DNA of 64,000 bases from an uncultured Phycisphaeraceae bacterium (GTDB lineage Bacteria; Planctomycetota; Phycisphaerae; Phycisphaerales; UBA1924). The position numbers and the translations under genes were made by a program. The DNA lies in contig CALCCF010000079.1 of the NCBI GenBank assembly GCA_937899905.1, positions 62,001 to 126,000 on the forward strand, read 5' to 3'. The notes under the pieces are model-generated. The model saw only the letters and a program-made list of their open reading frames with translations, did no database searches and was not told where the DNA came from. Position 1 is the stretch's first letter. Every line of letters begins with the position of its first letter. This document shows positions 1 through 64,000 of the stretch, in pieces.

Positions 1-2119
1 ACAACTCGTCGACGTACCACTTGTTCTCCGCCCATCTGGGGATCGGCCCGAAACGGGCGGCGACCGCGTCCATCCGCACCTTCGCGGGCTCCACGCGGTT
101 GCCGATGCCGAGCCCGGCCAGGCCCTTGGGCCCATGGAACCACGCCGCGGCGATGATGCCGATGAGGCCGAGCACCGCCGACACGTAATACATGATCTTG
201 AACGGGTCGTAGCCGAAGAGCGTGCCCGAAGCCTTGGCGGTCGCGTCCTCGTCGGCGACCACACCCTCGGCGACAAGCGAGACGGGCATCACGGCGCCGG
301 CTTCGGCATCCGCGGGCAGCAAGCCAACCGCCTCGTCCTTCTTCTCGCCATCGCCCTTGTGGCCGAGGCCCGGCGACGCGTACGCGGCCGACGAGTACTT
401 GACCATCGTGCCGGCCCAGCCGTGGTCTTCCTTCTTGTTCACGAAGTAGAGACTGGCGATCACGATCGTGCCGACCGCGAGCAGCACCATCGCGGTGTTC
501 ATCGCCCAACCCGGCGCGTGCGGGTGGAAGCCCGTGTGCAGCGCATCGCCTGGCTCTTCCTTCGCGGCGTCGTGAGCATGGCTGTGATCGTCACCATGGT
601 CATCGCCGTGGTCGTCCCCGTGATCATCGTCACCCGGCTCGAAGTACTTCGGCCCAACGAACACGCGGAAGAACACGCGGAACGTGTAGTACGCCGTCAT
701 CGCCGCCGTCAGCAGCAACAACAGCCCGATGAAGTATGCCCCGCCAATCATGTCGCCCGGCGTCGCGAACGCCTGGGCCAGGATCATGTCCTTCGAGAAG
801 TAGCCCGCAGTGAACGGCACGCCGCTCAGGCTCAGGCAGCCGATGAGCATGCACACGGCGGTGATGCCGAAGCCCTTCATCCACATCACGCCCGACAAAC
901 GCCGCAGGCTGAGCTGGCCGCCGAAGCCGTGCATGACGGCACCGCAGCACAGGAACAGCGTGGCCTTGAAGAACGCGTGCGTGAACACGTGGAAGACCGC
1001 GCCCGTGGTGCCCAGCAGCCCCAGGCCGGCGAACATGAAGCCCAGCTGGCTGATGGTGCTGTAGCCCATGATGCGCTTGATGTCGTACTGGGCGAATTCG
1101 ATCGTCGCGGCCCAGAACGCCGTGATCGCACCCGCCCAGGCCACGACCGTCAACGCGATCATCGCGTCGTCGGCGGCATACAGCGGGAACATGCGGGCGA
1201 TGAGGTACACGCCCGCAGTCACCATCGTCGCGGCGTGGATCAGCGCCGACACCGGCGTGGGGCCCTCCATCGCGTCGGGCAACCACACGTAGAAGAACAG
1301 CTGGGCACTCTTGCCGAACGCGCCAGCCGTGAGCAGCAGCGGGATGACCACAACTGCCCAGGTGCCGCCGATCGCCTCACCGTTCGCATCGATGCCTGCG
1401 GCGATCATCTCGAACAGCGGCCGCAGCTCGACCGTGCCGAACACCACGAACGTCGCACCGATGGCCATCAGCAGGCCTAGGTCGCCGATGCGGTTGATGA
1501 TGAACGCCTTCTTCGCCGCCGCGACCGCCTCGGGCTTCTTGTAGTAGTACCCGATCAGCAGGTAACTACAAAGGCCCACGCCCTCCCAGCCCAGGAAGAG
1601 CAGCAGCAGATTGTCGGCCATCACCAGGCACGACATGCTGAACACGAACACGTTGAACGCGAAGAAGAACCGGCAGTAGCCCAGCCCCTTATCGCCCGAC
1701 ATGTACTCGCTCGAGTACAGGCCGATCACGGTGGCGAGCCCGGTCACGAACAGCATCCACAGCATGGACAAGCCGTCGAAGTAGAACGCGAAGTTGGAGA
1801 CGAGGCTCGTCCCCGAGTCCGCCCCGATCGATGCGTGGATCCACCGGAAGATGGTCGCCACGCCGTAGTTATCCGTGCCACCAAGGAAGGCTACAAGGGT
1901 GGTCACGAAGCTGCCCGCAAGGAGGCCGACGGTCAGATACCCCGGCGCCTTGTTCTTGACGTTCAGGCACGCGCAGATCAGGCACAGCACGGCGCCGAGC
2001 AACGGCAACGCCGGGATCAGCGCGACCCACTGCGGTGCCTCTCCCGTCGCGATGTACGGACCGTCGGCGGCGGCAACCAGATTCGAAAGAGCCCCCAGGG
2101 GCATCGACAGCATCGTCAT
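1..2119 (-). CDS. nuoL: NADH-quinone oxidoreductase subunit L (NuoL), 3' end off the window
   Basis: This is the antiporter-like proton-pumping subunit of complex I in the inner membrane. The frame is open from an ATG at 2119 to the left edge (about 706 codons) and is still open there, ending in a typical NuoL tail (NKWYVDEL). The start ATG overlaps the nuoK stop as ATGA. A second in-frame ATG at 2113 is possible. The N-terminal part begins with membrane segments (LIPALPLLGAVLCLICACL). Near the C-terminus, bases 569-634 encode a His/Asp-rich loop with repeated DDHG units, followed by two more hydrophobic segments. It is the last visible gene of a nuoJKL cluster transcribed leftward, and nuoM and nuoN would be expected beyond the edge. 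Family assignment is from gene order and sequence recall. Confidence 0.93.
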   Translation of the reverse strand, partial: MTMLSMPLGALSNLVAAADGPYIATGEAPQWVALIPALPLLGAVLCLICACLNVKNKAPGYLTVGLLAGSFVTTLVAFLGGTDNYGVATIFRWIHASIGADSGTSLVSNFAFYFDGLSMLWMLFVTGLATVIGLYSSEYMSGDKGLGYCRFFFAFNVFVFSMSCLVMADNLLLLFLGWEGVGLCSYLLIGYYYKKPEAVAAAKKAFIINRIGDLGLLMAIGATFVVFGTVELRPLFEMIAAGIDANGEAIGGTWAVVVIPLLLTAGAFGKSAQLFFYVWLPDAMEGPTPVSALIHAATMVTAGVYLIARMFPLYAADDAMIALTVVAWAGAITAFWAATIEFAQYDIKRIMGYSTISQLGFMFAGLGLLGTTGAVFHVFTHAFFKATLFLCCGAVMHGFGGQLSLRRLSGVMWMKGFGITAVCMLIGCLSLSGVPFTAGYFSKDMILAQAFATPGDMIGGAYFIGLLLLLTAAMTAYYTFRVFFRVFVGPKYFEPGDDDHGDDHGDDHGDDHSHAHDAAKEEPGDALHTGFHPHAPGWAMNTAMVLLAVGTIVIASLYFVNKKEDHGWAGTMVKYSSAAYASPGLGHKGDGEKKDEAVGLLPADAEAGAVMPVSLVAEGVVADEDATAKASGTLFGYDPFKIMYYVSAVLGLIGIIAAAWFHGPKGLAGLGIGNRVEPAKVRMDAVAARFGPIPRWAENKWYVDEL

Positions 2120-2466
2120 CCCTTCATCTCCGCCCACGCCTCGGCACTCAGCGAGTCACGCTTGCGGAACAGGAAGACCACAAGGGCCAACGCCAACGCG
2201 GCCTCGGCCGCCGCCACCGTCAGCACGAAGATCACGAACGTCTGCCCCTCGTAGTTGAGGTGGAAACGGCTAAACGCGATCAGCGCGATGCCCGCGGCCT
2301 GGAACATCATTTCCGTGCACAGGAACATGATGATCAGGTTGCGACGGGTCAGGAAGCCAACCAGCCCGATCGTGAACATCGCCGCCGAGACGAACAGGTA
2401 GTGCGCGAGCACGTGCTGGCTCATCGCCTCGGGGAACGCGGACTGGGCCAGCAGAAGGTCAACCAT
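2116..2466 (-). CDS. nuoK: NADH-quinone oxidoreductase subunit K (NuoK)
   Basis: NuoK is a small three-helix membrane subunit of complex I that takes part in proton translocation. The protein is about 116 residues and carries the hallmark stretch HYLFVSAAMFTIG, followed by GFLTRRNLIIMFLCTEMM and a third helix rich in Ala and Leu. The conserved membrane glutamate is present in LCTEMM. I place the start at the ATG at 2466 because a GGGGGAG ribosome-binding site lies just upstream on the minus strand. A longer frame to 2505 and a shorter one at MSQHV are alternatives. The gene overlaps the nuoJ stop by 8 nt and the nuoL start by 4 nt, which suggests translational coupling. Confidence 0.95.
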   Translation of the reverse strand: MVDLLLAQSAFPEAMSQHVLAHYLFVSAAMFTIGLVGFLTRRNLIIMFLCTEMMFQAAGIALIAFSRFHLNYEGQTFVIFVLTVAAAEAALALALVVFLFRKRDSLSAEAWAEMKG

Positions 2467-3460
2467 CGGACGTCGCTCCCCCGCCGTTACCGACGTCCGC
2501 GCCAAGCGTACCGATGGCGTCCGCTCGGCCCTCCGCGAGGGCCGCGGCCGCGGTGGCCTTCGCTTCTTCGTCGATCTGCGCGAACTTGCGCGCCAGCACC
2601 ACCGCTCCGAGCATCGCCATCAGCAGGATCACGCCCGCGATCTCGATCGTGCCCGGATACTCGCCCAGCAGGTTGAAGGCCAAGCCCTCGGTGTTCGTCG
2701 GCGTTAGCGTCTCGGGCAAAGCGACCTGCCGCGTGCCGCCGTCGGCGCTCTCGACGGTGGCGAACACTCCCGCTTCGGTGCGCTCGACGCCGGCCACCGA
2801 CTCGCCCGGATTCATCAGTCCTTCTCGCGTCAGCGCCTTTTCGACCTTGCCGGGGAGCCGCTGCAGCACCACCGTCTCGGCCTGGGCGACCTGGGCCGCG
2901 CCGGGCGGCGAGATCTCACGAATACCGCCGAACATCATGACGGTCAGCGTGGCCAGCAACGCGAAGCTGACGATCGTCGCCGTGACCGGTCCGCGACCGA
3001 TGGCGTCATACTCGCTGATGCCCTCTTCCTCGTCCTCCACACGGCTCTGGCTGGCCAGCATGATGACGAACAGGTACGTGATCAGGATGGCGCCGGCATA
3101 GATGATGACCAATGCGAACGCCATGAACTCGGCCGCCAGCAGGATGTACAGCCCCGCCGTCGACAGGATGCTCAGGATGAAGTACAACGCCGCGTACACC
3201 GGGCGTCGATGCGTGATGACCTGCAGGCACGACCCCAGCGCGATGATCGCCAATCCGTGGAAGAAGAGGTTGGGCAGTGGGCTGCCGTCGGCAAGCGAGG
3301 CCGCACCGAGCGCGGTGATCAGAATGCCCACGCCGGTCGCCGCGATGATGCCGCCGATCAGCCCGGCATGGAAGCGCCGTCGGGGGATCGAAAGGGCTAC
3401 ACCCACGCCGCACACAGCCAAGGCCACGAACAGCAGCACGGGATGCACGATGAAGTCCAT
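2459..3460 (-). CDS. nuoJ: NADH-quinone oxidoreductase subunit J (NuoJ), long form
   Basis: NuoJ is a membrane subunit of the complex I proton-pumping arm. The ATG at 3460 starts MDFIVHPVLLFVALAV and has an AGGA about 9 nt upstream. The frame stays open further upstream to 3616, but that sequence is not membrane-like. The family core is visible: a helix with AALYFILSILSTAGLYILLAAEF, then ALVIIYAGAILITYLFVIML. At about 333 residues it is far longer than the roughly 185 residues of the E. coli protein. The extra length is a hydrophilic region of about 100 residues between the fourth helix and the last one (EIAGVILLMAMLGAVVLARKF), plus an Ala/Gly-rich tail. The gene is divergent from pgsA across about 240 bp that must hold both promoters. 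Confidence 0.92.
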   Translation of the reverse strand: MDFIVHPVLLFVALAVCGVGVALSIPRRRFHAGLIGGIIAATGVGILITALGAASLADGSPLPNLFFHGLAIIALGSCLQVITHRRPVYAALYFILSILSTAGLYILLAAEFMAFALVIIYAGAILITYLFVIMLASQSRVEDEEEGISEYDAIGRGPVTATIVSFALLATLTVMMFGGIREISPPGAAQVAQAETVVLQRLPGKVEKALTREGLMNPGESVAGVERTEAGVFATVESADGGTRQVALPETLTPTNTEGLAFNLLGEYPGTIEIAGVILLMAMLGAVVLARKFAQIDEEAKATAAAALAEGRADAIGTLGADVGNGGGATSDG

Positions 3461-3701
3461 AGAAGGCGTCCTGAGAGACGACCCGAAACCCTGCCCAAGA
3501 CCAAACTGGGGAAGAACGCCAGGGTGACCGGCCTGGGCGCGTTCCAGGGCGGTGCTGAGTGCCCCGACAGTAGATCCGCGGCCATCGACCGTCCACCGAA
3601 TCTGGCCCGCCGCCACACCTTGGTGGCCATCGCTCTCAAATCACTCCACCTTCCCGAGCGCCGCCGATCGAGGTGAATCCGCGATCGCCCTATCCTCGGC
3701 T

Positions 3702-4355
3702 GTGACCCTGCCGCGGTGGAAACGACAGCTGCCCAACACTCTCACACTCGCCCGCCTCGCGATGGCCTTGGCGCTCGTCGCGCTTCTGGCGCTCGCCCCA
3801 GACCTCGCCGGTCGGACAGGCGTCCAGCCCGCGCTCTTGGCCGCGACCATCCTTTTCGTGCTCGCCGCAGCCACCGACGCCCTCGACGGCTACCTCGCGC
3901 GCAAGTGGAACGCGGTCAGCGTCTTCGGGCGGATCACCGACCCCTTCGCCGACAAGATCCTCGTCCTCGGAACGGCCGTTATGCTGGCAACCCCCACCTT
4001 CCGCATCACCACCGACACGGAATCTGCCATGGCCGCCGGCTTCACCGGATGGATGGTCGTCTTTATCCTTGGGCGAGAACTGCTGGTCACCACCATCCGC
4101 GGCGTGTTCGAGTCCAAGGGCGTCGACTTCTCCGCTTCGGCCTCGGGCAAGGCCAAGATGGTCATCCAGAGCGTCGCGATCCCAGGATGCCTCCTGGCCG
4201 CCGCCGTCTGGGCCAGCGATAGGCCGAACTGGGCCGGCTGGGCCGTCAACGCGGCCGCATGGGGCACTACCCTCATCACCGCGGCATCGGCCGTGCCCTA
4301 CATCTCGCGAGCCGCGAAGGCCTCAACCAACCAGCACACACAGGACACCCCGTGA
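3702..4355 (+). CDS. pgsA: CDP-diacylglycerol-glycerol-3-phosphate 3-phosphatidyltransferase
   Basis: PgsA makes phosphatidylglycerophosphate from CDP-diacylglycerol and glycerol-3-phosphate in the inner membrane. The CDP-alcohol phosphatidyltransferase signature D-G-x2-A-R-x8-G-x3-D-x3-D is intact in DGYLARKWNAVSVFGRITD and the PFAD that follows. The N-terminus LPNTLTLARLAMALALVALL is typical of the family. I chose the GTG at 3702 because it gives 217 residues starting right before LPNTLT. The frame is open back to 3552, but that part reads as non-protein sequence lying over the nuoJ promoter region. The stop overlaps the start of pgpA as GTGA. Several hydrophobic segments follow the active-site motif, as expected for the family. 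Confidence 0.92.
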   Translation: MTLPRWKRQLPNTLTLARLAMALALVALLALAPDLAGRTGVQPALLAATILFVLAAATDALDGYLARKWNAVSVFGRITDPFADKILVLGTAVMLATPTFRITTDTESAMAAGFTGWMVVFILGRELLVTTIRGVFESKGVDFSASASGKAKMVIQSVAIPGCLLAAAVWASDRPNWAGWAVNAAAWGTTLITAASAVPYISRAAKASTNQHTQDTP

Positions 4356-4861
4356 TCACCAAACCCGACGGCAACCTGCGATGGGTCACCACCTTCGGCC
4401 TTGGCCACCTCCGCCCCTTTCCCGGCACCTGGGGCTCCCTGCCACCGCTGGCACTCGGCCTGGTCATCCTGGCCATCATGCCCGACAACGCCGCGTGGAT
4501 GGTGCTCCGCGTGGTCATGCTGCCGGTGTTCGTCATCTTCACGCTGGCGTGCGTGTTCCTGGGCGACAAGGCCGAGGCACGCTATAGCAAGAAGGACCCC
4601 AGCCAGGTCGTCGCCGACGAGACGGCGGGCATGGCCTTGTGCCTCATGCTGATGCCGGCGATCTCGAACGGCGTCGGCGCCGCCATCTCCCTCGTCATGG
4701 CGTTCGCCTTCTTCCGCGCCCTCGACATCGTGAAGCCCTGGCCAGCGAGCAGCCTCCAAGCCACACCCGGTGGATGGGGCGTTGTCCTCGATGATCTGGT
4801 TGCCGGCTTCCAGGCCGCGGTGCTGCTCTGGTTCGCCTACATCGTTGCGAACCTCGGCTAA
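4352..4861 (+). CDS. pgpA: phosphatidylglycerophosphatase A
   Basis: PgpA removes phosphate from phosphatidylglycerophosphate to give phosphatidylglycerol, the step after PgsA. The protein is about 169 residues. It shows the family pattern FGLGHLRPFPGTWGSLPP near the N-terminus, DETAGMALCL in the middle, and FFRALDIVKPWPA followed by GGWGVVLDDLVAG near the C-terminus, which holds the conserved acidic residues. The GTG start at 4352 overlaps the pgsA stop by 4 nt. The longer frame starting at 4259 would overlap pgsA by almost 100 bp and is rejected. Pairing of pgsA and pgpA in one transcript puts two consecutive enzymes of one pathway under common control. Confidence 0.93.
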   Translation: MITKPDGNLRWVTTFGLGHLRPFPGTWGSLPPLALGLVILAIMPDNAAWMVLRVVMLPVFVIFTLACVFLGDKAEARYSKKDPSQVVADETAGMALCLMLMPAISNGVGAAISLVMAFAFFRALDIVKPWPASSLQATPGGWGVVLDDLVAGFQAAVLLWFAYIVANLG

Positions 4862-4865
4862 GCGA

Positions 4866-4884
4866 GAGCCGCCAGACGCGGCTC
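4866..4884. terminator. candidate bidirectional hairpin between pgpA and sucB
   Basis: A perfect 7-bp stem (GAGCCGC / GCGGCTC) with a 5-nt loop lies between the convergent ends of pgpA (plus) and sucB (minus) and touches the sucB stop codon. There is no clear U-run on either side, so its activity as an intrinsic terminator is uncertain. Confidence 0.4.
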
Positions 4885-6181
4885 ACACGTCCATCAGCAT
4901 GCGCTCGGGATTCTCGATGCAGTTCTTGATCGTGACCAGGAACTGCACGGCCTCGGCGCCGTCGATGATCCGGTGGTCGTAGCTCACCGCGAGGTACATC
5001 ATCGGCCGCAGCACGATGTTGCCCGGGTTGTCCGGATCCTCGACCGGCCGCTTCTTGATCGTGTGCATGCCCAGGATCGCCGACTGCGGCGGGTTGAGGA
5101 TCGGCGTGCTCATCAGGCTGCCGAAGATGCCGCCGTTGGTAATCGTGAACGTGCCGCCGGTCATCTCCTCGATGGTCAGCTTGCCATCGCGTGCCTTGAC
5201 CGCCAGCGCCTTCACGCCGCTCTCGATCTCGGCGAATGACATGTCCTCAGCGTTGCGCAGCACGGGCACGACTAGCCCCTTCGGGCTCGCCACCGCGATC
5301 GCAACGTCGCAGTAGTCGTGCGTCTGGATCACGGGCTTGCCCGAGTCGTCATCGGCGATGAAGCCGTTGACGAGCGGGAACGACTTGAGCCCCTGAACCG
5401 CCGCGCTCACGAAGAACGACATGAACCCCAGGCCCACGCCGTGCTTCTTCTCGAAGTCTTCCTTGTACCGCTTGCGCAGGTTCATGACGGCGGACATGTC
5501 GACCTCGTTGAAGGTCGTGAGCATGGCGGCCGTGTGCTGAGCATCGACGAGGCGATTCGCCACACTCTGACGCAGGCGAGACATCTTCTCCTGATGCACC
5601 GATCGCGAGCCGGAGACGTGCGCGGCCGAGCCGTTGCTCGTCGCACCGTTGCTCGTCACACCAGATTGGATGTACGCCAGCACATCCTTCTCACGCACGC
5701 GACCGCCGGCGCCGGTGCCAACCACCGAGCCAAGGTCGATCCCATGCTCGCCGGCCATCTTCTCTGCAACGGGGGTCGCGTGCACGGGGCCGCCCGCTGC
5801 TGCAGGAGCGGGAGCCGCGGCCACCGCGGCGGGCTTGGCGGCAGGAGGCGGGGCGGCGGGCGCGGATTCCTGTGCGGCTTGGGCGGCCGGCGCTTCGGCG
5901 GGAGCAGCCTCGGCGGCCGCGGGTGCGCCACCGGCGGGCTTTTCAGCCGACTCATCGATCTCGCCGACGACCGAACCAACGTCGACCTCGTCGCCCTCAG
6001 CCGCGGAGTGCTTGATGACCCCGGCCGCCGGCGCGGGCACCTCCATGGTGATCTTGTCGGTCTCGAGTTCGAGCACCGTCTGGTCTCGTTCGACGTACTC
6101 GCCGTCGGCCACGCTCCACGCGGCGATCACGCCGCTGGTGATCGACTCGCCGACCTCGGGGATCACAATCTGGGTTGCCAT
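4883..6181 (-). CDS. sucB: dihydrolipoyllysine-residue succinyltransferase, E2 of 2-oxoglutarate dehydrogenase
   Basis: This E2 core enzyme transfers succinyl groups from lipoyl-lysine to CoA in the TCA cycle. The 432-residue protein has the usual order: a lipoyl domain (residues 1-76, lipoylated Lys43 in [10 protein letters not shown]), a long Ala/Pro linker, an E3-binding domain (about 133-170, [17 protein letters not shown]), and the catalytic domain from about 195 with NEVDMSAVM and the C-terminal active site SYDHRIIDG (His403, Asp407). These motifs fit the SucB branch better than acetyltransferase E2. The gene lies 42 bp downstream of sucA. No E3 (lpd) gene is in the window. Confidence 0.95.
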
Positions 6182-6223
6182 GCTGCCGCTCCTGACACTC
6201 TGGCCTGAGTCCGTCCTCGAAAC

Positions 6224-9106
6224 CTACGCCGACGCCCGCACGAGCTTCGGGCCCGCGCCGGGATCTGCGCCGACCGCCTCGGTCAGCAGTTCTTCTTGCT
6301 CCGCCTTGTGGCGACGCTTGCTGCCCGTGGCCGGGCTCGCACTCGGGTGACGCCCGACGTAGTGCAACTCGCCATCGGGCAGCACAGAACGCAGGTCGGT
6401 GCGGATCTTGTCGCACACGAACTGGTACGCGCCCATGTTGCGAGGCTCTTCCTGGGCCCACATCACACGCTCGACGTTGGGGTACCGGCCCATGATGCCC
6501 TTGAGCATGTCGAAGTGGAAGGGGTAGATCTGCTCGATACGAACGATCGCAAGGTCCTTGCGGCCGATCGCCGCGCGACGCTTGGCGAGGTCCCAGTAGA
6601 CCTTGCCCGAGCAAAGCACGACCTCGCGAACGTCCTTGGGCTCGCCGTTTGAAGGCTCCAGCCCGACCTCGCCCTGGTCGCCCTCAAGGAACATCGGGTC
6701 GTCCAAGATCTCCATGAACCGGCCGCGCGTCAGCGACTCGATACGGCTGGTCGCCGTGCGGATCAGGCTCTTGGGCGTCATGACCACCAGCGGCTTGCGG
6801 AACGGCCGGCGAACCTGCCGACGGAGCATGTGGAATGTCTGAGCGCCGGTGGTTGGGTAGCACACCTCGATGTTGTCGTCGGCGCACGCCTTGAGGAAGC
6901 GCTCAAGACGCGCAGAGCTGTGCTCGGGCCCCTGGCCCTCGTACCCGTGCGGCAGCAGCAGCACGAGCCCGCTCCAGCGGTCCCACTTCAGCTCGGCGCT
7001 GGTCAGGAACTGATCGATGATGACCTGCGCACCGTTGACGAAGTCGCCGAACTGGCCCTCCCAGAGCACGAGCATGTTCGGATCGCTGAGCGCGTACCCA
7101 TACTCGAAGCCCATGACGCTGAACTCGCTCAGCGGGCTGTCGTACACACAGAACTTTGCCTGCGCCTGCCGACCGTCGGGCCCGGGCTGCAGCGGCTCGA
7201 GCCCCGTCTTCGGCTCGCCCAATGCCCGCATGTGGTTCAGCGGTGTGTAGCTCGTGGCCGTCTCGCTATCGACCAGCACCGCGTGCCTGTGGCTAAACGT
7301 GCCCCGCCGGCTGTCCTGCCCGCTCAATCGCACCGGCACACCCTCGAGCAGCAGCGTGCCATACGCCAGGCTCTCGGCGTCCGCGTAGCTGATCTCGCCC
7401 GAGTCCGGCAGTTCCTTGCGAGACTTCAGCAGGTTCTTCAATTTGCGATGCACCTGGAAGCCGTCGGGCACGGTGCCTAGCGCATCACAGACCTCCTTGA
7501 GCTTTTCCATAGGAACGGCGGTCGCGGTCTCCTCGAAGTTGTACTTGTGGGTCATGCCCACCCACCGCGCACTACCCGGATCGATCGTCGGGTCGTACGG
7601 GCTTTCCTTCGCGGACTCCTGGGCACGCTCGAGCGCCGAGTCGAGCTGCTGGCGGATCTGCCCCATGTCCTCGTCGGTGATCACGCCTTCCTTCAGGAGG
7701 TAGGCGGCGTACTCGCTCAGCACGCTCTGCTTCTTCTTGATCAGCCCGTACAGCACCGGCTGGGTGAAGCTGGCCTCGTCCTGCTCGTTGTGGCCGAAGC
7801 GGCGGTAGCAGTGAAGGTCGATGAAGATGTCCTTCTTGAACGCCTGGCGATACTCGACGGCGATCAACGCCGCCATCACGCACGCCTCGGGGTCCTCGCC
7901 GTTCACGTGCAGCACCGGGGCGCCGACCATCTTGCCGATGTCGGTGCAATACAGGCTCGAACGGCCGTCCCTCGGCGACGTCGTGAATCCGATCAGGTTG
8001 TTCACCACGATGTGGATCGTGCCACCCGTGGCGTAGCCGTCCAGCTGGGAAAAGTTCAGCGTCTCGGCCACGACACCCTGGCCGATCACCGCCGCGTCGC
8101 CGTGGATCACGACGGGTGCCACGAGCGTGCGGTCCTTATCGCCGCGATGGCGCTGCTTCGCCCGCGTGCGTCCCTGCACCACCGGGCCAACGGCCTCGAG
8201 GTGGCTCGGGTTGCTGCTCAGCGCGACGTGCAGGGAACGCCCGTTGGGGAACTGCCGCTCGCCCGAGTATCCGCGGTGGTACTTCACATCGCCGCCGCCC
8301 TGGGTGTAATCCTCTTCCCAGGTGTCCTCAAACTCGGTGAAGATCTGCTCGTAGCTCTTGCCCAGCACGTTGTTGAGCACGTTCAGCCGGCCGCGGTGGG
8401 CCATGCCAATGACGACCTCCTCCACGCCATGCTCGCTGAAGTGCTCGAGCACACCGTTGGCAAGGGGGATCAGCGTCTCGCTGCCCTCAAGGCTGAAGCG
8501 CTTGTCGCCAGGATAACGACGACCCAGAAATTTCTCAAACATCTCCGACTGCAGCAACTGCCGAAGGATGTGCACACGTCGGCCCTTCTCGAACTCGACG
8601 TTGCCGCCGCTACGCTCGCAACGCTCGATCAGCCACCGTCGCTCGCCCAGGTCCGGCACCTGCATGATCTCGGCGCCGATGCTCGAGCAGTACGTCCGCT
8701 CCAGCCGCTCGATCACATCGCCGAGGGTCAGCGTGCCTTCCATGCCCAGTCTGCTGGAGTTCACCTCTCGGGTGAGGTCCGACTTGGTCAGGCCATGATG
8801 CTCAAGCTGCAAACAATCGACCGCATCGCTGGGGCGTCCGAACGGATCGAGCTTGGCCGCGAGGTGGCCCATGTCTCGGTACGCGAAAACCAGGTCATCG
8901 ACCTTCGCGTGGAATCCGGTGTCGCCAGCTTCGCCAGTCGATACGCCGCCCTCACCAGAACCACCGAGCTCGAACCCGCGGAAGAACGCGCGAACGTCGG
9001 GCTCGACCGATTCCGGATCGTCCTTGTATCGCGCGTACGCGTCATCGAGGAAGGCGGCGTTCCAGCCATTAACTGAGGCGGACACGGCTCGGGGTCCGTC
9101 GGACAT
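6224..9106 (-). CDS. sucA: 2-oxoglutarate dehydrogenase E1 component
   Basis: This thiamine-diphosphate-dependent E1 decarboxylates 2-oxoglutarate and succinylates the lipoyl group of SucB. The 960-residue protein opens with an E1o N-terminal segment (WNAAFLDDAYARYKDDPESV). It contains VVIGMAHRGRLNVLNNVLGK, the cofactor region HGDAAVIGQGVVAET with VVNNLIGFTTSP, GEDPEACV, RRFGHNEQDEASFTQP, and a C-terminal transketolase-like half (WEGQFGDFVNGAQVIIDQF, LLPHGYEGQGPEHSSARLER). The ATG at 9106 is preferred over one at 9148 because GAGGG lies 8-9 nt upstream. The gene heads a sucA-sucB operon and follows pstB after a gap of about 220 bp in which I see no convincing promoter or terminator. Confidence 0.96.
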   Translation of the reverse strand: MSDGPRAVSASVNGWNAAFLDDAYARYKDDPESVEPDVRAFFRGFELGGSGEGGVSTGEAGDTGFHAKVDDLVFAYRDMGHLAAKLDPFGRPSDAVDCLQLEHHGLTKSDLTREVNSSRLGMEGTLTLGDVIERLERTYCSSIGAEIMQVPDLGERRWLIERCERSGGNVEFEKGRRVHILRQLLQSEMFEKFLGRRYPGDKRFSLEGSETLIPLANGVLEHFSEHGVEEVVIGMAHRGRLNVLNNVLGKSYEQIFTEFEDTWEEDYTQGGGDVKYHRGYSGERQFPNGRSLHVALSSNPSHLEAVGPVVQGRTRAKQRHRGDKDRTLVAPVVIHGDAAVIGQGVVAETLNFSQLDGYATGGTIHIVVNNLIGFTTSPRDGRSSLYCTDIGKMVGAPVLHVNGEDPEACVMAALIAVEYRQAFKKDIFIDLHCYRRFGHNEQDEASFTQPVLYGLIKKKQSVLSEYAAYLLKEGVITDEDMGQIRQQLDSALERAQESAKESPYDPTIDPGSARWVGMTHKYNFEETATAVPMEKLKEVCDALGTVPDGFQVHRKLKNLLKSRKELPDSGEISYADAESLAYGTLLLEGVPVRLSGQDSRRGTFSHRHAVLVDSETATSYTPLNHMRALGEPKTGLEPLQPGPDGRQAQAKFCVYDSPLSEFSVMGFEYGYALSDPNMLVLWEGQFGDFVNGAQVIIDQFLTSAELKWDRWSGLVLLLPHGYEGQGPEHSSARLERFLKACADDNIEVCYPTTGAQTFHMLRRQVRRPFRKPLVVMTPKSLIRTATSRIESLTRGRFMEILDDPMFLEGDQGEVGLEPSNGEPKDVREVVLCSGKVYWDLAKRRAAIGRKDLAIVRIEQIYPFHFDMLKGIMGRYPNVERVMWAQEEPRNMGAYQFVCDKIRTDLRSVLPDGELHYVGRHPSASPATGSKRRHKAEQEELLTEAVGADPGAGPKLVRASA

Positions 9107-9325
9107 AGGGAATACCCTCGCAGTCCAATCTTGCAAGGGCGCTCTCACCGGGCCGATTGCCGCGCAAGGAGCACCCCAGACTCGTGCTAACCAAGTCTAT
9201 CCAATCGGCCCATGCGGGCATGTTCTTTGGACCTTCTGAGCCGCCCAACTCTCCCCAGCCGCGGGGATTCCACGGCGGCAGTCGGGTCGGCGGCTGTCCG
9301 CTCGCGGCCGTGCCTCATCCGTCAC

Positions 9326-10282
<957 letters not shown>

Positions 10283-10285
10283 GGT

Positions 10286-12460
10286 TCACACCGTGGATCC
10301 GCTCAGGCGAGCCCGCAGGCGGGCCCGGATAATGATGGCGACAAGGTTCAGGCTCACGACGATCACGAGCAACAGCAGCGTTGTGGTCCAGACCAACGGC
10401 CGGGCGGCCTGGGAGTCGGGGCTCTGGAAGCCCAGGTCATAGATGTGGAAGCCAAGGTGCATGAAGCTGCGGTCCAGGTGCAGGAACGGGGCGTTCGTGC
10501 TAATCGGTAGGTCCTCGTTCAGCTTCACCGCGCCCACCAGCATGAGCGGGGCCACCTCCCCCGCGCCGCGGGCCATGGCCAGGATCGCCCCGGTCAGGAT
10601 GCCGGGCATGGCCCCGGGCAGCACGATGCGCCGCATCGTCTGCCACTTGCTCGCCCCGCAGCCGTAGCTGCCCTCACGCATCGAATTGGGCACCGCCGCG
10701 ATGGCCTCTTCCGTCGAGACGATCACGACCGGTAGCGTCAGCAGCGCCAGCGTGAGCGCCGCCCAGAGCATGCCGCGCGAGCCGAAGGTCGGCGAACCGT
10801 CTGCGGCCCGGGCCTCGAAGAACCCCGTGAAGTACGGCGTGCGGACCACCAGCACCACCGCAGAGATGAACACCGAGAGCCACAGCACACGCGACACCCA
10901 CTTGAGCACCACGTTCATGTTGGAGGGCTCGCGACCAGGAATCGGCTTGGACCACACGCCGGCCGCATAGCCGCCGATGAGCGCCAGGATCGTCGCCCCA
11001 AGCAACGCCCACCAGCCTGGTGCAGGCAGCCGCACCGATGGATCGCTGCCAACATCGACATACTGCCCGAGCGTGTAGCAGAAGAAGCCCAAGCCGAAGA
11101 CGCCGTACACGATGCTGGGCACGCCGGCGAGGTTGTTCACCGCGATGCGGATCGTGCTCGTCACGATGCCCTGGGGTGCGTACTCACGCAGGTACAAAGC
11201 CGCGATCACGCCCAGCGGTGTCACGGTAATGGTCAGCAACAGCGTGAGCATCACCGTGCCCACGATCACCGGGAACACACCGCCCGCGGTGTTCGCCTCG
11301 CGCGGCGGATGGGCCAGGAACTCCCACCACCGTGAGCCGAAAGTGCTGATCTTGTCGCCCAGGCCCATGTTGTTCGTGTCGACGGTGCGCACGATCTGCG
11401 ACAACCGCAACGGATTGTCAGGCTCAATCTGTCGCGCCGGTGAGAAGCGTCCCGTCGTCGGATCCACGATCTCGACCCGATACCGATTGTCCTCGGCCTC
11501 GAGTACCGCGATCTCTTCGAGGATCTCGTCGTACTGACGCTGGAGATCGGTCTCTCGCTCGGCCGCCTGGGCCCGGACCTCTTGCAGCCGTTCCTCGGTC
11601 ATCACCCGGTCGTGCCACGGCGCGTGCAACCACGCAGCGAGCAGTAATGCGATCGCGGCAAACACCGAGGCCGTGCGAAGCACACGCACCGGCTTGCTGA
11701 TACCGCCCAGGCGCAGGTTGCCATGCTCATCACGGCCGTGGTGCCCGAGCCACCAGCTGAAACCGAATAGCCCGCCGGCACCCAGCACCACCACGGCAAA
11801 CAGCGGAATACCAAAAGAGCCGCCCGGACGCTGCTCACGCGTGACGTCGAGCTCGGCCGCACGGACATTAAGGCGCGAGGCCTCGATCTTGCGGTTGATG
11901 CGCCCCAGATCGTGCTTCTTCAGCGCCTCGATCTGGCCGTAGCGAGCTCGGGCCTCCGCATGGTTCTCTTCCATGAACGCGAGCACGTCCGCCGGCCCCT
12001 CGGCAGCGACCGTGAGCTCACCATCATCGGTGTAGACCAACGCGCGATCGGGCATGCCCAGCCACACGTTCCAGGTCTCGCGCTCGAGCATCACCGCATA
12101 CTCGGGGCGCTCGACGCTCTCGATATCGCTCTCGTTTACCCAACGGAACGGACTCGTACCGATGTCACGATTGCCCGTCCTGTACATGACCTGCGGCGGT
12201 TCGTCCGCCGTCTTCGTCGGCACGCCGAGGAACACAGTGCCATCATTCAGTGTCACACGCTCGATCGCACGCGGCCAGAACGTCGACAGGCCCTGCGTGA
12301 TGATCATGCCCACAAGGCCGATGATCATGACCAGGCACACCACGAGCGCGCCGCCGGTCAGCCAGATCATCGGCTCACCGAGCGCGCTCGGCGGCGTGGA
12401 GCGACGCTTGTGCGTCGGCTGGCTCACGGCGGCTGGTGCGGTGTCGTGGCGCTCGCTCAT
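10286..12460 (-). CDS. pstA: phosphate ABC transporter permease PstA, enlarged
   Basis: PstA is one of two membrane subunits of the phosphate importer. The C-terminal half is a standard permease, including TVMLTLLLTITVTPLGVIAALYL and the ATPase-contact loop REGSYGCGASKWQTMRRIVLP. At about 724 residues it is more than twice the classical length of about 300. The N-terminal part has a first membrane helix (about residues 31-55), a predicted extracytoplasmic stretch, a helical segment, further hydrophobic segments (FGIPLFAVVVLGAGGLFGF; SVFAAIALLLAAWL), then a strongly charged coiled-coil (about 265-315, ERLQEVRAQAAERETDLQRQ). The ATG at 12460 overlaps the pstC stop as ATGA, so the longer frame to 12550 is rejected. 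Confidence 0.93.
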   Translation of the reverse strand: MSERHDTAPAAVSQPTHKRRSTPPSALGEPMIWLTGGALVVCLVMIIGLVGMIITQGLSTFWPRAIERVTLNDGTVFLGVPTKTADEPPQVMYRTGNRDIGTSPFRWVNESDIESVERPEYAVMLERETWNVWLGMPDRALVYTDDGELTVAAEGPADVLAFMEENHAEARARYGQIEALKKHDLGRINRKIEASRLNVRAAELDVTREQRPGGSFGIPLFAVVVLGAGGLFGFSWWLGHHGRDEHGNLRLGGISKPVRVLRTASVFAAIALLLAAWLHAPWHDRVMTEERLQEVRAQAAERETDLQRQYDEILEEIAVLEAEDNRYRVEIVDPTTGRFSPARQIEPDNPLRLSQIVRTVDTNNMGLGDKISTFGSRWWEFLAHPPREANTAGGVFPVIVGTVMLTLLLTITVTPLGVIAALYLREYAPQGIVTSTIRIAVNNLAGVPSIVYGVFGLGFFCYTLGQYVDVGSDPSVRLPAPGWWALLGATILALIGGYAAGVWSKPIPGREPSNMNVVLKWVSRVLWLSVFISAVVLVVRTPYFTGFFEARAADGSPTFGSRGMLWAALTLALLTLPVVIVSTEEAIAAVPNSMREGSYGCGASKWQTMRRIVLPGAMPGILTGAILAMARGAGEVAPLMLVGAVKLNEDLPISTNAPFLHLDRSFMHLGFHIYDLGFQSPDSQAARPLVWTTTLLLLVIVVSLNLVAIIIRARLRARLSGSTV

Positions 12461-15057
12461 AGCCCAGCCGTCCTCGAACGCACCATCTGGCGGACGACCT
12501 CCGCCGCGGTGTTCACGATAAAGGTCATCAGGAAGAGCACGAGGCCGCACAGGAACAGGACGCGGTAGTGCGTGCTGCCCTTGGGTGCTTCGGGAAGCTC
12601 AACGGCGATGTTGGCCGACAGCGTGCGGAACCCACCGAAGATGTTCCAGCTCATCTCGGGCGTGTTGCCCGTGGCCATCAGCACGATCATCGTCTCACCC
12701 GCCGCCCGTCCGAAACCGATCATGCACGCCGAGAAGATGCCCGAGCCCGCAACCGGGATCACGATGCGCACCGCCGTCTGCCACGGCGTCGCACCTGCGC
12801 CAAGCGAAGCCGTGCGGAGCGAGTCGGGTACGGCCTGTAGCGAGTCATCCGATATCGTGTAGATGATCGGGATGACCGCAAAGCCCATAATCATCGCGAC
12901 CACAAGCGTGTTGCGCGGCGAGAACGGGCCGAAGATCGAATCGCGTGGGTCGTAGCCAACGCCCTGCAGCACCTGGGCGAGCACCACCGACAGTACCAGC
13001 GTCAGCACCAGCATCACGACGAAGCGGATGAACATGACGCCCGCGACCGAGAAATCGCTCCGGCCGGCCACCATGCGGTCCAGCCGACGGCTCACGAACA
13101 TCGACTGCAGCACTGCCAGCACGAGCGCAACAGGTCCAACAAGAACCACAAACCAACCGGGCCACGCCTCGCCGTACTCACGAGAGAGCCAGCGTCGCAG
13201 ATCGACCGGCACGCCCTCGACGGCGCCGCCGGGCGGTGAAAACAGGATCCGCTCCAGTGGCGGCCCGATCGCGCTGGCGATCATCACCGCGATACCGGTA
13301 ACCATCACCAGCGCTGCCATGTGCTGCCAGGCCTGCATGCGCTTGCGCACGTGCGCAGGCACCATCTGCCACACATGGGCAACAAACAGGATCGTGAGCG
13401 GAATGGTCGCCAAGCCCGCGAGCACGGCCGGCAGCCACTCTCGCACGTACGGCGCCACGATGATCGCCGCAACGAACCCGAGCACCACAGACGGCAGCGA
13501 GGCCATCATCTCCACGCCGGGCTTCACCACGCGCCGCACGCCCGGGTTCAGGAATTCGCTGGTGTAGATCGCCGCCAGCACCCCAATCGGCACGGCGAAT
13601 AGCATCGCGAAGATCGTCGCCTTGAGCGAACCGAAGATCAGCGGCATCACGCTCAGCTTGATCTCGGCCGCGTCATCGCCCGACGAAGACTGGTACACGT
13701 ACGACGGCTCGAGTTGGTTCTCGTAGTGGACCTTACCGAAGAGCGCCTTGAACGAGAACTCCGGGAATCCCGGCTCGAGCGCCCGCATGATCCCCACGCC
13801 CGAGGCGTCCATGACCAGGATGCCGTCGTTCTTCGGCGCGAGTCGAGCGTGCAACGGGTTCTGCATCCCCGTCTCGAAGTCGGCGACGATCTTCTCGCTG
13901 GTGACATGACGGACACGGACCTGGCCGTTGCTCCCCAGTATCACGATCGAGCGATCGCGCATGCTTGGGGCGATGTCCACGATCGGGGCGTCGGAGCCGG
14001 CAAACTCGTGGGCTATCACGAGCCGGGGCTCAGGCGACTCGGACTCACCGTCGGTCTCAACGGCAATGTGCCAGGTGTAGACCACGCCCGCGTCGTCACC
14101 GATGAGCAGGCTGTTGCCACCCAAGAGCATGGTTGCAGCCGTCACCGTCGCGCCGTCATTGATCCCGCTGATGGTCTCGGCTAGCTCGAACCCGCCGTCG
14201 GTCCGGCCATACCGGCGCACCGTACCGTCCTCATCGAGCGCGAGAACGTTGTTGCTGTCTGAGGTTACAAAGAACCAACGCTCGAGCGACTCGGGATCGG
14301 TCGCAAAGGTCGTAGAGCTGAGCCGTGTACGGGCCGGCCCACCGCCGAGCGGCCGGATCGTGCGAACCGTGTTGACGAGCACGGTGCCATCTTCACGAAC
14401 GGCGAGCAAAACCGTGCGTCCGGTCGGATCGACGCGGTAGTCCAAGCGAACGACCGAACCCTCGCCCTCGCTGAGCTCGACCGGGTTGCCAAGCTCGATG
14501 TCGAGTTCCGAGCGCCGCGCCCGCGTGGGCGTGACCATCTCGTAAAGCCCACCATCCGCGGCCCAACTGGTCTGGCCTTCGATTGGCGGCTGGATCTCCA
14601 GGATCCGCTCGTCGTAGCTGATCCCGCCCAGCCGGACCGTGCCATCCTCGTATCCGGCGGCCACCAAGCGACCATTTCGAATCACAGAAAGAACCGTCGG
14701 CGTCTGATCCCCCGACAGCAACATCGGGTCGGCAAGCGGCTCACCGCTCGCCAGCTTGAATGGCTGGATGGAACCATCCGGCGAGACGAACGCGACCCCC
14801 ACGCTGTACGGATCGATCACCGGAACGCCCGCGCGCATCGGCGCGTCGGTGTTCAGCCGATCGCCAATCTCACCGCTCGAGAACAGCGGCACGACCACGT
14901 ACGCCAGGTATACGCAGATGCCGAGCACCGCCACCAGCACCAACGCGCCACCCGTCTGGATGACGTAGGTGGAGATCTGGTCCATCAAGATGACGCGGCG
15001 ACGGACGGGACGATTCCCCTTCTGGCGAGCGGGCTGGTCGGTGGTCTTGTCGGCCAT
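12457..15057 (-). CDS. pstC: phosphate ABC transporter permease PstC with large extracytoplasmic insertion
   Basis: PstC is the partner permease of PstA. The 866-residue protein has an N-terminal helix (about residues 30-52), then about 400 residues without membrane segments. This stretch has repeated short beta-like units (for example GRLVAAGYEDGTVRLGGISY, VLALDEDGTVRRYGRT, RSIVILGSNGQVRVRHV) that read like a beta-propeller of the WD40/YVTN type. The permease core follows (LKATIFAMLFAVPIGVLAAI), with the ATPase-contact loop DSLRTASLGAGATPWQTAVR near the C-terminus. It follows pstS after 131 bp and overlaps pstA by 4 nt. The propeller call is an inference from repeat rhythm. The permease call is firm. 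Confidence 0.93.
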   Translation of the reverse strand: MADKTTDQPARQKGNRPVRRRVILMDQISTYVIQTGGALVLVAVLGICVYLAYVVVPLFSSGEIGDRLNTDAPMRAGVPVIDPYSVGVAFVSPDGSIQPFKLASGEPLADPMLLSGDQTPTVLSVIRNGRLVAAGYEDGTVRLGGISYDERILEIQPPIEGQTSWAADGGLYEMVTPTRARRSELDIELGNPVELSEGEGSVVRLDYRVDPTGRTVLLAVREDGTVLVNTVRTIRPLGGGPARTRLSSTTFATDPESLERWFFVTSDSNNVLALDEDGTVRRYGRTDGGFELAETISGINDGATVTAATMLLGGNSLLIGDDAGVVYTWHIAVETDGESESPEPRLVIAHEFAGSDAPIVDIAPSMRDRSIVILGSNGQVRVRHVTSEKIVADFETGMQNPLHARLAPKNDGILVMDASGVGIMRALEPGFPEFSFKALFGKVHYENQLEPSYVYQSSSGDDAAEIKLSVMPLIFGSLKATIFAMLFAVPIGVLAAIYTSEFLNPGVRRVVKPGVEMMASLPSVVLGFVAAIIVAPYVREWLPAVLAGLATIPLTILFVAHVWQMVPAHVRKRMQAWQHMAALVMVTGIAVMIASAIGPPLERILFSPPGGAVEGVPVDLRRWLSREYGEAWPGWFVVLVGPVALVLAVLQSMFVSRRLDRMVAGRSDFSVAGVMFIRFVVMLVLTLVLSVVLAQVLQGVGYDPRDSIFGPFSPRNTLVVAMIMGFAVIPIIYTISDDSLQAVPDSLRTASLGAGATPWQTAVRIVIPVAGSGIFSACMIGFGRAAGETMIVLMATGNTPEMSWNIFGGFRTLSANIAVELPEAPKGSTHYRVLFLCGLVLFLMTFIVNTAAEVVRQMVRSRTAGL

Positions 15058-15134
15058 GTCCTACTCGCTGGGTCGCTCAACGGCCGATCACTCGGCTTGA
15101 ACGTCTCACGTCGTCGGAAAGTAAATACGCCGCA

Positions 15135-15152
15135 CAAGCCCGTCAAGGCTTG
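15135..15152 (-). other. stem-loop in the pstS-pstC gap
   Basis: A 6-bp perfect inverted repeat (CAAGCC / GGCTTG) with a 6-nt loop lies about 35 bp past the pstS stop and is followed by no U-run. In this position it could stabilise or attenuate the transcript so that the binding protein is made in excess over the permeases. The role is inferred from position only. Confidence 0.3.
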
Positions 15153-15188
15153 GGGCGATCATTCATTGTTCTGTCGCTTGCTGTCGAC

Positions 15189-16163
15189 TCAGAAGGTCGG
15201 CTTCAGCTGGCAGGCCTTCAAGTCGTCGCGAGCGACGTTAGCCGAAACCGGGAAGTATCCGTCCTTGAGGACGACTTCCTGGCCCTGCTGGCTGAAGATG
15301 AGCTTGGTGAACTCCGCACGCAGCGGGTCAAGACCCTTGATCGGGTCGGCGTTGATGTACAGGTACAGGAAACGGGCCAGCGGGTACTCGCCCGAGTTGG
15401 CGTACTCGGCCTCGGGGCCGAACGCCTGGCCGCCGTCGAGCGAGACCATCAGCATCTTGGTGTCAGCGGTGGCGTAGCCCACGCCCGAGTAACCCATGCC
15501 GTAGCGGTCGGTGCCAACGCCCTGGACCACGGCCGACGAGCCGGGCTGCTCCTTGACGGTGGGCTTGTAGTCGTTGCCCTGCAGGGCGACCTTCTTGAAG
15601 TAGCCGTAGGTGCCCGAGGCCGAGTTGCGGCCGTACAGGCTCACCGGGCGGTTGGCCCAGGCGCGATCACGAACGCCCAGGTCGCCCCAGGTCATGTTCT
15701 CGCCGGCCACCGAGAACACGTCGGTGAGCTGCTGGATCGAGATCTCGTTGATCGGGTTGTCCTTGTGGACGAACACGGCCAGGGCGTCGATCGCCGTGCG
15801 AAGAGCCGTCGGCTTGTAGCCGAAGCGCTTCTCGAAGGCATCGATCTCCGAGGCCTTCATCGCGCGGCTCATCGGGCCGAACTGGGCCTGTCCCTGGATC
15901 AGCGCGGGCGGCGCGGTCGACGAGCCCTTGCCCTCAACCTCGATCTGGACGGCCGGGTAGAAGCCCTTGAACTCCTCGCCCCAGAGGGTCATGAGGTTGT
16001 TCATCGTGTCCGAGCCGATGCTCTTGATGTTGCCCGAAACGCCACTCACGGGGCGGTAGCTGGGCAGCTTGCTATCGATCTGCGGACCGGACGCCATCAG
16101 CGCCGAAGCGCCGACCACGGCGGCCGTCGCACCTACGAAAACTTTACGGAAGGTCGTTGCCAT
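15189..16163 (-). CDS. pstS: phosphate-binding protein PstS
   Basis: PstS captures phosphate outside the inner membrane and delivers it to PstC/PstA. The 324-residue protein begins with a signal peptide (charged MATTFRKV, then a hydrophobic Ala/Val run, cleavage likely near MASG). The mature part shows the family pattern: GSDTMNNLMTLWGEEFK near the start (phosphate-loop region), EVEGKGSSTAPPALIQG, FGPMSRAMKASEID, and RNSASGTYGYFKK. An AAGGAGA ribosome-binding site sits about 8 nt before the ATG. It heads the pstSCAB operon, and the 165-bp upstream gap holds a candidate Pho-box. A phoU gene, often last in such operons, is absent. Confidence 0.95.
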   Translation of the reverse strand: MATTFRKVFVGATAAVVGASALMASGPQIDSKLPSYRPVSGVSGNIKSIGSDTMNNLMTLWGEEFKGFYPAVQIEVEGKGSSTAPPALIQGQAQFGPMSRAMKASEIDAFEKRFGYKPTALRTAIDALAVFVHKDNPINEISIQQLTDVFSVAGENMTWGDLGVRDRAWANRPVSLYGRNSASGTYGYFKKVALQGNDYKPTVKEQPGSSAVVQGVGTDRYGMGYSGVGYATADTKMLMVSLDGGQAFGPEAEYANSGEYPLARFLYLYINADPIKGLDPLRAEFTKLIFSQQGQEVVLKDGYFPVSANVARDDLKACQLKPTF

Positions 16164-16264
16164 GCCGGAATCTCCTTGCCCGCGCCACGGTGCGGGTCGG
16201 CTTGTGTCTCCGGGGCAATGGAAGCACGACGCGAATCTTGGGGTATTCGCGCATCCGAAAGATG

Positions 16265-16282
16265 GTGTGAAGATTACGTTAA
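16265..16282 (-). promoter_or_regulatory. candidate Pho-box upstream of pstS
   Basis: About 100 bp before pstS the minus strand reads TTAACGT-AATC-TTCACAC, two related heptamers separated by 4 nt (an 11-bp repeat). That is the layout of PhoB boxes. The two heptamers agree at only 4 of 7 positions, so this is a candidate site, supported mainly by spacing and by the phosphate-uptake operon it precedes. Confidence 0.3.
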
Positions 16283-16328
16283 GGGCCCGGTTTCTGAGAC
16301 GCCTGATTCAAGTCGACCCGTGATCGGC

Positions 16329-16865
16329 TCAAAACGTCGGGCCCAGGCGGACCTGGGTAGAACCAAACGCCCGGCTCTCGGGATCGGCGTCGGGCACGAA
16401 CTCGAAGTCCATGCGGGCGCCAACCCGGTCCCGGACATCCTCATAGCCGCGAACGCCGAAGTTGATCAGCAGCGCGTACCCCGGCCCAACCCCCTTGGTC
16501 GACTCCGACCGACGCATCGTGTCGGCCTCGAACCGGCCCTCACACAGCAGCTCTTGCCCGGGGCCAAAGACCTGGAACGTGAGCACGCCATCGCGATGGA
16601 ACGGCTGATCGGCGGCGTCGCCCTCGCGGTCCCTGTTGAACAGGTACACCTCGACCAGCACGCCATCGATGAAGCCGTCGAGGTCCGAGTCGATCTCGCC
16701 CCGCTTGGCCACGAGGATGCGGCGTGGCATAACGCTGGCGTCCGGCGGAGCGAACGTCGTGATGCCCGAGCCTCCGGCGCACCCTGCCGACCCGGCGAGC
16801 AGCACTCCCGCCGCCACGAGAGCGAAAAGGACGGAGAAAGCGACTCGAACGGGAGCGTCAATCAC
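16329..16865 (-). CDS. putative lipoprotein coupled to the giant secretin gene
   Basis: The 178-residue protein is of unknown function. It starts with a hydrophobic signal (VAFSVLFALVAAGVLLAGSAGC) whose Cys fits a loose lipobox, so it is probably a lipoprotein. The rest shows a short acidic DSDLDGFIDG stretch, then mixed strands (VLVEVYLFNRD, GVLTFQVFGPGQELLCEG) and a C-terminus ending in Phe. It reads like a small beta-sandwich. The GTG start overlaps the stop of the giant secretin as GTGA, so its synthesis is probably coupled to the secretin. Position and lipobox make it a candidate pilotin-type helper, but no sequence similarity to known pilotins was recognised. Confidence 0.75.
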   Translation of the reverse strand: MIDAPVRVAFSVLFALVAAGVLLAGSAGCAGGSGITTFAPPDASVMPRRILVAKRGEIDSDLDGFIDGVLVEVYLFNRDREGDAADQPFHRDGVLTFQVFGPGQELLCEGRFEADTMRRSESTKGVGPGYALLINFGVRGYEDVRDRVGARMDFEFVPDADPESRAFGSTQVRLGPTF

Positions 16866-19800
16866 GATGGGTCTTCCGGATCCTTGGGCATCGGCGGGGC
16901 GCCGCGAGGTTCGAGGAACGGCCCCATGGTATCGGGCTCCATCAGGATCTCATCGGGGAAGTAGCGAGGATCGAACTGCTCGGCCGACAGCCCGGTCAGG
17001 TCCGAACGCTCGATGAGCTTGCTCGAAGCCCCGGTGTGGCGGAACATCTCGCTGCCGGTCACGCGACGGGCCTCTGCCACTCCACCACGCCCGCCAGGGA
17101 TGATCCGCGGCGTGAGCACCACGAGGAGCTCGGTCCGTCGGTTGGTCTTCTCCCGCGTCCGGAACAGCCAGCCAACGCCGGGCAAATCGCCAAAGAGCGG
17201 CACGCTCGTGTTGCGATTGTCGTTGAATGCCTGGATCAACCCGCCGATGACCACGGTCTCGCCATTGCGCACCGTGACGGTCGTCTGCACCTCACGCGTG
17301 TTGATGATCGGGGCGGCAAAGTTCTCGCTGATCTGCGTGACCTGGCTCGACAGCGACGAGATCTCCGGCTGGATCTCCATCCGCACGAAGCCATCGGAGC
17401 TGATCGACGGCCGCACCAGCATCTCGATACCGACGTTGCGCCGCGTCACGTTCGCCTGCGTCCGGCCGTTCTCAAACGTGTCAACGCTCTCGATGATGGC
17501 GATGTCCTCACCAACCAGGATGTTGCCCGACTCGTTGTTATTGATCTGGATGACCGGCCGCGAGAGAACTTCCAATCGACCCTGGCCCTCAAGCGCGCGA
17601 ACGGCGAGCCCAAAGTCCATCGACGACAACGACAAGTTCGGCAGCCCCACCGCGGTAGCCACGCCCGTGCCCGCCGCGTTCATGCCGAATTGGTACATAT
17701 CTCCGCCGAACTCGAATAAGTCAAAGTCCAGGCCCCAGCTCGCATTCTCGTCGAGCGTAACCTCTGCAATGAGCGCCTGCACCAGCACCTGCGGCGGCGC
17801 GGCATCGAGCTCGGTCACGATGTCATTTACCGTACCGATGTACCGCGGCGAGGCCGAAACGATGACCTTGTTGCTCGTCGGATCGCCAACCACGATGACC
17901 TCGCGGTCGAGTACGCGGCTGAGCGACTCGCCGCTCTCGCCGCTGATCAGCTCACGGAAGCGATCTGCCTGCGTCTGGAAGTAGTTGCTCAGCACGGACT
18001 CGACCTCGGCGGCCTGCGCGTTCTGCAGCGAGTACACCACCTCCTCGCGCTCGGTAGCCTGAATCCCGTCGAGCCGACCGATCACGTCCGTCACGAGATC
18101 GACATACTCCTTGGTCGCCGAGACGATCAGCGTGTTTGTGCGATAGTCAATCGTGATCGCCAGCCGCTCGCGCTCGGTCGAAACCGGCGTCAGCTGCGGC
18201 TGCAGGTCCTGATCCGGATTCTCCATCGACCGCCGCGACGGCACCAGGATGAACTGATCACCCTGTCGCTGAAGGCTAAAGAGTTCCTGCAGCACGACGG
18301 CCATCTGCTCCGCGTCGGCGTTGACGAGCTGAAAGTATTTCAGGATGCGGTCGTCCACATCGCTGCGATCCAGCTCATCGATGAAGCTCAGGATCAGGTC
18401 CATCACCTCGGGCGGGCTGATGATCGTCACCGCGTTCGTCCGCTCGTCGGCCTCGATCGCGATCTGGCTGCGCACCGTGTCGTCGATCGCCGCCCGGGTC
18501 ACGGCCATCTCATCCTCGGTACCGTCCATCTCGCTGCGGATCTTGCGTCGAAACTCGATGATCGAGGCCGACTCACCACCAGAGCCGCCCACGCTCTGGC
18601 CAGACAGCAAGCTCTCGAGCAACTGCACGACCTCGCGGGCGTCAGCACTCTCGAGCTCCACACGCTGGAGGAGCTGCTGGCGAACCACCTCGGCCACATC
18701 GAGCTTCATAACAAGATCGCGAACCTTCTCGATGTCGGTGCCGGTACCGCTCACCACGATCGAGTTCGTGCGATCCTCGGAGACGACGCTCACTGAGTTC
18801 GGCCCACGCTTGTCGTTCTCCGGGTCGACGTACAGCGTGCGGATCGACTCCACGATGCTCGACGCCGTGCCGCGTTCGAGCCCGATCAGTGCAATCTCTG
18901 CCGCGTCGGCAAGTCGCTGCTCCTCATTCGAGAGGCTCTCGACCAAGCCGCGAACGATCTCCAGATTCTCGTCGCTGCACACGACGATGAGCTGGCTGGT
19001 CGCTCGGCTGGGCTCGATCGAAAACACGTCCATCTCGCTCTCGATCTCGCCGCCACGCGTGCTCGCCTCAATGCGATCGCGCATCAGCCGCTCGATCCGC
19101 GGAGCCAACTGCTCCACGTCGGCCCCACGAACGTCGATTGTGTGGAAGCCGACGGTGGCGCGACCTTCATCGCGATCGAGCCGCTGGACCAGATCATCGA
19201 GAACCGCGAAGCTGCGCGCGCTCGTGGAAACGATCAAGCTGTTCGTGCGCAGATCGGCCTGCACGATGACGGTGTCTTCCTCCCGATCCACGCCGGCGTC
19301 GCGCCGGTCGTCGAAGATGTCATCAATAAGATCGGCGACGCGATCAGCCGATGCCCGCTCGAGGCCGTAGAACCGAACCTGGTTGCGCGCCGCCGCCGCC
19401 TCGATGTCCAACATCTTGACCAACTCGGCCACAATACGAAGATTGGCTGGGCTCGCCACCACAATCAGGTTGTTGCTCGCCGGCTCGGGCAGGATCGTCA
19501 GCCCACTCAGTGTGCCAAACAAATCGCTGTCCAGGCGCGCATCGGGGTCCAGCGGGTCCTTCCCGTGCTGCACAAGCCGGAGGCGGCCGACTTGCTCGCG
19601 CAGGCCCGCGGCCTGGGGAGCGTCCGTCACGCCGTCAACCAGCGTGCTGCGGATGACCTCGGCGATGTCCGTCGCATCGGCGTGCTCGAGCGTGATGATC
19701 GACGGCTCGATCCACCCAACGGCTTCCTCGTTGTCCAGATCGGCGAGCAGCACCTCAACGAACGCCACCGCGTCCTCGCGACCAACCACAATGAGCGAGT

Positions 19801-22800
19801 TCGTGCGCGAATCGACTTCGATCGCGACCTCACCCGCGAGAGCCTGACCAGTTGCCGTCGTCGGCTGGCCCTGACGCTGCGTTCCGGGGACACGACGGAT
19901 GTCCTCCCCCCGCTGGAACAAACCCTGGATGATTCCAAGCACACGTGAGGCGTCAGCATTGCTCAGCGGGAAGATGCGAGCCAAGACCGCCTCGCCCACG
20001 GGCAGCGTGTCGAGCGCCGAAACCAGGTACTCCACCGCCTGTACGTTCGCCGGCGTCGACGCGATGAGAATCGCATTCGACCCCGAATCCACGCTGATCT
20101 GAACCGGCACCGTCAAGTCGAACTCGGGCCCGTTGTCGCCCGTGCCCATGCGTCGGCGGCGCACCTGCTCGGCCAGTGCTCGCGCCGATGCCGACTGGTT
20201 CTGCTCGGCTCTGGGCGTCAGCATCTCGCGAACCACGCGGGCGACCTGGTCGGCGCTCGCCGTCTCCAGCCGGATCATCGCAAACGACTGGGCCTCGGTG
20301 ACGCCACCCTCATCGATCGACGTGATCAGCTGCTCGACGCGATCCGCATCCGCCAGACCCGCAACGACCGCAACCGCGTTGCGTGTCGGCAGCGGCACGA
20401 TCGAGATCGGCTCGCCAACAACTCCCGGCCGATCTGCAGGCTGCTGGCGTGTCAGCCCAAGCTGGTTCGCCAGCTGCACCATCTGGTCGGGCGTGTGCTG
20501 GCTGAGCGTGATCACGCGAATCGCCTGACCAAGACCCAACGGGCCACCGGGCTCCAGGCCAACGCCTTCCGGATCGTCGCCAACCAATCGGCCCTGCAAC
20601 GTCTGGACGACCTCGCGCATCTCCCCGTACAAACGCTCACTCGAGGCGATAACCAGCGCGTTGCTGTCACGATCGACCTCAATGCCCAGACCCTCGCCAA
20701 GCTGCTGAGCCCGCACACGGAACGCCCGCAGCAGCGTTTCACGCATGCGCACGGCCGGGATGCCCTCGACCACCATCGTGCGCACGCGCACGTCCGCGGG
20801 CGAACCCTCGGCCTCGAGCGTCTGCACGAGCGCCCGGACTTGGGTGAACTCCGCGTCGGACCCACGGAACACGATCATGTTGCTCGCATCGTCGCCGAAC
20901 ACCACCGGCGTACGCGGCCCGCGGCGTCCCAGCGGATCGATAAAGATGCGCTGAACCGCCTGGGCGATGCGAGTGGCACGACCGGAACCCAGGGCGATCA
21001 CCCGAGCCTCGGGCAGCTGCGCGGCGCCCTCGCCATCGAGCGCCTTGGCGATCGTCTCGATTCGCTCCAAGTCCTGCACGTTCGCGAACACGATCAGCGA
21101 GTTGGTCTCGGCCTCAGCCGACACGACCGGCGTCTCCTCCGCATCAACCAGCACCGTCGGCATGTCCGGTGAGAATGAGCGGCGATCGTCGTCCGGCTGG
21201 GCCTCACGCCGAGCGCGCTCACGCTGGATCTGCTGCTCCAATGGTGCGCGGAACCCCTCATTGAGCGCATCGGCCACGTTCCGCGCATCCGCATTTCGCA
21301 GCGGGATCACCTTCAGCTGGCGACCCGTCGAGTACGCCTCGGTATCGAACTGGTCGAGCAGGCTGCGGATGCCCTCCCACTCCTCCTCGCCCGCAGCGAT
21401 GATCAGGGTGTTCGTCACCGAATCGCTCAGGATGCTGACGTCGCGCTCGGCTTGGCTCTTGGCCTCGATAGCGCGCGGGCCGTAAAAGAGCTGCAACGCA
21501 TCGGCAACAAGGTTCGCCTCGGCAAACCGGAGCTTGACAAACTCCGTCCGTCGCTCGCCGCCGGTCTCCACATCCAGCTCGTCGATGATCTGCACGAGCT
21601 GCTGCATCTCCTCGGGCCGGGCCGTCAGCAGCACGACGTTATCGCGTTCGCTGTACTCCACGCCGGGCGCGGGCTCACCCGGCTGCCGGCGTTGCGCCCG
21701 GACCGTCTCGCGAAGCGCGAGCCAGATGTCGACGGCCTTGGCATGCTCGAGCTGGATCCGCCGGAATTCGGTCGCCGGCGGCGCACTCGCCACGTCGAAC
21801 TGCGCGATCTGCTCGCGCACCCAGGCGACGGCCTCTTGGTTTCCACCAGAAATGATCACCGTGTTGGTGCGCTCAACGGCGGTCAGCTCGACGTTCATGC
21901 CGTCGGGCAGCGCCCGCGACAGGTCGCTGGCCACCTGGGACGCACGGGCTTGCGTGAGCTGCACGCTCACGAACGGCAACGCGGCGTCGGAATCGATCCG
22001 CTCAAGCAGATCCCGGATGAGCGGGAATTGCTCGTCCTGGGCCGAAACGACGATGGCGTTGCGGCTCGGCTGCGGCGTAACACGAATGGCCGACTCGCGC
22101 CCCTCGCTGGGGATCATCGCGCGGATGGTCTCACCCGCCTCGCGCGGATCGAGCGAACGCAACGCAAATACCTCGATGCTGCGACCCTCGGGCAAGTCGG
22201 GCTGGTCGATCTGGGCCACCATGTCCTGCAGCAGCGCCATGTCCTTCTCGCCCGCCGTGGCGATGAGCACGTTGCCATCGGTCGACCCGATGATCGTGAC
22301 ATCGCTCTGGCGGCGACCCTGGGCGCGGGCACGCTGCGCGAAGAACTGCTGGAGCGTTCGCTGCGCCCGATCAGCGCTCGCATGGCGGAGCTCGATGAGC
22401 TCGATCGGGCGATCCTCGATGCCCGGCGTCTGCGCGAGCGTCTCGGCAAACTCGACGGCCTGGTCGACCTTGGCCTTCTCGCCCACCATGATCAGCAAGC
22501 CCCGAACGCGATCGACCGAAACCGTCACGCCCTCCTGACCAAAGCTAAACCACCAGCGGCCGCGGTCGCTCTCCTGGAACGCCTGGCGGATAACCTGCGC
22601 GATCGCGTCTGGATCTCCGTCCTGGACCGGCACGGTGCGCACGATCTTCCGTGTGACATCGCTGCCCTCGGCGTCGAGGTCTTCGATGAGCCCGAGCACG
22701 AGGTCCATCGTGTCGCCCTGGCCGACGACGATAATGCTGTTGCTCGGCTCGTGGACAGTGGTGTAGAGCTTATCTTCCGGCGCCTCGTCTTGCCCGCGGT

Positions 22801-25800
22801 TCCAGCCACCCCAGACCCGCTCATCGTAGAGCTGGATGCTCAAGTCCTCGACAGCATCGTTCAGATCGTCGGCGCTCCCGTTCTTGACACGAACGATCTC
22901 CAGCCGCAAGTCCTTGGCCGCCGCCGGCATATCGAGCGCCTGCGCAAGATCCTGTACCTGCGCAAAGTCCTCGTCCGAAGCCGCGACGATCAGCGTGCCG
23001 CTGCGACGCTCGCCGACCACGCTCACCCGGGTCTGGCCGCGGCGACCACGACCCGCGGACTGCGCGCGATCGCGGAGGAAGCTCTGGATCGCCGAGGCAA
23101 CGGTGGGCGCGTCGGCCGTCTCAAGCTTAATGGTCCGGATTGGTGCACCCTCGACACTGGCGCTGTCGAGCTCCTCGGCCAGTTCGCGGACCTCGACCAT
23201 CAGCTCGGGATCAGCCCGGACAACGAGCATGCCAGCCTCATCGTCGGCCGAGACGTTCAGCTTTCCCTGCCGGCCGGGATCGCGCCCGATCAAGACTTGG
23301 TTGATCACTTGGGCAACCGTTCGCGGCAGCGCATTCTGCAAGGGCAGGATCGCCAGCTCGAGGCCCTCGTCGCGCGAAGGCGCGTCGGCATCGGTCAACA
23401 ACCGGACGATCTCAGCGTGCTGCTCGGTTGAAGCGGTCACAAGCAGCGCGTTCGTGCGCGCGTCGGCCACAAAGCTCGGCTCGGGAAGGCTCTGCCCACC
23501 GGGGCCGCGTCTTTGCGCGCGAAACAGGTCGCCGAATGCCCGTGAAAGCTGCTGCGCCTCGGCGTTCTCGAGCGAATAGCGGCGGATCGACAGCCGATCG
23601 GCGAGCGGGCTCTGGTCGATCAGGCTCACGAAGGAGTCAATCAGCGGAAGCACATCACTGGGCGCAGTCACGACCAGTCTCGTGCCGCTCGGATCGGCGA
23701 GCACGCGCACGCTATCGGGGTCGATCGACGCCTGCACGCGCTGGCCTTCGGGGCCAAGCAATGTCAATTCGCTGGCTCGAGAGGGCTCGGGCTGCCAGCG
23801 AAACCGGCGCGCCTGACGCCCCGTCGGCTGCGCACTGACGAGGTCGTTCACCGAGTCAGCAGCATCCTCGGCATCGATGTTCACCAGCGGGTAGACCTTG
23901 AGCGCGAGCGACTCGCTGGCCTCGAGCCGGGAGACCGCCGCGATCAACTCGCCAAGCACCTCAAAGTCGGTGTCGTTGGCCCAAACGACTAACGACGAAC
24001 CTATCGGGTCTGGCACAACATCAGGGTGCCCAGTAAAACCCGACGGGTTCTCCTCGCTCGCGCGACCGACGCGCTGCACGGTCTGCCGAACGATCTGCGC
24101 GATCGCGTTCGCATTGGCGCTGCTCGGCAGGCGCACCACGCGCGTGCGCGTCGCCTCGCGTGGCATTTGCTGCTGGATCTGCGCGGCGAGCTCTGCCAAG
24201 CGATCCGTGACGCGCGGCGCACCGACCACTACCAGCGTGTTGGTGTTGGGATCGACGGCGATGGTCACCGTCGGCTCGTCATCAGTCGCTACTTCGCCGC
24301 CCACCTCCACCTCAGGCGCCTCGTCCTGCACGCCGGCGAGCACGGCAGACATCACCGCCTCATGAAGCGGATTGCGTGGCTCCGGCGCCGCGCTGCCGGG
24401 GCCGATCGGCCGCTCGGTCTCCTGCATCAGTTCATCAACACCGATGACCTGGACCCTCACGCCGTCCTGCTGCTCGAGCAGCTGCCGCAGCGTTTGGGCG
24501 ACGATCGCCGCATCGGCGCGCGAGCGATCGATGGGCACCAGGCGCATCTGCCGGCTACCCGCCAGCGTGGCCGAGTCGATCTGCTGGGCGAGGCCCTCGA
24601 TCTCGAGCATCTGCGCGGCGGTACCGCGCACGATCAGCGTGTTGCTGCCCTGATCGACGCGGATGGTCGGCGGCTCGACGCCGCCCTCGGCCGACGTCAG
24701 GATGTCGGCCATGTTCTGGGCGACCTGCGCCGCATCGGCGTTGCGCAGCGGGATGAGCCGCACGATTCGATCACCCATGCCGCGATCATCGGATGGCGCA
24801 TCGAGCTCTGCGGCAACCTGCTCGGCCAGTTCCAGCAACGGGCGCGGCGCGGCGACCACCACCATGTTGCTCTCGGGCTCGGGGATGACGCGGATGGTCG
24901 GCTTGACCGCCTGATCGGGGTTCTGCGCCGCGAAGCCGCTGACCGCCCACCACGGCAGCAGGTCGACCACCGACTCCTGCTGCAGGATGGTTTCGAGTAT
25001 CGGCGCCAGCGTCTCAGCCCGCGTGTGATTCAATCGAAGCGTGAGCACACCGACGGCCTCGGGCTCGACCTGCACGTCCATCTCGCTGATAAGGCTCACG
25101 GCTTCATCGATCTGGGACTGGGCCGCGGCGATGACGATGCTGTTGCTCCGTGTCTCGGCGCGCACCGTGGGCTCGGGCTGGCCTGGCCGGCGACCCGCGC
25201 GCAGCGCGTCCTGCACCGCCGATGCAACCGATGCCGCGTCGCCCTGCGCGAGGCGCACAAGGCGAACCGCGACATCTCCGCCACCATCCGGCGATGAGTC
25301 CATCGCGGCGATGATCTCGCGCGCCATCGCCATCATCGCGCTGGGCACGCTGAGTACGACGCGATTCGACGCCTGATCGGCGCGGACCGTGGGCTGGGGA
25401 ATCGGTAGCCCAGCGCGCTCGGCACGAACGAGCTCTTGTGGCCAGCGGGCCCGGTCGCTCAGCAACGGCTCGACCATCTGGGCCACGCTCGTCGCGCTCG
25501 CGTTGCGCAGCGAGACCACAGTGACATCGGCCATCGGGGCCGCGGGCGTTTCGTCGTCGAAGCGTTGCAAGAGCTCGATGGCTTGCACGACCGCCTGCTC
25601 ACCACCGACGACAAGAACCGTGCCGGTGCTCGGCTCGGCGGCGATCTCTAGGCCCTGGCGACCCTGATCGATAGTCTGTTGGGCGATGCCGGTAACAGCC
25701 TGAACGAGCGTCTCGGCCTGCGCGCGAACCGGGCTGTACGTGAGCAGCGTGCGGCCGCCGTCAACCGGGGGCTGGTCGAGGCGATCGATCAGCTCGCGCG

Positions 25801-28800
25801 CGAGTTCGACCATCTCGGACGGGCCGGAGACCAGCAGCGTGTTGGTGCTCGTGTCGGCTTCGACGCGAACCGGCGTGACCTGCGCCGCAGACGGATCCCG
25901 GCGCATGATCTCGCGCAGGATGAACATGTTGCTCTCACGCTGCTGCATGAGCAGGCGTTCGATTACCGGGCCGATGCGATCGGCATCGGCGTGGCTGAGC
26001 TCAAAGGTCTCCACACCCACCGCATCGGGATCGAAAGGCCGCGTGTCGAGCTCGGCGACCAGCTCACCGACGAGCTCGATGTCGTTCTGCGCGCCGGTCA
26101 GGATGAGGGCGTTCGCCCCGCCCACAGAACTCACACGCACGTCACCGCCGCTCGGCAGCGTCAGGCCAGCAATCGAACGCTCGAGCTGGGGCGCAATCAG
26201 ATCGGCACGGCCATAGCTGAGCGGGACAACGCGAATGACGGGCGCGTTGGCGCCAACCTCATCGGTGTCGAGCGCATCAACAAGGCTCTGCGCGAGCTCC
26301 TGGGCCACCGGAGGCGCCGAGATAATCAGCGTGTTGGTCGCTGGCTCGGCGCTGACGGTGAGGAGCGACGCAACGTCGGCAACGCCTAGACCACCGCCGA
26401 CGGCCTGCGACTCGCGCAGCCGCGTGGTCAAGAGGTCTCGAAGCAGCGGTTCGAGCCTGTCGGCTCTCGCGTGCTGCAGCTTGTAGAGCTTGACGGTCGC
26501 CTCGGCGCGCGCAGGCGCGCCGTCGAGATCGGCCAGGAGCGCCTCGACCTGCGCGAACGCGTCGGCGGGGCCGCTCACGATGATCGTTCGCGTGGCGGGC
26601 TCGACCGAGACGCTCAGCGGCGTGCGCGGGCTGCCGCCGAGTGCTCCACTGCTCGCCAGCTCGCGGATCGACGAGGCGATCGCCTGCGGGTCCGCGCGAG
26701 TCGGGCGGTACGTGCGTACGGCCACATCGCCGGCGAGTTCCGAACGGTCGAGCGATCGCACGATCTGCTCGAAGCCCGAGAGGCGGCGCGAGGGCGCATC
26801 GACGATGAGAGCGTTGGTCGCGCGGTTCGCCCGAACGACGACCTCCTTGGGCTGCTGGAGATCTGGCCGCGCCCGGCCGCGGGAATCGCGCGGCATAGGC
26901 GGCTGGGGGTACATCTCGTCGATCGTGCGCGCGAGCTCGTCCGCCCGCGCATGCTGCAATGGGAAGATGCGGATCTCGCGATCTTCGTCGTCGATCGTGC
27001 GTGCATCGTTCAGCTGCGAGACGATCGCCTCGATCTCGGGGATCACGTCGGGGTGGGCCGAGACGAGCAGCGTGTTGGTCGCCGCATCGGGGCGGATGTC
27101 CACCGGCTGGCGGGCGCGCTCCTCGGGAGTACGTCGCTGATAGCTGTCCTGGAGCATGCGCGCGATATTGCTGGCCTCGGTCGTGCGCAGACGCAAAATG
27201 CGAAGCGGCTGACGGCCAGCCGATTGCTGCTGGTCGAGATCTCGCACGAGCTGCTCGATGATGCCGAATTGGGCCGGCACGGCGGCGGCGAGGATCGTGT
27301 TCGTGCTCTCGATGGCCTCGAACACCGGCTCGGGCCCGCCCTGCTGGCGGAGCGACGAGCTGGACGACACGAGGTCGCGCAGGAACTCGATGACATCAGC
27401 GGCACGCGCCTGCTGGAGCTGGATGAGCCGGGCCTCGCGGGGCGGGCCGGCCTGGTCCTGCAAGAGATCGATCACGCCGAGGAAACGCTGCATCGCTTCC
27501 GTGTCGGCGACGATCTCCAGCGCGTTGGTGATCTCGTTGATCGACAGCTCGACCTCGCCCGCGCCGGGCACGCCGGCCACCTGGGCCTGATAGATCGAGA
27601 GCGCACGATCGCCGACCTCTTGCGCATCGGCGTTGGCGATCGGCACGATGGCCAACTCACGCTCCTCAGGCACGGCCGAGAGGTCGGTGAGCATCGCCTC
27701 GACACGATCGAAGGTCACGTCGTCGCCGGCCACGATGAGCGTTCCGCTGCGCGGCTCGGCCTCGATCGTGACGCGAACACTCTGGCGACCAGCCTGGGCC
27801 GGCGCACTCAGGTTGCCCTGGCGGTTCATGCCCTCGAGCACGCGCTTGATGGTCTCGACGTCGGCGTCGACCACGCGGTACGTCCGCAGCTCGGCGCTCG
27901 GTGGAACCTCGACCTGGTCGAGCTGCTCGGCAAGCTGTCGCAGTGACTCGTGCATCTCGACGGGTGCGTCGATGATGAGCGAGTTGCTGGATTCGTCGGC
28001 TGAGACGACGACCTGCCGAGGCTGCTGGAGCCAGGGCATCGGTTGGTTGCGGCGATCCCTGGGGATCGGCGGCTCGGGGTACAACCGGTTCATGGCGTCG
28101 GCGACGTTGGTCGCCTTGGCCACGCTCAGCCGGAAGAGCAGCGGCGCGCGATCGGGCTCCTGCGTGCTCTCTTCGTTGATCTCGTCGACGAAGGACTTGA
28201 TGTCGGTCAGCAATTCCTGGTGGGCCGAGACGATGAGCGTGTTGGTTGCCTCATCGGCGCGCACATCGACGGGCCTCGCCACACGGTCGGCCTGCGGGCG
28301 CTGGCGGTATTGGTCGCTGAGCATCCGCGCGATATTGCCGGCGTTGGCGGTGCGCAGCTGGAGGATCTTCAGCGGCGGGAGATCCGTCGGCTCGACGGTG
28401 TCCAGCCGGCGCACGAGGTCGGCGACCATCTGGTGCTGCGCGGGCTCGGCCTTGACGACGAGCGTATTGGTGCGTTCGAGCACAGAGAGCTCGGGTGCGG
28501 GCGCTTCACGGGCGGGATCCACCGGCTCGCGGTCGGCGATGAGTTGCTCGAGCACCGGCTTGACTTGGGCCGCGCTGGCAAACTCCAAGTCGAGCATGCG
28601 CGTGGTTCGCGCGGGGGGCACGAGTTGCTGCACCTGGCCGAGCACCTGCTGGAAGAGCGATACCGCGGCGCTCGAGCCCCGGGCGATGATCGCGCCGGCG
28701 GCGGCGTCAGGCGTGAGAGTGATGTCGGCGAGCGCCGGATCACCGCGGCGCGTCGCTTCGGCCTCAAACACCGGGCGCACGCGGTCGAGGAGCGACGCGG

Positions 28801-30709
28801 GCGTGGTGTTGCGCACGGGCACGGTCACGAAGCGCGTATCGCCGCTGGGCTTGTCGAGCTGGTTGACGATCGATTCGATGACCGAGAACTGGCCCTCGCC
28901 CGCGCGGACGATGAGCTGGTCGAGGTCGTCGACGGCTTCGAATTGCGGCGCGTCGTACTGCGAGCCGTCATCGGGGCGGAGCATGGCCTCGGCCACGCGC
29001 TCAACCCTGGGGGCAAGCTGGCTGGGCTTGGCGGAGGTCAGCGTGTACGTCCGCGACTCGCGGGTGACGACGACGCTGGCCTCGCTCTGGCGGAGCAGAT
29101 CGACGAAGCGTTCGAGGCCGGCGCGCTGGCCGACGACGGTGACGAGGCGGCGTGGGGCATCGACATCGACGCTCAGCGGCTCGCGCTCGGACATGCCGCT
29201 TCGCTCGTAGAGGCCGAGCGCTCGATCGACGATGAACTGTGGCTCGCCCCGGGTGACCGTCAGGATGCGCACGTCGCGCGTGAACGACTGGTTGTCGTCA
29301 AACGCGCGTGCGAGCTCCTCGAAGGCCTCGACGTCGGCGGTTGGTCCATTGACCATGATCGCGCGGCCATCGCCGATGGCGGCGAAGCGCAGGACCTGCT
29401 GCTGGCGTGGCGAGAGCAGGCGGCCAACGGTGCGCTCGACCGAGGTCGCGTCGACGCGCTCGAGCTCGATGACCATGGTGCGCAGGGCCGTCGAGGCGCG
29501 CCCGTCCAGGCCAGGGTCGAGCTCGCCGAGGAGGGCCTCGGCCTGGAGCACGAGTGAGGTGTTGCCGATGACGGTGATCTTGCCGATGCTCGGGATCGGG
29601 ATGACCGTTGGCTTGCGCTCCGCGGGCAGCCCGGCGAAGAGGCGATCGAGCTGACGCGCGGCTTCCTCGGGCGAGATTGCTTCGAGAGTGAAGCTGACCA
29701 TCCGCTGCTGGGCGTCCATGTCGCCCTCGGACTGGTCGAGCATCTCGATGATCTCTTGCGCGGCCACGAGCCGGCGGGTCGGGCCGATGGCGATGATCGA
29801 GTTGGATCGCTCGTTGGGCTCGAACCGCACCGGTGGCTTTGTGACGTCGTCGAGCACCTCGACGCGGTTACCCGACTTCTGGATCGTCTTCTCATACTCG
29901 GGTACGAGCGTGCGCAGCGTGCCGATGACGTCCTGCACGCGCGCGGTCTTCAGGTGGTACAGGCGATAGTCGGAAGTGCTCGGCGGCTGGCTGTCGACCA
30001 GACGCAGGACCTCGCGGATGCGCTGGAGCTGCTCGGCGGTTTCGGTGACGATGACGAGGTTCTGCTCGGGCACCGGAACGAGCGAGCCGTATGAGGCCAC
30101 CATCGCCTTCACTTGCTCGGCAACGGCGGCGGCATCGACGTTGGTGAGCGGGATGGCCAGCGTCACGATCTCGCCGGGGCGGATATCGCTGGGCAGATCG
30201 CCCTGGAAGATCGCGCCCGGCTGTCGCGCGGCGTCGGCGATGGTGCGCAGGTAGAGGTACTCGCCCTCGGGCGTGAGCCGCACGTTGTCGGCGAGCAGGA
30301 ACCGGTTGAGGATGTCCAGCGCGGTGTCGAAGTCGTACGACTCGCCGCTGTTGAATCGCATGGGGCGTTCGGGTACGGCCGCCTGATAGATGATCGGTAC
30401 GCGCGCCTCACGCGAGAAGAAGCTGAGGACCTCCGAGTACGGCGCGTTCTCGAAGCTGAAGCGGATTGGCGGGCGGGCGATCTGCTCTCCAGACTCGGCG
30501 GCGGCCGGCGGATCGAGCCGAGGCGCTTCGGCCAGGGCCGAGCCGGAGGCGGACTCTTGCGCGGCTTGCACGCTGACGGCCATGCCGCAGGACAGCACGA
30601 GTGCGCCCGCGATCGTTCCCTTCACGGCGGCGCTCATGCGCGGCTCTCCCTTCGTGTTCGGCCTGGAGCCTCGCGGCATCGCGTCTTCGTGTAGCGTGTG
30701 TACGGTCAT
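16862..30709 (-). CDS. giant GspD-type secretin with about 50 N-domain repeats
   Basis: This is the outer-membrane pore subunit of a type II secretion system, but about 4,615 residues long against roughly 650-700 in classical GspD. The order is a signal peptide (about residues 25-50), an N0-like domain (about 82-156, FSFENAPYSEVLSFFSREA), about 50 tandem N1/N3 (NolW-like) repeats of about 83 residues (178-4306), and one secretin domain (about 4307-4540). The secretin domain has LIAEVTLDENASWGLDF, EVLSRPVIQINNNESGNILV, TVTVRNGETVVIGGLI and VPLFGDLPGVGWLFRTREK. A tail of about 70 residues follows. The reading frame is unbroken. The ATG at 30709 overlaps the upstream stop as ATGA, like its neighbours. 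An ATG at 30637 with GGGAG upstream would start directly at the signal peptide and is a real alternative. Confidence 0.93.
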   Translation of the reverse strand: MTVHTLHEDAMPRGSRPNTKGEPRMSAAVKGTIAGALVLSCGMAVSVQAAQESASGSALAEAPRLDPPAAAESGEQIARPPIRFSFENAPYSEVLSFFSREARVPIIYQAAVPERPMRFNSGESYDFDTALDILNRFLLADNVRLTPEGEYLYLRTIADAARQPGAIFQGDLPSDIRPGEIVTLAIPLTNVDAAAVAEQVKAMVASYGSLVPVPEQNLVIVTETAEQLQRIREVLRLVDSQPPSTSDYRLYHLKTARVQDVIGTLRTLVPEYEKTIQKSGNRVEVLDDVTKPPVRFEPNERSNSIIAIGPTRRLVAAQEIIEMLDQSEGDMDAQQRMVSFTLEAISPEEAARQLDRLFAGLPAERKPTVIPIPSIGKITVIGNTSLVLQAEALLGELDPGLDGRASTALRTMVIELERVDATSVERTVGRLLSPRQQQVLRFAAIGDGRAIMVNGPTADVEAFEELARAFDDNQSFTRDVRILTVTRGEPQFIVDRALGLYERSGMSEREPLSVDVDAPRRLVTVVGQRAGLERFVDLLRQSEASVVVTRESRTYTLTSAKPSQLAPRVERVAEAMLRPDDGSQYDAPQFEAVDDLDQLIVRAGEGQFSVIESIVNQLDKPSGDTRFVTVPVRNTTPASLLDRVRPVFEAEATRRGDPALADITLTPDAAAGAIIARGSSAAVSLFQQVLGQVQQLVPPARTTRMLDLEFASAAQVKPVLEQLIADREPVDPAREAPAPELSVLERTNTLVVKAEPAQHQMVADLVRRLDTVEPTDLPPLKILQLRTANAGNIARMLSDQYRQRPQADRVARPVDVRADEATNTLIVSAHQELLTDIKSFVDEINEESTQEPDRAPLLFRLSVAKATNVADAMNRLYPEPPIPRDRRNQPMPWLQQPRQVVVSADESSNSLIIDAPVEMHESLRQLAEQLDQVEVPPSAELRTYRVVDADVETIKRVLEGMNRQGNLSAPAQAGRQSVRVTIEAEPRSGTLIVAGDDVTFDRVEAMLTDLSAVPEERELAIVPIANADAQEVGDRALSIYQAQVAGVPGAGEVELSINEITNALEIVADTEAMQRFLGVIDLLQDQAGPPREARLIQLQQARAADVIEFLRDLVSSSSSLRQQGGPEPVFEAIESTNTILAAAVPAQFGIIEQLVRDLDQQQSAGRQPLRILRLRTTEASNIARMLQDSYQRRTPEERARQPVDIRPDAATNTLLVSAHPDVIPEIEAIVSQLNDARTIDDEDREIRIFPLQHARADELARTIDEMYPQPPMPRDSRGRARPDLQQPKEVVVRANRATNALIVDAPSRRLSGFEQIVRSLDRSELAGDVAVRTYRPTRADPQAIASSIRELASSGALGGSPRTPLSVSVEPATRTIIVSGPADAFAQVEALLADLDGAPARAEATVKLYKLQHARADRLEPLLRDLLTTRLRESQAVGGGLGVADVASLLTVSAEPATNTLIISAPPVAQELAQSLVDALDTDEVGANAPVIRVVPLSYGRADLIAPQLERSIAGLTLPSGGDVRVSSVGGANALILTGAQNDIELVGELVAELDTRPFDPDAVGVETFELSHADADRIGPVIERLLMQQRESNMFILREIMRRDPSAAQVTPVRVEADTSTNTLLVSGPSEMVELARELIDRLDQPPVDGGRTLLTYSPVRAQAETLVQAVTGIAQQTIDQGRQGLEIAAEPSTGTVLVVGGEQAVVQAIELLQRFDDETPAAPMADVTVVSLRNASATSVAQMVEPLLSDRARWPQELVRAERAGLPIPQPTVRADQASNRVVLSVPSAMMAMAREIIAAMDSSPDGGGDVAVRLVRLAQGDAASVASAVQDALRAGRRPGQPEPTVRAETRSNSIVIAAAQSQIDEAVSLISEMDVQVEPEAVGVLTLRLNHTRAETLAPILETILQQESVVDLLPWWAVSGFAAQNPDQAVKPTIRVIPEPESNMVVVAAPRPLLELAEQVAAELDAPSDDRGMGDRIVRLIPLRNADAAQVAQNMADILTSAEGGVEPPTIRVDQGSNTLIVRGTAAQMLEIEGLAQQIDSATLAGSRQMRLVPIDRSRADAAIVAQTLRQLLEQQDGVRVQVIGVDELMQETERPIGPGSAAPEPRNPLHEAVMSAVLAGVQDEAPEVEVGGEVATDDEPTVTIAVDPNTNTLVVVGAPRVTDRLAELAAQIQQQMPREATRTRVVRLPSSANANAIAQIVRQTVQRVGRASEENPSGFTGHPDVVPDPIGSSLVVWANDTDFEVLGELIAAVSRLEASESLALKVYPLVNIDAEDAADSVNDLVSAQPTGRQARRFRWQPEPSRASELTLLGPEGQRVQASIDPDSVRVLADPSGTRLVVTAPSDVLPLIDSFVSLIDQSPLADRLSIRRYSLENAEAQQLSRAFGDLFRAQRRGPGGQSLPEPSFVADARTNALLVTASTEQHAEIVRLLTDADAPSRDEGLELAILPLQNALPRTVAQVINQVLIGRDPGRQGKLNVSADDEAGMLVVRADPELMVEVRELAEELDSASVEGAPIRTIKLETADAPTVASAIQSFLRDRAQSAGRGRRGQTRVSVVGERRSGTLIVAASDEDFAQVQDLAQALDMPAAAKDLRLEIVRVKNGSADDLNDAVEDLSIQLYDERVWGGWNRGQDEAPEDKLYTTVHEPSNSIIVVGQGDTMDLVLGLIEDLDAEGSDVTRKIVRTVPVQDGDPDAIAQVIRQAFQESDRGRWWFSFGQEGVTVSVDRVRGLLIMVGEKAKVDQAVEFAETLAQTPGIEDRPIELIELRHASADRAQRTLQQFFAQRARAQGRRQSDVTIIGSTDGNVLIATAGEKDMALLQDMVAQIDQPDLPEGRSIEVFALRSLDPREAGETIRAMIPSEGRESAIRVTPQPSRNAIVVSAQDEQFPLIRDLLERIDSDAALPFVSVQLTQARASQVASDLSRALPDGMNVELTAVERTNTVIISGGNQEAVAWVREQIAQFDVASAPPATEFRRIQLEHAKAVDIWLALRETVRAQRRQPGEPAPGVEYSERDNVVLLTARPEEMQQLVQIIDELDVETGGERRTEFVKLRFAEANLVADALQLFYGPRAIEAKSQAERDVSILSDSVTNTLIIAAGEEEWEGIRSLLDQFDTEAYSTGRQLKVIPLRNADARNVADALNEGFRAPLEQQIQRERARREAQPDDDRRSFSPDMPTVLVDAEETPVVSAEAETNSLIVFANVQDLERIETIAKALDGEGAAQLPEARVIALGSGRATRIAQAVQRIFIDPLGRRGPRTPVVFGDDASNMIVFRGSDAEFTQVRALVQTLEAEGSPADVRVRTMVVEGIPAVRMRETLLRAFRVRAQQLGEGLGIEVDRDSNALVIASSERLYGEMREVVQTLQGRLVGDDPEGVGLEPGGPLGLGQAIRVITLSQHTPDQMVQLANQLGLTRQQPADRPGVVGEPISIVPLPTRNAVAVVAGLADADRVEQLITSIDEGGVTEAQSFAMIRLETASADQVARVVREMLTPRAEQNQSASARALAEQVRRRRMGTGDNGPEFDLTVPVQISVDSGSNAILIASTPANVQAVEYLVSALDTLPVGEAVLARIFPLSNADASRVLGIIQGLFQRGEDIRRVPGTQRQGQPTTATGQALAGEVAIEVDSRTNSLIVVGREDAVAFVEVLLADLDNEEAVGWIEPSIITLEHADATDIAEVIRSTLVDGVTDAPQAAGLREQVGRLRLVQHGKDPLDPDARLDSDLFGTLSGLTILPEPASNNLIVVASPANLRIVAELVKMLDIEAAAARNQVRFYGLERASADRVADLIDDIFDDRRDAGVDREEDTVIVQADLRTNSLIVSTSARSFAVLDDLVQRLDRDEGRATVGFHTIDVRGADVEQLAPRIERLMRDRIEASTRGGEIESEMDVFSIEPSRATSQLIVVCSDENLEIVRGLVESLSNEEQRLADAAEIALIGLERGTASSIVESIRTLYVDPENDKRGPNSVSVVSEDRTNSIVVSGTGTDIEKVRDLVMKLDVAEVVRQQLLQRVELESADAREVVQLLESLLSGQSVGGSGGESASIIEFRRKIRSEMDGTEDEMAVTRAAIDDTVRSQIAIEADERTNAVTIISPPEVMDLILSFIDELDRSDVDDRILKYFQLVNADAEQMAVVLQELFSLQRQGDQFILVPSRRSMENPDQDLQPQLTPVSTERERLAITIDYRTNTLIVSATKEYVDLVTDVIGRLDGIQATEREEVVYSLQNAQAAEVESVLSNYFQTQADRFRELISGESGESLSRVLDREVIVVGDPTSNKVIVSASPRYIGTVNDIVTELDAAPPQVLVQALIAEVTLDENASWGLDFDLFEFGGDMYQFGMNAAGTGVATAVGLPNLSLSSMDFGLAVRALEGQGRLEVLSRPVIQINNNESGNILVGEDIAIIESVDTFENGRTQANVTRRNVGIEMLVRPSISSDGFVRMEIQPEISSLSSQVTQISENFAAPIINTREVQTTVTVRNGETVVIGGLIQAFNDNRNTSVPLFGDLPGVGWLFRTREKTNRRTELLVVLTPRIIPGGRGGVAEARRVTGSEMFRHTGASSKLIERSDLTGLSAEQFDPRYFPDEILMEPDTMGPFLEPRGAPPMPKDPEDPS
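17792..30178 (-). repeat. protein-level tandem array of about 50 secretin N1/N3-like repeats
   Basis: Each unit runs about 70-130 residues with the same layout. First comes a strand such as VIPLRNADA, then a helix with A-x-x-V/I-A-x-x-L, a variable loop, and an acidic or Asp-containing turn. The signature [S/T]-N-[S/T/A]-[L/I]-[I/V]-V follows (examples ATNTLIVSA, RTNSLIVST, TSNKVIVSA), and then a helix ending in L-x-x-L-D. I delimited 50 units by hand; a few early units (3-7) have decayed signatures, so the count could shift by one or two. The DNA copies are diverged, so the array is old rather than a recent slippage product. Confidence 0.85.
26270..28609 (-). repeat. five-unit block duplication inside the secretin array (2 x about 1,170 bp)
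   Basis: Units starting near residue 701 and near residue 1091 match one another in order over five repeats, with a constant offset of about 390 residues. Examples are LRTANAGNIARML versus LRTTEASNIARML, and LQQPRQVVVSADESSNSLI versus LQQPKEVVVRANRATNALI. The matching YPEPPIPRDRR / YPQPPMPRDSR loop is also kept. This is direct evidence for growth of the array by multi-domain duplication. Confidence 0.75.
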
Positions 30710-31695
30710 GGCCGTTTCCTTTCGCGCGCGGCGGCAAGCGCCTCGCCGTTTTGGACCTGGAATCTCTCTTCTCCGAGCTCGAACGTGGCGGCCTGGCTCC
30801 CGATCGCCGCGAGGCGCAGGCTCCCGAGGTTCTGGCCGAGCGCGAGCGTGCGCCGGCGGCCGTCGCGGTGGACGACGATCGCGAACTGCCCGCTGCGGCC
30901 CTCGACGACACCGACGAGCGTCCAGCCATCACCAGCGGGTGGCGGGGCTGGGGGTGTTGGGGCTGGCCTTTGCTGCGGCTTGGCCGCGACGGCCGGCTGG
31001 GGCTTTGGCGCCGTGCGGAATGGATCGAACGAGACGAGCGTGGCAAGTCGGCTTTGGGCCACTTCGTCGAGCGGATCGATCGGGATGTCGCCGACGATCG
31101 CGCCGTCGTCTCCAACGAATAGGACGGACAACGCCATAGTGAGGGAGAACGCGGCGGGCTGGTCGGCGGCGACTCGCTCGGGCTTGATCGTCCACGATTC
31201 GATGCCGAGCGACCAGCGCTGCGCTTCGGCGAGCGTCATGGCCTTGAGCACGCTTTCGAGCGAACCGCGGCCCTCGATCTGGATGCGCACGAGGCCGGCA
31301 TCGACGCGGCCCTGGAGCGACTGGCGGAACCCGCGCGCGATGCCGCGCGCGTTGGCGGCGGGATTGCCGAGCGCCTGGGGTGGCAGGGAGTCGACCTCGA
31401 CTCGTTGGAGGCCAGCGGCCGTGGCGAGCGCGCTTCCCGCGGTGCGCAGGCGATGCTCGAGCGACTCTCGCTCGCCACCGATGGCCGTCGCAATGATCGC
31501 TTCGAGGTCGCGTCGCACCTCCGCGTCGTTGCGCATCGTTACCTCGAGCCGACGGTTGCTTCCCTCGAGATTCCCGATGGCGGTTCGTATCTCTTCGGCA
31601 CGTTGCGCATACAGCCGCTCGTACGCGAGGTACCCCGCGAGACCTGCGCCGATGACACCGCCCGCGATGATCGCCAGCTTCAGCTTGGGGCTCAT
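30706..31695 (-). CDS. T2SS assembly-platform protein: GspM/PilO-like with GspC/PilP-like C-terminal domain
   Basis: The 329-residue protein has one N-terminal membrane helix (residues 6-24), a coiled-coil (31-90), and an alpha/beta region (about 95-225) in the place of the GspM/PilO fold. After FDPFRTAP comes a Pro/Ala/Lys linker (about 230-256) and a C-terminal module of small strands (WTLVGVVEGRSGQFAIVVH, TLALGQNLGSLRLAAIG). That module resembles the homology region of GspC or PilP, which contacts the secretin N0 domain. It overlaps both gspL and the secretin gene by 4 nt. A fused M-C protein would explain why no separate gspC is present. The membrane and linker layout is seen; the fold assignments are inference. 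Confidence 0.7.
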   Translation of the reverse strand: MSPKLKLAIIAGGVIGAGLAGYLAYERLYAQRAEEIRTAIGNLEGSNRRLEVTMRNDAEVRRDLEAIIATAIGGERESLEHRLRTAGSALATAAGLQRVEVDSLPPQALGNPAANARGIARGFRQSLQGRVDAGLVRIQIEGRGSLESVLKAMTLAEAQRWSLGIESWTIKPERVAADQPAAFSLTMALSVLFVGDDGAIVGDIPIDPLDEVAQSRLATLVSFDPFRTAPKPQPAVAAKPQQRPAPTPPAPPPAGDGWTLVGVVEGRSGQFAIVVHRDGRRRTLALGQNLGSLRLAAIGSQAATFELGEERFQVQNGEALAAARERKRP

Positions 31696-33239
31696 GCGTC
31701 ACCCCCGTCGCTGGTGTCAGGCTCGGCCGCCGGAGCCCCGTCTTTGGCTGCGGGCTCGGTTGTCTTGGCCACGGGGATGGTGCGGCGGTTGGTCTCGATG
31801 TCGAGCTTGAAGCCCAGGCCCGCGTCGGGGCCCTGGGTTTGCACAACGTAGATCGGGTCGTTCACGAGGCGGCCGCGCACCATGCCCGAGAGTTCGCGTG
31901 TCGCGCCCACGCCCTGCAACGAGATTGCCCCGCGGACGGCCGGGCGATACTCGCCGTCCCAGAAGTTGTACCGGCTGTTCTGCTGTGGATCGCCGAACCA
32001 GACTCCGCTGCGCGAGACGCCGCCCAACTGATCGATGCGCACACCCTCGACAGAAGCCTGTGAGAGCACACGCTCGACATGGGCAGACCACTCCGGACGA
32101 GATTGGGCGAGCGCACGGAGGTGCTCGAGCCGGGCATACTTGGGGAGAAAGTCCTGGTACTGCTCGTTGAGCCGCTGGTTCTGTGAGCGGAGCAGGGCCT
32201 GCTCATCGGTGAGGTCTCCAAGAGCGATGAAGCCGAAGACGCCCGCGACGCCGGCGATGGCGACCAGGGCCATCACGCCGAGGAGGGCGCGCTCACGCGT
32301 CTTGGATCTGGTTGCGACTGCCTTCCGAGGGCTGAGCAGGTCGATGCGGTCGCACGAGGGCATGCCAACGCCGGCGAGCGCAAGACATCGGGTTGGCTCG
32401 GCGCTGCCCACGCTGCTCGGTGCGGCGATCGATGTGGCAGAGAGCGCGCTCGATTCGACCTCGATCGCGTCGCCCACGGCCTCGGCGATGGCCGTGCACA
32501 GGGTGTCGCCGCCGATGACGACCGCGCTCTGGACGGGCAGGGAGTGCTGGGCCACGCGGTAGCCCATCCATGTGCGCTTGACCTCGACGGCGATGCGTCT
32601 GACAAAGCCCTCCTGGTCACCCGAGGGCCAGGTGGCGTCGATGCCGCGGCTGGTGACCACGCCGCCGGGCTCAACGACGACGACCTCGACCGACGAAGCG
32701 CCGGGCGAGATGACGATGCGGGCCTGGCCGGCGTCGGGCAGGCCGGCGATGCAGGCCGAGCATTGGGCGCGGAGCATGACCGAGCCGAGCTTCAGCTTTG
32801 CGGCGGCCAGCATGGAGCGCATCCATGCGAGGCGGTCGCTTGGCGCAGAGGCACCGAGGAGGTCGAGCGTGCCGTTCTGCTCGCCGAGGATGGCGTAGTC
32901 GCTGGCGGCGTCGGCGCCCTGCATCGGCATGGCGCGGCTCATCTGCAGCTTGACCATTGCGGGCAGTTGGTTCTCGCTCGGCGGGCGGGGCAGGCTCAGG
33001 CGCTTGAGCAGCACGTCTCCGCGGCCGGCAACCCATACGACGCTGCGGCCGGCGATATCGGCCTGGCGGAGTTGTTCGGCGAACCAGCGGCCGACCTGCG
33101 AGGCGTCGGAGGCGTCCACATTCTCGGGCACGCGGACGCAGATGCCCGGGCCGAGGCTGGGGCGGCCCTTCTCGGTCGCGATGGCGACGGCCGTGAGCCA
33201 CCCGCCGTGCCACTCGATGGCGATGCGTGCGGCGCTCAT
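31692..33239 (-). CDS. gspL: T2SS assembly-platform protein GspL (PilM-PilN-like)
   Basis: The 515-residue protein has an actin-like cytoplasmic part (residues 1-300) with a PilM-style opening (ARIAIEWHGGWLTAVAI), RLSLPRPPSENQLPAMVKLQM, and a phosphate-loop-like VVIGGDTL. A single membrane helix (about 318-340) follows, then a coiled-coil (345-385) and a periplasmic alpha/beta part with a conserved-looking DQLGGVSRSGVWFGD. This equals PilM and PilN in one chain, as in GspL. It should bind the ATPase GspE inside and GspM-type partners outside. It overlaps gspK and the gspM-like gene by 4 nt each. Its own ATPase is not encoded in this window. Confidence 0.8.
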   Translation of the reverse strand: MSAARIAIEWHGGWLTAVAIATEKGRPSLGPGICVRVPENVDASDASQVGRWFAEQLRQADIAGRSVVWVAGRGDVLLKRLSLPRPPSENQLPAMVKLQMSRAMPMQGADAASDYAILGEQNGTLDLLGASAPSDRLAWMRSMLAAAKLKLGSVMLRAQCSACIAGLPDAGQARIVISPGASSVEVVVVEPGGVVTSRGIDATWPSGDQEGFVRRIAVEVKRTWMGYRVAQHSLPVQSAVVIGGDTLCTAIAEAVGDAIEVESSALSATSIAAPSSVGSAEPTRCLALAGVGMPSCDRIDLLSPRKAVATRSKTRERALLGVMALVAIAGVAGVFGFIALGDLTDEQALLRSQNQRLNEQYQDFLPKYARLEHLRALAQSRPEWSAHVERVLSQASVEGVRIDQLGGVSRSGVWFGDPQQNSRYNFWDGEYRPAVRGAISLQGVGATRELSGMVRGRLVNDPIYVVQTQGPDAGLGFKLDIETNRRTIPVAKTTEPAAKDGAPAAEPDTSDGGDA

Positions 33240-34585
33240 GCTGGCGGCCCTCCCATTGGGTCCGCCTCGAAATCGCCTTCATCGATCGGCGCGAAACCAT
33301 CGCCACCGGCTCGCATGGCGCGGGCGACAGAGGCCAGCTCGCCCGCGATGCTGACCTCTCCGAGCGGGATGACTCGGGGGCTGGGGCCAGAGAAGTCCAC
33401 CAGCAGGTCCATCGCGACGCGGTCGCGCAGGCGGTCCGCGTCGGCGTCGTCCATGCCGGCCCGGGCTCGCTGAGCGTCTTCGAGGGTGTCGATGCCGACG
33501 GAGCGCTCGCGCTGCACCGACCCGCCCGCCTGGGCACGCAGCACCCAACGCACGCTCCTGGTCGTGACCCGATCGACAGCCGACAGCATGCCGTCTTCAT
33601 CGACAAGGCCCTGTTCCAAGGGCCACAGGACGCTGGCAAGATCTTCGGGCGACAGGTTTTGTCTCGCGTCGACGAGGCGCTGGGCGACGCCGTCCTCGTC
33701 GAAGCCGGGGATGACCGCGAGCACCTCGATCGGCGCGCGGTTGATGTCGACGCGGCCGGCGACGGGATCTTCGCCAAAGCACAGGGCGTCGAATATCTGC
33801 CCCCCGGTCGCCAGGGTGAATTGCGCGGACCGCAGGGATCGGCCGAGCTCGGCGCGGGAGCTGGGCGCGGAATCGGCCTGCTCGAGCAATCCGGCGATGA
33901 GATTGCCGCCGGCCTGTGGGTCCAGACGCTGGTCGAGTTGGGCCCTGGTCTCGTCGGTGAACTCAGCCGCCGCGTTGATCTGGGCCTGACCGGGGGCCAC
34001 CGAGCCCACGCCGCGAGACAGGTTGGGGTCGATCGAGCCGACGGTGAGCAGGCTGGCAAGCGGCGGCACCTCGGACGTCAGGCTGCCCATCTCGTCGTAC
34101 TCGCCGAAGACCATCTCGACTGTGACGCCCTCGGCCTCGAGAAGCTCGCCGATGGAGGACACGGGGAGCACCGCGGCGAGGGCCGAGCCGATTGTCTCGT
34201 CCATGCCGGGCAGCTTGGCGAGCATGGAGGCGGTGGCGGTGTTTACGTCGAGGAGCGCGTCGAGCGAGACGGCCTCGGGCGTGATGGAGTCGTCGAGTTG
34301 GACGACGCCGATGCGGTCGCCTTCGGTGAAGATCTCCATGGGCATGGAGGCGTCGAAGTCGGTCCCGGCAAGCACGTCGGTGCGCTGCTCGATCGCGAGT
34401 TGCTGGAGCGCGAGCACGCCGGAGCGCATGGTCAGGCGCGACTGCAGGCGTGTGGCTGAGAGCGACGCGCCCTCGCTGGCGGCGCGTGCCGAGAGCAAGG
34501 CGACGGTGCCAGCGAGCGCACCAATGGCGATGACCACGAGCACGACGAACACGGCCACACCCCTGCGAGACGAGCACCGGGTCAT
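33236..34585 (-). CDS. gspK: T2SS minor pseudopilin GspK
   Basis: GspK caps the pseudopilus tip. The 449-residue protein starts with a prepilin-like leader (MTRCSSRRGVAVFVVLVVIAIG) and lacks the Glu at +5, as is usual for GspK. It then has helical segments and the GspK-type helix-hairpin-helix stretch DVNTATASMLAKLPGMDETIG, with a second one around VDINRAPIEVLAVIPGFDED. It is longer than E. coli GspK (about 330). The gene sits between gspJ and gspL with ATGA overlaps on both sides. Confidence 0.88.
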   Translation of the reverse strand: MTRCSSRRGVAVFVVLVVIAIGALAGTVALLSARAASEGASLSATRLQSRLTMRSGVLALQQLAIEQRTDVLAGTDFDASMPMEIFTEGDRIGVVQLDDSITPEAVSLDALLDVNTATASMLAKLPGMDETIGSALAAVLPVSSIGELLEAEGVTVEMVFGEYDEMGSLTSEVPPLASLLTVGSIDPNLSRGVGSVAPGQAQINAAAEFTDETRAQLDQRLDPQAGGNLIAGLLEQADSAPSSRAELGRSLRSAQFTLATGGQIFDALCFGEDPVAGRVDINRAPIEVLAVIPGFDEDGVAQRLVDARQNLSPEDLASVLWPLEQGLVDEDGMLSAVDRVTTRSVRWVLRAQAGGSVQRERSVGIDTLEDAQRARAGMDDADADRLRDRVAMDLLVDFSGPSPRVIPLGEVSIAGELASVARAMRAGGDGFAPIDEGDFEADPMGGPPA

Positions 34586-35328
34586 GGCCGATCTCCGGGT
34601 GCGGAACGCGGTTCGCCGAAGCCACCGGGCTGGCTGTCCGACCCACCGGATGTCGACGGGCGAGACGGGCGCGACAAGGGCTCGGCGAGGACGAACACGA
34701 CGTCGGCGGGGCGCGGGGGCAGCTCGTCCTCGCCCGGGGGCGGCGGCATCATCGCGGACGGGTCTAGCGGCTCGAACTCGTCGATGGCGAACGGGTCGTC
34801 TTCGAGGTTGTCGACCACGAGCTGTGCTTCGTCGCCGACTGGGGCGAGCCAGAGGCTCAGGCGTATCGGGGGCTGTGCGCCCGAGGTCGTCACGAGTTCT
34901 TCAAAGCGATCGATGTAGATGGCTTGCACATCGCTGACGAGGAGCTCGAACTCTTCGCCGGTGTCGCTGGTCTCTTGCCAGCTCAGTTCCATCGCGTCGG
35001 CATCGAAGGAGAGGCGGCCCGTGCAACGAACCGGACCGGCCGGAACGCCCGCGCGGCCCGACTGCGGCCAGACGCCGCGGCCGACGATCTGCAGCGTCTC
35101 TGTGCCCACGCGGGGCTGGTCGACGGCGGTCGAGACGAGCCGTTCGATCCGGTCCATGACGCGCGCGAGCGTGGCGCTGCGGTCGCCCTCGCGCACCAGG
35201 CGGTCGCGGCGGTCGGCAAGGCCGAAGCCGAAGGTCATGAGGGCAGAGACGAGCAGCGAGAGGATGGCGATGCTGACCATGACCTCCATGATCGTGAACG
35301 CGTGACGCCGGAAGAACAGGCGGCTCAT
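34582..35328 (-). CDS. gspJ: T2SS minor pseudopilin GspJ
   Basis: The 248-residue protein has a type IV prepilin leader with cleavage expected in HA|FTIMEVMVSIAIL. Glu at +5 is present, but the residue before the cut is Ala instead of the usual Gly. A C-terminal globular part with ELLVSDVQAIYIDRF and RLSLWLAPVGDEAQL matches the GspJ pattern of strands. The tail is Pro-, Glu- and Ser-rich. It is expected to join GspI and GspK in the pilus tip. It overlaps gspI and gspK by 4 nt each. Confidence 0.85.
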   Translation of the reverse strand: MSRLFFRRHAFTIMEVMVSIAILSLLVSALMTFGFGLADRRDRLVREGDRSATLARVMDRIERLVSTAVDQPRVGTETLQIVGRGVWPQSGRAGVPAGPVRCTGRLSFDADAMELSWQETSDTGEEFELLVSDVQAIYIDRFEELVTTSGAQPPIRLSLWLAPVGDEAQLVVDNLEDDPFAIDEFEPLDPSAMMPPPPGEDELPPRPADVVFVLAEPLSRPSRPSTSGGSDSQPGGFGEPRSAPGDRP

Positions 35329-35807
35329 GGGCCACCCCCGACCGGCTCAAGCGGGACGAGCTGGCGCAGCGTGGCGATCACCGGCCACTCGTCGGCCTCG
35401 GATCCCGTAGGCACGCGGCGGACGCGCACGGTGGCGAGCGTCAGGTCTGGCCACGAGCTGGGCTCGAGCTCGACCTCGCAGAACCACTCGGCTTGCGGCG
35501 GTGTCGTTGCCTCGGTCTCGGGTGTCGCCCAGTCGCTCGCGGGGCCAGTGAGCTCGCGATCGCTGAGCGCGCCGGTCTCGAGGAGGCCAAGGGCCGTCCG
35601 TGCGACGCCGAATGCACCCAGGCGATACTCGGCGTCGATGATGCGGCGCGTACCGGCTTCGAGCTGTGTCAGGACGGCGAGGCCACCGATGACGAAGAGC
35701 GCCAGCGCGATGACGAGGTCGAGCAGGACGACGCCCGCACGATGCTCGCTGTTCCGGCGTCCGTGCCGGTGTGTTGGCTCGCGGCTCCGCCGCTCGCGTG
35801 CTGGCAT
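35325..35807 (-). CDS. gspI: T2SS minor pseudopilin GspI-like
   Basis: The 160-residue protein has a basic N-terminal stretch of about 23 residues, then AGVVLLDLVIALALFVIGGL, a pilin-like hydrophobic helix. The +5 acidic residue is Asp instead of Glu. The remaining body is short with WFCEVELEPSSWPDLTLATVRVRR, which fits the GspI strand pattern. Position between gspH and gspJ supports GspI. The gene starts 3 bp after the gspH stop and its stop overlaps the gspJ start. Confidence is moderate because the leader is atypical. Confidence 0.75.
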   Translation of the reverse strand: MPARERRSREPTHRHGRRNSEHRAGVVLLDLVIALALFVIGGLAVLTQLEAGTRRIIDAEYRLGAFGVARTALGLLETGALSDRELTGPASDWATPETEATTPPQAEWFCEVELEPSSWPDLTLATVRVRRVPTGSEADEWPVIATLRQLVPLEPVGGGP

Positions 35808-35810
35808 GGC

Positions 35811-36914
35811 CTATCTCGGTTGCGGGGGTTGGGGCTGGGCCTCTTCGGGTTTGGCCGCCGGTCGCGGGGGCCGCGCCGTGTCGGAGCTGCTGGAGTCCGG
35901 ATCGGAAAAGCGCGAACCCAGATCATCGAACTCGAGCGGGTCGAATTCGCGCTGCTCGAAGTCACGGCGTTCGAATGCACGATCCTCGAAGCTCCGATCC
36001 TCGAAACCCCGTTCTTCGAAGCCGAGGGGATCAAAATCACGGCTGCCGAAGTCGCGCCGCTCGAAGTCCCTGGTCTCGAACTCGCGCGATTCGAAGTCAC
36101 GCCTTTCAAAGTCCAGTGAGTCAAATCTCAACGGATCGGCGGCGGTACGACCGCCAGACCGACCGCTCTCAGATCCAGCCTCACGTGCACCTTCTGCCGC
36201 GTTGCTGGGATCTTCAGCTTCCGAATCATCGTCCTCGGGCTCGGTCGCGGGCTCGTCATCCGATTCGACTTCGATCAGGTCGTACTCGATCGTGCCAGCG
36301 AGGGCCTCGACGCGGACGCGGAGCACGCGGCCGTCGGCCAGGCGCACGGCGGCGGGCTGGCCGACGATGGCCGAGCCGTCGCTCAGGAACCAGGCCAGCA
36401 CGATGGGCTCGGGTGCCTCGTCTTCGAAGCTCGATGGACGCGCGTCGGCGAAGAGTTCTTCCGTGGGCTCGAGCGCGGCGTCGAAAGGCGACGGGCTGTC
36501 GAGCTCGGCCAGCGCGTCGTCAAGGGCATCGAGCTCGCCGTCCCATAGGCGGGTGCCGCGGGGCAGCACCTCTGGCTCGGCCACGGTCGGCCACGTGGCG
36601 ACATCATCGGGATCGGCGGCGAGATCCGCCGGCCGATCGCTCCGCATGTCGGGCTCGCGGACGATGGCGACGCTCAGGGATCGGGCATCATCGCTGGGTT
36701 GGAGCATCAGGCCAACGGGGACGCCCGCGACCTGGGCTTCGGCCCGGGCCACGCTCGGCGAGAGGCGGAGCTGTCGCTCGGCGGTTTGCGCGCGTGCGCC
36801 GGTGGTGTTGGTGAGCGCGACGGGGAGGGCGAGCGCGGCGATCAGCACCAGCAGCCCGATGGCAACCAGCACCTCGACCAGCGTGAACCCACGGCGTTGT
36901 CGCATCGGCCGCAC
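35811..36914 (-). CDS. gspH: T2SS pseudopilin GspH-like with an internal pentapeptide-like repeat
   Basis: The 367-residue protein has a canonical prepilin leader, RRG|FTLVEVLVAIGLLVLIAAL with Glu at +5. A body of about 190 residues (SLSVAIVREPDM, AWFLSDGSAIVGQPAAVRL, VEALAGTIEYDLIEVES) fits the GspH/FimT family. It then has an unusual acidic linker (about 217-262) followed by 14 five-residue repeats (264-333) and a Pro-rich tail. It is about twice the usual GspH length. It lies between gspG (44-bp gap) and gspI (3-bp gap). The leader and core are seen clearly; the function of the C-terminal extension is unknown. Confidence 0.82.
   Translation of the reverse strand: MRPMRQRRGFTLVEVLVAIGLLVLIAALALPVALTNTTGARAQTAERQLRLSPSVARAEAQVAGVPVGLMLQPSDDARSLSVAIVREPDMRSDRPADLAADPDDVATWPTVAEPEVLPRGTRLWDGELDALDDALAELDSPSPFDAALEPTEELFADARPSSFEDEAPEPIVLAWFLSDGSAIVGQPAAVRLADGRVLRVRVEALAGTIEYDLIEVESDDEPATEPEDDDSEAEDPSNAAEGAREAGSESGRSGGRTAADPLRFDSLDFERRDFESREFETRDFERRDFGSRDFDPLGFEERGFEDRSFEDRAFERRDFEQREFDPLEFDDLGSRFSDPDSSSSDTARPPRPAAKPEEAQPQPPQPR
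35916..36125 (-). repeat. fourteen 15-bp units encoding F-[E/D/G]-x-[R/L/P]-x pentapeptides in gspH
   Basis: Bases in this stretch repeat every 15 nt with a TCGAA-like core and encode consecutive units such as FERRD, FESRE, FETRD, FEDRS, FEDRA and FEQRE, with FDPLG and FDPLE variants. A Phe every five residues resembles the central position of pentapeptide-repeat proteins, but the composition is highly charged. Confidence 0.85.
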
Positions 36915-36958
36915 ACCTCCGTACGTCTCGGTCCGTGCATCCGCGCCCAGGGATTGGA

Positions 36959-37510
36959 TCAGCCGGCCGGCGGGGGCGGGGCCATCCCGCCGCCGTCCAT
37001 GCCTTCCTCGTCCTCATCCCAGGCGTAGATGTCGTCCTCGGTCTCGGCCTCACCATCGGGGCCATTGCTCGAGAGGTCGTACATGCCCTCGCGGCGGAGG
37101 CCCTCGGGGTTGTACTCCCATGGGTTGCCCCACGGGTCGTCGGCCATGCTGTCATTGATGGTCGCCGACCACTGGTCCTCGATCTCGGGATCGACGGTCG
37201 AGCTGTTCCAGAGCACGGACAGGCCCTCGTCCTCGGTCGGGTAGCGGCCGTAGCGCCGGTTGAAGTCGAGCAGGCCGTTCTTGAGGGTCTCGATATCGAT
37301 CTGGGCCTTCTGGACGGTGGCCTCGTCGCGACGGCTGAGCAGCGCGAAGCCGACGAGCCCGCTGATCATCACGATGATGGCCAGCACGATCATGATCTCG
37401 ATGAGCGAGAAGGCCTTGCGCTTCAGGCCCGTTGCTTGCAAAGACTTGGCCCGCAACGCCTTGCGCGTGCCGGACAAACGACCGCCAGTGGTCAAAGACT
37501 TCATCTGCAT
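36959..37510 (-). CDS. gspG: T2SS major pseudopilin GspG
   Basis: GspG polymerises into the pseudopilus that pushes substrates through the secretin. The leader is KRKA|FSLIEIMIVLAIIVMI with Glu at +5, and Ala instead of Gly before the cut. The GspG core is plain: AQIDIETLKNGLLDFNRRYG, YPTEDEGLSVLW, and DDPWGNPWEYNPEG, followed by LSSNGPDGEAETEDDIY, which carries the calcium-site region. The tail is acidic and ends in a Pro run. I chose the ATG at 37510 for the GGAGGG site about 10 nt upstream; the longer frame to 37558 is less likely. Length is about 183 residues. The leader before the cut is long (about 31 residues). Confidence 0.93.
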   Translation of the reverse strand: MQMKSLTTGGRLSGTRKALRAKSLQATGLKRKAFSLIEIMIVLAIIVMISGLVGFALLSRRDEATVQKAQIDIETLKNGLLDFNRRYGRYPTEDEGLSVLWNSSTVDPEIEDQWSATINDSMADDPWGNPWEYNPEGLRREGMYDLSSNGPDGEAETEDDIYAWDEDEEGMDGGGMAPPPPAG

Positions 37511-37668
37511 CGTTCCGTCACCCTCCGGGCCGCCTTCGACCGACCCGCGTCTGTGCATCCTGCGTCCACCAACCCTGAGGGCCGAATGGCCCGGGCAGAA
37601 CCGAGTACTTAGCCTACGCTAGCTTCGCTCCGGGCGTAACGCCGGCGCAGCCGGGCGATCCGGCCTGA

Positions 37669-38859
37669 TTAGCTGACATTGCTGAGCTCTAGCATCGGCA
37701 GAATAAGTCCGATAGCCACAAACGCCACTACCACGGCGAGCAGCAACAGCATCATGGGGCCGACGAGCGCGACCGCGGTGGTCAGCAGCCGGCCGACGCG
37801 GGCCTCGATGGTCTCGGAGATCGTCTCGAGCACGTCGGCCAGGTTGTTGGCGCTCTCGCCCACCGAGATCATCTCGATCACGTCCTCGTCGAACAGGCCG
37901 CTGGCCCCGAGTGGGCCTGCCAGCGGCTCGCCTGCCTTCACCGCCTCGCCGGCGTCGGCCACCGCCTCCTTCAGGAGGGCGTTGCCGGCCGCGTCCTCGG
38001 CGATGCGCATCGCGGCAAGGACCGGCACGCCGTTGGCCAGCATTGTCCCGAACGTGCGGCAGAACCGGGCGACCGCGATGTTGCGGACCAGCGGCCCGAG
38101 GATGGGGGCTTTCGTACGGGCGACGGTGAGCGCGCGGCCGACGTCCTCGCGCTTGCTGAGCCGCCAGGCGATGGCCGCGAGGATCGCGAGCACGAGGGCG
38201 GTGATCGGGCCTTTGCTGGTCACCGCGCCGCTGATGGCAAAGAGCAGCACGGTGATCGGCGGCATGGGGTCGACCTGCTCGAGCACGTCGCCGAACATGG
38301 GGAGGAACACGCCGAAGATCAGGCTGAGCACGGCGACGCCGACAAAGACGAGCACCGCCGGGTAGGCGAGCGCTCCCAGCAGCTTGGCCCGCAGCTCGGC
38401 CTGGGCCTTCACCATGCTGGCCAAGCGCACCAGCACGGGTTCGAGGCTGCCGCCCTTCTCGCCGGCGCGGACCATCGCGATGTGGGTGTCGGGAAACACG
38501 CCCTCCTGGGCGGCCATCGCGTCAGCCAGCTCTTCGCCGCGCGAGACCGCCTCGGCCAGCTGCCGGAAGATCTCGGCGCGCCTGGGCTTGCTCTTGCCTC
38601 GCGAGAGCAGCGTGATGGCGCGCATGAGCGGCACGCCCGCGCGGAGCAGGTCGGCCACCTGCTGGTACGCCGTCGCGAGCTGTCGTGCACCGAGGCCCTT
38701 GCGCTTGAACGAGGCCCGCGCCTTCTCGAGCTCGACGCTGACGGGCACCAGGCTGCGGCCGGCGAGTTCGCCCAGGATCGCCGCCTCACTGGCGCCGGCG
38801 AGCTTGCCCATGACGGTCTGCCCGTTGGCGTCGACGGCCTGGTAGCGGAAGGTGGGCAT
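37669..38859 (-). CDS. gspF: T2SS inner-membrane platform protein GspF
   Basis: GspF is the polytopic platform protein that couples the ATPase to pseudopilus growth. The 396-residue protein begins with the family opening MPTFRYQAVDANGQTVMGKL and has two duplicated cytoplasmic domains (QQVADLLRAGVPLMRAITLL with GEKGGSLEPVLVRLA; CRTFGTMLANGVPVLAAMRI with VGESANNLADVLETIS). Each is followed by membrane helices, the last being VALVGPMMLLLLAVVVAFVAIG. It is the first gene of the T2SS run as seen here. A gap of about 160 bp separates it from gspG. Confidence 0.94.
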   Translation of the reverse strand: MPTFRYQAVDANGQTVMGKLAGASEAAILGELAGRSLVPVSVELEKARASFKRKGLGARQLATAYQQVADLLRAGVPLMRAITLLSRGKSKPRRAEIFRQLAEAVSRGEELADAMAAQEGVFPDTHIAMVRAGEKGGSLEPVLVRLASMVKAQAELRAKLLGALAYPAVLVFVGVAVLSLIFGVFLPMFGDVLEQVDPMPPITVLLFAISGAVTSKGPITALVLAILAAIAWRLSKREDVGRALTVARTKAPILGPLVRNIAVARFCRTFGTMLANGVPVLAAMRIAEDAAGNALLKEAVADAGEAVKAGEPLAGPLGASGLFDEDVIEMISVGESANNLADVLETISETIEARVGRLLTTAVALVGPMMLLLLAVVVAFVAIGLILPMLELSNVS

Positions 38860-38907
38860 GTGCGAGGATACGCGAGGACCGCTCGCAGCGATCGTGTTCG
38901 ACCGCCG

Positions 38908-40446
38908 TCAGCCACAGCCCGCGTCGAAGCGGTTCTGGAACGCGAGGAAGTCGAAGAGCGTGAGCCGGCCGTCGCCGTCCAGGTCGGCCTTCCGATCGCC
39001 CGCGTCGAACTGGTTCTGATACTCGAGGAAGTCGAAGATCGTCAGCTCGCCATCGCCGTCGCGGTCGGCGGCGCAGGGGACGAGCACCACGGCGTCGCCG
39101 GTGTAGACCACGTGGGCGGGGCCGATGGCTGGGATCGGGTCGATATCGATGATCGCGAACGCATCGACAAGATTCGAGGCGGTGATGATCGTGAATCGAT
39201 CGCCAGCAGACGGCGTGTACCCGTCGGCAAAGCGGACGCGGAGCGTCCCGCCAAGATGTATGCCCGAGCCCGAGAGACGGTCGTGCTCGGTGGGGAGCGG
39301 GCCGGCGACATCGATCTCGACACGCGACGCGGGCTCTAGGCGCAGCGACGCCGGCGCCGCGATGTGCGAGACGTCTCCGACCCGAAGGCCAGGCGAGATC
39401 GTGCCACGCACGTTCAGGCCCGTCCGGATCTGGCCCCGCCCGGCGATCACGCCCAGGGGCAGCAGCGTGGGCGGTTCGCCCAGGCCGGTCCATACGACGG
39501 ACGCTTCGCTAAGGGTCGGGCTCGATGGCGACGCGTTGAGCTCGATACGCAGGCCGACAAGCGCCCCGCCGGCGAGCTCGAGGCGGGAGTCGTCGACCCT
39601 GGCCGACTCGTTCACCACGATCGTGCCGTCGCCTCCCGCCACTCCCGCCAGCTGGACACTGTTCCCCGAGGGGATCGCCCAGAGCCCGGTGAAGATCGCA
39701 TCGGCGATCGTGCCGAACCCGTTAAAGATTGCGGGAACACCCCCAACGCCCCCGTCCAGGGTTCCGCCCGTGATGATCGGCCCACCGCCGGATGACGCCA
39801 TGTCGATCACGCCGCGGTCGCGAGCACGGATGACACCGGATGGACCCTGCGTGATCGTCGCGCCGCTGAACTGGATGTAGCCGCTCGGACCCACGGCCTC
39901 GATCGTGCCACTGTTCCGCCACGCGTAGAAGATCCGCCCGCGCCCACCGACGACGCCACTGGAAGAGATGATCGGGATCGCGGCGGACCGCGAGCCCAGC
40001 AGGTAGGCGTCTCCGAACGAGCGGATGTCGGGCGACGAGTTGAGGGTCACGCGAGCCGAGATCGGCGACGTGCCCTGGAGTTCGAGGCCGGCGTTGTCGG
40101 CGGACTGATCGGCGTTCACGACGATCGTCCCCGGGCCGTAGGTTCCGGAGATCGTGAGCAGTTCGCCCGGCTCGATGGCAAGGCTGGCTTCTGGATTGGC
40201 CAGATGGAGAAGCCGCACCGAACGAGTGCCAACGCGAACGGTGTAGGCGCCGGCGTCGCCGAGCCTTGCGGTATCTCCTGGGCCGGGCACCGCCGTCGGC
40301 GACCAATTGAAGGCCGAGCCAAAGTCGCCATCGATCGGGCTCGCCCACTCGATCGAGCTCTGGGCGTGGCCGACGCTCGCGCCCAAAAGAAGCATGGCGA
40401 GAACGTGCGTGGCGAGGGCTCTCTGCGGCGATCGCGCGGTGGGCAT
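38908..40446 (-). CDS. secreted beta-helix-like protein with GC-type dockerin
   Basis: The 512-residue protein has a signal peptide (about residues 10-28, ending VGHAQ). The body shows a repeated strand-rich layout (FNWSPTAVPGPGDTARLGD; many Gly/Ser turns), typical of secreted beta-helix proteins of planctomycetes. The last 55 residues hold two calcium-loop units, DRDGDGELTIFDFLEYQNQF and DLDGDGRLTLFDFLAFQNRF, ending DAGCG. This matches the 'GC-type dockerin' anchor I recall from Phycisphaerales. A GGGAG ribosome-binding site sits before the ATG. It lies just upstream of gspF in the same orientation, which makes it a plausible substrate of the adjacent secretion system (inference). Confidence 0.8.
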   Translation of the reverse strand: MPTARSPQRALATHVLAMLLLGASVGHAQSSIEWASPIDGDFGSAFNWSPTAVPGPGDTARLGDAGAYTVRVGTRSVRLLHLANPEASLAIEPGELLTISGTYGPGTIVVNADQSADNAGLELQGTSPISARVTLNSSPDIRSFGDAYLLGSRSAAIPIISSSGVVGGRGRIFYAWRNSGTIEAVGPSGYIQFSGATITQGPSGVIRARDRGVIDMASSGGGPIITGGTLDGGVGGVPAIFNGFGTIADAIFTGLWAIPSGNSVQLAGVAGGDGTIVVNESARVDDSRLELAGGALVGLRIELNASPSSPTLSEASVVWTGLGEPPTLLPLGVIAGRGQIRTGLNVRGTISPGLRVGDVSHIAAPASLRLEPASRVEIDVAGPLPTEHDRLSGSGIHLGGTLRVRFADGYTPSAGDRFTIITASNLVDAFAIIDIDPIPAIGPAHVVYTGDAVVLVPCAADRDGDGELTIFDFLEYQNQFDAGDRKADLDGDGRLTLFDFLAFQNRFDAGCG

Positions 40447-40548
40447 GGGTCATCTCCCGAGCCCAACCACCTCGACGTGGCGGGCAGCGGCAATATACCC
40501 GAAGACCGATCCCAACACAAGGCTTTCTGACGCAGCGATTGTCTGGCC

Positions 40549-41211
40549 CTACAGCGCCCGATCGATCGCCGCCTGCACCGCCGCGTCGGTCGGCGTGGTC
40601 CGTGGGCCGAAGCGGGCGATCACCGTGCCGTCGGCGGCGACGAGGTACTTGGTGAAATTCCAGGTGGGCTCGCCGCCCTGCTGAGCGAGCGTCGCGAAGA
40701 GGGGGTGGGCGCTCTGGCCGGTGACGTCGATCTTGGCGGCGACGGGGTAGGTCGCGCCCATGTCGGCGCAGAAGGCGGCGGCCTCGGTGGTGCCCAGGGG
40801 CTCTTGGTTGAAGCTCGCGCTCGGGAACGCGAGCACGGTGAAGGGCTTGCCGGCGTAGGCCTGTTGCAGGTTCTCAAGGTCGGCGACCTGGGGCGTGAGG
40901 CCGCACCTGCTGGCGACGTTGACCACGAGGACGACCTGGCCCTGGTAGTCGTCCATGCTGGCGAGCGAGCCGTCGGCCATGTCGAAGGCGATGCCGGAGA
41001 CCGAGGGGCCGGACGCCGAGGGCTGGTCGTTGTCGGCGACGCTGCGGCCCGGTCCGCCGCTGGATCCATCACCCATGTCTTGGTGCTCCGTGGTCGAAGT
41101 TGCGGTCTGCGTGTCTTCGTGGTCGCCGTTGCTCGAGCAGCCCGTGAGCGCGAGCGTGCCCGCGAGGCCGAGCGTCATGAGTCCGGCGGTAGCAAAGGTC
41201 TTGGGGCGCAT
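40549..41211 (-). CDS. glutathione peroxidase-like lipoprotein
   Basis: The 220-residue protein has a signal with a good lipobox (GLAGTLALTGC), a linker rich in Ser, Asp and Gly (about 25-68), and a thioredoxin-fold glutathione peroxidase domain. The peroxidatic Cys is in VVNVASRCGLTPQ, a second Cys sits in AAFCADMGATYP, and the Trp-Asn pair is in WNFTKYLVAADG. The usual catalytic Gln motif (FPCNQF) is replaced by FPSASF, so the Gln is missing. A thiol peroxidase at the envelope, fed by thioredoxin-like partners, is likely. The gene is divergent from the PTPS-type gene across 90 bp. Confidence 0.88.
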   Translation of the reverse strand: MRPKTFATAGLMTLGLAGTLALTGCSSNGDHEDTQTATSTTEHQDMGDGSSGGPGRSVADNDQPSASGPSVSGIAFDMADGSLASMDDYQGQVVLVVNVASRCGLTPQVADLENLQQAYAGKPFTVLAFPSASFNQEPLGTTEAAAFCADMGATYPVAAKIDVTGQSAHPLFATLAQQGGEPTWNFTKYLVAADGTVIARFGPRTTPTDAAVQAAIDRAL

Positions 41212-41301
41212 CGGGGTTCCTCCGTTCGTGAGCCGTGTGCGGCGGGGTCTGCGAAGGGCATCGTACTACGCTTGTGCTGCAGGCACTTAGAGGAGTACGG
41301 C

Positions 41302-42135
41302 GTGCCCAAGGGACCGATCATCGAACTCGACCGGACCACGCGATTCTGCGTGAACGACCGATCCTTCGGGGATCCGGGCGACCAGATCGCCAGCGACCCC
41401 AACGGGTATGCGGCCAAGCCGGCCATGCGCGGGCTGGGGCGGTACTACAGCGTCGATGTGACCGCTCGCGGCGAGCCCGACGAGACGACCGGCTACCTCA
41501 TCGACATCAAGGCGATCGACCGGGCGGTTCGCGGGAGCGTCGTGCCGCTGATCACCGAGGCCTGCCACGACGACCCCGCCCGCGAGCCAGCGACGCTCAT
41601 GCCAGAGCTTGTGCTCCGATTGCAAGACAACCTGCCCGTGACGCTGGCGCGGCTGCGCTGGAACCTGACCCCGTACGCGAGCATCACCATGGATAGCAGC
41701 ACCGTGTCTTCCGTCGTCCTCCGCACGCGGTTCGACTTTGCGGCCGCCCACCGGCTGCACGTCGACTCGCTGAGCGACGAAGAGAACCAGAAGATGTTCG
41801 GCAAGTGCAACAACCCCAGTGGGCACGGGCACAACTACCAGGTCGAGCCGGCCGTCGAGGCGCCGCTGCCCGAGACCGGCGCGATGCCCTTCACCATGCA
41901 CGACCTCGAACGGCTGACCGACGAGACGATCGTTGAGGCATTCGACCACACGAACCTGAACACAGATCCGCCGGACTTTGGCCCCAAGGGCATCAACCCG
42001 AGCGTCGAGCACATCGCCCGCGCGTGCTTCCGCCGCTTGGGCGAGGCGATCGACGCGACGGGCTCGGGCGCCCGGCTGCTGCACATCACGGTGTGGGAGA
42101 CCGATCGCACGAGCTGCACGTACCCGTCGAGCTGA
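41302..42135 (+). CDS. 6-pyruvoyl-tetrahydropterin synthase / QueD-family protein with tandem T-fold domains
   Basis: The C-terminal domain (about residues 133-277) shows a full PTPS-type active site: FAAAHRL, GKCNNPSGHGHNYQV (catalytic Cys and two zinc His), DHTNLN, and PSVEHIA with the conserved Glu. The CNNPxGHGHNY form resembles the eukaryotic PTPS signature more than the short CxxxHGH of E. coli QueD. The N-terminal domain (about 1-125) looks like a degenerate copy: RYYSVDVTARGEPDETTGYL aligns with the region after the zinc His residues but has no HGH. The GTG at 41302 has AGGAG 6 nt upstream; the longer frame to 40705 runs through the peroxidase gene. Its reaction (queuosine or pterin route) is unresolved. 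Confidence 0.85.
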   Translation: MPKGPIIELDRTTRFCVNDRSFGDPGDQIASDPNGYAAKPAMRGLGRYYSVDVTARGEPDETTGYLIDIKAIDRAVRGSVVPLITEACHDDPAREPATLMPELVLRLQDNLPVTLARLRWNLTPYASITMDSSTVSSVVLRTRFDFAAAHRLHVDSLSDEENQKMFGKCNNPSGHGHNYQVEPAVEAPLPETGAMPFTMHDLERLTDETIVEAFDHTNLNTDPPDFGPKGINPSVEHIARACFRRLGEAIDATGSGARLLHITVWETDRTSCTYPSS

Positions 42136-42160
42136 GTCGATCGTGGCCGTGCATTGGCGA

Positions 42161-43195
42161 CTAGGACGCCGATAGGCCGTTCGCGCCACGATTGCGCATG
42201 ACCCAGGCGCATGCCTGCGCGGTGCTCGGGGAACCGAGGCGGTCGGGCGTGGCCTCGCTGATCGACAGTTCGGTTCCATCGCGACCGACCGGGCGGAGGA
42301 TCTTGCGACGCCAGGCCGATGGGCTCTCGCCGAGCAACGAGCCGAACGTTTGCGTGAAGTGGCTGTGGCTCGAGAAGCCCGTCGACGAGGCCACATCGGT
42401 GAGCGGCATGCCCGTGGCGATGTGGTCGAGAGCCGCGGCGATGCGCAGGGCGGTGAGGTACTTGTGCACGGTCTGGCCCGTCCAGTGGCGGAACGTGCGC
42501 GCGAGGTGGAAAGGCGAGACTTCCAGCTCATCGGACAGCTCATCCAGCGTCAGTCGTTCGCCGAAGCGTTGGGCGAGGACGGCCTTGGCGTTTTCGGCAA
42601 GCTCGCGGTGCGTGCGGCGTGTGGGCTCGGTAGCGGCGGCCGAGCGGCGCTGGCGCACGGTGACGCCCGGTTCCAGAGCGCGGCGGAACACGTCGAACAC
42701 CGCCTCGGACATCTGCACGGGATCGGAGTCGGCGTCGACCAGCTGGACGCTCAGGCGGCGCTGATCGCGGTACAGCGCGGGCGTGCAGGCGGTGTGGGTA
42801 AAGGGTGCGAGCGATTCGGCCGATTCGGCGGGAAGCCCGAGGCTGCGCGCGATCTCGAGCGCGAGCAGCGGCGACACGCTGTACCACTCGGAGCGTTCAC
42901 CGTGCTCGGTCAGTGCCTCGCGGGTGTACGTGCGCATGGGGTTGTAGATGATCGTCGTGTTCGCATCGGCTACGACCGGATCCGAATTGAATTGCGTGAT
43001 CACGACGGGGTCGCGGTGGAATACGACCGTCGGCCAGAGCACCGGGCCGGTGTCGGCAAACCCGGGCCAATCCACGGGCAGCCGGAACCTTCCGTGCAGC
43101 CAGTCGTGGTTGGCTACCACGAGCTCGTTGGGGCACTCACCGGGTTTGCCCCGCAGCCGGTGCAATCGCGTCGCGTCGCGCTCTCTCATCCGCAT
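42161..43195 (-). CDS. AraC-family transcriptional regulator
   Basis: The C-terminal part (about residues 200-297) holds two helix-turn-helix units: LTLDELSDELEVSPFHLARTFRHWTG and LTDVASSTGFSSHSHFTQTF, followed by GESPSAWRR, as in AraC/XylS regulators. The N-terminal part (about 1-190) is a ligand-type domain with VVITQFNSDPVVADANTTI and is not assigned. I chose the ATG at 43195, with GGGGGA about 8 nt upstream. The frame extends to 43504, but that sequence is basic and looks non-protein. The gene converges with the PTPS-type gene and is downstream of carB on the same strand. Its target is unknown. Confidence 0.88.
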   Translation of the reverse strand: MRMRERDATRLHRLRGKPGECPNELVVANHDWLHGRFRLPVDWPGFADTGPVLWPTVVFHRDPVVITQFNSDPVVADANTTIIYNPMRTYTREALTEHGERSEWYSVSPLLALEIARSLGLPAESAESLAPFTHTACTPALYRDQRRLSVQLVDADSDPVQMSEAVFDVFRRALEPGVTVRQRRSAAATEPTRRTHRELAENAKAVLAQRFGERLTLDELSDELEVSPFHLARTFRHWTGQTVHKYLTALRIAAALDHIATGMPLTDVASSTGFSSHSHFTQTFGSLLGESPSAWRRKILRPVGRDGTELSISEATPDRLGSPSTAQACAWVMRNRGANGLSAS

Positions 43196-43554
43196 GTACA
43201 GAGTCCCCCATTGGGCGATCCCGTCCGCGAGGCAGCGCACACGAGCGATTTTCTGGCAGGGGGCGAACACGGTCCACGACTGACTCGCGCCTCGATGTCG
43301 GCGCGCACCATGGCCGCGGCTCCCTTCCGTGCCTTCGCCAAGGGTTCTCGCCGCCGTTGGGCGGCATGTGGTGTTGTTCGGCATACGCAGCAACGGGTTG
43401 CATACGCCCTGTTTCCATTCGTCAGAACGCCCTCGTTGGGCGTGCTTTGGAGGCGCGAGAGCAAGAACACGAAAGCGACACCGACCGCGATACCGGGGTG
43501 TCACGAACGGGTTCGTATTCGAAGCCGAGACTTTTCGGACGCGATCCGCGTCGT
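43196..43554. other. 359-bp gap between carB and the AraC regulator
   Basis: The gap holds no convincing gene. The AraC frame is open through most of it, but the predicted sequence (many Arg, Pro and short charged runs) does not look like a protein. Near carB there is a short perfect hairpin at 43538-43552. I see no clear promoter. Confidence 0.5.
43538..43552 (-). terminator. weak hairpin after carB
   Basis: GACGCG / CGCGTC forms a 6-bp perfect stem with a 3-nt loop, starting 3 bp past the carB stop. No U-run follows on the minus strand, so termination here would need other factors. Confidence 0.3.
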
Positions 43555-47106
<3,552 letters not shown>

Positions 47107-47312
47107 CCCGAGGCCACCTCCAGCGGCCTGGGCGGCCGGCTTGGGCGTATGCGAAGCAGTCGGCACGAGTCTCCCGCGCCTCGGGGAGCATGGTATGGCG
47201 GCAACGCGTGCGCGTCGCCGGCAAATCTGACGCGTTGATAAGTACAGGGTGCTCCTGAACCGATAAGCATTCCGCAGTTCCGTGCCCTTTGGCCAATAGA
47301 AGGAGAAATGCC

Positions 47313-48740
47313 ATGCGCCGCTCGGTGCCCAATCTCGTGCTGGCCCTCGCCGGCGTCGCCGCCTCCTCGACCGGGGTGCTGGCCCAGGACCTGTTCCGCG
47401 TGGCGGTCAACCCGTTCGATCCTGCGGTCGAGCCTTTAGTCGTTGGCGGCTCGTCGGTGCCCGATCTCGTGGAGGACCTGCTGGACACACAGGGCTCATT
47501 CGATCGGTTTGACGGCGTGGACTTTGCTGCCTCGTTGCGATATGCCGGCGTCGACGATGCGATCACGTTCACGCTGTCGGACGATGGCGACCGAGCGACG
47601 CTCCAGTTCGTCGGGCGCGAGGGCGACCCGCTGGTCTTCACGACCGATGCGAGCGGTGACGTCGAGGACCAGATCGAGGAGTTCCTCGAGGGCGAGGGGC
47701 TCGACACCGTCTCGGACTTCCTACGAGAGATCAACCAGCGATCCCTCGTTGCCGTGACCGACGGCAACCCGCAGTCGACCACGGCCATCATGGCCTCGTA
47801 CAAGTACAACCGCTTTGGCAAGCACCAGGACCTGACACGCCTCGAGCGGCAGATCATGCGCGGCGAGGTCGTACGGCCGACCCCCGGCGCGTTCCGAGTC
47901 ATCGGGCAGGAACAACAAGAACAAGACGGGATGCAGGCCGTGGGCGACACCACGGGATTCAACCAGGACGAGACGGCCGGGCAGATCGACACGCGCATGG
48001 AGGGCGAGGGCGCTCCGGTTGGCACAGCCAGCATGCAATTCTTCGATCCGGGTTCGGACAAGGGGCTCCGCGTTCGCTTTGATGCCCAGGCGGGCATTTC
48101 CGATGCGGACGGCCTGGAGAGCACCTTTGTCAACCTCTCGGGCAGCGTCGAGTACAGGCTGAATCGATTCGTTGGTGTGGCCGCCTCGTTCCCGGTCACG
48201 TACTACGACGTCGAGGGCGCCGACGTGTTTACGCTTGGTGCGCACGTCGACATCCCGATCCGGCTTATCCAGCAGGATGACGGCCGCGGGTTCACTCTGC
48301 AGATCGCGCCCGGTGCTCTGATCGCCGGCTCGGGCAGCTACGACATGATCTCCGGCGGCGTCTTCTGGGGCGTGGGCGGCACGGCACTGGCCAGCTATGA
48401 GGTTTCCGATTGGCTGTTCAGCGGCGCGGTGAGCTACACCCACTTCGATTCCATCTCGCTCGAACTCGACGAGTTCGAGTTCGATCCCGCGTTCACACAG
48501 GACTTTGTGCGCGTCGGTGGCAAGGCTTCATACTTCATCGGAGACAACGCCTACGTCTTCGGCGGTGCGAGCTACTCGGACTTCCTCGACGACGCGTCGG
48601 TGGACAACTACTGGAGCCCAACCGCCGGCGTGGGCATCCGCACGAGCGGCGGGTTCAACGTTCGCCTCGCGTATGAGGGCGACATCGGCGACGACTACGA
48701 GGCACACAAGATCCAGCTCGGCGTGCAGCTGCCGTTCTGA
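47313..48740 (+). CDS. outer-membrane beta-barrel protein, unknown function
   Basis: The 475-residue protein has a clear signal peptide ([25 protein letters not shown]). An N-terminal part (about 25-200) has [21 protein letters not shown] and helical segments. The C-terminal half (about 245-475) alternates hydrophobic and polar residues in strands typical of a barrel ([50 protein letters not shown]) and ends in Phe, as outer-membrane barrels do. AGGAG lies 7 nt before the ATG at 47313. It is divergent from carB and convergent with rpoC, separated from rpoC by a bidirectional terminator. I do not recognise the family; it may be a porin-like or OmpW-like protein. Confidence 0.8.
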
Positions 48741-48767
48741 TTCGCACCAGCAACTTCTGATCAACGA

Positions 48768-48804
48768 AAGACGCCGGCCTCACTGCGCGTGAAGCCGGCG
48801 TTCT
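48768..48804. terminator. bidirectional terminator between the barrel gene and rpoC
   Basis: An 8-bp GC-rich stem (ACGCCGGC / GCCGGCGT) with AAG/CTT flanks and one bulged base lies between the converging genes. The TTCTT on the plus side and the matching CTTTC on the minus side give short U-runs in both directions. Confidence 0.7.
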
Positions 48805-48828
48805 TGATTCACACTGGCTTGAGATCGA

Positions 48829-53223
<4,395 letters not shown>

Positions 53224-53299
53224 GTGTGCCTCCGGTGGTTACCGGTGAAAGTCGAATCGGTTCGGAACGCGGCAGGGGGAGCAGGACGGGCGTGTTGCG

Positions 53300-57121
<3,822 letters not shown>

Positions 57122-57244
57122 CGGTCACCTCGCGATGGGAATTGGGCCCGAGTCCACAGCCTTTGGCCTGCGGAGGGCCCTCCTGGTCTACATCGTGCTG
57201 TTCGGATCGCCGCCAGCCCCGTCCTGTTTCATGACGCAACTTTT

Positions 57245-57273
57245 AGGATAGCCTCGCAAAATACTCTTGACAA
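57245..57273 (-). promoter_or_regulatory. sigma70-type promoter for rpoB
   Basis: The minus strand reads TTGTCA, a 17-bp spacer, then TATCCT. The -35 is one base off consensus and the -10 two bases off, at ideal spacing. It lies in the rplL-rpoB gap and would give a leader of about 115 nt. Confidence 0.65.
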
Positions 57274-57369
57274 GGGCAAGGTGATTTGCTAGGCGCAGGA
57301 TTATCGGCCGCCGATTGAACCCTAACATTATTCTATCTTCACAGACTCATATCCGACAAGAAACGACAA

Positions 57370-57394
57370 GGCCGCACGCGCGTGGCGTGCGGCC
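57370..57394 (-). terminator. attenuator-like hairpin after rplL
   Basis: A perfect 10-bp stem (GGCCGCACGC / GCGTGCGGCC) with a 5-nt loop lies about 65 bp past the rplL stop. The minus strand continues with CTTGTCGTTTCTTG, only moderately U-rich, so partial read-through into rpoB is likely. This is the classic place for a rplL-rpoB attenuator. Confidence 0.65.
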
Positions 57395-57457
57395 CTGTGC
57401 TCGACTGCTGGGGTGGCGACCGGCAAGCGGCCGGACCAATCCCTGAAACGAGGTGGG

Positions 57458-57868
57458 TCACGCGACCTCGACCTCGGCGCCGGCTTCCTTGAGCTTCTCG
57501 GCGAGGGCGTCGGCCTCGTCCTTGGAGATGCCTTCCTTCACCTTGGCGGGGAGGTTGTCGACCATCTCCTTGGCCTCCTTCAGGCCCAGGCCGGTGGCCT
57601 CGCGGACGACCTTGATGACCTGGATCTTCTTGCCACCGTCGCCCTTGACGACGACGTCGAACTCGGTCTTCTCCTCGGCAGCCGCGCCACCGCCACCGTC
57701 GGCGGGGCCGGCCATCATCACCGCGCCGCCGGCGGCGGGCTCGATGCCGTAGGTGTCCTTGAGGTAGTCCGCCAGGTCGACGGCTTCCTTCAGGCTCAGG
57801 CCGACGATCTCGTCGCCCATCTTGGTGATCTTTTCATCGAACGTCTTGGTCGCACCTTCGTCGCTCAT
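57458..57868 (-). CDS. rplL: 50S ribosomal protein L7/L12
   Basis: L12 forms the flexible ribosomal stalk that recruits translation factors. The 136-residue protein has an N-terminal dimer part ([20 protein letters not shown]), an Ala/Gly hinge (about 46-65), and the canonical C-terminal domain ([40 protein letters not shown]). It is slightly longer than E. coli L12 (121), with the extra length at the N-terminus and hinge. It follows rplJ by 183 bp in which I see nothing notable. It precedes a hairpin and the rpoB promoter. Confidence 0.97.
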
Positions 57869-58051
57869 GGTCGGTCTTCTTTCCGAGTCTTGGCCGCGTG
57901 CGAATCGCCTCCGAGTGGGCCCGAACCGTTCGGTGCTTTAACCCCGGCCCGCACGAAACGAGCCATGATGGGGCCAGTCGGATGTCGCCGCACGCGGCGG
58001 CTGCAAACAAAGCGGCCCACTCGCGTTTCCGCGGGCGGGCCGGTGTGGGTC

Positions 58052-58597
58052 TTAGGCGATCTTGGCGATGGTCTCGCCGGCTTCGAGTTTCTCCTCGATG
58101 GTCTTGAGGATGCTCGCGATGTTGCTGGCCGGGCTCTTGGCAGCGCCAACGAGGTTGCCGCCGGGTGAGAGCACCACGGTGACCACCTTGGCGATGGCCT
58201 CGTCGCGCGTGGGGAACTTGCTCAGACGCTTGACGCCATCCTCGCCCTCGAACAGCTCGCCATCGAGCACCGCGCCGCGGAGCTCCATGTCGGGCATGTC
58301 CTCGGCGATGTCAACGATCTTGCGCGCGACTTCTACAACCGTCTCGGCGCCGTACACGAGCGCGTTGGGGCCGGTGAGCAGGTCGGCGAGCGGCTCGAGG
58401 CCCGAGCCCTCGAAGGCCTTGCGGGCCACGTTGTTGCGCAGCACGGTGACCGAGATCTCGCTCTTGGCGAGGTCCTTGCGCAGCGCGTTCGTGCTGTTGG
58501 CGTCAACGCCGCGGATGTTCACCAGCAGGGCGTCGGTGTTCTCGCCGAGCTTGGCGAGGTAGTCGGCCATCATCATTTCTTTGACTGGCTTAGACAT
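58052..58597 (-). CDS. rplJ: 50S ribosomal protein L10
   Basis: L10 anchors L12 dimers to the 50S stalk base. The 181-residue protein has the L10 pattern: an N-terminal globular part with TDALLVNIRGVDANSTNALR, VLRNNVARKAFEG, and a C-terminal helix (ASILKTIEEKLEAGETIAKI) that binds L12. AAGGAAG precedes the ATG. It lies only 21 bp after rplA, so there is no room for the long L10 leader that autoregulates the E. coli operon. Confidence 0.96.
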   Translation of the reverse strand: MSKPVKEMMMADYLAKLGENTDALLVNIRGVDANSTNALRKDLAKSEISVTVLRNNVARKAFEGSGLEPLADLLTGPNALVYGAETVVEVARKIVDIAEDMPDMELRGAVLDGELFEGEDGVKRLSKFPTRDEAIAKVVTVVLSPGGNLVGAAKSPASNIASILKTIEEKLEAGETIAKIA

Positions 58598-58618
58598 TGT
58601 GACTTCCTTTCCGCTGCC

Positions 58619-59317
58619 TTACGAGGCGGCTTCGGCGGCCTCATGGAACACGCGGACGCCAGGCGTCATCGTGCCGCTGATGGTGATCTTCTTGATGTAG
58701 TCGCCCTTGACGGCGTTTGGGCGGATCTTCTCGATGGCCTGAACGAAGTACTCGTAGTTCTCCTTCAGATCGGCCTCGGGGAAGCTCATCTTGCCGATGA
58801 CGCCGTGGATGTTGCCGCCCGAATCGGCCCGGTACTCGAGCTTGCCGGCGGCGTACTCCTTGACAGCCGTGGGCACGTCGGGTGTGACGGTGCCGGCCTT
58901 GGGGCTGGGCATCAGGCCCTTGGGACCAAGCACGCGGCCCAGCTTGCTGATGACACGCATCATGTCGGGGCTAGCCACGGCCACATCGAAGTCGAAGAAG
59001 CCGCCCTCGATCTCGGCGACGATATCCTCGCCGCCGGCCTTGATGGCGCCGGCATCGAGGCAGGCCTGGATCTTGTCCTCGCTGCAGAACGCGACGACGC
59101 GCTTGGTCTGGCCGATGCCCTTGGGCAGCGCAACCGAGCCACGCAGGGCCTGGTCGGCCTGCTTCGTATCGATGTTCAAATGCATGCAGACTTCAACGGT
59201 CTGGTCGAAGCGTGGTGCCTTGAACTTCTTGACCTCCGCGATCGCCTGTTCGACCGGAAAGACGTCGGTCTTGGCCATCTCTTCATTGGCCTTCGTTCTC
59301 TTGCTCATGCGTCCCAT
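58619..59317 (-). CDS. rplA: 50S ribosomal protein L1
   Basis: L1 binds 23S rRNA at the mobile L1 stalk and is often a translational repressor of rplK-rplA. The 232-residue protein has FDQTVEVCMHLNIDTKQADQ, LRGSVALPKGIGQTKRV, LGRVLGPKGLMPSPKAGTV, and RADSGGNIHGVIGKMSF. GGAGGG inside the end of rplK precedes the ATG at 59317. The gene starts 1 bp past the rplK stop. Confidence 0.97.
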   Translation of the reverse strand: MGRMSKRTKANEEMAKTDVFPVEQAIAEVKKFKAPRFDQTVEVCMHLNIDTKQADQALRGSVALPKGIGQTKRVVAFCSEDKIQACLDAGAIKAGGEDIVAEIEGGFFDFDVAVASPDMMRVISKLGRVLGPKGLMPSPKAGTVTPDVPTAVKEYAAGKLEYRADSGGNIHGVIGKMSFPEADLKENYEYFVQAIEKIRPNAVKGDYIKKITISGTMTPGVRVFHEAAEAAS

Positions 59318-59318
59318 G

Positions 59319-59744
59319 TCAGCCCTCCACCGTCACGCCCATGGAGCGGGCCGTACCTGCGATGATGTTGGCCGCCATCTCGATGTCGACCGCGTTGAGG
59401 TCGGCCATCTTCTCTTCCGCGATCTTGCGGCACTGGTCCCGCGTGATCTTGGCGATGGGCGTCTGCGGGGTGCCAGCCCCCTTGGTGATGCCGGCGGCTT
59501 CCTTAATAAGGACCGACGCGGGCGAGCTCTTGACCTCGAACTCGAACGAGCGGTCCGTGTAGGAGGTCACGATGCAGCCGACGATCTTGCCGTTGAGCTG
59601 CGCCGTGGCGGCGTTGAACTGCTGGATGAACTGGCCGGGGTTCACACCCTTGGCACCCAGCACGGGACCCAAGGGCGGAGCAGGCGTGGCCTGACCACCG
59701 GGGGCCATGATCTTGAATTGGTGAGCGACTTCTCGTTTGGCCAT
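59319..59744 (-). CDS. rplK: 50S ribosomal protein L11
   Basis: L11 forms the GTPase-associated centre with 23S rRNA. The 141-residue protein shows PAPPLGPVLGAKGVNPGQFI, SYTDRSFEFEVKSSPASVLI, and a C-terminal RNA-binding domain. The ATG at 59744 has GGAGGTG upstream; a longer frame to 59786 is rejected. It is the first gene of the L11-L1-L10-L12-beta-beta' cluster. No secE or nusG lies upstream; a divergent HxlR-type regulator does. Confidence 0.97.
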   Translation of the reverse strand: MAKREVAHQFKIMAPGGQATPAPPLGPVLGAKGVNPGQFIQQFNAATAQLNGKIVGCIVTSYTDRSFEFEVKSSPASVLIKEAAGITKGAGTPQTPIAKITRDQCRKIAEEKMADLNAVDIEMAANIIAGTARSMGVTVEG

Positions 59745-59916
59745 GATTCTCCACCTCCCACCGGCCCCGGTTGACGGCTCCGTCACCCATCAGGTGAGCG
59801 GAGTGTCCGGATGCGTGGGCCGGCCAAGATCGGCTTCCACGCGACGCGGTGGTGCGTACGGCGTTGCGATGTTTGCCGCCGGAACGACCCGGGGCAACCC
59901 GCCGGCGCGGGCCTCG

Positions 59917-59946
59917 ATGATAGACAAACCCAGTGGGTGGAGGCAA
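59917..59946 (-). promoter_or_regulatory. candidate promoter for the rplK operon
   Basis: The minus strand reads TTGCCT, an 18-bp spacer, then TATCAT. It is about 170 nt before rplK, so the transcript would have a long leader that could carry an L1-binding site; I did not identify one. Confidence 0.5.
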
Positions 59947-59995
59947 TAGCAACGGCCGAGCTCGCTGGTGCAGTTCGACTCATCCGGGCTTATTT

Positions 59996-60012
59996 ACTTG
60001 CAAATCGCAAGT
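59996..60012. promoter_or_regulatory. candidate operator of the HxlR-type regulator
   Basis: A perfect inverted repeat ACTTGC-AAATC-GCAAGT lies 21 bp before the regulator ATG. Its AT-rich flanks (TT ... GATAA) suit a promoter region. Palindromes containing ACTTG/CAAGT near HxlR-family genes are a familiar arrangement, so autoregulation is a fair inference. Confidence 0.5.
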
Positions 60013-60032
60013 GATAAGCTAGGATCTAGCTC

Positions 60033-60389
60033 ATGCCCGCACCCGCTGAACGCCCCCGCCGCTCCTGCTGCCCCGTCGCCTGCACGCTCGATCTGCTGGG
60101 CGATCGATGGACGCTGCTTGTTGTTCGAGATCTGTTTAGGGGTGTCGATCGGTACTCTGCCTTCGCTCGGTCGCCCGAGGGCATCGCGACCAACATCCTG
60201 GCCGACCGCCTGGATGATCTGGTCGCCAACGGCATCGCCGAGCGATTCGTCCCAACGGGCCAGAAACGGGCCCGCTATCGGCTGACCGACGCAGGCCGCG
60301 AGCTCGAACCGCTTCTCCGCGCCGTCGCCGACTGGGGGCTGAAGCACATCTCCGGCACCGAAGCCAAGCTGGCGCCGCAACCCAAGTGA
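60033..60389 (+). CDS. HxlR-family winged-helix regulator
   Basis: The 118-residue protein has the family core: CCPVACTLDLLGDRWTLLVV, RDLFRGVDRYSAFARSPEGI, TNILADRLDDLVANGI, and a wing with RARYRLTDAGREL. The Cys near the N-terminus (residues 12, 13 and 17) could act as a redox or electrophile sensor, as in some HxlR members. A palindrome precedes the gene. The next gene on the strand, a membrane protein 17 bp on, is probably co-transcribed. It is divergent from rplK. Confidence 0.9.
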   Translation: MPAPAERPRRSCCPVACTLDLLGDRWTLLVVRDLFRGVDRYSAFARSPEGIATNILADRLDDLVANGIAERFVPTGQKRARYRLTDAGRELEPLLRAVADWGLKHISGTEAKLAPQPK

Positions 60390-60406
60390 TTCGAGGAGCC
60401 CGATCG

Positions 60407-61129
60407 ATGAACGCGATCTATGACGGCCATCCCATCACGGTGTTCATCATCATCGCGGCGATGATGACGACCCCGTTCCACATCCTCGCGACGTACGCGT
60501 TCAGCGGGGCCGACGTGCGCAAGGGCGCGTTGCTCGGCGCGTTATGGCTCGTCTTCGGTGCGCTCATGACGCTCGTGTGCATGTGGGGTGTGCCCAGCCG
60601 CATGGGCATGCCCGGGAACCTCGTGGTGCCCGCGGCGTGGATACTGCCGAGTGCGTTGCTCATCGCGTTCCGTCAGTGGGCGCTCGCCCAGCCATTGAGC
60701 CAGCGATGGCTGATCGGGTTGCAGCTCTGGCGCGCGATCGGGGCTGTGTTCTTTATCGAGATGGCACGCGGGCACGTGCCGGCCGTGTTCGCATGGCCCG
60801 CAGGACTCGGCGATGTCTTCGCGGCATTGGTCGCGCTAGGTGTGCTGCTGGCCTTCGCACGGGCCCCGAAGATTCCTGTCTGGATGATCTTGCTGGTTGC
60901 CGTCGTCGGCATCGCGGACTTCGCCTCGGCGTTCTTCTTCGGATTCACCTCGAGCGAGGGGCCGCAGAACCTCTTCCCGCAGGACACGCCCAGCCGGCTC
61001 ATCGAGTTTCCCACGGGCATGATCCCGCTCTTTCTGGTGCCGTACGCGATCTTCTTCCACACGCTGTCGCTGCTAAGCCTGCGGGGCAGCCAAAACGCGG
61101 AGCGATCGGTGAACCAAACATTACCTTGA
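60407..61129 (+). CDS. seven-helix membrane protein of unknown function
   Basis: The 240-residue protein is mostly hydrophobic with about seven membrane segments (for example ITVFIIIAAMMTTPFHILA, GALLGALWLVFGALMTLVC, WMILLVAVVGIADFASAFFF). No known family is recognised. GAGGAG lies 9 nt before the ATG at 60407; the frame extends to 60386 but without support. Its pairing with the HxlR-type regulator suggests induction under the signal sensed by that regulator. Confidence 0.8.
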   Translation: MNAIYDGHPITVFIIIAAMMTTPFHILATYAFSGADVRKGALLGALWLVFGALMTLVCMWGVPSRMGMPGNLVVPAAWILPSALLIAFRQWALAQPLSQRWLIGLQLWRAIGAVFFIEMARGHVPAVFAWPAGLGDVFAALVALGVLLAFARAPKIPVWMILLVAVVGIADFASAFFFGFTSSEGPQNLFPQDTPSRLIEFPTGMIPLFLVPYAIFFHTLSLLSLRGSQNAERSVNQTLP

Positions 61130-61219
61130 CAGCGCAGACAACGACCAAGACTCCGTCTAACGTGTCGGCCCTGCGGCACATTCGCGTGTCCGCGCCACCC
61201 ACGCACCGACGGAGCGACC

Positions 61220-62659
61220 ATGCTTGGACGAGTCTTCAAGGCCTACGACATTCGGGGCACGTACCCCGATCTCCTGACCGATCGCATGGCCTGGCAGGTG
61301 GGCGTGGGCACGGGCAGGTTCATGCTCGAGATCGCCGCGGCGGCGGGAGAGACCACGCCGATGATGCGGACCGTGGTCGTCGGCCGCGACATGCGCGAGA
61401 GCGGGCCGACGCTGACCGATCAACTGATCGACGGGCTGACGCGTGCGGGTGTGAGCGTGATCGATCTCGGCCTGGTCGACACGCCCATGATCTACTTCGC
61501 CATCAACCACCTCGGCTGCGCGGGCGGCGTCATGGTCACGGCGAGCCACAACCCGCCGAACTGGAACGGCTTCAAGATCGCCGGCCCCAAGGCACGGCCC
61601 ATCGGCGAGGCGACCGGGCTGGCCGACATTCGTAAGCACGCGGCAATGGCCGACATGCGCACGATCGAAGAACCCTCGGGCCGCGTCGAGCAGCGCGATC
61701 TCTGGAAGCCCTACGCCAAGCACGTGCGTCACTTCTTGCGCTCCGGCGGTTCGGCTTTGGAAGGGAAGAAGATCAAGGCGGTCGTCGATGCCTCCAACGC
61801 GATGGCCGGCACAATGCTCCCCAACGTCTTTGGTGAGAAGGGCGAGGCCGTCGAGGCGTACCTGCCTGGGCTCGAGATCATCACGCTAAACATGGACAAC
61901 TCCAGCGGCGAGTTCGCGCACCCGCCAAACCCGCTCGTCAAGAGCAACATGCGCATGACGCAAGAAGCCGTGATGGAGCACAAGGCCGACGTTGGTTTTT
62001 GCTTCGACGGCGACGCCGACCGCTGCATGGTCGTTGATGATGAGGCTCAGATTGTGGGCTGCGACCACCTCACCGCACTATTGGCGATCGACGCACTCGA
62101 GCGCGAGCCCGGCGCGGCCATCGCGTACGACCTGCGTTCGAGCAAGGCCGTGCCCGAGGACGTGACCAAGGCCGGCGGCAAGCCGGTGCGCGGGCGCGTC
62201 GGCCACGTGTTCATGAAGGCGGCGATGGCCGAGCACCAGGCCGTCTTCGGCGGCGAGCTCAGCGGACACTTCTACTTCAAAGACAACTACAACGCCGACT
62301 CTGGCGCGATCGCGATGTCGACCGTGCTCGGGCTCTTGGGCCGCAATAAGAAGAGCTTGAGCCAGCTTGTCAAGCCCATCGCTCGCTATGTGCAGAGCGG
62401 CGAAATGAACTTCACCAACGAGGAGCCCGAGGCGGTCATCAACAAGCTGGAAGAAGAGCTCGCCGGCGACGAGGCGCTCGTAGACAACCTCGACGGCATC
62501 ACCATCGACTGCTTCGAGAGCGAGGGCTGGTGGATCAACGTGCGGATGAGCAACACCGAGCCCCTGCTGAGGCTCAACGCCGAGGCACGCGACCGCCAGA
62601 CGCTCAACCGGCTCGTCGACCGCGTCGGCCCGATGCTCGGCAAGCGCGTGGAGCATTGA
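61220..62659 (+). CDS. manB: phosphomannomutase/phosphoglucomutase
   Basis: This alpha-D-phosphohexomutase interconverts sugar 1- and 6-phosphates for cell-surface sugar synthesis. The 479-residue protein shows the family order: an opening FKAYDIRGTYPD, the phosphoserine loop TASHNPPNWNGFK, the metal loop DGDADRCMVVDDE, the sugar loop GGELSGHFYFKDNY, and the C-terminal phosphate loop RMSNTEPLLRLNAEA. All active-site loops are intact. The exact sugar preference cannot be told from sequence alone. It has its own terminator and precedes a long non-coding stretch. Confidence 0.93.
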   Translation: MLGRVFKAYDIRGTYPDLLTDRMAWQVGVGTGRFMLEIAAAAGETTPMMRTVVVGRDMRESGPTLTDQLIDGLTRAGVSVIDLGLVDTPMIYFAINHLGCAGGVMVTASHNPPNWNGFKIAGPKARPIGEATGLADIRKHAAMADMRTIEEPSGRVEQRDLWKPYAKHVRHFLRSGGSALEGKKIKAVVDASNAMAGTMLPNVFGEKGEAVEAYLPGLEIITLNMDNSSGEFAHPPNPLVKSNMRMTQEAVMEHKADVGFCFDGDADRCMVVDDEAQIVGCDHLTALLAIDALEREPGAAIAYDLRSSKAVPEDVTKAGGKPVRGRVGHVFMKAAMAEHQAVFGGELSGHFYFKDNYNADSGAIAMSTVLGLLGRNKKSLSQLVKPIARYVQSGEMNFTNEEPEAVINKLEEELAGDEALVDNLDGITIDCFESEGWWINVRMSNTEPLLRLNAEARDRQTLNRLVDRVGPMLGKRVEH

Positions 62660-63503
62660 GCAAAGTCAGCACCTGACCCCAGCCAGGCCCGGTCGCCAGC
62701 CCGGGCTTTCTTGTTTGAACGCGACGCTCGCGAAGCAGAGGGCCCGCCTTCCGCCACTCCCCTCACAAGGCTTCCTGTCTCGCTCGCTTAGTCCGCCAAC
62801 ATCCGTCAGCGGAAAGCCAGCGCCATCGTGCGGACTGAATTGACGCTCGAACGGGCCGGCGGCCCTCTCGTCTTGCCTGCCGGCCACCGCTCGCAATCCG
62901 GCGATTCTCTCGCACGAACCGCAAGTCCGGAGCCGCGGACTGGCAATCCCCGCGCGAGTCCTGGCAATCCGCGCAAGTGGATCCGGACGCTGCCCCTCCT
63001 GGCATGATGGCGAGGGCGGCTAACTCGAACATTGACCACAAAAAAAGTCTCGGTTTTGTTCGGATCGGGCGATCTCCGCGCGAAACGCGGCTCTCGGACG
63101 TGGGCATCGTGTTCTCGGGCGAGGGCGTCGCTCGCGATGCGCAGCGGCTCGGACCTCGATCATGCCGATGCTCGGCGGCCACGCATCCACCCAGGAGGAG
63201 AACCGACCTCTCTTACCCCCCTGTTTAGGGGGACTCTCGGATCCGCCTCTCCCAGAAACTCAGCAGGCGTTGCAGAGGTACATGCGTCCTAAGAAAAGCG
63301 GTTTTGGGAGCCGAACGATCGCATGTGCGGCACCGTTTGTGCGGTAGTATCAAAACGTATTGTGGTGAGGCATGTGGCTATGGAACCTTGAGAGCACCGT
63401 CCAACAGGAGCGCAGCCCGCAACGAGTAGCGACCGAGTTTCGATGTGATTAGAACTGCGACGATGTTCCGGTAGGGATCGCCGGACGGCGGAAGGAGATC
63501 CGG
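62660..63503. other. 844-bp non-coding stretch between manB and the TIR gene
   Basis: After the terminator I see no convincing gene. Several open frames (up to 139 codons, minus strand) have poor composition and no ribosome-binding site. Two imperfect copies of CTGGCAATCC-x-GCGCGAG lie side by side near 62940-62976. A short C6/G5 hairpin sits near 63216-63232 with no U-run. The last 150 bp must hold the TIR gene promoter, but I could not place it with confidence. Confidence 0.5.
62685..62717 (+). terminator. intrinsic terminator after manB
   Basis: A GC-rich stem (GCCCGG / CCGGGC with two extra pairs) and an 8-nt loop are followed by TTTCTTGTTT on the plus strand, 26 bp after the manB stop. 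Confidence 0.7.
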
Positions 63504-64000
63504 ATGGCCAAGCTCTTCATTTCACACGCGACCGCGGACGACGCGTTCGTTCGCAAACTCCGCGAGCAAGTGGAGCTGTTTGGGCTCTCCGGCTGGGTGG
63601 ATTCTCGTGAGCTGCGCGGCGGCGACTCGCTGTGGCCGGAGATCAAGGCGGCGATCGAGAAGGCCGACGCGTTCGTGGTCGTCGTCAGCCCCGACTCGCT
63701 GCAATCGCAGTGGGTTGGGCGGGAACTGAAGCATGCGATGAGCGTCCAAGAGAGTCGCGGCCGGGACGCGTACCGCGTCGTACCGCTCTCCATCGATGGC
63801 ACCAGGCTTGGCGTGATGCAAGCGATCTTCGATGACACGCCCGTGTACATCGAGGCCTCAGCGGATCTCGCCGGGGCCGAAGCGGTGCTCGGCGATCTGC
63901 TGGAGGCGATCGGCACGCGGCTGCCCACCGAGAGGTTCGATCTCTCGCGGCCCGACGCCCCGCCGCTCGAAGACCTGGTCCTCGAGCTGTCCGACCTCAA
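63504..64000 (+). CDS. TIR-domain protein, 3' end off the window
   Basis: The visible 165 residues begin with a bacterial TIR domain: KLFISHATADDAFVRKLREQ, GWVDSRELRGGDSLWPEIKA, ADAFVVVVSPDSLQSQWVGRE, and VVPLSIDGT. The Glu in SQWVGREL is at the place of the catalytic Glu of TIR NADases. Such domains either cleave NAD+ in anti-phage defence or act in signalling. After the TIR domain the chain continues with PPLEDLVLELSDL, which reads like the start of another module. A fused effector or sensor domain beyond the edge is likely. AGGAG lies 6 nt before the ATG. Confidence 0.88.
   Translation, partial: MAKLFISHATADDAFVRKLREQVELFGLSGWVDSRELRGGDSLWPEIKAAIEKADAFVVVVSPDSLQSQWVGRELKHAMSVQESRGRDAYRVVPLSIDGTRLGVMQAIFDDTPVYIEASADLAGAEAVLGDLLEAIGTRLPTERFDLSRPDAPPLEDLVLELSDL

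Follow-up and report, generated by a model that had tools for sequence, protein, structure and literature searches.

A GspD-type secretin with about fifty N1-type domains encoded in a type II secretion operon of a Phycisphaeraceae bacterium

A secretin about seven times as long as the usual ones is encoded in the window, that is, in the whole stretch of 64,000 nucleotides analysed here from an uncultured Phycisphaeraceae bacterium, the cause of its length being a periplasmic domain that is repeated around 50 times. The protein is almost certainly an expanded GspD, and the reading that best explains the data as a whole, which we consider just on the probable side, is that of a GspD of a type II secretion system (T2SS) in which the array grew between N1 and N3 and the rings would be stacked into a long conduit. 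The original prediction of a giant type II secretin with N0, about 50 N1-type domains and one ordinary pore was borne out by domain searches, comparison with the PDB, operon context and a tree. Added to it here are the location of the array between N1 and N3, the existence of a widespread expanded clade that includes some Verrucomicrobiota, and the coexistence of ordinary-length secretins.

Results

The giant secretin and its domains

As shown in Table 1, the gene corresponds to one frame of the size predicted (about 4,615 residues), without internal break and without any N in its DNA. Two possible starts were found, M1 (30709) and M25 (30637), each with a purine-rich stretch closely upstream.

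Table 1. Coordinates of the secretin gene, of its domains and of the upstream operon genes in the window.
Feature	Coordinates	Strand	Basis or remarks
Giant GspD-type secretin gene	16862..30709	-	4,615 aa, ~501 kDa
Likely signal peptide, after M25	30563..30637	-	Judged by eye from the sequence
N0 domain, residues ~78-165	30215..30478	-	PDB profile match and model match
Repeat 1, counterpart of N1 in ordinary GspD	29966..30196	-	Repeat HMM; best match of N1 for 15/17 ordinary GspDs
Repeats 2-49, expanded array	18035..29992	-	Pfam, repeat HMM, collinearity, models
Repeat 50, counterpart of N3 in ordinary GspD	17768..18064	-	Repeat HMM; best match of N3 for 13/17 ordinary GspDs
Secretin pore domain, residues 4372-4537	17099..17596	-	Pfam and PDB profile matches
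GspC/GspM-like protein	30706..31695	-	Weak C-terminal HR-type match; 4-nt overlap with the secretin M1 start
GspL/PilM-like protein	31692..33239	-	PilM_2 in 14/16 rows of its alignment
GspK-like protein	33236..34585	-	Helix-hairpin-helix match and position
GspJ-like pseudopilin	34582..35328	-	Prepilin motif and position
GspI-like small protein	35325..35807	-	Position only
GspH-like pseudopilin	35811..36914	-	C-terminal run of pentapeptide-like units
GspG major pseudopilin	36959..37558	-	Between the GspF and GspH-like genes
GspF inner-membrane protein	37669..38859	-	Best model GspF

The domains were counted with the two Pfam models proposed for it at the outset. Secretin_N (PF03958) passed individually in 41 stretches, summing 1181 bits, and Secretin (PF00263) matched a single stretch, the pore domain of Table 1, with 153 bits. 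A repeat HMM, seeded with the repeats of the giant secretin and iterated over 21 secretin frames (the window frame and 20 others), recognised 50 repeats between residues 172 and 4314, with a median spacing of 79 aa and an E value of 5.4e-4 for the weakest domain, the model being partly built from this same protein. The array is thus made of many Secretin_N-type units and not of few.

A profile made from an alignment of N0 and four repeats matched GspD 5wq7 in the PDB with an E value of 4.5e-34, and also 5zdh, 6hcg and others across N0 to N3. The predicted model of N0 was superposed on the solved N0 of ETEC GspD (4jtm) with a Z of 10.8 (80 residues, rmsd 2.8) and on the GspD of the GspC-GspD complex (3oss) with a Z of 10.3, in agreement with the N0-like domain that had been predicted. 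With the C-terminal profile, the ten best PDB matches were all T2SS secretins, 5wq7 reaching an E of 4.1e-76. Both by sequence and by Foldseek, the best PDB matches of the pore and of N0 plus the N-domains were GspD structures.

Among all models, the highest score was that of NCBIfam TIGR02517 (GspD), with 1121.8 bits summed over 27 stretches versus a cut-off of 351.35; when scored on parts, the C-terminal 512 aa alone reached 263.9 bits and the N-terminal 407 aa alone 100.5, both below this cut-off. The PilQ model gave 334 bits on the whole protein, exceeding its cut-off of 284.35 through the repeats, and the SctC model gave 292.3 bits, also above its cut-off. Identity as PilQ, the secretin of type IV pili, was rejected on the basis of the scores of the GspD and PilQ models and of the neighbouring genes, among which are that of GspG and that of a GspF-like protein, with GspF as its best model. 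The secretin is assigned as GspD also because its gene is the last one in a type II secretion operon, and from this identity it is predicted to form a homo-oligomeric, gated outer-membrane channel for the export of folded proteins. As solved GspDs have 15 chains per complex, a 15-mer of the giant secretin would have a computed mass of around 7.5 MDa.

The type II secretion operon

The genes upstream of the secretin are encoded on its same strand in the order GspF, GspG, GspH-like, GspI-like, GspJ-like, GspK-like, GspL/PilM-like and GspC/M-like, and 4-nt overlaps were found for each of the last five upstream genes and the secretin. GspI, GspJ, GspK and GspL were assigned partly through position and weak matches. 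A putative HR domain in the GspC-like protein, whose gene has the expected position, was indicated by weak matches (E 0.0038 and 0.077), and a PDB sequence search with the alignment of this protein returned no GspC, the matches being weak and of coiled-coil type only. Regarding GspE, 14 matches to PF00437 were found in the genome, none of them on the contig of the window.

With the eight operon proteins as phmmer queries, between two and eight of them were recovered, in order, ahead of the giant gene in eight Planctomycetota families (f1, f2, f4, f6, f8, f14, f15 and f16). The genes for F, G, J, K and L are located beside a giant of Verrucomicrobiota (G344), and operon genes also adjoin a 1,968-aa secretin of Gemmataceae. 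Two exceptions were detected: in G067 GspF is encoded on the opposite strand, and in G129 no operon protein was found in the stretch taken, its GspL being located about 17 kb beyond the secretin gene.

A GspL profile (A4) built from 16 expanded-secretin loci was assayed on a class sample drawn with the same settings as the secretin survey described below. Matches at E 1e-55 or better were obtained in 59 of 148 genomes, the next GspL scoring 6e-43, and the expanded-type secretin and its GspL were present in the same 59 genomes (43 + 14 + 2). The high scores are partly produced by construction, because the profile was made from expanded-secretin loci, and the informative part of the co-occurrence is that of the remaining genomes, where this GspL is absent or distant. 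In a looser search, 23 of 24 genomes had some GspL match at E 1e-5, mostly partial and PilM-like.

Other features of this region are worth recording. The GspH-like pseudopilin carries a C-terminal run of pentapeptide-like units (RDFES REFET RDFER ...), of which a pattern count found 6 in the congener L239, 10 in the congener L240 and from 0 to 2 at five further loci. Directly upstream of gspF, a protein with a GC-type dockerin domain is encoded (38908-40446, minus strand), and the congener L240 has a relative in the equivalent position; as a guess, it is possibly a substrate. On the other side of the secretin, two ABC permeases of 754 and 866 aa (10286-12550 and 12457-15057, both on the minus strand), in which the Pfam permease domain is confined to the C-terminal part, adjoin an ABC ATPase (9326-10282) and a binding protein (15189-16163).

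Distribution of expanded secretins

By hand count, frames above 2,000 aa were found in at least 62 of 120 genomes of the same family as the window genome, and within the same order giants were found in f1, f2, f4, f5 and f6. Profile A1, which covers the pore and the two N domains that precede it, was employed with a class threshold of E 1e-75 and matched in 87 of 148 sampled genomes of the class Phycisphaerae. Frames of at least 2,000 aa were present in 43 of these 148 genomes, distributed over eleven families and including the window's genome and four congeners, and frames of 1,500-1,999 aa in 14. Two shorter frames (G414 and G437) score like the expanded forms, that of G414 running into a contig end. 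At the level of the phylum, 38 of 196 sampled genomes matched, with frames of at least 2,000 aa only in six, all of them of this class, outside which the longest matching frame had 1,413 aa. The search of planctomycete proteomes for secretins above 2,000 residues, proposed with the original prediction, places them, among the planctomycete genomes sampled, across one class.

The surveys of genome samples covered Planctomycetota and Verrucomicrobiota. Of the 80 best-scoring loci in a scan of named genomes, most bore the labels Phycisphaerales, Phycisphaerae or Planctomycetota, from which the class name used here was taken, and others were from Verrucomicrobiota. Restriction of the giants to Phycisphaerae is ruled out by the Verrucomicrobiota loci, whose frames above 2,400 aa contain 24 to 47 repeats. 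Among the matches listed for 59 sampled Verrucomicrobiota genomes, a giant was found only in the seed genome. Some public metagenome-assembled genomes labelled Cyanobacteria, Leptolyngbya, Akkermansia muciniphila or Proteobacteria also carry expanded secretins (L150, L156, L184, L188, L190 and L203); L184, L188 and L203 group among the Verrucomicrobiota giants in the tree and the arrays of L150 and L156 run collinear with that of the window; some of these genomes are probably mislabelled or misbinned.

The repeat number ranges from 8 to 63 in the expanded clade and from 21 to 63 in the main count of frames above 2,000 aa, the longest frame being that of G263 (6,169 aa from stop to stop, 63 repeats); a 2,103-aa frame with 10 repeats was found at L216. 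Intermediate secretins, from Gemmataceae (L214), Thermoguttaceae (L224), Pirellulales (L225) and f19 (L141), have 8-14 N domains in 1,285-1,968 aa. A constant repeat number that could act as a tight ruler was rejected because of this variation, which reaches 39 to 50 even among the f1 members counted.

The window's own genome also encodes ordinary-length secretins, with frames of 833, 870 and 1,119 aa. The first of them (L263:4882-7380) has four N1-type domains, no match to any T2SS protein of the window was found among its neighbours, and three congeners have frames comparable to it in size and score.

Evolution of the array

A tree of 96 secretin regions was obtained by a quick method, with SH-aLRT supports only and a midpoint root. 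A branch with support 100 separated 72 rows, with all the expanded forms among them, from 24 ordinary GspDs; the expanded side includes three rows that bear the label ordinary (L076, L094 and L096), but these were cut out of frames of 1,722, 2,602 and 1,676 aa. The Verrucomicrobiota giants nest in a group with giants of f5, f6, f15 and f16 (supports 97 and 95), a nesting that points to horizontal transfer.

The window repeats were paired one-to-one and in order with those of L127 (50 of 50), two congeners showing such a complete match, and 47 pairs in order were obtained with L128, which has 48 repeats. All the 39 repeats of L129 were paired, the counterparts of window repeats 7-15 and 29-30 being missing, and 41 of the 50 window repeats were paired in order with each of the f2 members L130 and L131. 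With L160, L163, L165, L170 and L237 there were 29-43 pairs in imperfect order, and in more distant families only the ends of the array paired with some regularity. Within the window array, repeats 8-11 have repeats 13-16 as their closest paralogues, an offset of five. In L269 (G107), the 50 repeats are distributed over three adjacent frames as 25, 17 and 8, which could reflect a sequencing error or recent decay.

When the N domains of 17 ordinary GspDs were mapped to the giants, N1 corresponded to the first repeat and N3 to the last one in the majority of cases for the window (Table 1) and in 17 of 17 for L128, and N2 was scattered; in L133, L138, L255 and L144, N1 was mostly not mapped to the first repeat. 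Because the first repeat resembles the ordinary N1 and the last one N3, the array was most likely amplified between them, from three domains (N1-N2-N3) to fifty, as far as can be judged from these resemblances.

Estimates of dN/dS for the 50 repeats, made by a simple counting method with trimmed ends and with dS often near 1, were 0.04-0.40 against L127 and 0.04-0.55 against L126, with a median of 0.13 in both cases and all of them below 0.6; for the pore the values were 0.05-0.07. The repeats are under purifying selection.

Predicted structure and domain spacing

The AlphaFold model of repeats 18-24 consists of seven beta-alpha-beta-beta-alpha domains, three of them with an added helix (mean pLDDT 79, pTM 0.29), and that of N0 plus four repeats had a mean pLDDT of 78 and a pTM of 0.43; the orientation of the domains is left unfixed in these models. 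The modelled pair of repeats 1-2 was superposed on the N1-N2 pair of XcpQ (5mp2) with a Z of 11.9 (rmsd 3.3 over 133 residues) and the interior pair 19-20 with a Z of 10.2 (rmsd 5.4). Superposition of a model pair on cryo-EM GspD (5zdh) was poor (rmsd 9.5 over 130), and that of the whole chain on GspD failed (TM 0.13).

The spacing at the junctions was measured from the LD at the end of a domain to a fixed place in the first strand of the next one. In 22 giants, of which some are closely related, 836 of the 956 junctions had a spacing of 12-14 residues and four were outliers of 89-265; in 23 ordinary GspDs it was 12-13 residues at 47 of 49 junctions. Rings stacked through fixed axial contacts would require such a constant spacing, which is compatible with a stack but no proof of it. 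The variation in length lies mostly between alpha1 and the beta2-beta3 turn, with 27-147 residues and the middle half of the segments within 36-49, and these lengths are kept repeat by repeat, being the same in the window and L127 and close in L130. From the model of repeats 18-24 it seemed that long and short loops might alternate strictly, but this was rejected by a shuffle test (alternation 0.51 vs. 0.51 shuffled in the window).

Discussion

The original prediction had offered an extended channel, a folded scaffold or binding sites as functions for the array. Of these, an extended channel is favoured here because of the constant domain spacing, the collinearity and the retention of N0, N1 and N3 at their proper ends, none of the three being proven. 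By analogy with GspD, a lengthened, stacked periplasmic conduit has in our opinion an even chance of being right. Each repeat would form one homo-oligomeric ring, and the rings would stack as do N1-N2-N3 in PulD and GspD. The result would be a conduit through the periplasm, roughly 100-150 nm long, with the ordinary gated pore at its end. At the inner end, N0 would dock to the assembly platform via the GspC-like protein, and folded exoproteins would cross through the conduit a wide periplasm such as that reported for planctomycetes. The length comes from 51 rings at an assumed 2.5-3 nm per ring, which yields about 130-150 nm, PulD setting an upper limit below 5 nm per ring. For Phycisphaerae and some Verrucomicrobiota in general, a closed tube built from some 50 rings in a stack, of the order of 100-150 nm long and of about 7.5 MDa, that bridges a deep periplasm is a possibility that we put forward tentatively, as somewhat short of probable.

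Precedents for stacking are found in two reports: PulD has four N rings in a length of 20 nm, with N1-N3 rings packed tightly and constriction sites at N3 (PMC6882859), and PilQ of Thermus thermophilus has six rings, is 35 nm long and spans a wide periplasm (PMC5745081). Planctomycetes can have a greatly enlarged periplasm, as imaged in Planctopirus and relatives in a study of Planctopirus, Gemmata and Rhodopirellula (PMC5394234), but these are outside the present class, and there no matching frame in the sampled genomes exceeds 1,413 aa. The ordinary-length secretins of the same genome show that a giant one is not required by a wide periplasm as such, and they weaken the idea that a periplasm wide throughout would explain everything. 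These coexisting secretins, together with the low pTM and a repeat number that drifts between genera, count against stacking as a simple answer. The weak HR match of the GspC-like protein and the location of GspE off the contig of the window are further points against the overall reading.

The alternative that survives best, even if unlikely, is a flexible tether, in which N0-N1 and N3 would act as usual and the interior domains, like beads on a string, would link the pore to a distant or moving inner membrane without a closed tube. The low pTM of the seven-repeat model, the poor superposition of the whole chain and the variable repeat number would fit such a tether, as would the flexibility described for the long tail of T. 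thermophilus PilQ (PMC5745081), but the domains follow one another at distances no longer and no more variable than those of the N domains in ordinary GspD, and every repeat is conserved.

Rather improbable is a lumen for substrate handling, where domains with unequal loops would serve as a series of constrictions or binding sites for holding or sorting cargo, and length would be of secondary importance. Its basis would be the concentration of the length variation between alpha1 and the beta2-beta3 turn, the similarity of these lengths for each repeat in the window, L127 and L130, and the constriction sites of PulD at N3 (PMC6882859); against this, no cargo or binding motif was identified and the middle half of the segments differs by few residues.

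Still less probable is that the N domains have multiplied by recombination as a neutral ratchet, being retained since each one must fold and stack, with the length itself useless. The offset of five between repeats 8-11 and 13-16, the repeats missing from L129 and the broad range of counts, with L216 at 10 repeats, are traces that such a process could leave; however, f1 and f2 members agree in the order of their repeats and largely in how many they have, frames of at least 2,000 aa are maintained in eleven families of the class sample, and a gene of 13.8 kb has a cost and is under purifying selection. Finally, that the giant frame is an artefact of assembly or annotation is scarcely credible and is ruled out for the family, despite the split array of L269, since the congeners L126 and L127 of the window carry the same 50 repeats, unbroken giants are present in six one-contig genomes (G036, G067, G109, G146, G228 and G258), in a record titled chromosome (G348/L163) and in many assemblies, and the DNA copies within the frame have diverged, none of the ungapped repeats reported there exceeding 76% identity.

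Type II secretion has been modelled structurally on the basis of channels some 20 nm long (PulD). The expanded GspD clade, with constant ends and a middle that goes from a handful to 63 domains, is a natural length series that could serve to test whether the N domains set the span of the secretion machine. A giant GspD also raises the question of how so long a tube could be served by a pseudopilus, bears on protein export in planctomycete-type cells with deep periplasms and, if the rings form, would be a giant tubular assembly from one gene. No report of secretins of such size was found in the open-access literature searched, for some topics in part of the matches, and an earlier report is possible.

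Compared with GspD, PulD and XcpQ (5wq7, 6hcg, 5zdh, 5mp2), the giant secretin shares N0, the N1-type domains, the gated pore domain, the operon context and the spacing between domains, but it has fifty N1-type domains instead of three, and could reach 100-150 nm versus the 20 nm of PulD. With T. thermophilus PilQ (N0-N5), called "exceptionally long" in PMC5745081, it has in common a secretin lengthened by extra stacked N domains and a wide periplasm, stacking being inferred in our case; in contrast, PilQ serves the type IV pilus and DNA uptake, has six rings only and lacks a T2SS operon. Also comparable are the intermediate secretins L214, L224, L225 and L141, which have the same repeat and are located on the same side of the tree, but are far smaller, both in residues and in N domains, than the expanded forms of up to 6,169 aa.
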